Assembly (NCBI GenBank): GCA_937128505.1
Contig: CAKZMM010000069.1
Location: 1-50,121 of the forward strand
Direction: 5' to 3'
Source: an uncultured Thermogutta sp.
Lineage (GTDB): Bacteria > Planctomycetota > Planctomycetia > Pirellulales > Thermoguttaceae
DNA: 50,121 bases
Position 1 is the stretch's first letter, and every line of letters begins with the position of its first letter. Shown one piece after another: positions 1 to 50,121 of this stretch. The notes under the pieces were generated by a model, which was not told the origin of the DNA, did no database searches, and saw nothing but the letters and a program-made list of their open reading frames with translations. A program made the position numbers and the translations under genes.

Positions 1-87
1 CCATCAATTGGCAAAGGCAACTATTGACAAAGGCGGGTGGGGTGTTTCAGTTTCATTATACTTATAAGCTGATAAACAGGCGATTGC

Positions 88-525
88 CTAAATTGCCCCC
101 TTCTCTCGCAAAAACGGACCGTACTTTTTGTCGCTTTCTGCGATATGCCGGACGACCCAATCGCGCAGGAAGTTGAACACCTGAACCGTCAGGGTAACTT
201 TGCCGCTGGTGAATCCCGAATAGAACTCTTGGACCTTCGAAATAAACTCCGCGTGCTGTTTCTTATGAACCTCCGCGTCGGGATAGTCGTGTCGATTGAA
301 ATAAGTTTCCTCGGTGGCGAAATGGGTCCGTGTGTAGTTGGTCAATTGTTGAAGGATGTTTCCGAGCACTTCCTTGGCTTTGCCGCCCCGCATCGCTTCT
401 TGCAACTGCTCGAGCATTTTCAGCAGTTGCTGATGCTGACGGTCGATGGTCGCAATTCCCACGCTGTATTTTTCACTCCAAGCGAATGGATTTTGCGTAC
501 TGGCACCGCTCAGGACACTAGCCAT
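88..525 (-). CDS. Bacteriohemerythrin (O2-binding hemerythrin domain protein)
   Basis: A 145-residue single-domain hemerythrin, the usual length for the bacterial family. It binds O2 reversibly at a non-heme di-iron site and serves in oxygen sensing, storage or delivery. All iron ligands are visible: H31 (IDRQH), H68 and E72 (HFATE), H87 and H91 (HKKQH), H127 and D132 (HIAESD). There is no fused signalling domain, signal peptide or membrane segment, so it should be cytoplasmic. I chose the ATG at 525 because AAAGGAGG lies just upstream at good spacing; the frame stays open 16 codons further upstream, but that part has no ribosome site and does not match the family. It stands alone, with the next gene more than 1 kb away. 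Confidence 0.9.
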   Translation of the reverse strand: MASVLSGASTQNPFAWSEKYSVGIATIDRQHQQLLKMLEQLQEAMRGGKAKEVLGNILQQLTNYTRTHFATEETYFNRHDYPDAEVHKKQHAEFISKVQEFYSGFTSGKVTLTVQVFNFLRDWVVRHIAESDKKYGPFLREKGAI

Positions 526-1660
526 TTTAATCCTCCTTTTAGAATAACCCGAACTCGCAGAATTGTGAAGCAAACGGCACGCGAACTTTCAATCCCCTGG
601 AATCCGTCGTAAACCTTGGTGATTGCCGCCCTTCCGACCGCAGCCCGAACCTGCCGCCGGCCTACCGCCAGAGCTTTCAGCCGACGAATTCCAGACGAAT
701 TCCAAATAAGCTTAGCTCGCCTCCTCGACGGGAGTCGCTTGCCACTGAAGGGCAGCCCCAGGTTTTTTCCAATCCCTTCCGAAACCCTTGACCGAAACGG
801 CACGGCCGGTAGGAATGGCGGGATCGGAATTTGCATGAATTAACGGAAGCTTTTGCCTACGGAAAAGCAGGGGATGGAAAGCCGGCGGTAAGCCGGCCCC
901 TCAAAGGCCTGCCCCGGTTTAGACTGCCTTCTTCAGCAGGATTCGATCTTCTTCAAAAAGAGTCGAGTGAAGCTAAGGAGAAAAGGGGACATTGGCCTTC
1001 GGGGGCAGCACTTTCGGCGTTATCGCCTCGATGTTGTTTCGTGGCAAGACTTTGGGCTTGCTGCTGCTCAGCACAGGTTTAAAGGCGAACAGACGACGGC
1101 GGTCTGATACTAGCAAGTTGCCGATCGAGGGGCGAGAAGCACCGCCGTTTGCCCTGGACGAATTTGCCACGTGCGGAAAACGTTGGCTATTTTGTCGTCT
1201 TTCCAATGTTAATTAGCAAGGGGAATCTGAAGTACTCTCGTTCCATCGCAACCCTGTCTCAATCTCCGAAAGCGATCCGGATGCTATTGCCCGCTATGCC
1301 GGGGCTTTGACTAAACCAACTCGAAACCTAACCATTCTTTCCATAAAGACATACGGTCTTTCTTACCTAAAGAGTTGCAATTTTCATTGTAAACAAACTT
1401 ACCATTTTTCTTTCAGCCCATACCGGGATGCTGATAAACATAATCTATAAAGTAAGTATTTCTGTAAACACAGTAGTCATTAATCCAGAGCTTATTGCAC
1501 ATTCAGTATTTCCCGAAGGTCTGGGAACCATGATTGGAGGCGGATACAAACGATCTTACTCCGGCACAAACGACGTTAAGGGGAAGCGAACGAGCCGTTA
1601 CCCGGCGACAACCATTGTCGTTTGAGGCCGGATGCATTCTCGGTGAAGGAGGATTGGCCG
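526..1660. other. 1.1-kb spacer, no convincing gene
   Basis: Several short frames are open on both strands, but none has a ribosome-binding site, family resemblance or coding-like composition. The part from about 1310 to 1530 is AT-rich compared with its surroundings. I see no clear terminator or promoter. Confidence 0.5.
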
Positions 1661-2394
1661 ATGCGGTGGTTCATGCACGCACTGCTTCTGACAAGCGCGT
1701 GGTTAGAAATCTGTGAATTGGGAGCCGCCGCGGTTATGTGACGATTACCCCAGAGCATTTCGTCTCCGGCGAGCGGATCCCGCCGGAGGGCTCCTACGAC
1801 ACCACGCGGTTTTATCAGCAGCATCCGGAATGGACGGCAGTCGGCAAATTCACGCTTGAGCGCAGTATTGCGATCGATGTGCTTTCAACCCTCGCGGAGG
1901 TGGATTTCGCGCGGATCGGTGTGATGGGGCATTCCCTCGGGGGATAGGGGGCGTTTTTTCTGGCCGCTTATGACGAGAGAATCCAAGCCTGCGTGTGCAA
2001 TTGCGGAGCAACCTTTTTCCGCCACAACCCAACGGTTGAAGCTTGGGCTTGGGATCATTGGTACGTGTATTTCAAACCCATTCGGGCGGCCTTGCTGTGG
2101 GGCGAATTGCCGCCGATCGATATGCACGAGATCATTGCCTTGATCGCACCTCGGCCATTTTTGGACGTCTCGGCCCTGAACGACGGCGATCCGCTCGTCC
2201 AACGTCAACGGGTACTGATGGTCATGAAGATTGCCGACGTTTATGAGTTGCTGAAGGCCCCGGAGAACTTCGCCTTTTTCGTCCCTGGCCGGGGACACAG
2301 CGTGCCGCACGAAACCCGGGAATTGATCTTCGGGTTTTTGGATGCGCACCTCAAACCGCCTGAAGCCACCCGGGCATGTTTGGTCGGCGAGTAA
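1661..2394 (+). pseudogene. Decayed secreted alpha/beta-hydrolase (dienelactone hydrolase/acetyl-xylan-esterase-like)
   Basis: Remains of a gene for an exported esterase-type hydrolase. At 1661 an ATG behind GAAGGAGG starts a signal-peptide-like stretch (MRWFMHALLLTSAW...) that reaches TGA after 26 codons. In another frame from about 1732 the body resumes (GYVTITPEHFVSGERIPPEG) and reaches the nucleophile elbow GHSLGG, which is followed directly by an in-frame TAG at about 1945. The same frame then continues to 2394 (GAFFLAAYDERIQA ... IIALIAPRPFLDV ... GRGHSVPHE), with the probable catalytic Asp in ALNDGD and His in GRGHS. Compared with planctomycete relatives, roughly 100 or more residues between leader and body are missing. 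One internal deletion with a frame change plus one nonsense codon explain the layout. The remaining sequence is well preserved, so the inactivation is probably recent. Confidence 0.8.
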
Positions 2395-2530
2395 AGCCGG
2401 CTCTCTCCTGCCGAAGTGGCAAGGTGCCCGCGATTCGTGCGCTTTTTTCGGCCGACTTTGGGGTGAGGGGTAATCAAAATCCTTTTTGATCCTTTTGGGG
2501 CAGTGTCTGCCCGGATCGAACGAGAATGCC

Positions 2531-2795
2531 GAAGCGTTACACAAGAGGATGGGGAAGCAGTTCATAAAAGAGTGGTCAAGCAGTTGATAGGGGACTGCTC
2601 AAGCAGTTGATAAGAAAGTGATCAAGCAGTTGACAAGAGAAGGGTAAAGCGGTTCAAAACGGAACGGTCGAGCAGTCTATAAGAAGTTATCTCAGCGTTT
2701 CACTTGAGAATCGGAAAGTGTTGCCCAAAAGTTTCACATGAGAACCGAGAAGGGTTTCATAAGAAAAGGGCTGAGCGTTCTCATGAGGATGCCGA
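2531..2795. repeat. 23-bp degenerate tandem repeat array (about 11 units)
   Basis: Nine units in exact 23-bp register start at 2531, 2554, 2577, 2600, 2623, 2646, 2669, 2692 and 2715. After a 12-bp partial unit, two more follow at 2750 and 2773. Most units begin with a variant of AAGCAGTTSATAAGA, and neighbours differ at several positions. There are no unique spacers between units, so this is not a CRISPR array. It lies in the spacer between the hydrolase pseudogene and the PCD gene. Confidence 0.9.
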
Positions 2796-3020
2796 AGGAT
2801 GGGGGGTTGTGTTTAAGTGGTTGGGTGCCGAGCCGCGCCGTGTTTTTTGAGATGGTAAATTCTGAGTTACTGAAACGCTGGCTTCCGAGGTTATTCCCCC
2901 GATTGCCTCTGCCGGAAGAATTCTTTTGTGAGGAGCATTCCCTTAATGCTTTTTAAGGGAGCATTTTCTTCGCTTTAGTTTTTGTGTTGGTTCAGTCCGC
3001 AGCACAAAAGGAGCCATCGG

Positions 3021-3383
3021 ATGGAAGCCATTGAGTCGGCAGAGTTGCGCAAAAAGCGGTGTCGGCCTTGCGAGGGGGGAATACCGCCGATTCCTCCCGA
3101 GCAAGCGGCTCAGCAATTGGGGAAGTTGCCGGGATGGACTTTAATCGACGAAAACCGTCGCATTCAGAAGCAATGGCGGTTTGCCGATTTCAAGGCCGCC
3201 ATGGATTTTCTGAACCGGGTGGCCGAGATTGCCGAGCAAGAAGATCACCATCCAGACCTGCATTTGGAACGGTACCGGTGGGTACGCATTGAAATTTGGA
3301 CTCATGCGGTCGGCGGCTTGACAGAAAACGATTTCATCTTGGCGGCCAAAATCGACGGTTTGACGGAAGCAAAATCTTCCTGA
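3021..3383 (+). CDS. Pterin-4a-carbinolamine dehydratase
   Basis: A 120-residue protein of the PCD/DCoH family, which dehydrates 4a-hydroxytetrahydrobiopterin during pterin recycling; bacterial members may also serve molybdopterin- or folate-linked roles. The active-site block is clear (EDHHPDLHLERYRWVRIEIW, residues 74-93, then THAVGGLT), with H76, H77, P78 and H95. The N-terminal CRPCEGG preceding the conserved core is common in bacterial members. I prefer the ATG at 3021 because AAAGGAG lies 8 bases upstream; an earlier in-frame start at 2982 lacks one and would add an atypical extension. It is monocistronic between repeat-bearing spacers, and no phenylalanine hydroxylase is visible nearby. 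Confidence 0.9.
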   Translation: MEAIESAELRKKRCRPCEGGIPPIPPEQAAQQLGKLPGWTLIDENRRIQKQWRFADFKAAMDFLNRVAEIAEQEDHHPDLHLERYRWVRIEIWTHAVGGLTENDFILAAKIDGLTEAKSS

Positions 3384-3674
3384 ATGCTCGCTGCCGTCTT
3401 GTGGAGATTGCCACGGGCTCTTGATGCCATCGGTGGATGCGACCGAAATGGGGTTGCCCATCTGAGGGGAATGAGTAGGACGGGGGCGTGCGCCGGCGTG
3501 ACCGAGATCGGTGCCTGCCGTGATAGCCAGATCGAAAGCAGGCAGGCGGTTTGCTAATGGGTTGAAGGTCGGGCGGTTGTTGCGAAGTTTTCAAGCGGCA
3601 CTTCTTGCCCCTTTTGAAGATCCCACTTTCGGAGGATGCGTCTGGCCTTTCCGGTCGGAGTTCTCTTATTTTTC

Positions 3675-3733
3675 TTTTCTTTCTGCTTTTTATTTTCGAA
3701 CCTTGTTTTCTTTCTGCTTTTTTATTTTCGAAC
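3675..3733. repeat. T-rich tandem duplication (about 28 bp x2)
   Basis: Two nearly identical copies (3675-3701 and 3706-3733), both beginning TTTTCTTTCTGCTTTT and ending TATTTTCGAAC. They differ by one extra T and are separated by four bases. They lie in the spacer after the PCD gene. Confidence 0.8.
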
Positions 3734-4023
3734 GAAGGTTTCGTCTCATCGCCTTTGGGTCATTGCCTTCGAGGACTTGAGCCGAGATTTCCGCCATTTA
3801 TTGACGGGCTACAAACGCGGAAGTAGCATATCCTCCGCGCGTTTTATCGACTCGGTTGGTAAGGGCCGGAGGCCTTTCGGAGGTGCCGTGCAGGCTGCGG
3901 CTACAGGCGGAGATGGTTCGTCGATAAGAAGTTATCGGCTACTGGCCGAAGAGTTTGTTTTTTAAATCTGGAAGCTTTGTCTTTTGTGCTTTCCGTCGTG
4001 AGAGAGGATTTTGGCTAAGTGAC

Positions 4024-4104
4024 TACGAGGTAGTCGAGCTCGTGGAGGTAGTGGAGGTACAGGAGAGAGAAGTAGTGGAGATCGTGGAGAGATTAAAAAG
4101 GAAT
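4024..4104. repeat. 9-bp purine-rich degenerate array
   Basis: About eight units with period 9, consensus GAGGTAGTG, with variants such as GAGCTCGTG, GAGGTACAG and GAGATCGTG. Because the period is a multiple of three, the array translates as a Val/Glu-rich stretch. I regard that frame as a by-product and not a gene. Confidence 0.7.
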
Positions 4105-4360
4105 TGCGTACCCAAAAGGGTAAGTGCGATCGGTTTCGTGAAGGAGCTCCCTGAATCCGTGAAGTAAACTTCCCGATAAAAGGGGTGAGCTCCCGGTGAA
4201 AGGAGGCTCAGTTACCGGGTCCGACATCGATCGGTAGAATCCGGAACGAAGTATCGATGGAAGCCGCGTCAAGCCGCCGAGTCGGCGGTAAAAAAGTCGG
4301 AAAATAACGCGAGCAGGCACGGATAGTAAGTGAACGGGAAAGATCAAGGGGCTGCAAAAC

Positions 4361-6658
4361 ATGAGGAAGAGAGGTTGTGGCATGATGGACAGGGTTGCGT
4401 TTTTGCAGATCGTCGTTGTCTTCCTTTGGGCGGTAATGACCTGGTCACCTATCGGTGAATGGTCCAGTGTCTGTGAAATGGCGGTGAAAGCGGCCGATTG
4501 GCAACCGGCGGCCGGTCCGCTTATGACACCCTGGGCCAAGGATGTTCGGCCGGACAAGGTTTGGCCGGAGTATCCGCGCCCTCAGATGGAGCGGGCCGAA
4601 TGGATCAATCTCAATGGCCTGTGGGATTACGCCATCGTTCCGCGCGATCAGGCTTGGCCGGAGCGGTGGGACGGAAAGATTCTTGTACCGTTTTGTGTGG
4701 AGTCGGCCCTCAGTGGGGTGATGCGGCCGGTGAGCCCGGAAGAACGTCTGTGGTATCGGCGCACGTTTGTGGCTCCGCCGCTGGCTGAAGGGCAGCGATT
4801 GCTCCTGCATTTCGAGGCGGTTGATTGGAAGACGACCGTCTGGCTGAATCGCCAGGCCCTTGGGGAGCACACCGGCGGTTACGACCCATTTAGTTTCGAT
4901 ATCACCGACGCTCTGCGGCCGGGGGAAAACGAGCTGGTCGTGGCGGTTTGGGATCCGACGGATACCGGCTGGCAACCTCGCGGCAAGCAGGTGCTCAAGC
5001 CTCATGGGATTTGGTACACGGCGGTTACCGGGATTTGGCAGACGGTTTGGTTGGAGCCGGTGCCGGCGCAATCGATTCGCTCGCTGCGGTTGGTGCCGGA
5101 TGTGGATCAAAGCACTCTTTGGGTCAATGTGGAAGCACCGAGTGGCTGGCTTGTTCGACTCAAAGCGATGCTGGCGGACCGTACCGTCTCAAGCGGCGAG
5201 GGCAAGCCGGGAGAAAAATTGGCGTTGAAGATCCCCGAGCCGAAGTTGTGGTCGCCGGATAATCCGACGCTGTACAACCTGATTGTGACGCTCGTTTGCG
5301 AAGGCCGGGCGGTCGATCAAGTGCGGAGTTACTTCGGCATGCGGAAGATCGAGGTGGCTAAAGACGATCAAGGGGTGAATCGTATCTTCCTGAATGGTGA
5401 ACCGATCTTCCAGTTTGGACCGCTCGACCAAGGTTGGTGGCCGGACGGACTGTATACGGCACCGACCGATGAGGCACTCCGCTACGATGTCGAGATGACG
5501 AAAAAGTACGGAATGAACGCGGCGCGAAAGCACGTCAAGTATGAGCCGCGACGTTGGTACTATTGGTGCGATCGGCTGGGGTTGCTCGTTTGGCAAGATA
5601 TGCCATCTGGCGACTTAGGTCGAAACGAGGAGAGCCGGGCAAACTTCCGCAAAGAGCTCAAAGCGATGATCGATTCTCGGTTCAATCACCCCTCGATCAT
5701 CATGTGGGTTCCCTTCAATGAGGGATGGGGACAGCACGACACCTGCGAAATTGCCGATTGGGTCAAAAGCTATGATCCGAGTCGGCTGGTGAACGAGGCG
5801 AGTGGTTGGCACGACCACGGCTGCGGGGAGGTCTCGGATATGCACCAGTACCCGGGACCGGCGATGCGTCCTCTGGAGGCCAAACGCGCGGTGGTGCTGG
5901 GCGAATTCGGCGGATTGGGGCTGCCGCTGGAGGGGCATCTTTGGAAGCCGGAGGGAGCTTGGGGATATGTCGGCTACAAAGATCAACAGACCCTCACCGA
6001 CGCATACGTGGCCCTACTAACGAAGCTGCGTCCGCTGATTGGTCAGGGACTTTGCGCCGCGATTTACACGCAAACCTCGGATGTAGAGATCGAAGTGAAT
6101 GGACTAATGACCTATGACCGCAAGGTGGCGAAGATCGACCTGGGCCGTGCGGCCGAAGCGGCTCGCAAGCTGTATCTTCCCCCGCCGGAAGTTCGGGTGT
6201 TGGTGCCCACTTCAGAAAATCAGCCGCAGCTTTGGCGGTTTACGACGGTACAACCGCCGGGGAATTGGATGACCCCGGACTTCGATGACTCGGCGTGGCA
6301 GGAGGGACCCGGCGGTTTTGGCACCAAGGGCACACCCGGCAGCGTGGTGCGCACGGAGTGGAAAACTGCTGAAATCTGGTTGCGACGCAGTTTCGAGGTG
6401 GAGTCCGCGCTGGATATCGGGCAATTGGTTCTCGAACTCCACCATGACGAGGATGCCGAGGTGTATATCAACGGGATTCAAGTTGCGAAAACCACCGGCT
6501 TTTTGACCAACTACATCTTGGTACCGATTAAACCGGACTTAGCTCGCAAGGCGATTCGGCCCGGCAAAAACACGCTAGCGGTGCATTGTCGGCAGACGCG
6601 TGGCGGACAGTATATCGACGTAGGGATCAGCGTGCTGATCGAAACTGCGCGGAAGTAG
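4361..6658 (+). CDS. Exported glycoside hydrolase family 2 enzyme (beta-galactosidase/beta-glucuronidase-like)
   Basis: A 765-residue GH2 glycosidase that hydrolyses beta-linked sugars with retention of configuration. Order: N-terminal hydrophobic leader (FLQIVVVFLWAVM), sugar-binding jelly roll (about 60-230), Ig-like domain, TIM barrel (about 330-600), then an extra C-terminal beta-sandwich (about 620-765; HHDEDAEVYINGIQV). The acid/base is E454 in FNEGWGQ and the nucleophile is probably E515 in VLGEFGG. The leader predicts export to the periplasm or cell surface. The start is uncertain: ATG 4361 has a weak AAGGGG, while ATG 4382 has GGAAGAGAGG at good spacing and also leaves a workable signal peptide. 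The next gene is another exported glycosidase on the same strand, suggesting joint polysaccharide breakdown. The precise substrate cannot be read from the sequence. Confidence 0.9.
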   Translation: MRKRGCGMMDRVAFLQIVVVFLWAVMTWSPIGEWSSVCEMAVKAADWQPAAGPLMTPWAKDVRPDKVWPEYPRPQMERAEWINLNGLWDYAIVPRDQAWPERWDGKILVPFCVESALSGVMRPVSPEERLWYRRTFVAPPLAEGQRLLLHFEAVDWKTTVWLNRQALGEHTGGYDPFSFDITDALRPGENELVVAVWDPTDTGWQPRGKQVLKPHGIWYTAVTGIWQTVWLEPVPAQSIRSLRLVPDVDQSTLWVNVEAPSGWLVRLKAMLADRTVSSGEGKPGEKLALKIPEPKLWSPDNPTLYNLIVTLVCEGRAVDQVRSYFGMRKIEVAKDDQGVNRIFLNGEPIFQFGPLDQGWWPDGLYTAPTDEALRYDVEMTKKYGMNAARKHVKYEPRRWYYWCDRLGLLVWQDMPSGDLGRNEESRANFRKELKAMIDSRFNHPSIIMWVPFNEGWGQHDTCEIADWVKSYDPSRLVNEASGWHDHGCGEVSDMHQYPGPAMRPLEAKRAVVLGEFGGLGLPLEGHLWKPEGAWGYVGYKDQQTLTDAYVALLTKLRPLIGQGLCAAIYTQTSDVEIEVNGLMTYDRKVAKIDLGRAAEAARKLYLPPPEVRVLVPTSENQPQLWRFTTVQPPGNWMTPDFDDSAWQEGPGGFGTKGTPGSVVRTEWKTAEIWLRRSFEVESALDIGQLVLELHHDEDAEVYINGIQVAKTTGFLTNYILVPIKPDLARKAIRPGKNTLAVHCRQTRGGQYIDVGISVLIETARK

Positions 6659-6659
6659 T

Positions 6660-6676
6660 CCGGGAAAAAGCCCCGG
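6660..6676 (+). terminator. Hairpin just after the GH2 stop codon
   Basis: CCGGG and CCCGG pair across a 7-base loop, starting two bases after the stop codon. No T-run follows, so it is a weak candidate for an intrinsic terminator or an mRNA 3' end. Confidence 0.3.
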
Positions 6677-6922
6677 CTGGCGATACACATTCTCAATAGC
6701 TTTGGGCCCTGGAGAAACCGTGGGTTTTAAGGCCCCGGTTTCGGCGAACGGTGCTTGGGAAAACTGTGCATTGGCAAGCGGTTGGATAAAGCGATCCGGG
6801 CGTTCGATCGCTTGCCGGAGGAAGAATCGCTGGCGGACGGTGCTTTGGTTATCCGGTGGTGCGGTTGACTACCCCTCTAATAGCTTGGGGAACATTATGC
6901 TTCAGTGCAGGAGATGGACAAG

Positions 6923-8692
6923 GTGGGGAACAAATTCGTAAGTGGCGGGCTACTCGCTTTGGTGGCCAGCGTAACCGCCTTTGCTTCACCGCCGGCGACA
7001 GTCGTGCCTTATCGCGAAACCGGGGCCGCTGAGAGCGATGCCTTCAAGGTCACCGTGAATGACACACCGGTCTTTGTGGCCAAACACTTCGATTTTAGTT
7101 ATGCCCATTTTGCCTTCGCGGGGACGGTGGAAGTGAAGATCACGGCGCATGGAGGCACCGCCGGCTACGTCCTCAGCCCCAAAAGCTACGGTCTACCGCA
7201 GCCCAACGGCGGAAAGGAGGTGACATTTACGCTGACCGTTCCGCGGAAATTGTTGCTGTGGCGGCCGCAGGGCGTGATCGACCAATGTGCCTCCGAAGGC
7301 GAGGAGCGTATGGGTGTGCTCAGGGAGGATAAGCTGGCCATTTTCGCGGATCCCTTGGAAGATGGCGCTCCGAGCCTACTGGATAGCTCCGTGCTGAAAC
7401 TGGCCGATTACGGCGGAGACTTGCAGAAGGCAGTAGATGCCGCCGCCTCGCGGCCGGGCGGCGGAACCGTCTGGGTACCGCCGGGCTTATTCGGCGGTGC
7501 AACCCTGAAAAGTAATGTGGCGATCTACCTGAGCCCTGGAGCGGTGCTGAAGCGACCGCTTTTTGCCGAAGGCGTGAAAAACATCCGTGTGTACGGCCGC
7601 GGTGTGCTCAACTGCGGTACCGGCGACGCATTTCGGGCCGTGGCCTCGACCGGCGTTCGTCTGGAGGACTTTATCACCATCGATGCCGGCACGGCCGTCC
7701 TCCACGAATCCTTCGATGCCACGCTCTACAACCTCAAAAGCATGCGCTTCTCAAGGCGGGCCCAGACGTTCGATGGCAACGGCACCACTCACCTCCTCAT
7801 AGACAATGTGTTCTTTTGGGCCTCCGACGATGCCACGGCGATCGGCTACCGGCATAACCAGCACGATGTTTGCGTGCGCAACAGCGTCTTGGGCACTTGG
7901 ATGACCGGTTCGCCGCTGAAGACCCATGGCAGTTTTCGGCCGGGTCAGAGGGAGCCGATGTATACGGCAATCAAAGACTTCACGATGGAAAACAACGATC
8001 TTTTGATCGGTGAACGCTTGGCATCGGTAATCCAGGATTGTGGGGGCATGATCGAGAACTACGTCTACAAGAATCTCCGCTACGAGTACACCTTGGGGAA
8101 CTCTGTCTGCGATGTCGGCTATTCCACTTGGAATAGGGAGCGCAACAGATTCGGCTACGGGCTGATGCGCAACTTTTCTTTCTCCAACATCGCGTGCCAC
8201 CCGGCGGGGGCGATCATTCTTACCGGCGTCAACAACGAGCACCCGTTGGTGGGTATCACTTTCGACAATTTTGTTCGGGCCGGGCAACTCATTCGCGAGC
8301 ATGCCCAGTTGCAAATCGTAGGGCCGGTCGAAAATATTCAGTTTAGGCAGCATGAACCGGTGTTCGTGAGTGTGGTTGCCAGCCGACTCTATGCCCGCGT
8401 CGGCGAGCCGGGCGAATTCACCGTAAGGCGGACCGGACCAACGGACAGTCCCTTGACGCTTCGCTATAAGGTGCGTGGAACGGCGGAGGCGGGAATCGAT
8501 TACGAGGCCCTTCCGGGCGAGGTCACTATTGCTGCTGGGCAAAGTTCGGCAACCATTCCCGTTCGGGTCCTGAGGTCAATTGCCGGCGAGTTGAAGACTG
8601 TGCTCATCGCCTTGGAGAACGCAAGGCTTGATCCGACCTGGTCCTTGGGACCCGATTATCACGCGGTGGTCAACCTCGTGGGCCAACCGTAA
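6923..8692 (+). CDS. Exported right-handed beta-helix glycosidase (GH28/GH49-like) with Calx-beta-like C-terminus
   Basis: A protein of about 590 residues. A signal peptide (FVSGGLLALVASVTAFA|SPP) is followed by an N-terminal beta-sandwich (about 25-150) like those preceding GH49/GH28 helices. The pectate-lyase-type beta-helix follows (about 160-470; GGGTVWVPPG, SNVAIYLSPGAVL, WASDDATAIGYRHN). The paired Asp in ASDDA matches the catalytic region of inverting polygalacturonase/dextranase-type enzymes. A C-terminal Calx-beta-like module ends it (GIDYEALPGEVTIAAGQSSA), common in planctomycete surface proteins. I prefer GTG 6923, nine bases after AGGAG; GTG 6905 and ATG 6914 are in frame but poorly spaced. 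It lies downstream of the GH2 gene on the same strand and probably works on the same external polysaccharide. The family assignment within the beta-helix group is not firm. Confidence 0.8.
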   Translation: MGNKFVSGGLLALVASVTAFASPPATVVPYRETGAAESDAFKVTVNDTPVFVAKHFDFSYAHFAFAGTVEVKITAHGGTAGYVLSPKSYGLPQPNGGKEVTFTLTVPRKLLLWRPQGVIDQCASEGEERMGVLREDKLAIFADPLEDGAPSLLDSSVLKLADYGGDLQKAVDAAASRPGGGTVWVPPGLFGGATLKSNVAIYLSPGAVLKRPLFAEGVKNIRVYGRGVLNCGTGDAFRAVASTGVRLEDFITIDAGTAVLHESFDATLYNLKSMRFSRRAQTFDGNGTTHLLIDNVFFWASDDATAIGYRHNQHDVCVRNSVLGTWMTGSPLKTHGSFRPGQREPMYTAIKDFTMENNDLLIGERLASVIQDCGGMIENYVYKNLRYEYTLGNSVCDVGYSTWNRERNRFGYGLMRNFSFSNIACHPAGAIILTGVNNEHPLVGITFDNFVRAGQLIREHAQLQIVGPVENIQFRQHEPVFVSVVASRLYARVGEPGEFTVRRTGPTDSPLTLRYKVRGTAEAGIDYEALPGEVTIAAGQSSATIPVRVLRSIAGELKTVLIALENARLDPTWSLGPDYHAVVNLVGQP

Positions 8693-8708
8693 GTCTTATT
8701 GTTTAGCC

Positions 8709-8728
8709 GGGTGGCGATCATTCCACCC
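8709..8728 (+). terminator. Hairpin downstream of the beta-helix gene
   Basis: GGGTGG and CCACCC pair across an 8-base loop, 16 bases after the stop codon. No T-run follows, so intrinsic termination is only possible, not shown. Confidence 0.35.
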
Positions 8729-8813
8729 GTCGCAATAGCTTAGCCCATCCATTCCCTTTTCCAGGCGAGTTTGGCCCGTGATCTTCCGGGCGGCAAGCCG
8801 TAGAATTCCAATT

Positions 8814-8857
8814 GGCTTAAGGCAGGTTGCTGCCCGGCTTAAGGCACGTTGCTGGGC
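8814..8857. repeat. 22-bp tandem duplication
   Basis: Two adjacent 22-bp units, each starting GGCTTAAGGCA and containing GTTGCTG, with three mismatches. Same style as the longer arrays. Confidence 0.8.
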
Positions 8858-9293
8858 ACCTGCGCAATGGATTTGTATCGGCCGAATGGTATCCGCTGAA
8901 TCTCTGCGCTGAATTGCATGCGCCAGGGTATCCGCCAATTTTTATCCGCCGGTTATGGACCGCAAAGATTACACGGCAACGAGAAATTGGTCCAAGTGGT
9001 TTGGCGGAAACTAACCGGTGACGGAGGTGGCGGAAATCCTTCGCGAAGCACCTGTAATTCATTCCGTATTTCCTCCGCGGTGAGCCGGTTTTGCTGGTAC
9101 AGGTTTAGAGATTTTGCTGCGAGGAAAGTGGTTTTTCGCCCAAAAAAATTTTTTGGGTTGAACTTGAAATGGGTGGGAATTGGCACCGGCTGCGACCGAG
9201 GCTAGCCGGAATCAAGTTCACTCTGGTTGACGACGCATTGAGAGTTGAAGCGGGATTGGAATCCGCGGTGATCAGAATCGGAATTCGTTCCGT

Positions 9294-9469
9294 CAAACAG
9301 GGAAATCATCGAACTCGGCAATGGCCAAAATCGGAAATCATCAAAATTGGAAATGATCAGAATCGGAAGTGAGCAAAATTGCAAACGGCCGAACTTGGAA
9401 ATAGCCGAAATTGGAGGTGGTCAAAATTGGAAAGGGTCGAAATCGGAAATGGTCAAAATCGAAGTTGGC
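9294..9469. repeat. 16-bp tandem repeat array (11 units in exact register)
   Basis: Eleven consecutive 16-base units start at 9294, 9310, 9326, 9342, 9358, 9374, 9390, 9406, 9422, 9438 and 9454. Consensus is CRAAATTGGAAATGGT, with one to five substitutions per unit and no length change. The strict register despite sequence divergence is notable. It ends about 125 bp before the cysteine desulfurase start. Confidence 0.92.
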
Positions 9470-9594
9470 AAAGGCACGGTGGTGGATCTCTAGCTGGCCT
9501 TGAGCTCAATACTCATTCCGCTCGAGGCTACCGGATGCTGAAGGCAGGGAGAGGTTGATTTCGAGATCCGAAAGAGACGAGTTGATCTTCAGAT

Positions 9595-10797
9595 ATGCAG
9601 ATGAATAATCTGGTTTACTTGGATTACCACGCCACCACCCCGGTGGATCCTCGGGTTCTAGAGGCCATGCTTCCTTATTTCAGCAATCGCTTCGGGAATC
9701 CGGCAAGCTTGCATGGCTACGGGGCGGCGGCGAAAGAGGCCGTGGAAGAGGCTCGGGCGAGCATCGCTCATGCCATCGGGGTGGATCCCCGGGAAATTAT
9801 CTTCACCAGCGGTGCGACGGAAAGCAACAATTTGGCGATTTTCGGGGTCACTCAGTCGCCGCGTTGTCGTGGGAAACATGTGGTCAGCGTGGCCACCGAA
9901 CACCGCGCCGTTTTGGATCCGCTCAAGCGGCTGGCCCAGAAGGGATTCGAAATTACGCTTTTGCCGGTACGGCCGTGGAACGAGGCCGAGGCAGGCCTCC
10001 TGGATCTTGAGCAGTTTGCGGCCGCTTTGCGGACGGATACGTGCCTGGTCTCGGTGATGTTGGCGAACAACGAAATTGGGGTGATTCAGCCAATCGCCGA
10101 AATTGGCCGCCTATGTTCGGAGCGCGGTATTCCATTTCATTGCGATGCCACTCAAGCGGTCGGGAAACTCCCGATTCGCCTAAAAGAGTTGAATGTGGAT
10201 TTGATGAGCTTCTCGGCGCATAAGCTTTATGGCCCTAAAGGGATCGGTGGCCTCTATGTACGGCAGAGCAACCGCCAGCTTCGCTTGGAGCCGCTTATCT
10301 GGGGTGGCGGACACGAAAATGGGCTGCGAAGTGGAACGCTCAATGTGCCGGCAATCGTGGGGTTTGCTCGGGCCATTGAAATCTGCTTGGCAGAGCTCCC
10401 ACACGAAGCGGAGCGCTTACGTCGGCTGCGAGATTTGTTTTTCCGGAAATTGTGGCAAGAAATCGGGGATGTTCATCTAAATGGACCCGCTCTCGATCGC
10501 ACCGAACTCCGCCTGGCAAATAACCTGAACGTGAGCTTCCCTTACCTGGAAGCCGAATCGCTCCTCCTGAGTGCTCCCGATTTGGCGGCAAGCCCCGGCA
10601 GCGCGTGCAGCTCCAGCACGCCGGGCCCGAGTCACGTGTTGCAAGCGCTCGGGCTTCCGGAACATTTGCTGCGGGGAGGAATTCGCTTCGGTTTGGGCCG
10701 CTTTACCACCGAAGATGATATCGACAAAGCGGTGGGGATTCTGTGGGAGGCCGTGCGGCGTCTGCGAGCTTTCGCTGGCTTGGGAATGCGGAAGTAA
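9595..10797 (+). CDS. Cysteine desulfurase (NifS/IscS family)
   Basis: A 400-residue PLP enzyme that converts cysteine to alanine and passes a persulfide to Fe-S cluster or thio-cofactor assembly. Class V aminotransferase features in order: YLDYHATTPVDPRV at the N-terminus, FTSGATESNN (cofactor phosphate region), the Schiff-base lysine K210 in FSAHKLYGPKG, and the persulfide cysteine C338 in GSACSSSTPGPSHVL. The mobile Cys loop is followed by IRFGLGRFTTEDDID. Length is normal. The ATG at 9595 and the ATG two codons later are both possible, and neither has a strong ribosome site. No iscU, sufE or thiI is adjacent, so the acceptor is unknown. Its last codons and stop lie inside the first unit of a repeat array. 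Confidence 0.93.
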   Translation: MQMNNLVYLDYHATTPVDPRVLEAMLPYFSNRFGNPASLHGYGAAAKEAVEEARASIAHAIGVDPREIIFTSGATESNNLAIFGVTQSPRCRGKHVVSVATEHRAVLDPLKRLAQKGFEITLLPVRPWNEAEAGLLDLEQFAAALRTDTCLVSVMLANNEIGVIQPIAEIGRLCSERGIPFHCDATQAVGKLPIRLKELNVDLMSFSAHKLYGPKGIGGLYVRQSNRQLRLEPLIWGGGHENGLRSGTLNVPAIVGFARAIEICLAELPHEAERLRRLRDLFFRKLWQEIGDVHLNGPALDRTELRLANNLNVSFPYLEAESLLLSAPDLAASPGSACSSSTPGPSHVLQALGLPEHLLRGGIRFGLGRFTTEDDIDKAVGILWEAVRRLRAFAGLGMRK

Positions 10798-10919
10798 ATC
10801 ATCGCAAATGCGGAAGTAACTCATCGGAAAAAATGGGAAGTAAGTAAACAGGAAATGCGGACGTAAACAATCGGAAAAGGCAGAAGGATTGAAGGAGAAA
10901 AGAAGCGGAAAAGGAAGAA
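10785..10919. repeat. 22-bp array whose first unit is the 3' end of the cysteine desulfurase gene
   Basis: Units start at 10785, 10807, 10832, 10854, 10876 and 10898; the period is 22 apart from one 25-base unit. The first unit contains the gene's final codons and its TAA (10795-10797). The next three repeat AATGCGGAAGTAA with few changes, so each carries a TAA. The last two units are more diverged. Confidence 0.85.
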
Positions 10920-11478
10920 TAAGGATAGGCTGAAACCGTGCTGCTAGCGCTCCGAAGTACCTCAAAAACTCGATCCTCGGAACTTACCGTATGTTTGCCT
11001 TATTTGCGGTTTAGTCGGAGCGAACACGCGAGCTTATATTTCACCTTTACCACGCGAATTTTCCGGGGAAACAAGACCGAGTGTATCCCTGCGGCGGCAG
11101 GCGGCTTTGCAAAGTGTTTATGCGGGACTTCGAAATTCGGTCTTGAGCATTTTAGAGGCAGCTTCTTGGAGTTTAGTGTTCCCAAACTCAATACGTAGAC
11201 TTCGATTGCACTCGCGGACGATCTATTCCTTCTAGTCCGCCGTCAAAAGCGGTTGTCACCGGGAAGTTGCGAACTGGCGGAAGCTTTTTGGTCGGGGTTT
11301 CCCCGACATTCGGGTTTTCATGACATTCGGGATTTCCCTCACAATCGGGCTTTCCCTGACATTTAGAGATTTGCCAACTCGCTGGATTGATGTCGTGATC
11401 CGACCCCGATTTCCCGATATATTGGGGCGGTAGCGGCCCAAACTTGTCGCGAAGAAAGAGCGATCGTTTGCCTTTTTG
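10798..11478. other. 0.7-kb spacer
   Basis: It carries the tail of the 22-bp array and the 18-bp array at 11294-11364. I see no gene in between. Confidence 0.5.
11294..11364. repeat. 17-18-bp tandem array (4 units)
   Basis: Units begin at 11294, 11312, 11329 and 11347, with the form GGGNTTTCCCTGACATTC. It lies upstream of the RNA methyltransferase-like gene. Confidence 0.8.
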
Positions 11479-12693
11479 ATGTCGGCACAAGCCATGGTTG
11501 AATCGGTCGTGAGGTCCGCCTTCATTTTGGTCACTTGCCAACGGAGAGCCGAGGGGGCTGTCAAGGCGGAGCTTGCGCGGCGGTGGCCCATGCTGCGACT
11601 GGCTTTCAATAAGCCGGGGTTTTTGACCTTCAAGTGTGCATCGGGTCTGCTGACAAGCGAAATGGAACTGAACGCTGTCTTCGGACGTGCTTGGGCACTT
11701 TCTCTGGGGCCGATCGAAGGACAAAGCCCCCGGGAGCGCATCGAGCAATTATGGAAAATGATCCCTGGCGTCCCCATTGCCCGTGTCCATGTCTGGCCGG
11801 TTGACCCCTTGCCGGTAGGCGATTACGACTTCGAGCCTACCTTAACGCCCGAGGCACTGGAGCTCCATCGGCTGGTGATCTCCGCGTGCCCCCAGCCGGG
11901 AAGCCTAGCCCCGGATGCCGGTGACCCGTGGGCATGTGGTCGCAAGGGGGAGTGGGTTTTGGATTGTGTCTTGTTGGAGCCAGATCGGTGGTGGCTGGGG
12001 ATCCATCGGGTGAGGGATTTTGTCTCCCAGTGGCCCGGCGGGCTCATTCCGCTTAAATTGCCAGCAGGAGCCGTTTCTCGGGCATGGCTGAAGATGGAGG
12101 AGGCGTTGCGGTGGAGCCAACTGCCGATTCGGCCCGGGGCTCGCTGGGTGGAACTTGGCTGCGCGCCGGGAGGTTCCAGCCAAGCACTGCTGGAGCGGCA
12201 GCAGCAAGTGCTGGGGGTGGATCCGGCTGAGGTGGATCCGCGGATCTTGGCGCAGCCGGGCTTCACGCATTTACGGCGGCGGATTAGCGGGGTGCCTCGG
12301 CGGCTTTTGCGAAAAGTGCGTTGGCTGGCTGCTGACATGAACGTGGCTCCCAACTACACTTTGCAAGTGGTGGAGTCGATCGTTCAACACCGCTTGGTGA
12401 GTATCCGCGGAATGCTTCTGACGCTGAAGCTATTAGATTGGTCTCAGGCCGAGCGGGTAGACGAATATTTGGAGCGGGTCCGAAGTTGGGGTTATAACCA
12501 GGTGAAGGCACGCCAACTTCAGTTTAATCGTCAGGAGTTTTGCGTCGCCGCTTTACAGAGGCCTTTCCGGCGAAAGCCGATACCGGATTTAGCGCGGGCC
12601 CGCCGCTTTAAAAAGTTAATTCATTCGCCGAAAGGCAAGCCGACGGAGCCGCCGGGTCTCGCCCCCGATTCGGAAGAGTGTTCCAGCCCCTGA
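11479..12693 (+). CDS. RlmM/FtsJ-like RNA 2'-O-ribose methyltransferase
   Basis: A protein of about 404 residues with an N-terminal domain reminiscent of the THUMP-like region of RlmM and a C-terminal Rossmann-fold methyltransferase. The SAM motif is WVELGCAPGGSSQALL (about residues 223-240), followed by an acidic strand (VLGVDPAE). The FtsJ-type catalytic Asp and Lys are in LAADMNVAP and LLTLKLLDW, the order seen in RlmM, which methylates the 2'-OH of a 23S rRNA nucleotide. The basic C-terminus (FRRKP, RARRFKKL) fits RNA binding. The start is uncertain: ATG 11479 and ATG 11494 are in frame, and neither has a good ribosome site. The target RNA is inferred from the fold only. Confidence 0.75.
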   Translation: MSAQAMVESVVRSAFILVTCQRRAEGAVKAELARRWPMLRLAFNKPGFLTFKCASGLLTSEMELNAVFGRAWALSLGPIEGQSPRERIEQLWKMIPGVPIARVHVWPVDPLPVGDYDFEPTLTPEALELHRLVISACPQPGSLAPDAGDPWACGRKGEWVLDCVLLEPDRWWLGIHRVRDFVSQWPGGLIPLKLPAGAVSRAWLKMEEALRWSQLPIRPGARWVELGCAPGGSSQALLERQQQVLGVDPAEVDPRILAQPGFTHLRRRISGVPRRLLRKVRWLAADMNVAPNYTLQVVESIVQHRLVSIRGMLLTLKLLDWSQAERVDEYLERVRSWGYNQVKARQLQFNRQEFCVAALQRPFRRKPIPDLARARRFKKLIHSPKGKPTEPPGLAPDSEECSSP

Positions 12694-13241
12694 ATAGTCC
12701 CCCAAGGCGTTGCGAAGCACGTTCGATCGATCCCGCCGGGCAACGCTCCCACGATGATTGCCGCAACCATCAGCGCGACGTTTGTTGCGGGCGTAGATGC
12801 CAAGTGGTGGCGACGCATTTACCATTTGAAGTGGGCTGAGCATAGGCAGGTGTCCGATTCGAAGTTTTTGTTGGCTATCTTGAATCGACAGAAGACTGCT
12901 GCACTGCCCGCGGGGGAAATTTTCTCCAATGCCTCAGGCGGTGTAAAAGCGGGGAATTCGGAGTCTTTTGGCGCCGTCAATGACGAGGGGTTGCGAGCAG
13001 GTCATGCGGTGCGCGAATTCGCAACAACTCATCCTCCGCATGAAGCACGTGGATCAGGGTTTCTTGGGGTCAAAACCGTAGGGGCGCACGCGGGTAGGAG
13101 CGAGTTCAAATCGCAGGAACTTCTCGGATTATCGCGGGGCGGGAACGCATGCCACTATCGCATCGAAGGAGCGAAAAATTGGAGGAGGGAAAAATACCGG
13201 GTACGCATCGGGCGGAAAACGCGGAGTATAGGAGCCGTCTT
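12694..13241. other. 0.55-kb spacer
   Basis: No gene or clear repeat array recognised. A long open frame covers 12754-13362, but its translation is not protein-like and it overlaps the following gene. Confidence 0.45.
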
Positions 13242-13940
13242 ATGCAGTCGCCGAAGGTTGCGTTGCTTACACTCGTTGTCTGTTTTGCGGGGGTTTTTGC
13301 AACTCGAACAGCATGGGCGCAAGAAGCCGCGACGGCCGAGAGGTGGGCTTCGACCCGGGTAACGGATCCGGCTCAATACGGCAACATCAGTCGACGCGGT
13401 TATGCCCACCGTGAAAAAGCCGATTTCGTCATGCAAGAATTGGACGTGCGGCCGGGGGATGCTGTGGCCGACATCGGGGCCGGAGATGGTTTTTGGACAG
13501 AAAAATTGGCAATGGCCGTCGGCGCTGAAGGGGTCGTCTATGCCGGGGAGATCCGCGAGGATCTCGTGGAAAGGCTCAAAAAACGATTTTCCGAGCTTCC
13601 GCAGGTCCGAGCATATCTGTGCCCCACCGATAGCACGGGTTTGGAAGCGCAGTCTTGTGATCTAGTGTTTTTCTCGCAAGTGTATCATCACTTGGAAGAG
13701 AAAAAACGTGTGGATTATCTGCGACATTTGAAGGAGGTTGTCCGCCCGACTGGCCGCCTGTGCGTGATCGAGCGATATCCCCTTCTGGGTGGCGGGAGCC
13801 ACGGGACACAGTTGAGCCAACTGTTTACCGAAGCCGAGCAAGCCGGTTGGGTTGTGGCCCGCTGTCAACTGATCCCAGGCACAGATGTCTTCATCGCTCT
13901 CTTCCTGAAGAAGGAATTGTTCCGCTCTGGCAGCCGGTGA
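13242..13940 (+). CDS. Exported class I SAM-dependent methyltransferase-like protein
   Basis: A 232-residue protein with a clear Sec signal peptide (VALLTLVVCFAGVFA, likely cleavage AWA|QE). The rest is a complete small-molecule methyltransferase fold (Methyltransf_11/25 type): motif I VADIGAGDGFWTEKLA at about residues 74-89, then VVYAGEI, the SQVYHHLEE stretch and a late LCVIERYP strand. The ATG at 13242 is preceded by AGGAG at 7 bases; the longer frame upstream has no ribosome site and would bury the leader. Export of a SAM-binding fold is odd because SAM is cytoplasmic; similar exported members occur in planctomycetes as far as I recall, and their substrate is unknown to me. Confidence 0.8.
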   Translation: MQSPKVALLTLVVCFAGVFATRTAWAQEAATAERWASTRVTDPAQYGNISRRGYAHREKADFVMQELDVRPGDAVADIGAGDGFWTEKLAMAVGAEGVVYAGEIREDLVERLKKRFSELPQVRAYLCPTDSTGLEAQSCDLVFFSQVYHHLEEKKRVDYLRHLKEVVRPTGRLCVIERYPLLGGGSHGTQLSQLFTEAEQAGWVVARCQLIPGTDVFIALFLKKELFRSGSR

Positions 13941-14280
13941 TGAGCGTAGCGGATTTATCGCTCTGTCGGGCCCAGGTGGCGATCCTCGACCAAGCGGCGG
14001 CTAGCCGAAGGCATTGGCCACCGATATTTCGGTGACCTACACTTCTCGTACAGGAAGGCAAGTGTTTCGCGGGTATCCGCAGGCAGCTTGGGTGGGCCAT
14101 CGTGGCTACAGATTGTTTTTGGGCTTAGCTGTAGACTATCGATGGGTAAAGCTGTGGTCGGTGAATCCGCCTGAGCGTGCCAAGGATCGGAGTCGGCCTT
14201 ATCGGTACGGATAGCGGCCGTCCAAAGGAACGCAGCATGGGTCAAGCCCAAGAAAAGCTTTGGACGAAGGAGCCTACGCG
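13941..14280. other. 340-bp spacer before the response regulator
   Basis: No gene seen. A weak inverted repeat (GAGCG at 13942 with CGCTC at 13959) follows the methyltransferase stop codon and has no T-run. Confidence 0.4.
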
Positions 14281-14811
14281 ATGATTGAGCCTAAAGAGAG
14301 CGGGCGGCCTGAGTGGGTCCAACGATTAGGAGAGCTCAACCGGCGGATCCGTGTGTTGAGTATTGATGACGACCCCAACATCGCCGAAGCGATGGGGAGG
14401 GCTTTGCGAAACTACGGCATGCAGTTGATCCCCTGTTATTTGGGGGCTCAAGGTTATTGGGTCGCCGCCACCGAGAAGCCCGATTGCATTGTGCTGGATT
14501 TGAGCATGCCGTTTGCGCGGGGCGAGGAGGTGCTCCAGTGGTTGAAAAGCAACCGACAGACGGCCGCCATACCGGTCATTGTACTGACGGGCACCCAGCG
14601 GATGGGGCAGGAGAGGGCCATGTATAAAGCGGGTGCCGATGCTTATCTGACTAAGCCAGCTCCCGCCGATCAATTAGCCGAAACCATTGCTCACCTGGTG
14701 CTCACGCGACCGCGAATTGATTCCCCTCCGGATGAACCCGTGGACCTTCAGGACGAAGTGGAGCTGGCCCCCTCGCTTGTGGTCAGCCCCGTCCCGAAAG
14801 ATGTTGTGTAG
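14281..14811 (+). CDS. Single-domain response regulator (CheY-like receiver)
   Basis: A 176-residue protein with one receiver domain at about residues 23-143 and no DNA-binding or enzymatic output domain. The acidic pocket is SIDDDP, the phospho-acceptor is D73 (VLDLSMP), the switch Thr is T103 (VLTGT) and the conserved lysine is K125 (YLTKP). About 22 residues precede the domain, and an acidic Pro-rich tail of about 33 residues follows it. The ATG at 14281 has AAGGAG at good spacing. No histidine kinase is adjacent, so it is an orphan that probably acts by protein-protein contact. Confidence 0.88.
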   Translation: MIEPKESGRPEWVQRLGELNRRIRVLSIDDDPNIAEAMGRALRNYGMQLIPCYLGAQGYWVAATEKPDCIVLDLSMPFARGEEVLQWLKSNRQTAAIPVIVLTGTQRMGQERAMYKAGADAYLTKPAPADQLAETIAHLVLTRPRIDSPPDEPVDLQDEVELAPSLVVSPVPKDVV

Positions 14812-15433
14812 ACTCGGGATTGCGGCAAGTCCCGTTGGGGGCCATGCAAGCCCTGAGGCGTGCCCGCGGGCGAAGACGGTTCACCCCAGATGCTATGTAG
14901 TGCCGGGTAAACCGGAGTTGCCGACGGCAGGATCCCACCAGGTGTGTTCCGCAAATGAGTTTTAATGATGCCGATGAGCGAGGGCGTGGGGCGACACTCA
15001 CGCGGCTCAGCCCCGGGAAGATGGTTTGAGGACCATCCTGCGAAAGTGCCGGCTGGGGTTACGCGGGGTCATTTTCGTCCCGGAAGTTCCTCATGAAGGA
15101 AATGAATCCAGAGTTCCTCACGAAGGAAATGAAGTAGCCTCCGCGCTTTCGCGGGTGTCAGCATTCTTGTAGCCCTTGCGGATTGTGATCCCGTCGCGTC
15201 GACCACGCTTCCGCGGCCTCTGTTAGAGCAGGATTCGTTTGGTGCCCAAGATGGCCCTGGCCTCAGCGCGTGCGTGATATCCACAGCCAAACCAGGCCGT
15301 AAACGAAACAGTCAGATGTGGCCTCCGCGAGTGCGATATCCGCGCCGATCTCCGAGCTTGAAGTAGATCGGATACGCTTTTTTGCGGTGAATCGGCTGGT
15401 TGCAAGCCAGCAAAGATCTCTTTGGAAATAACC
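14812..15433. other. 0.6-kb convergent spacer
   Basis: It lies between converging genes. It contains an inverted repeat (CGGGA at 14815, TCCCG at 14830) just after the response-regulator stop, and a 28-bp duplication at 15083-15135. No gene recognised. Confidence 0.45.
15083..15135. repeat. 28-bp imperfect duplication
   Basis: Two adjacent copies share AGTTCCTCAYGAAGGAAATG. Each contains a short inverted repeat (TTCCT with AGGAA). Confidence 0.75.
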
Positions 15434-16441
15434 CTAAATGGGTTGACCGGTGTAGGAAACCAAAGCCTTCATGTAGTTGCCGCGTTCAAAGGCAGCTGGG
15501 TCGGGACACTTGCACTGGCTCATGCTGCCTTTCATTTGCTCGACGGATTCGTACTCGTTATCGATCATCCACTGACGCAGGCCATCCAAAAGCCGGACGA
15601 TTTCCCCGGGTCCCTTTCGATACAGGACCGAGGCGATCATGGTCACGTCGGCTCCCACGAGCAAGCCCTTGATCAACTCCTGTGGCGTATGAACGCCGCT
15701 GGTGAGGGCTAGCGAACAATCGACACGGCCGCGGAGAATCGCGATCCAGCGTAGCGGCAGTAAACTTTCAAACGGGGTGCTCAACTCCAGATGCGGACAC
15801 ACCTGGAGGGCTTCCAAATTAATATCCGGCTGCAAAAAGCGGTTGAAGAGCACCAGCCCTTTCGCCCCCGCCTCCACCAGCCGTTTAGCCATGTTGCCGG
15901 GCGAACTGAATTGGGCACCGATTTTCACCGCCAGCGGGATGCTGACTGACTCGGCCACCGCCTGAACCAGCTCCAAGTACTGCTGCTCGACCTCGGCGCC
16001 GGTCATATCGCAATCTGCCGCGATGAAGTACACGTTCAACTCCAAAGCATCGGCCCCGGCATCCTGCATGAGCCGTGCATAACGAATCCACCCGCCGCGA
16101 CTGACGCCGTTTAAGCTTGCGATGATCGGGATTCTCACCGCCTGCTTAACCTGCTCGATATGCCGCAGATAACTTTCCGGCCCCACCTGATAATCATCGG
16201 CTTCTGGGAAGTAAGTGAGGGCCTCTGCGAAACTATCGGTGCCGAACTCATGCACCCGGGCCAGTTCCACCTGCTCGTGGGTGATCTGCTCTTCGAATAG
16301 CGAATAGAGAACCACGGCCGAAGCCCCGGCCGCCTCCAAGCGGCGAACGTTATCCACTTTTTGGCTCAAAGTGCACGCGGCCACGACGATCGGATTGGCC
16401 AACGAGAAACCCAGATACTTTGTCGATAGATCCACACTCAT
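15434..16441 (-). CDS. Dihydroorotate dehydrogenase-like FMN TIM-barrel oxidoreductase
   Basis: A 335-residue protein of the DHOD class 1/PreA-like barrel family. It begins LSTKYLGFSLANPIVVAA, typical of this fold. Other marks are IIASLNGVSRGGW, LELNVYF, the FMN-contacting lysine in LAVKIGAQFS, an LFNRF strand, and TSGVHTPQELIKGLLVGAD for phosphate binding. No Fe-S Cys set is visible in its own sequence. It starts inside the stop codon of nifJ (ATGA overlap), so the two are very probably translationally coupled. Such DHOD-like genes are known beside nifJ in other bacteria. That position argues for a redox role linked to ferredoxin or pyruvate metabolism and against pyrimidine synthesis, but this is inference. 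Confidence 0.85.
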   Translation of the reverse strand: MSVDLSTKYLGFSLANPIVVAACTLSQKVDNVRRLEAAGASAVVLYSLFEEQITHEQVELARVHEFGTDSFAEALTYFPEADDYQVGPESYLRHIEQVKQAVRIPIIASLNGVSRGGWIRYARLMQDAGADALELNVYFIAADCDMTGAEVEQQYLELVQAVAESVSIPLAVKIGAQFSSPGNMAKRLVEAGAKGLVLFNRFLQPDINLEALQVCPHLELSTPFESLLPLRWIAILRGRVDCSLALTSGVHTPQELIKGLLVGADVTMIASVLYRKGPGEIVRLLDGLRQWMIDNEYESVEQMKGSMSQCKCPDPAAFERGNYMKALVSYTGQPI

Positions 16442-19400
16442 GCTTCTACTTCCTCCTTTGGCGAGCCAGTCGTCTCGGCAGCCATCGCGGCGAGCCGCTG
16501 CATTCGGCCGTCGGTTCCTTTCATTTCGGCAAGCATCTCATAAATCCGCCACCGTTCGTAAATGTCTTCTTGAGCCATGGCAAATAGCTCCTCGGCCCGC
16601 TCGGGCTTGCTCCGCGCGAGGATCGCGAAGCGCGCTTGTTTGAGGGCGAAGTCTTTGAAGCTCCCTTTCGGCGGTTTGCTATCCAAATGGAAGGGCTTCT
16701 CTTTATCCCTCGGGTCGTAGTGATAAAGCGGCCAAGCGCCGCAAGCCACCGCCTCTTTTTGCTGCTCTAGGCCCGTTACGATGTCGATCCCCCAGCCGAT
16801 GCAATGACTCAAGGCGATCAAAAGCGACGGACCGCGGTAGGATTCGGCCGCGATGGTGGTCCGCAGTGCATGGAGCGGGTTGGCTCCCAAAGCGATCTGG
16901 CCCACAAACACATTCCCGTACGAGATGGCCATCAGCCCCAGGTCCTTCTTGCGGCTTGGTTTGCCCGAGGCAGCGAATTTCGCCACCGCCCCTCGTGGCG
17001 TCGATTTCGAAGACTGCCCACCGGTATTGGAGTACACCTCGGTGTCCATTACCAAGATGTTGATGTCCCGCCCCGACGCCAGCACGTGGTCCAGGCCGCC
17101 AAAACCGATATCGTAGGCCCAACCATCACCGCCGAATGACCAAATGCTCCGCCGGATCAAATAATCGGCGGAAGCCAGCAAATTCCGGGCATCTTCGTGA
17201 TCGATTTGGGCAAGCCGACGTTTGAGTTCCGCAACCCGTCGACGCTGCTCTTCAATCTCTAGCTCGTTTTCCTGCTTGCATTCGATCAGAGCTCGCACGA
17301 GCTCATCCCCTAAGAGGCCGGAAAGGCCTTTGAGCAGCTCGTGGCAGTAACGGATCTGTTGGTCAACGGCCAAGCGGAACCCGAAGCCGAATTCCGCAGC
17401 ATCCTCGAAGAGCGAATTGCTCCAGGTCGGCCCGTGACCTTGGCTATTGGTGCAATACGGCGTGCACGGCAAATTGCCGCCGTAGATCGAGGAGCAACCG
17501 GTCGCATTGGCGATCATCATGCGATCGCCAAAAAGCTGGGTAATCAACTTCACATACGGCGTCTCCCCGCAGCCAGCACACGCCCCGGAAAATTCGAAAA
17601 GCGGCTGGAGCAATTGCGAACCCTTGATCGTATCGATCTTGACGGTACTGCGGTCGACTTCCGGAATCCTCAGGAAGAAGTCCCAACACAATCGCTCCCG
17701 ATCCAAATGCTCGAGTTTCGGCAGCATATCGACGGCTTTGTGCTTGGCCACCTGTTTATCGCGTGCCGGGCAAGCCTCCACGCAAAGCCCGCAGCCGGTG
17801 CAATCGTCTGGAGCCACCTGCACCGTGAAAAGCCATCCTGGATACTCTTTTCCGCGCCACGCGGTGGACTTGAAGCCGGCTGGAGCCCCTTTCAGCACTT
17901 CGGGCGGATACACTTTCAGCCGGATCGAGGCATGGGGGCAAACCAGGGCACAAAAGCCGCACTGAGTGCAAATGGCCGGATCCCAGATGGGAATATCCTG
18001 CGCGATACTGCGCTTTTCGTACTGAGTCGTCCCCGTGGGGAACGTGCCGTCTACTGGCAGAGCGCTTACCGGCAAGTCGTCGCCCTGATTGGCGATCATC
18101 TTCCCCAAGACGTCCTTGACAAACGGAGGAGCCGTCTCGGGCACCGGTAGTACGCGGCGCTTGGTGGAGGTCACGTTCTTAGGCACGGGCACTTCGGCCA
18201 AGGCATCAATCGCGCGATCCACAGCCGCGAAGTTCCGTTCCACGATCACGCCGCCCCCCTTCTTCCCGTAGGTCTGAACAATCCCTTCCTTGATGTGCTT
18301 GATGGCGTCTTCAAGCGGCAGTACCCCACTGAGCTTGAAAAAGCAGGTTTGCATGATCGTGTTGATGCGCACACCAAGCTGCGCTTCCCGCGCAACTCGG
18401 TAAGCGTCCACCACGTAAAAGCGGAGCTTTTTGTCGATAATCTGCTGCTGAACTTCGACGGGCAAATGATCCCACACTTCCTCCGGTCCAAAGGGGCTAT
18501 TCAGCAGGAAGATCGCCCCCGGTTCCGCCATCGACAGCATTTCAATCCGATCGAGGAAGACAAACTGATGGCACGCGACGAAATTTGCCCGGCTCACCAG
18601 ATAAGAGCCCCGAATCGGTCGCGGGCTAATCCGCAAGTGCGAAGTCGTTAGCGACCCGGCCTTTCGCGAGTCATACACGAAGTACGCTTGCGCATAAAGC
18701 GGGGTATTCTCGCCGACAATCTTGCAAGTGTTGCGGACGGAACTGACGGTACCGTCCGCCCCCAATCCGAAGAACACAGCCCGTGTTACATCCGCGGCTT
18801 CCGTTGAGAAATTCGGATCATACTCGATACTCAGATGAGTCACGTCGTCTACGATCCCCACGGTGAAATGCCGCTTGGGAGCTGGCTTGGCCATTTCCGC
18901 GAAAATTCCCGCGGCCATAGCCGGCGTGAACTCTTTGGACGAAAGTCCGTAGCGGCCGCCGATCACTCGCGGCATCGGTTTGCCGGGGGCATGCTCGGCC
19001 CAATACTCCGTCAACGCCGCCACGACATCCAAATACATGGGTTCGCCGAGGGAGCCCGGTTCCTTGGTGCGGTCCATCGCCGCGATCGTCTGCACGGTGG
19101 GTGGCAAACTCTGCACAAAGACACGTCCATCAAAAGGCCGATACAGGCGGACCTTCACCAGGCCGACTTTCTGCCCCTCGCTATTGAGTTTGTCCACCGT
19201 TTCCTCAACAACGCCACATCCGGAGCTCATGATGACGATCACCCGATCGGCATCTGGGGCGCCGTAGTAGTCGAACAGATGATAGTGCCGCCCGGTTAGG
19301 GCCGCGAACCGATCCATCACCTTCTGCACAATCGCCGGGCAGCGCTGATAGAACGGGTTACAAGCCTCGCGGGCTTGGAAGAACACATCGGGGTTCTGCG

Positions 19401-20058
19401 CCGTGCCGCGCAGCACGGGCCGTTCGGGATTCATCGCCCGGAGCCGGTGTGCCCGAATCATTTCCGGGTCGAGCATGGCGCGAACGTCCTCCTCGGTCAA
19501 TTGCTCGATAAGATTGACCTCGTGCGAAATGCGGAAGCCATCATAGAAGTGCAAAAACGGGATTCGTGATTCCAGCGTGGCGGCATAAGCGATGAGGGCC
19601 AAGTCTTGCGATTCCTGCACCGAGCTGGAAGCCAGCAGCGCCCAACCCGTGTTGCGAACCGCCATCACGTCGCTATGATCCCCAAAAATGGAGAGGGCAT
19701 GAGTGGCAATAGTTCGTGCCGTCACATGGAAAACCGTCGAGGTCAATTCCCCGGCGATTTTGAACATATTGGGAATCATGAGCAGGAGGCCTTGGGAGGC
19801 AGTGAAAGTACTCGTCAAAGCTCCTGCCTGCAAAGAACCATGCACAGCACCGGCGGCACCCGCCTCGCTTTGCATTTCCACCACGTCCGGTACCACCCCG
19901 AGGATATTCTTTCGGCCTTTCGATGCCCATTCGTCGGGCATCTCGCCTAGACTCGAAGAGGGGGTGATCGGATAGATGGCCATCACCTCGTTGCACAAAT
20001 GGGCAATGTAGGCGGTTGCCTCGTTACCCTCGACGGTCACAAAACGTCGATTACTCAC
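16438..20058 (-). CDS. nifJ: Pyruvate:ferredoxin (flavodoxin) oxidoreductase
   Basis: A 1206-residue single-chain enzyme, the full length for NifJ/PFOR. It splits pyruvate with CoA to acetyl-CoA and CO2 and reduces ferredoxin. Domain order is the standard one: TPP-pyrimidine domain (IYPITPSSSLGE), gamma-type domain, a two-cluster ferredoxin domain with C697/700/703/707 (CTQCGFCALVC) and C753/756/759/763 (CTGCGLCVEAC), then the C-terminal TPP-diphosphate domain. The third cluster uses C827 and C830 (CAGCGET) and the later CIGWGIDI cysteine. The TPP motif GDGWAYDIGFGG is near residue 976, followed by EVYSNTGGQSSKSTP. The start is GTG at 20058 with AAGGAG at 8 bases. It forms an operon with the DHOD-like gene. 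The enzyme is oxygen-sensitive and typical of anaerobic or facultative metabolism. Confidence 0.97.
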   Translation of the reverse strand: MSNRRFVTVEGNEATAYIAHLCNEVMAIYPITPSSSLGEMPDEWASKGRKNILGVVPDVVEMQSEAGAAGAVHGSLQAGALTSTFTASQGLLLMIPNMFKIAGELTSTVFHVTARTIATHALSIFGDHSDVMAVRNTGWALLASSSVQESQDLALIAYAATLESRIPFLHFYDGFRISHEVNLIEQLTEEDVRAMLDPEMIRAHRLRAMNPERPVLRGTAQNPDVFFQAREACNPFYQRCPAIVQKVMDRFAALTGRHYHLFDYYGAPDADRVIVIMSSGCGVVEETVDKLNSEGQKVGLVKVRLYRPFDGRVFVQSLPPTVQTIAAMDRTKEPGSLGEPMYLDVVAALTEYWAEHAPGKPMPRVIGGRYGLSSKEFTPAMAAGIFAEMAKPAPKRHFTVGIVDDVTHLSIEYDPNFSTEAADVTRAVFFGLGADGTVSSVRNTCKIVGENTPLYAQAYFVYDSRKAGSLTTSHLRISPRPIRGSYLVSRANFVACHQFVFLDRIEMLSMAEPGAIFLLNSPFGPEEVWDHLPVEVQQQIIDKKLRFYVVDAYRVAREAQLGVRINTIMQTCFFKLSGVLPLEDAIKHIKEGIVQTYGKKGGGVIVERNFAAVDRAIDALAEVPVPKNVTSTKRRVLPVPETAPPFVKDVLGKMIANQGDDLPVSALPVDGTFPTGTTQYEKRSIAQDIPIWDPAICTQCGFCALVCPHASIRLKVYPPEVLKGAPAGFKSTAWRGKEYPGWLFTVQVAPDDCTGCGLCVEACPARDKQVAKHKAVDMLPKLEHLDRERLCWDFFLRIPEVDRSTVKIDTIKGSQLLQPLFEFSGACAGCGETPYVKLITQLFGDRMMIANATGCSSIYGGNLPCTPYCTNSQGHGPTWSNSLFEDAAEFGFGFRLAVDQQIRYCHELLKGLSGLLGDELVRALIECKQENELEIEEQRRRVAELKRRLAQIDHEDARNLLASADYLIRRSIWSFGGDGWAYDIGFGGLDHVLASGRDINILVMDTEVYSNTGGQSSKSTPRGAVAKFAASGKPSRKKDLGLMAISYGNVFVGQIALGANPLHALRTTIAAESYRGPSLLIALSHCIGWGIDIVTGLEQQKEAVACGAWPLYHYDPRDKEKPFHLDSKPPKGSFKDFALKQARFAILARSKPERAEELFAMAQEDIYERWRIYEMLAEMKGTDGRMQRLAAMAAETTGSPKEEVEA

Positions 20059-20397
20059 GGCTAAAACTCCTTCTGAAGATCGCGGCGGCAGACCCGAAAG
20101 CTTGGTGACCCTTGACCCCTCGGATTGCCGCTCGTACGAGTTTTTAATTCTTAAAAGAGGATGCCGGTTAATTTTTTAAGAGGATGCCGGCGGAACGAAA
20201 TCGGCCTCCCCGATTATTTCCTAAAGCGCGGAACTTCCCTGATGATTCGGTGTACTAAGTTTGCTTATTACCAAATTTCCATCCGACTCATAAAACCGAG
20301 AACTCCTCGAAGAGGAGAATGGGGCCTTTCCTGATCACCCTGGTTCCAATCACCCTGCTTGCCACTGACCCGCTATCGGCTGGAATCGTCTTCGGCG

Positions 20398-20524
20398 TTA
20401 CCGAATGCCAACGCGCACTCGCCAAACACCGACGCGCCGTCGCCGAATGTTAACGCGCACTCACTTAACGGCAATACGAAATCACGGTATTCACGACACG
20501 CGGTCACCGGACTCCAACACGGAG
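20398..20524. repeat. 21-bp degenerate tandem array (6 units)
   Basis: Units start at 20398, 20419, 20440, 20461, 20482 and 20504, of the type TCGCCGAATGTTAACGCGCAC. The first three are close relatives; the last three share only the TCAC start and scattered positions. Confidence 0.8.
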
Positions 20525-21880
20525 AAAAATTGCATGAGGCGACATCGAATGACGATGCACCATTGTACAAATTCGCCGCGTGACAACGCACGGCAAAATC
20601 GGAGCAAACCTCCGAATTCAAAAAACATGGGGATCTCCTTCGAGGGCACTGATAGCCGAGGCTCCGGCGGCACTCGCGGGTCTGTTCCTTCAACGGGTCT
20701 GTTCCTCATCGGAGTTATTCCCGTCGGCGCTGGCTGCACGTAAACGCCTTTCCCGGGTATCGCCTTCATCCCTCGCCCGCCACCACGGTCGGTTGTGCGT
20801 CCAAATAAGTTGTGCGTCTGAATAAAAAGCGAAGACCTTTTTTCAGAACAAAACTTACCTTCCACGAAGCAACTTACGCATCCCCACCGACGGTCAACTT
20901 CCTCAGCCTTCGGCCGAAAGGCGACCGGAAATGATTTTGACTGGATCCGTTGGGAAAAACGGATCCCCCTGGGGAGTCGAATTTGGTGCACCCTCGGGCG
21001 ACGGCCCGCTCAGGCCCAGGCAGAGTAGGGTCTACCCTGATTTGAGTCCGATCCCACGCAAATGGATGCCGAGCCGGCTTGCTGCACCACCGGACCGTTC
21101 CATTTGCCCATGCGCCTTACATTTTAACGTAGCGAATTCTTTGGACCTCGGCAAGGTACTCCATTGAATATCGACCGGGGCCGGCTACGGCTTGGTCACG
21201 AGGGAGCTGTCACCATAGCTCGTGCAGTTTACTCACGCACGTAGGTAATGCAGCTAAACAATCAAAGGGTGTTGGATCGTGCAGCTCTTGCTAGCGGTGA
21301 ATTGCTGAATGAGCCATACAAACTCGTGCTTTGCCGGGGACAACCCGCGGTGCATCATGCGCGGATAGAGAAATAAAACAAGCAGAAATTTCTTAAAACT
21401 CCAATCCGGCGATTTATTGCAAACGATATCCTATTTGGCGGAAAAGTGGGATTGCCGTCTCTTGTGCCGATATCTCCTCTGGCGACATTTCCACTTCTAC
21501 CACAGGTTCCGTTGTTTCCGCTTTCTCCGATGGGTAACGATCGGCGATTGGCTTTACCGCCCCGCACCCCGCTTCATATCAATCCGATTTTTCGTTCGAC
21601 TGCCTCATAACAACCGGGCTCCACCTATCGGTCGGTTTTCATTGGGCCGACGCATGCCGAGGCATCGCCCGGGATCACTGCCGATCGATTCCTACCCTTG
21701 TGTTTATACCCTTGTCTTTATCTGTCAGTTCCGCGGTGCCGATGAGCTTTTCACCAATCTTCTAAATCGCTCAATCTCTTGTAATCTGCTAATCCCGCGT
21801 GATCTTCTAATCCCGCGAAGGCGTGATTGTGCAATGCCGAGCACCTTTTCACCCACAATCCGAGGGATATCCGACGGAAG

Positions 21881-21940
21881 AGTTCCCCCAATTGAAGAAC
21901 AGTTCCCCCAATTGTCGAAGAAGGGTCCCCCGTTGGAAGA
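21881..21940. repeat. 20-bp tandem array (3 units)
   Basis: Three exact-length 20-base units begin at 21881, 21901 and 21921. The first two share AGTTCCCCCAATTG; the third is a diverged copy. Confidence 0.85.
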
Positions 21941-22203
21941 AAGGGACGGCTGAGCCTATTGCGCCGCCAGCAAGATAAATCCAGATGAAATCGGCGCGGG
22001 GAGATTCGAAGCGGGTGAAATCGCGCTATTACCGCACGCAAAGTAACGAACCATTCCCCCGAAATAGTGGGTGCACAGCCCACGTTTGTCCATTTTCATG
22101 GGGACGGGGCGCAGACGCGCGGTATTTCAAACAAATACGGGCAGCCAATGCGCATGGCCTATGGCGTTCGATCCTCCTCTGATTTCCCGTTTTTTTCCAT
22201 TTT

Positions 22204-22280
22204 TTCCCAAAAGTGCCTTCTATTCCCATTAAGGGCGTTCTCTTCCCATTCAGTGCCTTCTGTTTCCCATCGCTTTCCCC
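22204..22280. repeat. 19-21-bp tandem array (4 units)
   Basis: Units start at 22204, 22223, 22243 and 22264. Each begins TTCCCA, and the first three continue with a variant of AGTGCCTTCT. Slight length drift. Confidence 0.8.
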
Positions 22281-22839
22281 TAAAGAAGCCTTTTGCCGGC
22301 TTTTTGATTGTCGGCTTTTGCGACTCCCCCGCACGCTCTTCGACCTAGAGTTTAAACGGAGCAAGGGTTCAAAAGACCGCACAATCCCTCCAAGATTTAC
22401 ACAAAGAATGAGGGTTCCCAAAATGTAGCAATCATCACAACATTAGTCGGTTTTGCTGCCGTATGGCAGCGGACCTCGCTTCGGAAAATCACCGGGAGCT
22501 TGGCCGGCGCGATAACGGGTTAACGTTCGCTCAGGGCGAAGACCCACTGAACTTACAAGCGGGGGTCGCATGACCATCGCGGCTCCCACCAGAACGACGT
22601 ATCGGTGCGTTGCCCGGTAATCGCCCACCGACTTTATAGCCCTTCGAGTTTTAACAGCCCTCCGATTTTGAAAGAGGGCCGCTTCGAAAAGCAGAAGCCC
22701 GGGGCCAACCTCAGAAACACAAACGGTCCGCCCCGGAAGTACCGATTCCCCTACGGTTACGGCCCGGTATTCCCCTCCGCTACCAAGCCCCACTTTTTGA
22801 AAGGCTGATAACCTCCCGCAACAGAAGGTAAAACGCCCA

Positions 22840-24279
22840 ATGACTTGTTGTGAAAAGCTTTCCGGCACAAACTCGCCCAGTGTGATTCCCCCAATCGAGC
22901 CGATTGACTCGCGCGCAGAGTCCGCTCAAGTTTCTGCCCGAATCGATTTCATCGAGCCGGAACGTCGGAATTCTTGCTCGATTAATTCTCCCGGCACTTA
23001 TGCCGATGATTCTCGCGGGGTTCATGTCGAAGTCGATAGCTATTCCGAGGTCTGTTCCCTCGCGGATCGGCAATGGGCAACGGCCGCCCTTCAAGGGGGC
23101 GAGCAACCTGGAGAAACCCCGGCCCCCTGTGCCCGCAGCCTTCAAACGGTCCTTCATGTGATTAACGGCGAGCATTACTCGGGTGCCGAGCGGGTCCAGG
23201 ATCTATTGGCTCTGCGGTTACCGGGGTTTGGCTACGGGGTGGATTTTGCCTGTCTGAAGCCGGGCAAATTCCCGAACGTACGACTCAGTCAAAACTCGCC
23301 TCTTTTGCGGCTTCCCATGCGAGCGCGATGGGACCTACGCATCGTTTACCCCTTGATCCGATGGGCACGAGAGCGTGGGCCCGCTTTACTTCATGCCCAT
23401 ACGCCTCGAGCGCTACTGGTGGCCTTTTTCGCCGCTCGATGGCTGGGACTGCCGCTAGTGTATCACGTGCACAGTCCGGCCCGACACGATTCAACGCACC
23501 ACTGGCAAAACCGCTTGAATTGGTGGCTTGAGAGGTTGCTCTCGCGATGGGTAGATGCATTTGTTGCCGTCTCTGGTCCGACGGCCAATCACTTGCGGCA
23601 ATACGGCGTCCCTTGTTCCCGCATTTGGGTGGTGCATAACGGCGTGCCGATAAACGCTGTGCCGAAAAACGAGAAGATGCTGGCCCCGGATCACGCCGTC
23701 GGCAAAACCTTCGAGGTCCCCGTCGTCGGAACGGTAGCCCTTTTTCGCCCCCGAAAAGGGCTCGAAGTGCTTTTGGAAGCCATTGACCTTCTACACACAG
23801 AGGGATTGAAGGTGCAACTTTTGGCCGTTGGCCCCTTCGAATCCACTGCCTACCAGGAGCAGGTCTTGGGTTGGGTAAAGCAACGGGGTTTGGAGGGGGC
23901 CGTCCGCTGGGCCGGCTTTACCCAGGATGTCCCCCGGGCTTTGGCGACCATGGATATCTTCGTTTTGCCCAGTCTTTTCGGCGAGGGGCTCCCGATGGTG
24001 ATCTTGGAGGCCATGGCGACGGGGCTTCCCGTGGTGGCTACCGCCGTCGAGGGAACTCCGGAGGCCATTACCCATGGCGTAGAAGGATGGTTGGTTCCGC
24101 CGGGTGATCCCCGCGCTTTGGCCCAGGCGATTGCGCTTCTGGTGCGCGACCGGTCGTTGGCTCAAAGCATGGGGGCGGCCGCTAAAAGGCGACAGCAAAT
24201 CGAGTTTTCGGATCTCCGGATGGCCGAGCGTTTGGCGCAGATCTACGACCGAGTGCTCCGCCGGGATTGCCGCTCGTAG
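22840..24279 (+). CDS. Glycosyltransferase family 4 (GT-B fold)
   Basis: A retaining GT4-type glycosyltransferase of up to 479 residues, probably acting on a polysaccharide or lipid-linked glycan at the cytoplasmic face. The fold starts near residue 103 (LQTVLHVINGEHYSGAERVQ), with the glycine loop and acceptor-side region first. The GT-B linker region follows (WVVHNGV, VPVVGTVALFRPRKG), then the donor-binding E-x7-E near residues 381-389 (FGEGLPMVILEAMATGLPVV). The first 100 or so residues have no resemblance to the family and are rich in Ser, Glu and Pro. The true start may therefore lie further in, but no internal ATG with a good ribosome site is visible, and the ATG at 22840 has only a distant AAGG. 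No other cell-surface glycan genes are adjacent. Confidence 0.85.
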   Translation: MTCCEKLSGTNSPSVIPPIEPIDSRAESAQVSARIDFIEPERRNSCSINSPGTYADDSRGVHVEVDSYSEVCSLADRQWATAALQGGEQPGETPAPCARSLQTVLHVINGEHYSGAERVQDLLALRLPGFGYGVDFACLKPGKFPNVRLSQNSPLLRLPMRARWDLRIVYPLIRWARERGPALLHAHTPRALLVAFFAARWLGLPLVYHVHSPARHDSTHHWQNRLNWWLERLLSRWVDAFVAVSGPTANHLRQYGVPCSRIWVVHNGVPINAVPKNEKMLAPDHAVGKTFEVPVVGTVALFRPRKGLEVLLEAIDLLHTEGLKVQLLAVGPFESTAYQEQVLGWVKQRGLEGAVRWAGFTQDVPRALATMDIFVLPSLFGEGLPMVILEAMATGLPVVATAVEGTPEAITHGVEGWLVPPGDPRALAQAIALLVRDRSLAQSMGAAAKRRQQIEFSDLRMAERLAQIYDRVLRRDCRS

Positions 24280-24280
24280 A

Positions 24281-24435
24281 GAGGTTCTTTCCCTCAAACA
24301 GATTGTTTCCCTCAAACAGATGCTTTCCCTTAAAATAGATGCTCTCCCTCCCACTTTTTCTTTTGCTCCAACTTTGGCTTTTTCTTTTGCTCCGAACTTT
24401 ATCTCTTTTTCCTTTTTCCTTTTGCTCCAACATTA
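24281..24435. repeat. Pyrimidine-rich tandem arrays after the GT4 gene
   Basis: Two consecutive families. Four 18-20-base units (24281, 24301, 24319, 24338) are of the type GATGCTTTCCCTCAAACA. About three units of 24 bases or more then follow, containing TTTTCTTTTGCTCCAAC. They begin two bases after the stop codon. The T-rich sense strand could also help transcription end. Confidence 0.8.
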
Positions 24436-24784
24436 GCCCTTCTAACGGTGAATTGGATAAATTGAGATATATGAGCAATCCGCGATGACTGGGCAATCAA
24501 CGAAGAATCGAACGGAAGTTCTTTTTGTGATGAATGGTCGGGGCTATAGGGGCGATAAAAATCGTGTTGGCGATAAGCATTAGCGGTTCATTCGCAATGC
24601 CCTGCGCATATGAATTTTTTGATTATTTTTTGATTAAACCGTACTTCGGTTTAGCAGTGCGTTGAGACACGTAAAACGGGCGGAATGTCCTGCACAGTCG
24701 GATTTTTCATTGGATGATTCGGCTCGGCCCATTTCTCCCCAAGTCAAGGGACCGCATCGGCGAACACGCAACGCGAGGGATTCT
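24436..24784. other. AT-rich leader of the porin gene
   Basis: No gene seen. A hairpin (AAACCG at 24636-24641 with CGGTTT at 24647-24652) follows two TTTTTTGATTA copies. A TTG at 24662 is in frame with the porin but lacks a ribosome site, so this is probably the untranslated leader and promoter region. Confidence 0.45.
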
Positions 24785-26929
24785 ATGCGCCCGAGGAAAT
24801 TTCAATTTTGCTGCATCTGGCCAGTGCGCTCACTAATCTGCGCTAATCTGCATCTAATTTCCACAGATTCTCAGTGCCAAAAGTCTCCTTGGTTTGGCGG
24901 ACTTGTGCTGTTTGTGGCAGCAACCATCTCGTTGATACACGCGGTCTGTCCAAGTGCCGCATCGGATGGACGGTTCTGGTTCGGTGAAAGACGCTCGGTG
25001 CCTGCTTATTACGATTTACACCCGGTGCCTAGGGGTATAGCATCTCCGCGGCAAGCGCCGGAGGCGGTATCGGCGGTGAGCATTCCGGCTAACCCGTCCG
25101 CCACAGCGACTCGGCAGCCGGCGGCAAGCGCGGCCGATTGCGTCGCATCGGCGGCGGCAAACAACCGGGAATCGCGTTCCGGTGCCGAGTTGGCCCCCTG
25201 CCCAAACGAGATCGTCCCTGAAACGGATTGGGGTGGAACCGTTCCGCGGCGGAGAGCCGAGCAGAATCTGGGGTTATCGGCTCCGATCGCTTTTGCCGGG
25301 AACCGACCAAAGGCGTTTCAACCGCAAGAATTGCCGGTCGTGCCGGGTCCGGGGTCAAGTGCGGCTTTGTCCCTTGGGGGAATTCAGGTGAACGATGAGA
25401 GCCGCATTCAGTTGATCTCTTCTGCCCAGGCGGCTGAAGAATGGTCCGCCGACGCGGATCAACCGACCGCACTTGTTGCGGAACCGCTTCCCCCAGATCC
25501 GGCTTACGAACTTCCGGGCATTTTGAAACTGCCCTTTGAATCTTCTCGGGCGAATATGGCGGATGACTTGCCGCGGCCGAAGCCGTTGAATGGTTCGGCA
25601 GTGCCTAAGCCGCCCCAAGTCGCCGAAGTTTCGCCAAAGGGTGCTGCCACCGCCGATCGACCGACAAATTCCCCGGCAACCGGGCCAAAATCGAGTGGAT
25701 CGGGAGGCGAGCAACCGACCGGAGCCTGTGCGGCGGGTCTTTGTGGGGCCTGTGGGTGTGGCGGTGTCGTAGGTGGTGCGGCGGGGGAGGGGACGCCGCC
25801 GTTTAAGCTCATTGAGTCGCCGTGCCTCCAGGCGTGGAGAATTGACGTCGGCGGTTGGCTCCAGCAAGGGATCACCTTCAATGCCCAGGAGCCTGGCAGC
25901 CGGTTTAACGGCCCCGTGGCCACCAACGATCGTCATGCGGAATACCAAATGAATCAACTTTGGGCCTATGCCCATCGGCCGACGCAGACCCACGGTTGCG
26001 GGCTGGACCTCGGCGGACGGGTGGACATGGTCTTCGGTTCGGATTTTCGCTTCGGGATCAATCACGGGTTGGAAGACCGTATCAACGGTCTGGAGCAATA
26101 CTACGGGTTGGTGATCCCTCAAGCTTATCTGGAGGTAGCGTTCAACTACCTGACGGTGAAGCTGGGCCATTTTGCCGCGATTCTGGACTATGAGGCCGTT
26201 CCGGCCCCGGTTAACCCCTTCTATTCACACTCCTATTGCTATGGGTACACGGTGCCCCAACTGGTGACCGGGCTTCTAGCGAGCTATCAGTTGTCGCAAG
26301 GATTGAGCGTGGATGCGGGCTTCCACCGCGGCTGGATGATGTTCGAGGACAACAACGACTCGCTGGATGTGATGGCCGGTTTCCGCTGGACTAGTCCCGA
26401 CAAACTCACGTCGGTCGCTTATGCTTTTTCGGTGGGACCCCAGGACGAAGCAGGCCGCCAAGACCGATTCGTTTACAGCCTGGTGGTACGCCGGCAATTG
26501 ACCGACCGATTGCAGTACATTGTGGTGCACAATTTGGGCTGGGAGAACGATGGTGTATCCTGGGCCACGCCGGCTCCGCAAGATGCCGAATGGTACGGGA
26601 TCAATCAGTACCTGCTTTATCAGCTAAATCCGCGGTGGTCGGTGGGGATGCGGACCGAATGGCTCCGTGACGACGATGGGGCGCGAATCGCGGGCGTGGG
26701 GAACTTGGTGCCCGGGTACGGTTGGCCGGCTTTGCCGGGTTTTGCCGGCGACTTTTTCGAGGTGACTTGGGGAGTCAACTGGCGGCCGCACCCGAACATG
26801 CTCTGCCGCCCGGAGATCCGCTGGGATTGGTACGAAGGTACTTCGAATTTGATGGGCGAGCGTCCGTTTGACGATGGTACGAGCGACTACCAGGTCACCA
26901 TTGCCACCGATTTGATCATCACGTTCTGA
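24785..26929 (+). CDS. BBP2 (OmpL-like) outer-membrane beta-barrel porin
   Basis: A 715-residue protein (755 from the upstream TTG 24662). A hydrophobic export segment (GLVLFVAATISLIHAV) lies about 40 residues in from the chosen start. A region of about 270 residues follows that is rich in Ala, Pro, Ser and Glu and probably disordered. A short Cys/Gly patch (CAAGLCGACGCGG) comes next, and then the C-terminal barrel. The barrel (about the last 380 residues) has the planctomycete BBP2 pattern: GGWLQQGITFNAQEP, QLWAYAHRP, VKLGHFAAILDYEAV, VTGLLASYQLS, and the alternating aromatic C-terminal strand ending in IITF. It should form an outer-membrane channel. I prefer ATG 24785 because GAGG precedes it at suitable spacing. 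It stands alone. Confidence 0.82.
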   Translation: MRPRKFQFCCIWPVRSLICANLHLISTDSQCQKSPWFGGLVLFVAATISLIHAVCPSAASDGRFWFGERRSVPAYYDLHPVPRGIASPRQAPEAVSAVSIPANPSATATRQPAASAADCVASAAANNRESRSGAELAPCPNEIVPETDWGGTVPRRRAEQNLGLSAPIAFAGNRPKAFQPQELPVVPGPGSSAALSLGGIQVNDESRIQLISSAQAAEEWSADADQPTALVAEPLPPDPAYELPGILKLPFESSRANMADDLPRPKPLNGSAVPKPPQVAEVSPKGAATADRPTNSPATGPKSSGSGGEQPTGACAAGLCGACGCGGVVGGAAGEGTPPFKLIESPCLQAWRIDVGGWLQQGITFNAQEPGSRFNGPVATNDRHAEYQMNQLWAYAHRPTQTHGCGLDLGGRVDMVFGSDFRFGINHGLEDRINGLEQYYGLVIPQAYLEVAFNYLTVKLGHFAAILDYEAVPAPVNPFYSHSYCYGYTVPQLVTGLLASYQLSQGLSVDAGFHRGWMMFEDNNDSLDVMAGFRWTSPDKLTSVAYAFSVGPQDEAGRQDRFVYSLVVRRQLTDRLQYIVVHNLGWENDGVSWATPAPQDAEWYGINQYLLYQLNPRWSVGMRTEWLRDDDGARIAGVGNLVPGYGWPALPGFAGDFFEVTWGVNWRPHPNMLCRPEIRWDWYEGTSNLMGERPFDDGTSDYQVTIATDLIITF

Positions 26930-27564
26930 TTCACCTTCGTCGCCAAGTTCTAACCCGCTTTTGTCATCACATTTTGTGCGGGGCATTCCACAAGTTTTTT
27001 GGGGGGCATTCGCCCTTCGCCTTACGGCAAAAACCGCGGCACTCATCACGCCTGTAAGCCAGCCGGTATCACACTCCTCATGCACAATCGAAGCGCGGCC
27101 GAGCTTGTTTCCAGGGGATATGGAGAACGGGGAAGCAAGGGGCGAGGATAATCTCGCAGCCGGTAGCGGCTTAGCCCGCGTGCCGGCCTCCCCGATCCGC
27201 AGGGGAGCGCAAAGAGTCGCAGAAAGCGGTTTAGCCCGCGGCAAGCCTCGCACTCCGAAAACGCGGATCGGTCAGGCCCCTTGCGTGCTTGACGGCTCTG
27301 GCAGCTTATGTTACGAAGAGCTTATATTACGAAGATACGCAAGAGCTTACAATTGAGCCTTGTGTGCCGCTGCATCTGGCAGAACGCCTCCGATTCGGCC
27401 GCTTCCCTTAAGCTGAAAGCGCAAGCCGCCGTGCTCAATCGGACGTTTAATGATGTAGTAGAAATGGTGGTACTTAGCGGCAGATCGGTTTCTCAGTACC
27501 GCGCGTGTACCGTCGAACATCAATTCGAAGTGGAGGCATAGAGTTTCCCAGGGGAGGTCCAACG
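26930..27564. other. 0.6-kb spacer before the lipoprotein gene
   Basis: No gene recognised. It contains a dispersed pair of GCGGYTTAGCCCGCG (near 27168 and 27230) and a 16-bp tandem pair (27303-27334, AGCTTATRTTACGAAG). Confidence 0.45.
27303..27334. repeat. 16-bp perfect-register duplication
   Basis: Two adjacent copies of AGCTTATRTTACGAAG with one mismatch. Confidence 0.8.
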
Positions 27565-28815
27565 ATGAGCCGATGGCCCGAGCGTCGCATCACCCACGCG
27601 GTAGCGTTTTTTTGCGTCGCGGGACTTTTAGCGGGGCTGATAAGTGTCGTAAGTCTCGGTGTCCTGGGATGTTCCCGGCCGCAAGAACCGTCCGCCACTG
27701 GGCCGGCGGTTCCGGCGGCAGGTGTCGGGCGAGCGTCAGCCCCTGAAGCCGAAGCGCCCTCTGCCGCGGTACCCGGGGCAGCAGGGGCAGGCGCGGTAAG
27801 CCAGCCGGCGGCGGCGACGGCGGATTTGGCCAAGCCGCTGAAGAAGGCGGAGCTTTTCGTGCGGCTTCCGGAGGAGATCTGCAACACCCCCGATGCCATG
27901 ACGCTTTTGCCGGACGGAAGCATCATCTTGTCGGTCCCGAATTTCAACGATGTATCGCAGCCGCCGGTGCTCATGAAGATTACGCCCGATAATCAGGTGG
28001 AAAAATTCCTCGACCTCCCCCCGAATCCGGAAACCGGTAAGCCCTTTGGCGCGCTGGGGATCTGCGTGGCTCCAAATGGCGATCTTTTCCTGGCGGATTA
28101 TCAGGCGGAAGGGAAGCAGAAATCGCGAGTCTGTCGGATCAAAATGGAAAATGGCATGCCGCGGGAAATCGGGCCGGCCGTGGAAGGTTTCAGCATTTCC
28201 AATGCCGTGATTTGTCGCGACGGTTACCTGTATGTCAGCGACACGCAAATCGACGCCGAAAAGAGGCCCGTCATTAGCGGGGTATTTCGCTTCAAATTGG
28301 AAGATCTGGAAAATGCGGTGATCAAATTGGCCGAACCGCTGATCCATGATCCGCACTTGATCGCTACGATCGAGACCCACAGTACCGAATTATCGCTGGG
28401 GGCGGATGGATTATGCTTCGACGATGATGGGAATTTGTACATCGGCAACTTCGCTGATGGCACTGTGCACCGGCTTCGCTTCGATAGCGAGGGAAAGGTG
28501 GTGGCCAATGAAATTTTTGCCCGGGCCGATCACATGAAGTGTGCCGACGGCTTATTCTACGACCGGACGCGGAAGCTGATTTTCGTCGCCGATTCAAAGG
28601 TCAATGCGATCCATATGATCAGCTTGGACGGCCGCGTTCAGGTGTTGGCACAAAATGGCGATACCGACGGATTGGACGGCGGCATGGATCAGCCTTGCGA
28701 GGCGATCGTCCGCGGCAACGAGGTGATCGTTTCCAATATGGATTGGCCTGTGCCCGGGCTGCTAAACCAGAAGTACGACACGCCCTGCACGCTGTCGGTC
28801 ATCCGGCTCGATTGA
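27565..28815 (+). CDS. Lipoprotein with SMP-30/NHL-type beta-propeller
   Basis: A 416-residue protein. The leader (HAVAFFCVAGLLAGLISVVS) ends in the lipobox VLGC with C36 as the lipidated residue. An Ala/Pro-rich linker (about 40-90) then precedes a propeller of gluconolactonase/SMP-30 type. Blade motifs recur: DAMTLLPDGSIILS, GICVAPNGDLFLAD, AVICRDGYLYVSD, GLCFDDDGNLYIGN, GLFYDRTRKLIFVAD. The family binds Ca2+ and includes sugar lactonases, but many planctomycete members are uncharacterised, so lactonase activity is only a possibility. The ATG at 27565 has GGGGAGG upstream at good spacing; an in-frame frame extends 20 codons upstream without one. It sits on the + strand about 320 bp before trpC, with no evidence of co-regulation. 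Confidence 0.85.
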   Translation: MSRWPERRITHAVAFFCVAGLLAGLISVVSLGVLGCSRPQEPSATGPAVPAAGVGRASAPEAEAPSAAVPGAAGAGAVSQPAAATADLAKPLKKAELFVRLPEEICNTPDAMTLLPDGSIILSVPNFNDVSQPPVLMKITPDNQVEKFLDLPPNPETGKPFGALGICVAPNGDLFLADYQAEGKQKSRVCRIKMENGMPREIGPAVEGFSISNAVICRDGYLYVSDTQIDAEKRPVISGVFRFKLEDLENAVIKLAEPLIHDPHLIATIETHSTELSLGADGLCFDDDGNLYIGNFADGTVHRLRFDSEGKVVANEIFARADHMKCADGLFYDRTRKLIFVADSKVNAIHMISLDGRVQVLAQNGDTDGLDGGMDQPCEAIVRGNEVIVSNMDWPVPGLLNQKYDTPCTLSVIRLD

Positions 28816-29134
28816 CCGGGGGTTGTCGCGATTGGCTCGCTTCGAGCGATTAACGGAGGGGTACCGGGGGGCCGGCATTTTGCCCCCTTGGGCAGGACTA
28901 GCCTTGCTTTTTTGCCGCAGCTTTTTGTGGTTGCTGTGCTGGGGCGTAAAAGCTGCGTGTTCGCGAAAGCTTGGGTGCCGTTTTCCTGGGCCGGTGGTTT
29001 TTTGTTTTTTGGCTTGAGCTTTAGGATGTTGCAAACGGCGAGTTCTTCAGCACGAGGATTGGAGGGGACGTCGGGCGGGGCAAACCCTGGAAAATCTGGT
29101 GAAATATTGCAGTGGGATTTCGTGGAGCTAAGCG
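28816..29134. other. 319-bp spacer before trpC
   Basis: G+T-rich on the + strand. No gene, array or clear hairpin seen. Confidence 0.4.
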
Positions 29135-29920
29135 GTGCCGGGTATTCTGGAGGAAATCATCGGTTGGAAACGGCGAGAGGTGGCCGAGCGCATTCGGGCA
29201 GAACCGCTGAAGCGGCTTTTGGCTCGGTTAGATTCGGCCCCACCGGTGCGCAATTTCTTCGCCCCGTTGGCCCCGCCGGGCCCGATTCGGCTGATTGCGG
29301 AGGTAAAAAAGGCAAGTCCGTCGCGGGGTTTGATTCGGGCTGATTTCGACCCGGGGCAAATTGCCGTCACCTATCAGAAGCACGGGGCCAGTTGCCTCAG
29401 TGTGCTTACCGACGAAAAGTACTTCCAAGGAAGCTTGGAAAATCTCCGCATGGTGCGGGCCCAAGTGGCGATCCCCGTATTGCGGAAGGATTTCATCATC
29501 GAGCCGTACCAAGTAATCGAGGCCCGGGTGAGCGGTGCCGACGCCGTTTTGCTGATTGCCGAGTGTCTCACGCCGCATCAGCTTGAGGAGCTCCTGCGGC
29601 TTGCTGGCGAGCTGGGGATGTACTGTTTGGTGGAAGTCTACGAGGCGGAGAACCTTGCTTGGGTTTTGGACTTGCCCGTCAAGCTGGTGGGCATCAATAA
29701 CCGAAATCTGCGGACCTTCGAAGTCGATCTGGAACACACGCTTCATTTGCGGGAACAAATCCCGTCGGATCGGGTCGTGGTGAGCGAAAGCGGGATTCGT
29801 TCCCGAGCCGATCTGTTGCGGCTCGAGGCGGCGGGAATCCACGCGGTTCTGGTGGGCGAATGGCTCATGTCGCAGCCGGATATCGGAAGGGCAGTTGACG
29901 AGCTATTGGGGCGGGTTTAG
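29135..29920 (+). CDS. trpC: Indole-3-glycerol phosphate synthase
   Basis: A 261-residue (beta/alpha)8 enzyme of tryptophan synthesis that converts carboxyphenylamino-deoxyribulose phosphate to indole-3-glycerol phosphate with loss of CO2. Conserved residues are in place: E56, K58 and SPSRG (IAEVKKASPSRG), K118 (LRKDF), E167 (VEVYE), N189 (INNRNL) and E218-S219-G220. Length matches monofunctional TrpC, with no fused TrpF. The start is GTG at 29135 with GGAG eight bases upstream; no nearby ATG fits. No other trp gene is in the window, so the pathway genes appear dispersed. Its end converges on mutY with only 44 bp between stop codons. Confidence 0.95.
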   Translation: MPGILEEIIGWKRREVAERIRAEPLKRLLARLDSAPPVRNFFAPLAPPGPIRLIAEVKKASPSRGLIRADFDPGQIAVTYQKHGASCLSVLTDEKYFQGSLENLRMVRAQVAIPVLRKDFIIEPYQVIEARVSGADAVLLIAECLTPHQLEELLRLAGELGMYCLVEVYEAENLAWVLDLPVKLVGINNRNLRTFEVDLEHTLHLREQIPSDRVVVSESGIRSRADLLRLEAAGIHAVLVGEWLMSQPDIGRAVDELLGRV

Positions 29921-29964
29921 GCGAAAAGCGGGGGCGAGCTTGAGCAAGAAGCGGGGGGGCGGGT

Positions 29965-31200
29965 TCAATCCTGTCGTTCCCCCTCAAATAGGCGGGCGAG
30001 CTCGTCGGCGAGCTTTCGGGCCGGACGTGTCAGAGCCAAATCGCGCAAGTGTTGCCGGCTTATCCACGCCTTTTCTCGGTGGGGAGCCCAACGAGAGATC
30101 CGTTGGCTAACCTCGGAGCATTTGCGGGCCGAAAGTCGGAGCAAGAAAACTTCCGCCCTAATGCGGTAAACGGTGACGGAGTAATTCTGCGACCCCAAGT
30201 GTTGAAGTGCATTTTTTCGGCAACCGGAAAGCTGCCGCAAGGCGTGTCGAAGGCCGTGGGGATCTACCGCCCCAGGGGGGGCGGCAAGTGCTGGAGGGTT
30301 GCCTTCACCAAAAAGCGGACTGTCCGCCGTTAGAGGTATCCGCGGGAAGTCCCAAAGGCCCCCCCAGCGCTCCTTATCGGCGTACTGCCACATGAGGAGT
30401 CGGTCCTCTGCGACAAGCAGCAGGGTGAGTTCCTGCTGCCTAATGACCGGCGGGCGTGGCGCGGAAACCGGCAGTTTTCCCGCTTCGGCGAGCCGACGCC
30501 CTCGACAAAGCTGTTGCAAGGGGCACTCCGAGCAGCAAGGATTCCGCGGCACGCATACCCGCGATCCCAATTCCATCATCGCCTGGTTGAATTCGCCGGG
30601 ATGCTGCGGATCGACCCAGTGGGCTGCGATCTCCCAAAGAAGCTCATCCGTCCGGCTATGCCCGATGGGTTCGGTGAAGTTGATAAGCCGCACCAATACG
30701 CGGCGGCAGTTCCCGTCTAACACCGGTACTCTTTGCCCGAAGGCAATCGAGGCGATGGCACGGGCCGTATACCGCCCGACGCCTGGCAGCCGTTCTATCA
30801 GGGGGAGTTCCCGGGGGATTTGGCCGCCGAAATCCGTGAGAATCTGATGGGCCGCCCGATGCAGATGAATCGCTCGGCGATAATAGCCGAGCCCTTCCCA
30901 AAGCTTCAGGATTTCCTCCAGGGGGGCATGGGCCAGGGATGCAACGTCCGGAAATCGGGCCAAAAACCGGGGGTAAAATTTGAGAACCGTGGTGGTCTGA
31001 GTCTGCTGGAGCATGACCTCGCTGACCCAAATCGCGTAGGGGTCCTTCGTCTTTCGCCACGGAAAAGGCTGGGCGTTTGTTTCGAACCACCCCACTAGCT
31101 GCTGCCGCAACCGCTTAATCCAGGTGGCTTTGCCCACGCATGGGCCACTTGTCTTTTCCAATAATGAGCGCGAGGATTTTCTGACCATGCGGTGCTTCAT
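29965..31200 (-). CDS. mutY: A/G-specific adenine DNA glycosylase
   Basis: A 411-residue base-excision repair enzyme that removes adenine opposite 8-oxoguanine. Features in order: catalytic E61 in WVSEVMLQQTQ, helix-hairpin-helix LPGVGRYTARAIAS (about 138-151), catalytic D162 in VLDGNCRRVL (Cys replaces the usual Val after DGN), the 4Fe-4S ligands C216, C223, C226 and C232 in Cx6Cx2Cx5C spacing, and a C-terminal Nudix-like 8-oxoG recognition domain (from about 255). The frame is open for another 139 codons upstream, but that part looks non-coding. The ATG at 31200 (MKHRM) or at 31188 (MVRKS) fits, each with only a weak AGCAGG. It is divergent from the TPR-like gene. Confidence 0.92.
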   Translation of the reverse strand: MKHRMVRKSSRSLLEKTSGPCVGKATWIKRLRQQLVGWFETNAQPFPWRKTKDPYAIWVSEVMLQQTQTTTVLKFYPRFLARFPDVASLAHAPLEEILKLWEGLGYYRRAIHLHRAAHQILTDFGGQIPRELPLIERLPGVGRYTARAIASIAFGQRVPVLDGNCRRVLVRLINFTEPIGHSRTDELLWEIAAHWVDPQHPGEFNQAMMELGSRVCVPRNPCCSECPLQQLCRGRRLAEAGKLPVSAPRPPVIRQQELTLLLVAEDRLLMWQYADKERWGGLWDFPRIPLTADSPLFGEGNPPALAAPPGAVDPHGLRHALRQLSGCRKNALQHLGSQNYSVTVYRIRAEVFLLRLSARKCSEVSQRISRWAPHREKAWISRQHLRDLALTRPARKLADELARLFEGERQD

Positions 31201-31633
31201 CCTGCTGCTTTTCTGAAACTCTCGCCCTAACCAACGGGGGGAGAACGAGTAATTATTTCGTACCAAATCCGGAGTAGCCCACACATTAAGTTTGGTAAAA
31301 TTGCGGAAATTTTGGGAGGATAAGATGCCCCCACAGTCTGTGGCCGGGAAGGGAGCTTGCTGTTGTTGACGGCCCATAAGCCCGGGTGAAACCTCGTCAC
31401 CGTGGCTCCGTGATCGTACAATCGGGGCGTATCTGTCGGCAGAGCGCGATCCCCATGGCGAGATTCCCGCATGGGAAACCGTAACCAACAAAAAGTCGCG
31501 CACGACACGGAGGCTTAAAAAAGAAAGAAAGCAGTTGGGTTTCTCGCCGCTGGTGGTCAGGGATAAAAAAGTTTTGGACGATGCAAAGTCAACCTCGCGG
31601 ACTTTAGGCCGAGACAATTTGAAATTTTGAAGT
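31201..31633. promoter_or_regulatory. Divergent intergenic region between mutY and the TPR-like gene
   Basis: A 433-bp region that must hold promoters for both flanking genes. I could not pick -35/-10 boxes with confidence. The mutY reading frame stays open across it, but the translation is not protein-like. Confidence 0.35.
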
Positions 31634-32197
31634 ATGGCAGAGAATGGGGACGGGACAAAGCAACCGGGCCGACGAAGGCGAGGCGTTCAGCGGAAAGGTG
31701 CCTCGCAAGATTCCATCCGATTGCAGCCGGTGATGGGCGGAGAAGCTTATGAGTTTGTTTTTCCCAAGTGCGTCCGGGAGCGGGCCGAGGATATCCGCGA
31801 AGTTTATGAGATGTTAGAAGCAGGGGAGACGGAACTGGCGGCCGACGAGTTGCGGTGGTTGCTGGAGGAGTGTCCGCAGCTTTTGGAGGCCCACCAACTG
31901 CTAGGTGAGATCGCGCTTGCGGAAGGGGATATCCGTTTGGCCCGGGCTCATTTCGGTCGGGCCTTCGAGCTGGGGTTGAATGCCATCCCGCAGCGTCCTT
32001 GGCGGGGGAGGTTACCTGCGGATCGGCCCGCTAATCGACCCTTTTTTCAGGCCGGTAAAGGATTGATTGTGACCCTGCAAAGCTTGGGTCAAAAAAAGCT
32101 GGCCCAGGAGGTGCTGGACCGACTTCTCGATTTGGATAGCCGTGACCCGCTGCGGCTGCACGAGTTATTGCGGCAGGGAGAGGAGCCGGTATCTTGA
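31634..32197 (+). CDS. Hypothetical protein with TPR-like helical repeats
   Basis: A 187-residue cytoplasmic protein. A basic N-terminus (PGRRRRGVQRKGA) is followed by about two tetratricopeptide-type helical pairs near residues 53-115 (EVYEMLEAGETELAADELRWLL, then LLEAHQLLGEIALAEGD, then RLARAHFGRAFELG). A final pair lies near 140-175 (LIVTLQSLGQKKLAQEVLDRLLDLD). TPR proteins serve as docking surfaces, so a binding role is likely, but the partner is unknown. The ATG at 31634 has no strong ribosome site. It is divergent from mutY and not obviously in an operon. Its coding-like composition and coherent repeats make it a real gene. Confidence 0.7.
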   Translation: MAENGDGTKQPGRRRRGVQRKGASQDSIRLQPVMGGEAYEFVFPKCVRERAEDIREVYEMLEAGETELAADELRWLLEECPQLLEAHQLLGEIALAEGDIRLARAHFGRAFELGLNAIPQRPWRGRLPADRPANRPFFQAGKGLIVTLQSLGQKKLAQEVLDRLLDLDSRDPLRLHELLRQGEEPVS

Positions 32198-33289
32198 GGC
32201 GCTTGGACATAGGTGCTGCTGCTTCTTTGAATTGCTGCGGGAACCGGGGGCAGGAATACCATAGTGGCCGATTTTGCCCATGTGGGGTGCTACGGCGTCT
32301 GATTGCTGCGCCTTGCGTTTCGGTGGTTTTGGCGTTTTGGGGCTTCGCTCCAAAGGGAGTGATTTTCGCAGCCTCTGCGTCGCACCGCGGTAATTGTCGG
32401 GATGATGCGGCTAATCCGTAAAAGAGGGCTGGTCCAATCGAATGAAAATGGTGGAAACCTGCAGGAGCTACGTAGTCAAGACCCGCGGCAGAACTGACGC
32501 GGTTTTGGGGCAGGGTACTCTGTCCCCCAGGACTTAATCTCGTCTGGCCCCGGCATACCGCATGGCCATCGTCCGACCGCCGAGCACCGCGCGGACCGAT
32601 TGACTTGCCGGGTCCCCGTCTTCAGGAAGGTGGCTTCCCCCGGTGATCCCTGATGATTCCGCTTCAGTAGATTGGATAATTAGGGGGTTATAGATGATCT
32701 GGGAATCATGGTGAGAATATGGGCTTTCCGTGGCCGGAATGATTTTCAAAAGCTGTCTGCTGGAGGGCTTTCCTGAGAGGATGGGGTTTTGTCGGGAGTA
32801 TGAGGGTGGAACTGACCGATCGAAAGATGGGAAGGGATGGCTGACGTCAGGTCACGTTGGCCAATCGGCCAATGCGTCCCACCAGGTCCTTTTTGGTTAT
32901 ATCGTGGTGGGTTGTATTTCGTGTGCTGTTAATTAAGGAACATCCTTGCTAATAATGGATTGCCGAAGACTTCCATTACACGAATGGATTATTTTCGTGG
33001 ATCTGGATTATTTCCGTGGATCGGAGGTGGATAACTCCCGTTAATTACCTGAAGAGGATAGCTCCTGCGTATTAGAACCGTCACGGGTAAGCGTCTTTTT
33101 GTAACTTTTCCAGGATGGGACATAAGGCATTGAGGCTAATCGCCGGGGCTGAAGGCCTTGTAGCATCACGGAGTTTCGCGATTCAGTAATAAGAAGTAAT
33201 AAGATCAGTAAAAAGGAATAGGAGATACGGAAACTGAAATATGCGGAAACTGTTTCCGGAAATGTTTACGGACATGAGGATAAGGCAAA
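32198..33289. other. 1.1-kb spacer
   Basis: No convincing gene. A frame from 32194 overlaps the previous stop and contains a leader-like hydrophobic stretch (VSVVLAFWGFAPKG) but ends after 75 codons. A 19-bp tandem pair lies at 32982-33019, and short AATAAG and GGAAACTG repeats occur between 33185 and 33270. Confidence 0.45.
32982..33019. repeat. 19-bp tandem pair
   Basis: Two adjacent 19-base units sharing TGGATTATTTYCGTGG, followed by a fragment of a third. Confidence 0.75.
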
Positions 33290-33601
33290 ATGTCTAAGCG
33301 TTTGTCCGACGCACGTGATCTCGAAAAGGTGCGGCGGCTTGTGCGAGCCGAGTTCGCCATCATGGCAGGCTCCAAGAGGCCGGAGAAATCTCCGCGGGCA
33401 AAGGGCGCGATAAGCTCCCGGATTCGTGAGGAAGTACTGTCCGATCGCGGACGGCCGGTGGCTCGTAGCTTTCGGGCGGGCGATCTGATGGCTATCTGGT
33501 TTTTAGACTACGGATTTGTTCAGTTTTATGATTCTTCCGGTAATCTTGCAGCCACCGTAGATCTAACGGGCGCAAAACGCTCACTGCGCCGCGTCGCTTA
33601 G
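33290..33601 (+). CDS. Small hypothetical protein (103 aa)
   Basis: I do not recognise the family. The N-terminal half is basic and helical (RDLEKVRRLVRAEFAIM; SKRPEKSPRAKGA), and the C-terminal half looks like a small beta fold (GDLMAIWFLDYGFVQFYDSSG, then AATVDL). There is no signal peptide or membrane segment. The ATG follows ATAAGGCAAA, a short but usable ribosome site. Amino-acid composition is more protein-like than that of the frames in neighbouring spacers, and the charge pattern suggests nucleic-acid or ribosome contact, which is speculation. It stands alone, followed 27 bp later by a 23-bp duplication. Confidence 0.55.
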   Translation: MSKRLSDARDLEKVRRLVRAEFAIMAGSKRPEKSPRAKGAISSRIREEVLSDRGRPVARSFRAGDLMAIWFLDYGFVQFYDSSGNLAATVDLTGAKRSLRRVA

Positions 33602-33627
33602 CCCTCCGCGGGTCATACAGATCTTCT

Positions 33628-33673
33628 CTCCGTCGCACGGAAATAATGATCTTCGTCGCACGGAAATAATGAA
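33628..33673. repeat. 23-bp tandem pair
   Basis: Two adjacent 23-base copies (33628-33650 and 33651-33673) sharing CGTCGCACGGAAATAATGA with two mismatches elsewhere. This is one of the least diverged repeats in the window. Confidence 0.85.
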
Positions 33674-33828
33674 AATGCTCCGGGGGTGTAAGAATTATTC
33701 CTTACCGGGGCACCTTGATCCTTACCGCGGGAGTTCGCCGGCCGCAGCCAAAGTGATTTGCCGGTTCGCACAACTTGGCAAAAAAGAGTGGGCTACGCAA
33801 GTTGCGCATAAAGGGCTGCTTAAGCAGT

Positions 33829-35148
33829 TTAGATTCGCGATTCCCATTTTCCGCGGGTAAAGTCCGGGATTTCCACCACCTTTCCCCCTTCGTTTAACGA
33901 CTGTTCGGATAGCGGCATGATCGCGCTCCAGGCTGCCGCATCGTACGCATCAATCGGAGAAGGCCCCCCGCTGCGAACCGCCTCTAGGAACGCATAAAGC
34001 ACGAAGAAATCTCCGCCGGCATGTCCGGTCTTCTCCGCTTGGGCACGATGCTGCGTCCAAAGCGGATCCTCAAACTCGGAAGCGTACTTGTCGAACCCTT
34101 CCCATTGATAGCGGGGACTTCGGCCTTCGATCCAGATGCTGTTGATTCGCGAGTCGTAACTGGCAGTGGTCCCCTGGAGGCTGTAGTACACGGTGCTCGG
34201 ATGAGGCCGAGCGCTCTTGGTGTCGTAACGCAGGTCGATCAGCACGCCCTTCGCGGTGCGGATGAGCACGGTGGTGGAATCGGCCGTTTTGAACGTGTGA
34301 GTTCGGCCGAGATGACCTTCCGGGAAACGTTTGTTCACAAAATGTTTCATGGCGGCATGCCGGGTATCGGCCGCCACCAGCGAGACCATCCGGTCCCCGC
34401 GGTTAATCCCCAGCCACTGAGCCACAGGGCCGAGGGAATGCGTCGGATACAGATTTCCGCGGTAGTCCCGAGCCAATTCGCCCCGCCAAGTGAGGGAACC
34501 GTCGGGCTCGAAGGCGATGACCCGGCAATCGTGCACGTAGCCGCATTCGGCGAAGGTGAGCTCTCCGAAAACCCCGCGGCCGACCATATTGAGGATCGCC
34601 ATGACCGGGTGCCAATAACAACAGTTTTCCGCGAGCATATACAATTTTCCGGTTTCTTCCGCGGCATGAACCAGCCCCCAGCATTCGTCGAGGGTGATGG
34701 CCGCGGACACTTCGCTGAGCACATGTTTACCTGCCCGCATGGCGTCGATAGACATTTCGGCATGCACCTGCATGGGCGTGGCCACGAGGACTGCTTCCAA
34801 GTCGTCTCGCTGGAGCATGCGGCGATAGTCGTAGGGATCGCTGCCGTAGCCGGCCGGCGTGCGTCCTTCCCGAGCGGTAGCCACTAACTTGGTGGCTCGG
34901 GCCAAGCGGTCTGGCTTAATGTCGCAAACGGCGGGCACTTCTGCCCCCATTTGCAAAAGTAGTTGCATCAGATAGGTGCCGCGGCCTCCTACCCCGATCA
35001 CTCCGATACGAACCGGCGGCGAGCCGGCGAACGCGGGCGGAGATTCTTGGGCCAGCGAATGGTTGGCCAAGATCCATCCCAGGCTTGCCCCCGAAACTTG
35101 GGTAGCCAGATCCACTGCGAAAGCCCGACGCGATTGCGGTTGGCTCAT
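33829..35148 (-). CDS. Gfo/Idh/MocA-family oxidoreductase, GH109-like, Tat-exported
   Basis: A 439-residue protein. The N-terminus has a twin-arginine leader (SRRAF at 6-10), then the Rossmann NAD(P) motif IGVIGVGGRGTYL (about 48-60) and the EVSAAITLDECWGLV stretch. The substrate domain has AENCCYWHPVMAILNM, GRGVFGEL and LYPTHSLGPVAQWLGINRG. The last two motifs closely resemble GH109 enzymes, which use tightly bound NAD+ in an oxidation-elimination mechanism to cleave alpha-N-acetylgalactosamine. Planctomycetes carry many paralogues of unknown substrate, so glycosidase activity is inference. The ATG at 35148 has AGGAG at 8 bases; the longer open frame upstream lacks a leader and a ribosome site. 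It is third in a - strand set with the DUF1501 and DUF1549 genes. Confidence 0.88.
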   Translation of the reverse strand: MSQPQSRRAFAVDLATQVSGASLGWILANHSLAQESPPAFAGSPPVRIGVIGVGGRGTYLMQLLLQMGAEVPAVCDIKPDRLARATKLVATAREGRTPAGYGSDPYDYRRMLQRDDLEAVLVATPMQVHAEMSIDAMRAGKHVLSEVSAAITLDECWGLVHAAEETGKLYMLAENCCYWHPVMAILNMVGRGVFGELTFAECGYVHDCRVIAFEPDGSLTWRGELARDYRGNLYPTHSLGPVAQWLGINRGDRMVSLVAADTRHAAMKHFVNKRFPEGHLGRTHTFKTADSTTVLIRTAKGVLIDLRYDTKSARPHPSTVYYSLQGTTASYDSRINSIWIEGRSPRYQWEGFDKYASEFEDPLWTQHRAQAEKTGHAGGDFFVLYAFLEAVRSGGPSPIDAYDAAAWSAIMPLSEQSLNEGGKVVEIPDFTRGKWESRI

Positions 35149-35725
35149 TGTTGGATCTCCTGCAATTGGGTTAGGGCGAAAAGATCTTCCGGAACCGGCT
35201 CCAAAATGTGCACAAAATTCCGAAATGTGGACAAAACGTGGACGAAAAATCTGGGCTCTTGTGCATTTAACCACGGGGAAACAGTCACCGCTAGTCGACG
35301 AGTGGTCGAGCTTCTTCGACGAAGTAGCACAGCTAAAGCGGGGGTGGATCAAAAGTGCCCTATCAAGAACGCTATGGAATACAATGCGTTAAGGAGTCGG
35401 GCTTATGCGGAAAAGTTGTGGCCCCCGGCATATCGCCGAATGCGGTGCTCGAGCCGCTTTGTGCCTGGCGGCCCGAAGCAGCCCCACGCCAGTCGGGGAA
35501 AGCATCGTCTTAGGGCGCGAGGTTTTATGCACAATGATGCAACCGCGGCAGGCAGGAAAGGATGGTCGCCCCGCTAGGCTTCTCGGGAGCGATTCCACAG
35601 TCGCCCCGCCCGGTACGAAAGCATGGATCAATGGATTTTGATCGGCGGATTCAAATCTAATCAGCGGGCTCAAATGCGGCCCCAATCGCCGAGCGGAAAA
35701 AACGACTCAAACGCCAGCAACCCGC
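35149..35725. other. 0.58-kb spacer between DUF1501 and GH109-like genes
   Basis: No gene recognised. A short run of AAATGTGGACAAAA-like units lies at about 35202-35250, 50-100 bp upstream of the GH109-like start. Confidence 0.45.
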
Positions 35726-37126
35726 TCACGCTATAATCTCTTTCAGAAGTCCGCCGCTCGGTGCGCCGTCGTTGCTATCGGGAATCAGCTTCACCAAATG
35801 CCCTTGCGGGTGTCGTAGCGTTGTCGTCGGGTCGATCCCCAGCAACTGATAGATGCTGCCGATCAAATCGGTGGGATAAACCGGGCGATCCTTGACGTAT
35901 TCACCTTTTTCGTCGGAGGCTCCGACGACTTGCCCACCCTTGAAACCACCGCCGGCCACTAAAGCCGAGAAGCAATGTCCCCAGTGATGCCGCCCGCCAT
36001 TCCACGGCGATTCCCACGCGATTTTTGGCGTTCGGCCGAATTCGCCGCTGCACCACACGATGGTGCTTTCCAGAAGTCCACGTTCCGCCAGATCGCTAAT
36101 GAGCGCCGCCAACCCGCGGTCTAGTTCCGGCAACTTGCGCCGCATAATCACGAAGTGCTCTTTGTGGGTATCCCAACCTTTATAGTTGATCGTGATGAAT
36201 CGCACGCCGCGTTCCACCAGCCGCCGGGCCACCAGGCAGGATTGGCCGAACGTGCTCCGCCCGTAACGGTCGCGGACTTCCTGGGATTCCTGAGCCGGGT
36301 CGAAGGCCTTGCCACTATCGCCGAGGATCAAGTCATAGGCTTGTTCTTCTGCCTGAACGAGCTCCTCGATCGGCGGGGTACCCTGCATGGCCTTTCGCAG
36401 GGTATCCAGTTCTTGGAGCATTTCGCGTCGCCGTCGCTGCTGAGCCTCGGTAGTTCCCGGGGTGATAATTCCTTCAACGGCGAAGGGTTGACGAGCCGGA
36501 TCACCCCCCGTGGCAAAAGGCTTGTAACGCGGCCCGAGGAAACCTGCCTCCGAAAATCGCCCTTGCGGCTCGGTGAGAACCACATACGGAGGGATCAAGC
36601 TCGGTGAAACCGGATTTTCGTGCTGAGTGGCAAAATACGTGATGACCGCCCCTAAATGCGGATAAACAATCCGATCGCCCGGCATTCGCCCGGTTTGAAC
36701 CAGATAAGCCGCCGTTTCGTGACTATTGATCCCGTGAGTCATGCTCCGGATCAGCGAGTACTTATCGGCGATCTTGGCTAGTTCCGAGAGTTGTTCGTTG
36801 ATCAAAATACCGTCGACATTGGTGCGGCTGGGCTGGGTGAATTGCCCGCAGTAATCGTAGCCGGCCTTGGGTTTCGGGTCGAAGGTATCGAGCTGGCTTG
36901 GCCCGCCCCATAGCCAAATTTGGATGACCGCCGTAGCCTTCGCCTGGGAATTGGGCTGGGCGTAGAGCAGATGTCCCCAACCCAAACGCGGGGCAAGACT
37001 CAGCCCCAAAAGCCCGAAAATCCCCCGCCGCAACATCAGCCGGCGCGAGAGAGTCCTCGCCCCTTCGCTGGCAGCTTCTTCACCGCCGACATGCATCACC
37101 ACCTGAGCCAGTTCAAGCTGGGTCAT
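35726..37126 (-). CDS. DUF1501 family protein
   Basis: A 466-residue member of the DUF1501 family, which is abundant in planctomycetes, distantly related to alkaline phosphatase/sulfatase folds and of unproven function. The N-terminus has an Arg-rich leader (SRRLMLRRGIFGLLGLSLA) compatible with Tat export. Family marks: IQIWLWGGPSQLDTFDPKP, SLIRSMTHGINSHE, FITINYKGWDTHKEHF, WCSGEFGRTPKIA and GRHHWGHCFSALVAGGG. The ATG at 37126 has AGGAG seven bases upstream, and that ribosome site is part of a 24-bp duplicated segment. These genes usually follow a DUF1549/DUF1553 gene, as here (gap about 260 bp), and the two are thought to act together in the periplasm. Confidence 0.93.
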   Translation of the reverse strand: MTQLELAQVVMHVGGEEAASEGARTLSRRLMLRRGIFGLLGLSLAPRLGWGHLLYAQPNSQAKATAVIQIWLWGGPSQLDTFDPKPKAGYDYCGQFTQPSRTNVDGILINEQLSELAKIADKYSLIRSMTHGINSHETAAYLVQTGRMPGDRIVYPHLGAVITYFATQHENPVSPSLIPPYVVLTEPQGRFSEAGFLGPRYKPFATGGDPARQPFAVEGIITPGTTEAQQRRRREMLQELDTLRKAMQGTPPIEELVQAEEQAYDLILGDSGKAFDPAQESQEVRDRYGRSTFGQSCLVARRLVERGVRFITINYKGWDTHKEHFVIMRRKLPELDRGLAALISDLAERGLLESTIVWCSGEFGRTPKIAWESPWNGGRHHWGHCFSALVAGGGFKGGQVVGASDEKGEYVKDRPVYPTDLIGSIYQLLGIDPTTTLRHPQGHLVKLIPDSNDGAPSGGLLKEIIA

Positions 37127-37127
37127 G

Positions 37128-37210
37128 GTTCGATCTCCTAAGTCAGGATCAGTTGGATCTCCTAAATCAGGATTGTGCCAGGATAAGAATCATGTATTGA
37201 ATCATGTATT
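37128..37210. repeat. 24-bp duplication carrying the DUF1501 ribosome-binding site, plus a 12-bp pair
   Basis: Two adjacent 24-base units (37128-37151 and 37152-37175) share GATCTCCTAARTCAGGAT. On the - strand each contains TTAGGAGATC, so the Shine-Dalgarno of the DUF1501 gene is duplicated 24 bp upstream. A perfect 12-bp tandem pair (GAATCATGTATT) follows at 37187-37210. Confidence 0.88.
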
Positions 37211-37385
37211 GCTATTGATCAAGAAGAATGCGCCGCCTCGTGAACACATTTGCAAAACGGCAACACTTTCGCTAAGGGGTACAAACTCGAACGAATGCTC
37301 CTGGAAGATGTTTCAGCTTAGTCGGCATCAAGGCAACCTCATGCTTTTGCGTATCCTAGTCGGGTATTTGCTTCCAGAGCGCGTT

Positions 37386-39029
37386 TCAATGCCGATACAA
37401 AAATTCCGAGCTATTGACGAGGGCCCACGCCACGTCGATGAGCGAGCCGCCGGATCGCCGAGACGACCCGCCGGAGTACCGCATCACCCGCTCCAGCTCG
37501 TCAGGGGTGGGAAACCGGGAAAGTATCGTCAGATAAAGCCGGGTGATACTTTCGGAATTGATCCGGGTATTGCGGGCCCACTCTAGCCCGGGTCCCTGTT
37601 CGAGCTTTCGCAAGATATGACTGGAATTGAGCAGATGCAATCGCTGCCCGGCCGTGATTCGATTGATGCGTTCCGACTCATACCCCGTGTCCCGAGGCGG
37701 CCGCCCAAATAGCTCCAAGAACGTGCTGGTAATGCTTCCGTCGCTCAGGGCGATGGAGCGCTGCGACTCGGGGATGATCGTGTAAGGCTCGGGAATCATA
37801 CTCCAATAATCTTCACCTGTTTCAGTGATCTGGCAAATCGCATCGATCAATACCTCAGCGTCCAAACGCCGCACGGGGTAATAGGCAAAATGCGTAGCTG
37901 CCTGGGGATCTGTGCTACGCGGGATCGGCGAAAGTTGATAGGTCTGCGAATTAAGGATCAACCGGTACAGCTGTCGCAAATCATATCCCGAGCGCACTAA
38001 CTCGTACTGCAAGAAGGCTAAAACATCCGGGTGGGAAGGGGGATTATCCGGGCGGATGTCATCCGGCTCGTGGATGATTCCCCGGCCGAAAAGCCAATGC
38101 CAAATGCGGTTCACGATTGCTCTGCAAAACCACGGGTTCTCCGGCCGAATCAACCAATCGGCAAAAACTTCCCGGGGATCCTTCTCCTCCGTAAGGGGGA
38201 CCTTCGTTCCGTCGGGCAACACGCCGAATTCCGGCAGCTTTCGGCCTTCGTTGGCTGCCGCGTGGATCGGGTCCCACATGACGATTTCTTCTTTCCACTC
38301 GCCCGTGCTTTTGTAACTGATTTGAGAGAAGAAAACCGCCATGTCCGCCAGACGCTGCGGTGGCCAATTCTCCGCCCGTGTTCCCATGAAGGTCAGCGCG
38401 ACGGTCCGCGCCAACCCCTCGGGACTGCGGTCCTGAGTGGCCCGGTAAAAATTCACCGGCGGCACCCGGAAATTACTCCCGCTTGCGGTGAGCAATTCGC
38501 GGACAAACTGATCATAGGGTTTGTTTTGGGCGATCGACGCTTCGACCCACCGAGCGTAAGCCTGCACGGCATTCGGCCAAAGATTGATGGGAAACTCGGA
38601 TTTGATTCGTAGGACATCCCCCCATTTCAGGGCCCAGTACTCCGCAAATTCCTCCCGCTGTAAAAGACGGTCGATAAGCCGCGACCGTTTGTTGGGATCT
38701 TTATCCTCCAAGAAAGATCGGGCCTCCTCCTCAGTGGGAAGGGTTCCGATCACATCGAGATAAACCCTGCGTAAAAAGACCGCATCGGAGCTCGGATTCG
38801 CCGGCTGGATGCCGAGCTGAGCCAAACGGGGGAAGATGAGTTCGTCGATTTTGTTTGCCGGCTTCGGAGGGCCGGGAGCCTCGTAGGGATGCGCCTCGCT
38901 TTGTTGGGAAAACCCTTGCCCGGCGGTTAGGATTCCGGCGGTCAAGATTCCCAAGACCAAGTAAAACCTGAGCGAGACCAAGCCAATAACCCTGTAAACC
39001 GATTGCGGGTTGAAATTAGGGGATTGCAT
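37386..39029 (-). CDS. DUF1549/DUF1553 (PSCyt2-PSD1) protein
   Basis: A 547-residue exported protein. A hydrophobic leader (FYLVLGILTAGILTAGQGFS) is followed by the DUF1549/PSCyt2 domain (about 60-270; FLRRVYLDVIGTLPT, WALKWGDVLRIKSE) and the DUF1553/PSD1 domain (about 290-547; PWFCRAIVNRIWHWLFGRGI, YPVRRLDAEVLIDAI, WALVNSSEFLYRH). It is shorter than many relatives, which carry an additional cytochrome domain. I see no CxxCH heme motif, so it is not itself a cytochrome. The ATG at 39029 has GAGG nearby. It is the first gene of the set leading to DUF1501 and the GH109-like gene. Function is unproven; a role in periplasmic polysaccharide or sulfated-glycan use is often suggested. Confidence 0.93.
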   Translation of the reverse strand: MQSPNFNPQSVYRVIGLVSLRFYLVLGILTAGILTAGQGFSQQSEAHPYEAPGPPKPANKIDELIFPRLAQLGIQPANPSSDAVFLRRVYLDVIGTLPTEEEARSFLEDKDPNKRSRLIDRLLQREEFAEYWALKWGDVLRIKSEFPINLWPNAVQAYARWVEASIAQNKPYDQFVRELLTASGSNFRVPPVNFYRATQDRSPEGLARTVALTFMGTRAENWPPQRLADMAVFFSQISYKSTGEWKEEIVMWDPIHAAANEGRKLPEFGVLPDGTKVPLTEEKDPREVFADWLIRPENPWFCRAIVNRIWHWLFGRGIIHEPDDIRPDNPPSHPDVLAFLQYELVRSGYDLRQLYRLILNSQTYQLSPIPRSTDPQAATHFAYYPVRRLDAEVLIDAICQITETGEDYWSMIPEPYTIIPESQRSIALSDGSITSTFLELFGRPPRDTGYESERINRITAGQRLHLLNSSHILRKLEQGPGLEWARNTRINSESITRLYLTILSRFPTPDELERVMRYSGGSSRRSGGSLIDVAWALVNSSEFLYRH

Positions 39030-39926
39030 AACGTCCTCTTTCCCGCGGGCTTTTCGCCCCTTGCTCAGGACCGTAAAAGGCCAGTAAAGGTGATAAAAAT
39101 TATCGCGGAGGTCAGCATTGGGGTGGTGGCGCCCCCACGGGGGCCGGACTTTTATGCACGTTGCGACGGGCAGACGGAGCCGCTCTCGGGGGAAAAACAG
39201 GTACTTTGGTCAACTCGGGGACCACGCCCTTCAACTATTCAAACACGGAGCATGCGCTTCAAGTATTCAAACCCGAGGGAGATTCAAACCCGGAGGATGC
39301 GCTTCAACTATTCAAAACTGACCACGGGCGTCGACTAGTCAAAACGGAAACTGTGCAATTGCGGCTGCACGTGGTTCAACCAATAACGATCACCGACGAA
39401 AGCTATGCACACTTACCCATGACCGCCGAAATTGCTGAAATGGCGGTCAAGCCAAAGGAAAGCTACAAACTTCTCGTAAACGGGACGCTCAAACAGTCGA
39501 TAGAGTCAAATAAATATTTTGTTATCCTGTAGTATACTATTGTTAATTCGCGCCTAAATCTCGCGCAGCCGAAAATCGGAGGATCGGTGCTTCGAATTAC
39601 CGAATATTATTGCCGCGGAATAGCCGGCCGATTTATCGGGCGTGACACCGCATGAATTTATCCCGGTATCGCTTTCTGCCGGTTTTGGCTTCGTCACGAT
39701 CAATTTCTGGCAGCTTTCGCTTTGCCAAATTCCACAAATAGGCAGAACGTTATGCAGTTAGTGAGCTTTTGGGGAAGTTTCCCCATTTTATTAACCCCGG
39801 CTGCTGCCAAAGGTTTTGCTGCACGCCGAACCGCAGAAAGACAAAACGCAGCGTAACCCCTTGGTTTAGGATTGCCCTAGAATAGCACGGGTCAAGAGGT
39901 TCGCGCGTTATTCGAGGACCGCCTTA
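39030..39926. other. 0.9-kb spacer
   Basis: No convincing gene. It holds a 27-30-bp array (39225-39355) and an AT-rich stretch (about 39500-39550) that could contain the promoter of the DUF1549 gene or belong to neither neighbour. Confidence 0.45.
39225..39355. repeat. 27-30-bp degenerate tandem array (about 5 units)
   Basis: Units start at 39225, 39255, 39282 (short), 39300 and 39329, of the type CGCTTCAACTATTCAAAC. Unit length varies from 18 to 30, so insertions or deletions have occurred, unlike the strict 16- and 23-bp arrays. Confidence 0.8.
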
Positions 39927-40421
39927 TTAAGCCCCCACTAAATCTGCTTCCACGATCCACAAGAGTCGACCGGCTCCTTCGCGGATGGGCCCATCGAATT
40001 CCACGCAGGCTATCGCCCCTTTCGCCAGGTGCAATCGGTCGGGGGGAGCCTGGATCAGGACGGCCAAAAAGTCGCGCAATTCGGGGGTGTGGCCGACCCA
40101 TGCCACATGCTCTAAACCGGCGCCCTGCTGCTCGGTGAATTGGATCACCTCCGATAGTTTCCCCTCCGGTGCCAACGCATCGCACAGGGACAGGGGACGG
40201 CAATCGCGGAGCTGCTTGATCCAAATCTGCGCGCTTTCCCGACATCGAGCGTAGGGGCTGGCGGCGATCCACTGAGGTCGGACCCCGCGTTTGGCAAGGA
40301 GCCGAATCATGCGTCGGAAACGTTTGCGGCCTTCCTTGGTGAGGGGGCGACGACGATCATCGGGCCAGCGGGCATCATCCCTTGATTCTGCCCACGCATG
40401 TCGAACCAAATACAGTCGCAC
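39927..40421 (-). CDS. sixA: Phosphohistidine phosphatase SixA-like protein
   Basis: A 164-residue histidine-phosphatase-superfamily protein. The phosphoacceptor H8 lies in YLVRHAWAE, the second Arg in ASPYARCRES and the late His in WVGHTPELRDF. SixA removes phosphate from histidine phosphotransfer domains and related proteins. The start is decided by spacing: AGGAGG lies only one base before an ATG at 40427 but seven bases before the GTG at 40421, which also gives the usual SixA N-terminus (MRLYLVRHA). It follows the RNase H-like gene on the same strand at 88 bp and may share its transcript. Confidence 0.88.
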   Translation of the reverse strand: MRLYLVRHAWAESRDDARWPDDRRRPLTKEGRKRFRRMIRLLAKRGVRPQWIAASPYARCRESAQIWIKQLRDCRPLSLCDALAPEGKLSEVIQFTEQQGAGLEHVAWVGHTPELRDFLAVLIQAPPDRLHLAKGAIACVEFDGPIREGAGRLLWIVEADLVGA

Positions 40422-40509
40422 AGCCATTCCTCCTTTAGTTCAGTAGTTGTACACGGACCGATGAGCTGTGGAGATTGCCGGCACTATTCTCCAGCACTAT
40501 ACACGTGGT

Positions 40510-41493
40510 TTACTTTTTTCGCCAAACCGAAGATTTGTCCACACCGAGTCGGTCGAAGGACGGCTCGATTTCCGCGAGGAATCGCCAGGCATCCCTTCCG
40601 TAGCCTGCGGTCGCACGAATCCCCGGTACCGCGGCCGCCCAATACTCCGTAAAGGCGCGCATCGCCAGTTCCCGCAGGTACTTGGCGAACATGGAAGCTG
40701 CCGCCACCGGAAAATAGCGCTCGGCCTGTACCTCGAACCACAGGTGCACTCTTCGTGCGTCGAGCTCTACCTGATAGCAACTTCGCTGCACAGTCTCGCG
40801 GCAAACTTTGACCAATCCGGGTCGGCCATCCTGGAAAAACTGCACGATCTTTCCCGCATAATAGCGGCGTCCGCCTTGCCGATCGAGAAGGATAAGAACC
40901 TCCGCCGGCTCAAGGGTCGCCAAAAGCTCTCGCAGTAGGCTTAATGAGCAGTAGGCAAGGACCTCCCCTTTCGAGGAAAACCGGGTAAGAAGCTCATTGA
41001 ACGGCTTTGCACAGAGAAAGCGGCACCAAACGCCGGAGGCCTTGATCCCTGCCTCGTGCAAGGCGTGCTGGAGATAATCTCGGCGTGCCGCAAGGCTGCC
41101 GGGATCGGTTGCCAGCGGAAGCCGAGGATCGAAGTCGGTGTACCACGGCGCACAAGTGGGGAAGGCTTCCCGCGGAATATGCACCGCCGAGCAAAGAGAG
41201 TCCCAAGAATCGGCGGCATATCCGGCGGCACCCAAGGCGGCAAAGACGCCTTCCTCCAATCGGCTCAAGCTTCCCCCAGCTTTATAGAGGAGCTTCGAAT
41301 CGGCGAACTGGACCGAGTGCTTCCCATTGCCGGTTGAGGCCCTGCGGAACCCCTCTTGAACGAGGTGGTGAATGGCCTCGGGCGAAAGCGGCAGGTGGGG
41401 ATCGTAAATCTCCCAGACGGAGGCGGCCACAACCAGTGGTCCCAACTTCGGCCCGTAGCCCGCCTCGTCCAATCCGAGTACGTACCGTCTCAC
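40510..41493 (-). CDS. Divergent RNase HII/HIII-like nuclease
   Basis: A 327-residue protein, longer than RNase HII (about 200). The fold is recognisable from GLDEAGYGPKLGPLVVAA (D9, E10), the FADSK segment (65-67), ILLDRQGG (D204) and AAASMFAKYLRELAM. In the last motif E275 stands where RNase HII has its fourth Asp, giving a D-E-D-E set as I recall for RNase HIII. The TBP-like N-terminal domain of RNase HIII is absent, and a long insert (about 70-170) separates the first motifs. Expected activity is cleavage of RNA in RNA-DNA hybrids, but the changes make this uncertain. The start is GTG 41493, ten bases after GGAGG; the open frame runs 23 codons further upstream without family resemblance. 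Confidence 0.75.
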   Translation of the reverse strand: MRRYVLGLDEAGYGPKLGPLVVAASVWEIYDPHLPLSPEAIHHLVQEGFRRASTGNGKHSVQFADSKLLYKAGGSLSRLEEGVFAALGAAGYAADSWDSLCSAVHIPREAFPTCAPWYTDFDPRLPLATDPGSLAARRDYLQHALHEAGIKASGVWCRFLCAKPFNELLTRFSSKGEVLAYCSLSLLRELLATLEPAEVLILLDRQGGRRYYAGKIVQFFQDGRPGLVKVCRETVQRSCYQVELDARRVHLWFEVQAERYFPVAAASMFAKYLRELAMRAFTEYWAAAVPGIRATAGYGRDAWRFLAEIEPSFDRLGVDKSSVWRKK

Positions 41494-41916
41494 GGCCCAA
41501 GGACCTCCGGAGCCCGGATTACTGCATTCGACCCGATGCGGCAGGTGGATCCGGCTACCCATCGGGGAGAACCGCAGGCCAACCCGCCCCCTTTTGGCCC
41601 GTCTTCCGCCTGAACCATCTTAGCACAATTGTCTCGAAATAGAAGTACAGCAATCGAAAAGAGCAACAATCTTTTTATTACGTCCTGAACGGGAGATTCT
41701 GCCCCCGCTTGGCGAGAGCTTCTTGCCTCTTGTTCCGCTTTCTCCTATTTTGAAACGATTCTGCTCCTGCTGGGGAATTGAGTCTGACGACAGGCTCGAG
41801 AACCAGTCGACCTTGCGGTCCACCTCCTGCCGGGCAAAAGCGTTCGCCCCGACGTCCTGTGCCGAGGTTCTTTCCGTGCTTTACTCCGCCTTCCGCGCTA
41901 CCACCGGAGGAGGGGG
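41494..41916. other. 423-bp spacer
   Basis: It separates the GTPase gene from the RNase H-like gene. No gene, array or clear hairpin seen. Confidence 0.4.
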
Positions 41917-42831
41917 CTATTTTCGGCCGAGATGGTCAATTAACCACGTAAAAGGTTCGAGCACCCCGTGCGGCTCCACCCTCAACGGAACGACGACTCG
42001 GCCATTATGCGGCAGTTGTCGCAGGGCACACCCCCCGACAATCTGTACGGCAAACACCGCGTACCGAAGAAGGCGCCGCTCGGCATGATACCAAAGCGTG
42101 GGTGCATGGGTACGGAGAAAACCTGCCGGGGATACTTGGGCGGCCTCGCATTGATCGGCTTTGGTCAGAATGATGGCGGTCGGAATCCGGCATTTTCCCG
42201 ATCGATGTGCGGGGGCCAACTCGGCAAGCTGACTCAGTAGTTTGACAGCCAGCAACTCTTCGGCGCGGCATCCACTGCTTAATTGCCCGGCATCGATCAG
42301 GAGCATCGCGGCATCAGCCCGGCGAAAAAGGTTGGTCAAAGCGGGATAATTCAATGGATGTTCCAAAGAGTCCACCAGCGCCTCACCGGCCGGATCCGGA
42401 ATCACCAGGTCCCAGGGACGGCGATCCCTCCGTCGTCGCACTTGACAGTGCACCCAATTCCAAAGCTCAGGCAGCTTGGGGGTGCGGTCAGGAAACTCGC
42501 ATCGCGCCAGTGCCGGAATGACCTCAGCCTGCAAATTGAGCGAAAAGGCACCGCGAGCCAAAAGCTGCAATTCTGCTTCTTGCTGTCCGAGGATGTCGAG
42601 AAGCATCGCAAGGTAGACGGTTTTGCCGACCCCAGGCGCACCGAGCAAGCCGACGCGGTGTACCATCTCGACACTTTCGGCCCGCCACTGACCGAAGGTC
42701 AACGGTGCCCGGCAGTGCTGACATCGCTCGGCGTCGCGGACGTTCTCGGCCTCACAGATCACGCAGCGAACCGGCAGGAGGTATTCGGCAAGCCGGAGCG
42801 ATTGAAGTGGCGTTATTCCCCCGGGACGCAT
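41917..42831 (-). CDS. Zinc-ribbon TRAFAC-like GTPase
   Basis: A 304-residue protein. The N-terminal zinc ribbon has C23, C26, C37 and C40 (CVICEAENVRDAERCQHC). The P-loop follows as GAPGVGKT (64-71), a G3-like DPAGE (146-150; the usual Thr or Pro pattern altered) after a hydrophobic strand, and a G4-like TKAD (223-226) after IPTAIILTKAD. This order fits a Ras-like/TRAFAC GTPase domain, resembling those found in multi-gene NTPase-controlled systems. No membrane segment or signal peptide. It starts four bases after the stop of the FGE-fold gene, so the two are almost certainly one operon. Possible roles are conformational switching or assembly of the partner proteins; none is proven. Confidence 0.75.
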   Translation of the reverse strand: MRPGGITPLQSLRLAEYLLPVRCVICEAENVRDAERCQHCRAPLTFGQWRAESVEMVHRVGLLGAPGVGKTVYLAMLLDILGQQEAELQLLARGAFSLNLQAEVIPALARCEFPDRTPKLPELWNWVHCQVRRRRDRRPWDLVIPDPAGEALVDSLEHPLNYPALTNLFRRADAAMLLIDAGQLSSGCRAEELLAVKLLSQLAELAPAHRSGKCRIPTAIILTKADQCEAAQVSPAGFLRTHAPTLWYHAERRLLRYAVFAVQIVGGCALRQLPHNGRVVVPLRVEPHGVLEPFTWLIDHLGRK

Positions 42832-42835
42832 GGCC

Positions 42836-44071
42836 TTATTCTCCGCTTGCGATCGTTATGGTCCGGGAAATGGTCCGGGAAATTGCCGAGTTATCGGCCG
42901 AGCCGGCTCGAACGCTCCCTTCGGTCGAAGGAAGGGATCCTCGCGTGGCTAAATCCTCCGTCCCTTGGTCCTCGGCCCAGAGCTCCTCGGCAAAGACCGC
43001 CAACCGGAAGCCGATATTGGGCTTGCGGGCCAAGGGCAATTCGGCGCTCTGGAAATAGCAGTCGGCCTGCGAGGGAAAGTACGTATCGAAGGCTCCACCG
43101 CGGATGCTTTTCATGGGTACTTCGGTCAGAACGCTCGGCTGCGGGAACCCCACACCGGTGAAATCGTCTTCGGTCCATTCCCAGACATTCCCCACCATTT
43201 GAAAGACACCACCGACAGTTTGCCCTTCGGGGAAGGCATCCACGGGCATGGTACCCCCGCGCCGCGCGTGCCAGGTGTTGGCGCGGGTATTCTCGCTGGT
43301 TTCGCCCCAGGGCCACCGCCGCTGCACCCGCGTGCCATCGGGCAACCGCATCGGCCAGCAAGCTGCTTTTGCCCATTGGGCATCGGTGGGTAATCGCTTG
43401 CCGACCCACCGGGCATACGCCCGAGCTTCGTACCAATTCACACCCACTACCGGATGATGTTCTTTGCCGGCCTCGAATGTTCCGTGACGCCAAAACCGTG
43501 GGCCGGGCCGACCCGTTTGGTCCGTAAATTGACAGACCGCCGGCCAAATCGCTTCGTCCCATAACGAGGGCTCCTCGTATCCGCCGGCAGCGACGAATTG
43601 TTGATATTGGCGATTGGTCACGGCGTAGCGGTCGATGTAACACCGCGGCACAAAGACCGGTTGCCCCACGACAAGGTACGATTCGTCAAGCTCCGTGAAA
43701 TCCTGCCAAGCCGAGGGCTCTCGTGTGCGGCCAAGGATCACCTCCCCTTCCGGGATCAGCGACATTTTTTGCCGGAGTTGCTCCAAGGCTTGACGAACAT
43801 GCTCCGGCTGCAAACGGGCCGCAATTTGTGGTCGCAAAAGAAGTGCGTATCGCTCCTGCTTCAGGAGGCGGCGGACCAAGCCATCCAGGTTTGTCGGGCT
43901 GTGTGCTTCCTCACCGGGCGCACCGACTTCGTTCGGGTCACAGCCGGCCGTCGCCTTCCGGCGATCCTCTCCCCGTTGGCACCACCGTGGTAGGTGCTCG
44001 GCTAAAGTCGCGATCCACCTCGCGGCTTGTCCGAGCGAAAGTAGTTTTCCTGCGCCGAAAATACCCTTCAT
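42836..44071 (-). CDS. FGE-sulfatase (SUMF1-like, C-type-lectin-fold) domain protein, catalytic Cys not conserved
   Basis: A 411-residue protein with a helical N-terminal region (1-100) and a SUMF1-type domain at about 103-361: MSLIPEGEVILG, YAVTNRQYQQFV, HPVVGVNWYEARAYARWVGKR, LPTDAQWAKAA, WPWGE, VGNVWEWTED, SIRGGAFD, NIGFRLAV. True formylglycine-generating enzymes carry two Cys in a CNRYRCAAR-like segment; here the matching stretch is ADCYFQSAE, with Ser (S342) at the key Cys and the only Cys (C338) out of register. It probably does not activate sulfatases. It may instead use the fold for binding, as in many bacterial FGE-fold proteins. The acidic C-terminal tail of about 50 residues is unique. 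The next gene is the GTPase, four bases downstream. Confidence 0.85.
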   Translation of the reverse strand: MKGIFGAGKLLSLGQAARWIATLAEHLPRWCQRGEDRRKATAGCDPNEVGAPGEEAHSPTNLDGLVRRLLKQERYALLLRPQIAARLQPEHVRQALEQLRQKMSLIPEGEVILGRTREPSAWQDFTELDESYLVVGQPVFVPRCYIDRYAVTNRQYQQFVAAGGYEEPSLWDEAIWPAVCQFTDQTGRPGPRFWRHGTFEAGKEHHPVVGVNWYEARAYARWVGKRLPTDAQWAKAACWPMRLPDGTRVQRRWPWGETSENTRANTWHARRGGTMPVDAFPEGQTVGGVFQMVGNVWEWTEDDFTGVGFPQPSVLTEVPMKSIRGGAFDTYFPSQADCYFQSAELPLARKPNIGFRLAVFAEELWAEDQGTEDLATRGSLPSTEGSVRAGSADNSAISRTISRTITIASGE

Positions 44072-44502
44072 GCTTGCGACCCAACCCGATTTTTAAATGG
44101 CTCTGGGTTCCAACGATGTTGTGCGCCTTATCCGCCTACACTTTTTCAGTGCAGGTACCGATATTGTCCCTTCGGATTGGACGATCCGGCTTGTCTTGAA
44201 TTCATCCCCTCCTGCGGAGTTGACGTATTGCCTTGAGCATTTTCTGCCCCTATTTTCCGCCTGCCGGATCCCCTTCACCTTAAGAATATCTTTAACTTCT
44301 GTTCACCAAAAAAATCTCTTTGCCGGCTCTGTGCCTTTTTATGCTCATGCGGTTTATTCCGGCAGTTGTAGGTGCTTTTTTCGGCTCATCCATCTGCCGG
44401 CATCCGGGGCCTGTCGGCCGGTATGAATTGCCAATTCTTTCGAGATGATTCAATCGAGATTATTCAATGGATCGCGTGGGCCGAAATGGGCAGCCACCCC
44501 GT
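44072..44502. other. 0.43-kb spacer
   Basis: It lies between the coiled-coil gene and the FGE-fold gene. T-rich and GCCGGC-dotted; no gene or repeat array recognised. It may hold a promoter for the FGE-GTPase pair. Confidence 0.4.
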
Positions 44503-45240
44503 TTATGAGGGCGAACGATCCGTTTGCAAAAGCTCTAATTGGGCGGCGACCGCCTGAACGACCGGGTCTGGCGGCACCAAGTCGTGGGTCGGGTTTGAGC
44601 GAGCAGTTTTCCGGGCAGAAGTCGGGGCATCAGCTCTCGGCGCCCCGGTACCGACTCGCTCAAGCCAAAGTTGCATCGTTTGACGGATCGCCGCAAGTTC
44701 GTGCCGAAAAGCCTCGCTTTGTGCGAGGGAAGCCTTTTGTTGTGTTTCGATGGATTGCAAATGATGGTTGAGCACTGTGTGGATGCCGCCCAAAGTCCCA
44801 CCGATTTCCTCCCGAAGCTCGGCAAGCTGCTCGGCGAAGCCGCGAAGTTCCTCAAGCCCGGCGGAGGAATCCGTGGAAACGGATGTCCCCGAGCCTCTGA
44901 GCTCGGCTTCGACCCGGGTCATCAAATCCTCCATACGAGCGATCGCTTTTTTCCAGCGGTCCTCCATGCCTCTTAAGACGGCCGGTAGGTTTTCTGCCGG
45001 TCGCGGCATTGGCGCAGGTGAACTCTTCGTTTCCAAGCGGAGCCAAAGCTCGTGAATGAGCCTTGCCCAACGATCGAGCAAGGCGATGACAAAAGCTTCC
45101 GATTCTGCCCAAAGACCGTCGATTTCGGAAAATGCCTTTTCCAGTGGGGTAAGGTCAATCCGCTCCAGGGGAAGCTCCGGAGTGACGGCCGTCTCAGCCG
45201 CGGGAAGCTGTTCGAGTTTAGTGAGTGCCATGATTGCCAT
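44503..45240 (-). CDS. Coiled-coil protein of unknown function
   Basis: A protein of about 245 residues, not recognised. The central part (about 30-200) is strongly helical with heptad patterning: LEKAFSEIDGLWAESEAFVIALLDRW, LRGMEDRWKKAIARMEDLM, ELRGFAEQLAELREEIGG and FRHELAAIRQTMQLWLERV. It is broken by Pro- and Ser-rich linkers, with no membrane segment. The C-terminal 30 residues are basic, then Pro-rich. Starts at 45246 (GTG), 45240 (ATG) and 45231 (ATG) are all possible, and none has a strong ribosome site. It is on the same strand as, and 430 bp upstream of, the FGE-fold/GTPase pair, so a shared role is possible but unproven. Confidence 0.65.
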   Translation of the reverse strand: MAIMALTKLEQLPAAETAVTPELPLERIDLTPLEKAFSEIDGLWAESEAFVIALLDRWARLIHELWLRLETKSSPAPMPRPAENLPAVLRGMEDRWKKAIARMEDLMTRVEAELRGSGTSVSTDSSAGLEELRGFAEQLAELREEIGGTLGGIHTVLNHHLQSIETQQKASLAQSEAFRHELAAIRQTMQLWLERVGTGAPRADAPTSARKTARSNPTHDLVPPDPVVQAVAAQLELLQTDRSPS

Positions 45241-46277
45241 TTCCACCGCAAACCCTGTTAGCTACCCGTGGCGATAGCCCGCCACGATGCTGAAAATCGT
45301 GACGATGCTCAAAATGGACGATGCTCAAAATGATGGCCGCCCCACTGGACCGCATCGTGTAGAAGGAGCACGCGTCGTTGCTTTCGAAGTCTCCCATCGG
45401 TTTTGAGACTTCTTGTGTTAAACCGCCGCCGCCTGTCAAGGTAAACGCATACCGAAATCAAAACACCCTTTTTTAATCATTCCCCAATGCACAAACTCTA
45501 TGTCGGCCGCATCGCCTGGCGGTGCCCGCGCATATGAGGCGATAGGGCCGCGACTTTCTCGAGGCGGTAAAGCTCACCTCAGGGCGCTGGAGCCGCTACC
45601 CAAACCTCGGGTACTTTTCCGCAAGCGGCGAAAGGTTTTCCGCGGCGAACGGCTTTTTGGATGCTGCGGGTTACTCGAACGATGCAAACTTTACCGAAAA
45701 CTCCTTGGGCCATCTCTGAACCTTCGGCACCGACTTGGTGGAGTTTCGTACCCAAAACCTTTAGCCGCAATTGCGAGGCGTCCCTCTTCTGAAAAGCTTA
45801 GGTCAGCTTCCCCCGCGGAGCAAACCGCGACGGTTGTTCCCATCGCCGAGCTGCGCCGCACTGAGTTGCCGTATGGCTCCTGGGGGTAATTGGCGTGCTG
45901 AACAAGTTCCTCCCGTGGGAAGCGCGGCTAACACGGCGAATGATCGGCGGACCTACCCGGCGATCGCGCAGGGCACACCATGGAGGGGTGGTAAACGGGT
46001 GGCAAGTGAAAAGGGGCGAACAACCGCGCGTGCCCTCAACGGGGGTTTTCGCCCTACCCGGACGAAACGCCGCCCCGCTCATCCGGAGGACAGATGGGCT
46101 TTCGCCTCGACGGGGCTTTTCGTTCTACACGAATGGAACGCAGGGAGGGTCTAATTAGCCCTACCAGAATTGGCTCTAATCAGCCGTAACCAAAATCACA
46201 CTCTAATTATCTAAAAATCAGACTCTAATTATCTAATTAGTCGTGACAGAATTAGACTCTAATTAGTCGCAGCAAAA
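45241..46277. other. 1.0-kb spacer
   Basis: It contains the 16-18-bp array at 45285-45334 and the array at 46149-46290. Frames across 45500-46150 are Arg-rich and lack ribosome sites, and I do not accept them as genes. Confidence 0.45.
45285..45334. repeat. 16-18-bp array just upstream of the coiled-coil gene
   Basis: Three units at 45285, 45303 and 45319 share CGATGCTCAAAATG. The array ends about 40 bp before the gene start, in its leader. Confidence 0.85.
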
Positions 46278-46290
46278 TTAGCCGTACCAA
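46149..46290. repeat. About 26-bp array whose first unit is the 3' end of the Tat-TIM-barrel gene
   Basis: Read on the - strand, about five units of the type GACTAATTAGAGTCTGATT follow one another, several ending in TTGGTTAC- or TGGTAGG-like sequence. The gene's last codons and stop (GGTACGGCTAATTTTG) match the GGTTACGGCTGATTAG and GGTAGGGCTAATTAG copies. The array therefore begins within the coding sequence and carries copies of the stop region. Confidence 0.82.
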
Positions 46291-47291
46291 GGCCGGGTCC
46301 GACCCTCGGTTTTGCGGAGGGCTTCCCGGGCCAAGGCCACGTCCTCAGCCAGTTGGAAGTCGAACATGCCGGCCACGATAAAGTCGGCACCGTGCCGGTA
46401 GGCAAACGAGAAGGCGATCCGCGGATGAATCGCCCCGGCTGCCATCACTTTGAAAGCTACCCACGGGCGCTTAACCGAGGCCATGAACTCGGCCGTCTTT
46501 TGCCAATCCAAACACCAGATGTTGTCGTGGTAGCCGCCGAACTCGTTGCTGGGCGGCTTGTACCAGCACCATTCTTCTCGTTTTTCCGGCGGGCTGGCCG
46601 ACCAGTATCGATCCGGGTGGAAGGTCTTCACATAATAGTCGGGCCCAATCCCGTGCTTTTCGCAGGCGATGGGCGTCTGGAGCGAGTGGGAGCCCACCCC
46701 GGCGGGCACACCCTCGGCACGAATGAGCTCAAGGGCTTTGGCAATCACATCGAGCCGGCCCGCCATGACGTGCCGGTCCGTCACCTCTCCGTGGGTATAA
46801 ACTAACGTGGCTCCTTTATCGATTACGGAACGGATTTGGGCACGCATCGCCTCCGGATCTTCGCTCGGCGAGATGCAGACCATGCTTTGCATCTTGCTGC
46901 CGTAGTGTTTCAGATATTTCACGAAGACATCCTGGCACTTCGGATCCAGGAGGAGCGTGTTGATGCCGTGAGCCTCAGCCAAAGCCAGCGTCTCGCAGAC
47001 TTTTTCGTCCGTGTTATACGCCTTGAAAAGTCGCGAGACGTAGATCAGATCACGAGCATGGGCCCAACCGCCGATGAGGTTTCCCCCGAGGAATAGCCGA
47101 CTAATTCGCACATGTTTGATCTGCCCCATTGGAAGTCCTTCACCCGCGCGTGGCGGAGCTTGCTGCCGATCGGCCCCCTCCTGCAATGCCGCTAAGAGAA
47201 TCCGCTCCTCTAAGCTGTATACTGACCCGGCGGCTGCAGCTCCGGCCAGGGTTTTCATCAGGAATTGACGGCGATCGTCTCGTCGGGGCAT
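46278..47291 (-). CDS. Tat-exported TIM-barrel protein, aldo/keto-reductase-like
   Basis: A 337-residue protein. A twin-arginine leader (DRRQFLMKTLAGAAAAG, residues 6-22) predicts folded export. The body starts ISRLFLGGNLIGGWAHARDL and continues with alternating strands and helices (AEAHGINTLLLDPKC, KGATLVYTHGEVTD, EGVPAGVGSHSLQT, KVMAAGAIHPRIAF, HGADFIVAGMFDFQLAED), consistent with a TIM barrel. It resembles uncharacterised planctomycete proteins related to aldo/keto reductases, but I cannot see the full Asp-Tyr-Lys-His tetrad, so catalysis is uncertain. The ATG at 47291 has GAAGGAG at 6 bases. It stands alone, and its stop codon lies in the first unit of a repeat array. Confidence 0.75.
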   Translation of the reverse strand: MPRRDDRRQFLMKTLAGAAAAGSVYSLEERILLAALQEGADRQQAPPRAGEGLPMGQIKHVRISRLFLGGNLIGGWAHARDLIYVSRLFKAYNTDEKVCETLALAEAHGINTLLLDPKCQDVFVKYLKHYGSKMQSMVCISPSEDPEAMRAQIRSVIDKGATLVYTHGEVTDRHVMAGRLDVIAKALELIRAEGVPAGVGSHSLQTPIACEKHGIGPDYYVKTFHPDRYWSASPPEKREEWCWYKPPSNEFGGYHDNIWCLDWQKTAEFMASVKRPWVAFKVMAAGAIHPRIAFSFAYRHGADFIVAGMFDFQLAEDVALAREALRKTEGRTRPWYG

Positions 47292-48046
47292 GGCTTACTC
47301 CTTCTCGCATTCCAAGGGGCGAACGTGCCAAGTGCTATCGTGCTGCTAAATGCGGTTTTTGGTTGAATGCCGCTCGGTTGTCCTACTTCTCTAATCCAAT
47401 GCGGCTTGGTTATCGTGCTTCTGTCTTGCGATTCGGCGTGCTTATCGTAGGAATTATCGTACTTATCGTACGAATCTGTGGGCGATGACACGTTCTCTGT
47501 TTCAATTCCGTCTTACGCTGCATCCGACTCGCGACGGGGATCGACTTATCCTGGTTTACCCTCGGCGCACTAGCCAGCCTTTATGGCCATTAAGCAACAG
47601 GAACTTGGATACTCAGAGGGCAGGGGGCACCCAGGTGGCTAACCGGCAGTAACTCGTCAAACCACGAATTTATTTTAGTCAAGAACTTCTTGCTATAAAA
47701 GTGAAAGGTTCTAATTCGGAGAGGGTTCGCTCGTAAATTAATGATCTCGGCGGTATGAATTAGGCCGAGTTAATCGCGCCGCGCATCCCAGCGGCCGAGG
47801 GTAGCCCCGACGGCGGGGATACCATTTAACCAACTTGCCGCAGTAAATCTCTGAGTAGTCAAAAGCGGTTTGCTGATGCTTTTGCGCTTGTTCGCCCTCA
47901 ATTTTCGTGGGCAAAAAATTCAATCCAAGATCCTCATTTGGAGCATGTCGATTTTTATCGCAGGCATCCGGTTTCTAATGCGGAGCTTGCCGCTTGTCAT
48001 TGGGGGGCGTGCCACGGCAGGGATGCACCCGGCCGATTCGTATCAC

Positions 48047-48283
48047 CTAAAAAAGCATATCGAATATCCATGGAAAGAAATGGGAAGGATCTACGAAAGA
48101 CGAAAACGGCACGAGGATCTTGATAGTCGCCAGCGTGAAGCCTGCAAGGCAAGCGATTGGAATGACGACAAACCGCCAAATGCTACCGAGGGCAAATGCC
48201 AAACCTTACAGGAAAATGACGATGGGGAAGTCTTCGTTTTTAGGATTCACCCAGGAAAAGATCCGGCATATCTCGCGCGACAT
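48047..48283 (-). pseudogene. Possible decayed small membrane-protein gene
   Basis: An ATG at 48283 has AGGAGA seven bases upstream. The frame reads MSREICRIFSWVNPKNEDFP..., meets TAA at 48206-48208 after 25 codons, then continues in the same frame for 52 codons to TAG at 48047. The second part is strongly hydrophobic (GLAFALGSIWRFVVIPIACL, then AGFTLATIKILVPF). That looks like two membrane segments rather than random translation. Homologues are not known to me. One nonsense mutation in a small membrane protein would explain it, but chance remains possible. Confidence 0.35.
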
Positions 48284-48380
48284 AAATGCGTCTCCTGTAA
48301 CCCGGTTAAAAAAGTGGCAGCGGGAATTCGCGGTGGCGGCGAGCCGTTGACTTATCGGTAACTCATCGGTGCGGTGTCTA

Positions 48381-48450
48381 ATATAACCCAGGCACGGTCC
48401 TCTCGCCAAATCCGGATATAACCCAGGCAAAGTCCTTAACCCAAATCCGG
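48381..48450. repeat. 35-bp tandem duplication
   Basis: Two adjacent 35-base copies (48381-48415 and 48416-48450). Both begin ATATAACCCAGGCA and end CCAAATCCGG, and a fragment of a third starts at 48451. This is the longest unit in the window. Confidence 0.88.
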
Positions 48451-49058
48451 ATATTTGGGGCGGCCGAAACGAACCGATACCGATTTAAAGCGACAATGCA
48501 CGATTTCAAAACAGCGGGTCTCAAGTTGGCTGATGAACCTGATCAAAAGAACTCGGCTGAGGCATTTGCGCCCGGGTTCACTGCTTTCTCACCGCGATAC
48601 GCCTATGCGGCGTGAAAGCCCTCACCGAAATTTGGGGACGCGGGATTCCAGCGTACTCGATTCAGCACTTTAAGATAACCGAAATAATCGAAATAGTAGC
48701 CAATTTGGACTTTTTATGCATGGCGTAGTAATGAAATGCCATCGTTTCTATCGAGTTAGTGGGGTTTAATACGTAGGGTTGGAGCGAAAACCCGCCTTAC
48801 CCATGGACGGCTTCATGCAGAAAAAAGGATGGATTCTTTACGAGCAACCAAAGGGAGTAAGCGCAAGTAGGAAATACGGTCAAAAAGGAGAAAAAAGTAA
48901 AGAAGGAGAAAGGGATGTTGGCTACCAATCGACCCTCAATCCGGAGCGACTCCTAACTTTTCGATTCGAAGAAGTTTACTGATCAATAACCCGGGTCTGC
49001 TACCTAAAGAATCCATACCGCAGTTGTGCGAGCTAACCGCAATAGATTGGTCTCGTCG

Positions 49059-49979
49059 CTAGCATGGCTGAGATTCACTTTCCGCGGGCTTATTGCGATC
49101 TGAGTACTTCACCAAGGTAACTTCGTTGCCCGTATCGTTATAGATCACTTCATCCATAAAGGTCTTCATTAATAGCAAACCACGTCCGCTCGCTTTTTCA
49201 AGGTTTGCCGGGTCTGTGGGATCCGGCAATGAATTGGGGTCAAACCCGGGGCCTTCATCGCGGATCATAAAGCGGGCAGCGTCCCGGGCAAGGCGTGCCC
49301 GAACATAAATCCGCCGGTTACAGTACGGCGGGGTCCGCATTCGTTCTTGGATAAGTCGGTAATAAGCCTCGTCGTCTTCCCCGCGAAGTTCGGACCCCAC
49401 TTGAAGGTTGCCGTGATACAGGGCATTCGCCAGGGCTTCTTCCAGGGCAACGCCGACGCGAGTGCGTTCCCATTCGTCGCAAATCCCCAAATTCTCCATA
49501 ATTTGCTGAAGATAGTTAATAAGCGGCGCAATCAGAACGGAATTATTCTCCAACTCGAAAGTGCATTCGTTGCAGGTCATGCACTCCATAAGTCGGACTT
49601 GTTTCTGCTGGCTACTCGATACGGCTAAGACGTTCCGAACCGTTGCCAGCATCCGCCGTGCTAAAGAGCGCTTGGGGACATAGCTTGCGGCACCGCGTTG
49701 AAGGGCCTGCACTACGATCTCTTCGCTGCCCCGGGAACTGATCAGAATGATCGGGACCGAGGGGTATCGTTCCCGCACCGCCCCGACCAGCTCTAAGCCG
49801 TCCATTTCCGGCATAATGAGGTCGGTAACCACCACGTCCGGCACTTGGTGGGCCATTTTCTCCAGTGCCTCTAAACCGTGGACGGCATAGTCCACATGCA
49901 GATCTTCGTCATTGCGAAGATACTGCCCGACAAGGTGGCGATCCACTGCCGAATCGTCTACGACGAGCACATTCGGCAT
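49059..49979 (-). CDS. Receiver-HATPase fusion regulator (response regulator with RsbW-like anti-sigma/serine kinase domain)
   Basis: A 306-residue protein. The receiver domain spans 1-120 with the DD pocket at 8-9, phospho-acceptor D53 (VVTDLIMPEMDG), switch Ser 81/82 and K103. A short linker with three Cys (ECMTCNEC, about 131-138) follows. The HATPase_c domain of the RsbW/anti-sigma type spans about 145-290: N-box VALEEALANALYHGN, G1 DEGPGFDP and G2 SGRGLLLMKTF. It has no DHp dimerisation helix, so it is not a classical histidine kinase. Phosphorylation of the receiver probably controls partner binding or serine phosphorylation of an anti-anti-sigma factor. The ATG at 49979 has GGGAGGAG upstream. 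No STAS or sigma gene is visible in the window. Confidence 0.9.
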   Translation of the reverse strand: MPNVLVVDDSAVDRHLVGQYLRNDEDLHVDYAVHGLEALEKMAHQVPDVVVTDLIMPEMDGLELVGAVRERYPSVPIILISSRGSEEIVVQALQRGAASYVPKRSLARRMLATVRNVLAVSSSQQKQVRLMECMTCNECTFELENNSVLIAPLINYLQQIMENLGICDEWERTRVGVALEEALANALYHGNLQVGSELRGEDDEAYYRLIQERMRTPPYCNRRIYVRARLARDAARFMIRDEGPGFDPNSLPDPTDPANLEKASGRGLLLMKTFMDEVIYNDTGNEVTLVKYSDRNKPAESESQPC

Positions 49980-50121
49980 TAATGAGTCTCCTCCCGTCCC
50001 AGAATCTCAGCTACTGCTATTTTGAAGGCTTGCTTTTTGGCACTTGGTTCCTGCTTTTGTTCAACGAACCTTAGTCCCCTACTTCTTCAGGCTATCTTCT
50101 TAAGAGCCTCTAACAAAATGA

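Follow-up and report, generated by a model that had tools for sequence, protein, structure and literature searches.

The window, that is, the whole 50,121-nucleotide stretch of planctomycete DNA analysed here, carries on its minus strand a set of three open reading frames that encode a GTPase, an FGE-fold protein, and a helical protein (table 1). The FGE stop and the GTPase start are separated by 4 nt; in 51 of the 62 loci scored the nearest in-frame GTPase start overlaps the FGE stop by 4 nt, whereas in 6 it lies far away. The helical gene lies upstream of the FGE gene at a distance of 431 nt, and thus its coupling is not tight. Beyond the gap that follows the GTPase gene, an RNase HII-like ORF comes next. 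A previous sequence-only reading of this DNA had placed a zinc-ribbon GTPase 4 bp from an FGE-fold gene, which the spacing, the Pfam assignment to DO-GTPase, and the four ribbon cysteines bear out; the helical protein that it put upstream is indeed on the same strand, although the end that it gave, 45240, falls 6 nt short of 45246.

Table 1. Features of the gene set in the window.
Feature	Position	Strand	Details
GTPase gene; DO-GTPase, Ras-like P-loop GTPase with N-terminal zinc ribbon	41917-42831	minus	304 aa; Pfam and structure model
Zinc ribbon CxxC...CxxC, residues 23-40	42712-42765	minus	C23, C26, C37, C40 invariant, 35/35
P-loop GAPGVGKT, residues 64-71	42619-42642	minus	G64, G69, K70, T71 invariant, 35/35
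DxxGE motif, residues 146-150	42382-42396	minus	D146, G149 in 35/35
[T/S]KxD motif, residues 223-226	42154-42165	minus	K224, D226 in 35/35
FGE-fold protein gene; FGE/C-type-lectin fold	42836-44071	minus	411 aa; PF03781
Conserved RGGAFDTY, residues 324-331, where FGE has its cysteine loop	43079-43102	minus	8aru alignment
Helical protein gene; putative scaffold, homologue of relatives' upstream gene	44503-45246	minus	247 aa, GTG start; profile and alignment
C-terminal motif of helical protein, DPVVQAVAAQLELLQTD	44518-44568	minus	relatives' consensus DPVLxSVxAQFExLQxDxxRRR
Gap without GAP1-N2 (site of GAP1-N2 in most relatives)	41563-41916	minus	354 nt

Proteins encoded at the locus

The GTPase matches the Pfam families DO-GTPase1 (E 6.5e-17) and DO-GTPase2 (E 7.4e-14), both above the curated cut-off. 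Motif conservation was scored on 35 aligned sequences, the window counted among them, and the Walker B glutamate, present in the window as E150, is glutamate in 31 of these and aspartate in 4. The Pfam match of the zinc ribbon to DZR_2 is weak (E 9.5e-5, under the cut-off). The structure model of the GTPase is Ras/Arf-like, with a top Z of 16.9 to Arl2, and a profile search against PDB sequences gave matches to FtsY and ABC-type chains only, none with an E below 0.05. At E 0.001 the window's genome contains a single DO-GTPase match, and thus a second paralogous GTPase is absent.

The FGE domain of the second protein spans residues 102–358 (E 1.7e-43). Its nearest solved sequences are EgtB (4x8b, E 8e-23), then OvsA, CalU17, and FGE, and there are G3E GTPases with zinc sites that serve metalloenzymes. 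Both points speak for a reading in which the FGE-fold protein is an enzyme, that is, an EgtB/FGE-like oxidase or sulfur-transfer enzyme, and the GTPase is its metallochaperone or maturation factor. We regard this as highly improbable. The EgtB match is restricted to the lectin-fold part (EgtB residues 202–367), and the iron ligands of EgtB sit in the other domain. Furthermore, the cysteines of FGE 8aru that we take to be catalytic align to T330 and P333 of the window protein; all 35 sequences have T at position 330 and D, E, or P at position 333. The catalytic pair of formylglycine-generating enzyme is thus absent, as the earlier reading had stated. In the conserved RGGAFDTY, residues 324–327, 330, and 331 are invariant in the 35 sequences, with F or Y at 328 and D or N at 329. 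The Ras/Arf-like fold of the GTPase model additionally argues against the enzyme reading.

Hydropathy was scored with a simple 19-residue window, under which 15 loci were unscorable. No hydrophobic N-terminal segment was found by this scoring in the FGE-fold protein of the window; of the window's type, 72 loci including the window could be scored and 56 have such a segment, as do none of 15 loci with the operon-type FGE proteins described below.

The helical protein matches a profile made from the upstream proteins of other genomes alone (E 2e-7). It is fast-evolving and aligns with 25 relatives at an identity of 14–23%, and Q236 in its C-terminal motif is invariant in all 26 aligned sequences. 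Its composition and its homologues suggest that it is a coiled coil.

Conservation and inheritance of the gene set

The set is conserved beyond chance, because in orthologous loci with enough flank, the window counted, the FGE gene adjoins the GTPase gene in 59 of 59, the helical protein is present in 50 of 50, and GAP1-N2 is present in 59 of 61, the window being one of the two exceptions; the neighborhood profiles were made without the window, and these and the operon profiles were built from many of the loci counted, which thus match by construction. The counts omit a distant paralogue with none of the partners (G095, match E 2.9e-8) and a locus whose GTPase match runs off the contig (G013); a locus probably on the same contig as the latter (L049) has the scaffold, FGE, and GTPase genes. 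Among 40 further loci of the class, the FGE gene is beside the GTPase gene in 40, GAP1 is present in 38, and the scaffold profile matches in 20. The sequence-only reading had been prepared to abandon the set if relatives carried the genes apart. They carry them together, and the three genes stand as a conserved set; they do not stand as a three-gene system, because relatives carry the fourth gene GAP1-N2, which the window lacks.

Presence of the GTPase is patchy: it is found in 65 of the 147 genomes nearest the window (own genome counted), and two congeners (G001 and G002) gave no match. Of 392 genomes of the phylum, the GTPase profile matches 9 at E 1e-20, and these all belong to the window's class. 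In a tree of 99 GTPase plus FGE rows, 19 family labels are distributed with 18 changes, which is the minimum, and this suggests that the genes largely follow families. Taken singly, family f16 takes 4 changes and f2 takes 2. The operon-type genes of f16 nest with those of f22, a family of another order, which means that the genes have undergone transfer or an ancient duplication. Support for the window's family as one group is 81 (not starred), and the end branch of the window is 1.4 compared with a median of 0.32. Across the 103 clustered loci, the extra genes that recur do so in 27 at most, and those are divergent neighbors. Among neighbors labeled by eye and without family search (carA, aminotransferase, proA, fliM, and "Cys-rich"), a carA-like gene occurs in 21 of 104 loci and an aminotransferase-like gene in 14 of 104.

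DO-GTPase/GAP1-N2 systems were described in 2020 as conflict systems with variable effectors, and some planctomycete GAP1-N2 systems carry FGS-domain effectors (Kaur et al., PMC7159879). Under such an anti-invader reading, GAP1 would sense, the GTPase would be a threshold switch, and the FGE-fold protein would be a nonenzymatic effector or decoy that binds invader molecules. The domain content, including the FGS-domain effectors, fits this reading, as does the patchy presence; an FGE-fold protein and a zinc-ribbon GTPase would suit a sensor/switch pair, and other members of the DO-GTPase superfamily may be conflict systems. We nonetheless consider it distinctly unlikely here. No variable effector stands out among the neighbors, several of which are housekeeping-like by eye, and the FGE-fold protein is not more variable than the GTPase (41–48% vs. 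38–46% identity to the window among relatives). The family labels on the tree need no more than the minimum of changes. When five proteins were compared with PADLOC, the helical one alone was matched (RT_UG21, E 0.034), which we take as coil noise.

GAP1 absence and GTPase drift

All five of the relatives' GAP1 proteins tested match Pfam GAP1-N2. The GAP1 partner expected of a DO-GTPase/GAP1-N2 system was found neither beside the window GTPase nor in the rest of the assembly: the GAP1 profile gave no match over window positions 34001–50121 and, over the genome, nothing better than one match at E 0.034. The latter lies at the C-terminal end of an ORF that by eye encodes a substrate-binding protein, and was rejected as a hidden GAP1. 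As a control, the profile matched in all six expected genomes (G009, G039, G020, G105, G203, and G113). The match in G113 is short and covers the C-terminal domain alone (profile 361–456); judged from G113 alone, GAP1-C seems to be all that family f7 retains after losing GAP1-N2/M. The profile also found no match in genomes G111, G311, and G396, which keep the GTPase and FGE genes.

The 11 loci in which GAP1 is absent or short have the 11 most deviant GTPases of 75, with a median deviation of 26% of 91 conserved positions compared with 2.2% in 64 full loci; these represent few independent losses, as 7 of the 11 rows belong to one family, and two loci whose downstream side was cut off were omitted. 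The FGE-fold proteins deviate by 5.7% in loci with GAP1 absent or short and by 3.4% in full loci (rank test P 6e-5). In the window, the GTPase deviates at 20 of 91 conserved positions and the FGE-fold protein at 5 of 87, or at 1 of 79 under a stricter choice of positions.

These data bear on whether the window set is a decaying remnant, in which GAP1 and the membrane segment have been lost and the scaffold is diverging. The lack of a GAP1 match in the genome, the deviation of the GTPase, the long end branch, and the two congeners without a match are consistent with decay. Every ORF is nevertheless intact, the catalytic motifs and the zinc ribbon are retained, as is the 4-nt spacing, the FGE-fold protein has hardly deviated, and the three other genomes without GAP1 still retain both genes. 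We hold decay to be rather unlikely. The window exemplifies a natural regulator loss.

The predicted fold of GAP1 (residues 1–290) is most like longin/DENN regulators of Ras-like GTPases, at a resemblance near noise level. Its DENND scores are to DENND1A (Z 8.3, 243 aligned residues, 5.0 Å rmsd, where a best Z of 7–8 is typical of models that lack clear matches), DENND1B (Z 8.1), and DENND10 (Z 7.7), with identities of 8–10% in the DENND rows; the best Foldseek E is 1.8e-3, and none is under 0.001. Against PDB sequences, the GAP1 profile recovered no DENN or longin chain and made one match, to TatB (E 0.44). GAP1 may resemble the longin/DENN regulators (DENND1, FLCN–FNIP, and C9orf72–SMCR8) in its predicted fold, and its partner is likewise a Ras-like GTPase; it differs from them in its weak scores, in that no d-DENN is shown in GAP1, and in the lack of a sequence match.

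Chemosensory linkage and a proposed signalling role

In other lineages, the FGE, GTPase, and GAP1 genes end an operon that also encodes an MCP, CheA, a DUF4388 response regulator, and an FHA/coiled-coil protein. No operon with MCP and CheA was found around the window set; in more distant lineages, the operon is unbroken from MCP to GAP1 in 17 of the 20 loci taken at 20 kb. Domains were assigned by Pfam, with CheY and CheW seen in two operons and three genes scanned in a third (L184). PATAN, a domain of pilus-related regulators, overlaps with DUF4388, and PATAN is the only one of the two names used in the literature examined. Among 397 genomes of the class, the response regulator/DUF4388 protein accompanies the operon-type GTPase in 32 of 33 genomes and the other type in 0 of 45, and it occurs in 11 of 319 genomes without the GTPase; we assigned the types ourselves and inferred the identity of the two 397-genome sets from their size and handles. 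Of these last 11 genomes, 10 were examined: MCP, CheA, response regulator, and FHA genes are whole in 8 and cut by contig ends in 2. Thus, the Che part does not need the GTPase. In one genome (G212), the Che half and the FGE–GTPase–GAP1 half are both retained on separate contigs with different surrounding genes. In another (G271), they are also on separate contigs; its Che contig, 5,550 bases long, stops soon after a short helical gene, and the split may be a mere assembly break.

The profile for the response regulator/DUF4388 protein matched none of the 147 genomes nearest the window, its own counted (positive control, 43 of 397), and therefore the Che link may not describe the input in this genome. 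A CheA profile matched a single CheA-like ORF and, in addition, seven receiver domains of the own genome, without further link, and Che genes were rejected as its missing input. One of the seven receiver domains is the window ORF at 49059–49979.

The linkage also weighs against the conflict reading, which we demote because there are no variable effectors and no matches to defense families. Of the two possibilities in the sequence-only reading, conflict or signalling, the latter is favored because the genes largely follow families, distant relatives put the same genes in a chemical-sensing operon, the predicted GAP1 fold is most like, though weakly, that of longin/DENN regulators, and the GTPase model is Ras/Arf-like. 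We lean toward the hypothesis that the window set is a reduced copy of a four-gene signalling module found in the window's class of planctomycetes, in the order helical scaffold, FGE-fold protein, Ras-like DO-GTPase, and GAP1, with the GTPase as a switch that is chemosensory-linked in some lineages. In such a module, the GTPase would cycle between GTP and GDP forms, and GAP1, by its longin/DENN-type appearance, could set its nucleotide state. The FGE-fold protein would bind a protein or ligand without catalysis, the hydrophobic segments that most window-type relatives have would anchor it in the membrane, and the helical protein would assemble the complex. These roles fit the switch, nonenzymatic module, and scaffold proposed in the sequence-only reading. 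In the distant lineages, input would come from the chemosensory array via the FHA/coiled-coil protein; the direction of the signal and the output of the module are likewise conjectural. In the window's lineage, where GAP1 and the membrane segment are missing and no linked Che genes were found, the scaffold, FGE-fold protein, and GTPase may work with another regulator or be on their way out.

More tentatively, and as less likely than not, we raise the idea that GAP1-N2/GAP1-M is a bacterial longin–DENN module and a true GEF or GAP, that the planctomycete switch is chemosensory-controlled in whole families as a bacterial parallel of Rab–DENND or Rag–FLCN, that many "conflict" DO-GTPase loci are such switches, and that loss of the GAP1 N-terminal part, of which the window is a case, frees the GTPase surface to drift. 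PMC3521125 presents the DENN module as eukaryotic. If GAP1 were a DENN-type regulator, bacteria would possess the fold that controls Rab and Rag, together with a Ras-like partner, and this would bear on the origin of eukaryotic GTPase control. The combination of a Ras-like GTPase, a longin/DENN-like regulator, and Che wiring in whole families offers a concrete alternative to the conflict reading.

The system had been called undescribed. In outline it was described, as DO-GTPase/GAP1-N2 with FGS effectors. Features shared with the systems of PMC7159879 are a DO-GTPase with N-terminal zinc ribbons (usually two on this GTPase type, one in the window), the Walker B glutamate, GAP1-N2 downstream in relatives, and an FGS (FGE) domain; unlike those systems, the window has no GAP1, second GTPase, or variable effector, although two paralogous GTPases occur in 38% of the systems and so are not required. 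The passages on those systems do not mention the conserved helical scaffold, and CheA and chemotaxis have no occurrence in the main text of PMC7159879. No FNIII-repeat protein was matched among the nine window proteins scanned with Pfam. Within the searched library, the DO-GTPase names turned up two computational papers and no experimental work.

Two other systems invite comparison. The MglA/MglB polarity switch of Myxococcus likewise has a small Ras-like GTPase and a regulator, there a roadblock-type GAP, and it includes the receiver-domain protein RomR; GAP1 was not recovered as MglB. MglA/MglB takes chemosensory Frz input, and we know of no counterpart in it of the FGE-fold protein, the FHA protein, or the zinc ribbon. 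TagF, of the T6SS threonine-phosphorylation pathway, is among the best fold matches of GAP1 (9t0n, Z 8.1), and this pathway also has FHA and FGE-fold members; to our knowledge it has no GTPase, and among the 19 operon proteins scanned Pfam found no T6SS family, the exception being the FHA protein with a weak match to Yop-YscD_cpl. A member of the DO-GTPase family is also noted in some Psp operons, in the second of the two computational papers.

A GTPase, FGE-fold and helical gene set

The three open reading frames that the sequence-only reading took for a zinc-ribbon GTPase, an FGE-fold protein and a coiled-coil partner are present (see the table). Four nucleotides separate the FGE stop from the GTPase start, and 431 nt separate the FGE gene from the helical gene upstream of it. 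The P-loop, DxxG and KxD motifs and the four zinc-ribbon cysteines are all invariant in 35 of 35 aligned GTPases, and in the alignment T330 and P333 of the window FGE protein occupy the places of what we take to be the catalytic cysteines. The genome (98.26% complete, 198 contigs) contains a single match to a DO-GTPase of this kind at E 0.001.

Features of the window and their domain matches
Feature	Position	Strand	Evidence
RNase HII-like protein, 350 aa	40510-41562	-	RNase_HII E 2.2e-7, best stretch only residues 29-50
GTPase	41917-42831	-	Pfam DO-GTPase1 and DO-GTPase2, both over cut-off
FGE-fold protein	42836-44071	-	Pfam FGE-sulfatase, almost full-length
Helical protein	44503-45246	-	Pfam scan, nothing over curated cut-off
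337-aa protein	46278-47291	-	twin-arginine-like start (by eye), no Pfam match
Receiver + HATPase_c_2 kinase-like fusion	49059-49979	-	Pfam; same strand as GTPase, ~7 kb away

The neighborhood is conserved in relatives. The GTPase occurs in 65 of the 147 nearest genomes, own included, as a single match in 63 and as two partial matches in each of the others. We scored 64 loci, the window and 63 fetched from other genomes; G095, a distant paralog without partners, was excluded from the counts, and G013 was not among the loci fetched. FGE lies directly upstream of the GTPase in 59/59 loci with a flank of at least 600 nt, the helical protein upstream in 50/50 (at least 2500 nt), and a fourth gene downstream in 59/61 (at least 800 nt), the exceptions being the window and genome G111. 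Pfam assigns this gene to GAP1-N2 in all five proteins tested, with GAP1-M matches under the cut-off. The nearest in-frame GTPase start overlaps the FGE stop by 4 nt in 51 of 62 loci, and the helical protein keeps its N- and C-terminal parts, with a middle that differs in length between loci. Another 40 loci from the class gave FGE in 40, GAP1 in 38 and the helical-protein profile in 20. Phylum-wide, 9 of 392 genomes match at E 1e-20, all belonging to the window's class. The original observation is confirmed. Upstream of the set, 27 of 104 loci carry a divergently oriented gene for a small cysteine-rich protein that looks secreted by eye (e.g., L178:2119-2634), often adjoined by a small membrane protein (19/104).

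In a tree of 99 joined GTPase and FGE rows, the 19 family labels together require 18 changes, as few as possible; on its own, f16 takes 4 changes and f2 takes 2. Some f16 rows nest with f22, a family from a different order, so transfer or ancient duplication took place there. GTPase presence is patchy inside families, and losses are therefore common.

A chemosensory operon in other lineages

In families f21 and f22, and in some members of f16, the set forms the tail of a single operon. Pfam scans of one whole operon (L185) and parts of two more (L184, L186) identified MCP, CheA (Hpt, HATPase, CheW, receiver) and a DUF4388 response regulator; L185 and L186 also carry a CheY-like receiver, CheW and an FHA protein that includes a long helical stretch, and L185 carries FGE, DO-GTPase and GAP1-N2. 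A short helical protein in the operon has no Pfam match. Of 20 loci retrieved at 20 kb, 17 carry an unbroken run of genes from MCP through GAP1, as scored with profiles built from these same operon loci. The exceptions are G311 and G396, which have just FGE and GTPase, and G212, where the Che half sits on a separate contig with an unrelated reading frame after it.

Of 397 genomes surveyed in the class, 78 have the GTPase, 43 the DUF4388 regulator and 32 both. The regulator is present in 32 of 33 genomes with the operon-type GTPase versus 0 of 45 genomes with the other type, types that we assigned from family and score. All 11 genomes with the regulator and no GTPase belong to f22; in ten that were fetched, MCP-CheA-regulator-FHA is whole in eight and cut by contig ends in two. 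The set of 147 genomes closest to the window, which includes its own, has no such regulator at E 1e-40; therefore, the chemosensory link is a fact for more distant relatives, and for this genome we infer it. In f22 genomes lacking the GTPase, seven of the eight such loci listed (L224, L225, L227, L228, L229, L232, L233) have, after the Che genes, a gene with an N-terminus resembling the helical protein by eye and a different globular C-terminal domain. One internal TGA lies in the search-reported frame of each of five regulator matches (G232, G226, G298, G185, G301).

Loss of GAP1 and drift of the GTPase

The window set is a reduced copy. GAP1 was not found in its own genome by single sequence or by profile, and the same profile recovered GAP1 in 6 of 6 genomes where it was expected; it gave no match in G111, G311 and G396. 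The sole profile match in the window's genome, at E 0.034, was judged to be noise. By simple hydropathy the window FGE has no hydrophobic N-terminal segment; such a segment occurs in 56 of the 72 loci of its type that could be scored, counting the window (two segments in 36), and in 0 of 15 operon-type proteins. The window's end branch in the GTPase and FGE tree is 1.4 versus a median of 0.32.

We compared 75 loci at positions conserved where GAP1 is full (91 in GTPase, 87 in FGE). The window differs at 20 and 5 of these, respectively. The 11 most deviant GTPases are exactly those of the 11 loci in which GAP1 is absent (4) or short (7, all f7), with a median deviation of 26% versus 2.2% in full loci, the highest of which reaches 10.6%. 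FGE deviates less (5.7% versus 3.4%), still significantly by the same rank test, and one FGE, at L146, deviates at 15/87 positions. Only about three or four GAP1 losses are independent, so the P values of the whole comparison are not to be relied on. Profile positions, examined for one f7 genome (G113), show that its short GAP1 consists of just the C-terminal domain (361-456 of 457). Operon-type G203 matches the profile only at 4-242, the reverse of G113 (L108), and the GAP1 domains seem to have been lost separately. The direction of drift says that the N-terminal part of GAP1 would constrain the GTPase more than FGE.

Predicted folds and the signaling reading

The GTPase model (mean pLDDT 79) is Ras/Rab/Arf-like, matching Arl2 at Z 16.9 over 163 residues (2.7 A). 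For a GAP1 model from locus L034 (mean pLDDT 82.6; residues 299-354 below 50), Foldseek was led by FLCN-FNIP2, C9orf72-SMCR8, DENND10 and TagF chains (best E 1.8e-3, none below 0.001). A second comparison placed DENND1A first (Z 8.3, 243 aligned, 5.0 A), followed by DENND1B and TagF (Z 8.1) and DENND10 (Z 7.7). By our own reading, 28 of the first 33 match rows are proteins of longin, DENN or roadblock type, or complexes that include such proteins; the others are TagF (3) and TFIID (2). These scores are close to the noise level stated by the tool, and the GAP1 sequence profile matched no longin/DENN-type chain. Two points favor a longin/DENN-like fold in the model: the top ranks are taken up by a single family of GTPase regulators, and GAP1 has a Ras-like GTPase as its neighbor. 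In Zhang et al. 2012 (PMC3521125), prokaryotic roadblock regulators are the origin of longin domains and the DENN module is treated as eukaryotic.

The proposal of an undescribed conflict or signaling system was partly right. It is incomplete, as relatives add GAP1, and in outline mostly not new: Kaur et al. 2020 (PMC7159879) name DO-GTPases and GAP1, count planctomycetes among the groups with GAP1-N2 systems and assign FGS-domain effectors to some planctomycete systems, so the combination was already known, in one sentence. Longin, DENN, roadblock, CheA and chemotaxis occur nowhere in that main text. A second paper (PMC11237479) notes that some Psp operons include a member of the DO-GTPase family, predicted to act in membrane stress. 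The literature searched yielded nothing on the helical partner, on linkage of the set to a Che operon, on a resemblance of GAP1 to longin/DENN proteins or on a form lacking GAP1. The conflict reading is weakened, and we favor, at slightly better than even probability, a signaling switch. The interest lies mainly in the relatives, with their Che operon and a possible bacterial DENN-like regulator.

As for neighboring genes in the window, no link was shown between the GTPase set and the receiver/kinase-like frame, which a CheA profile also matched. The RNase HII-like protein appears to be a diverged member of the RNase H group.
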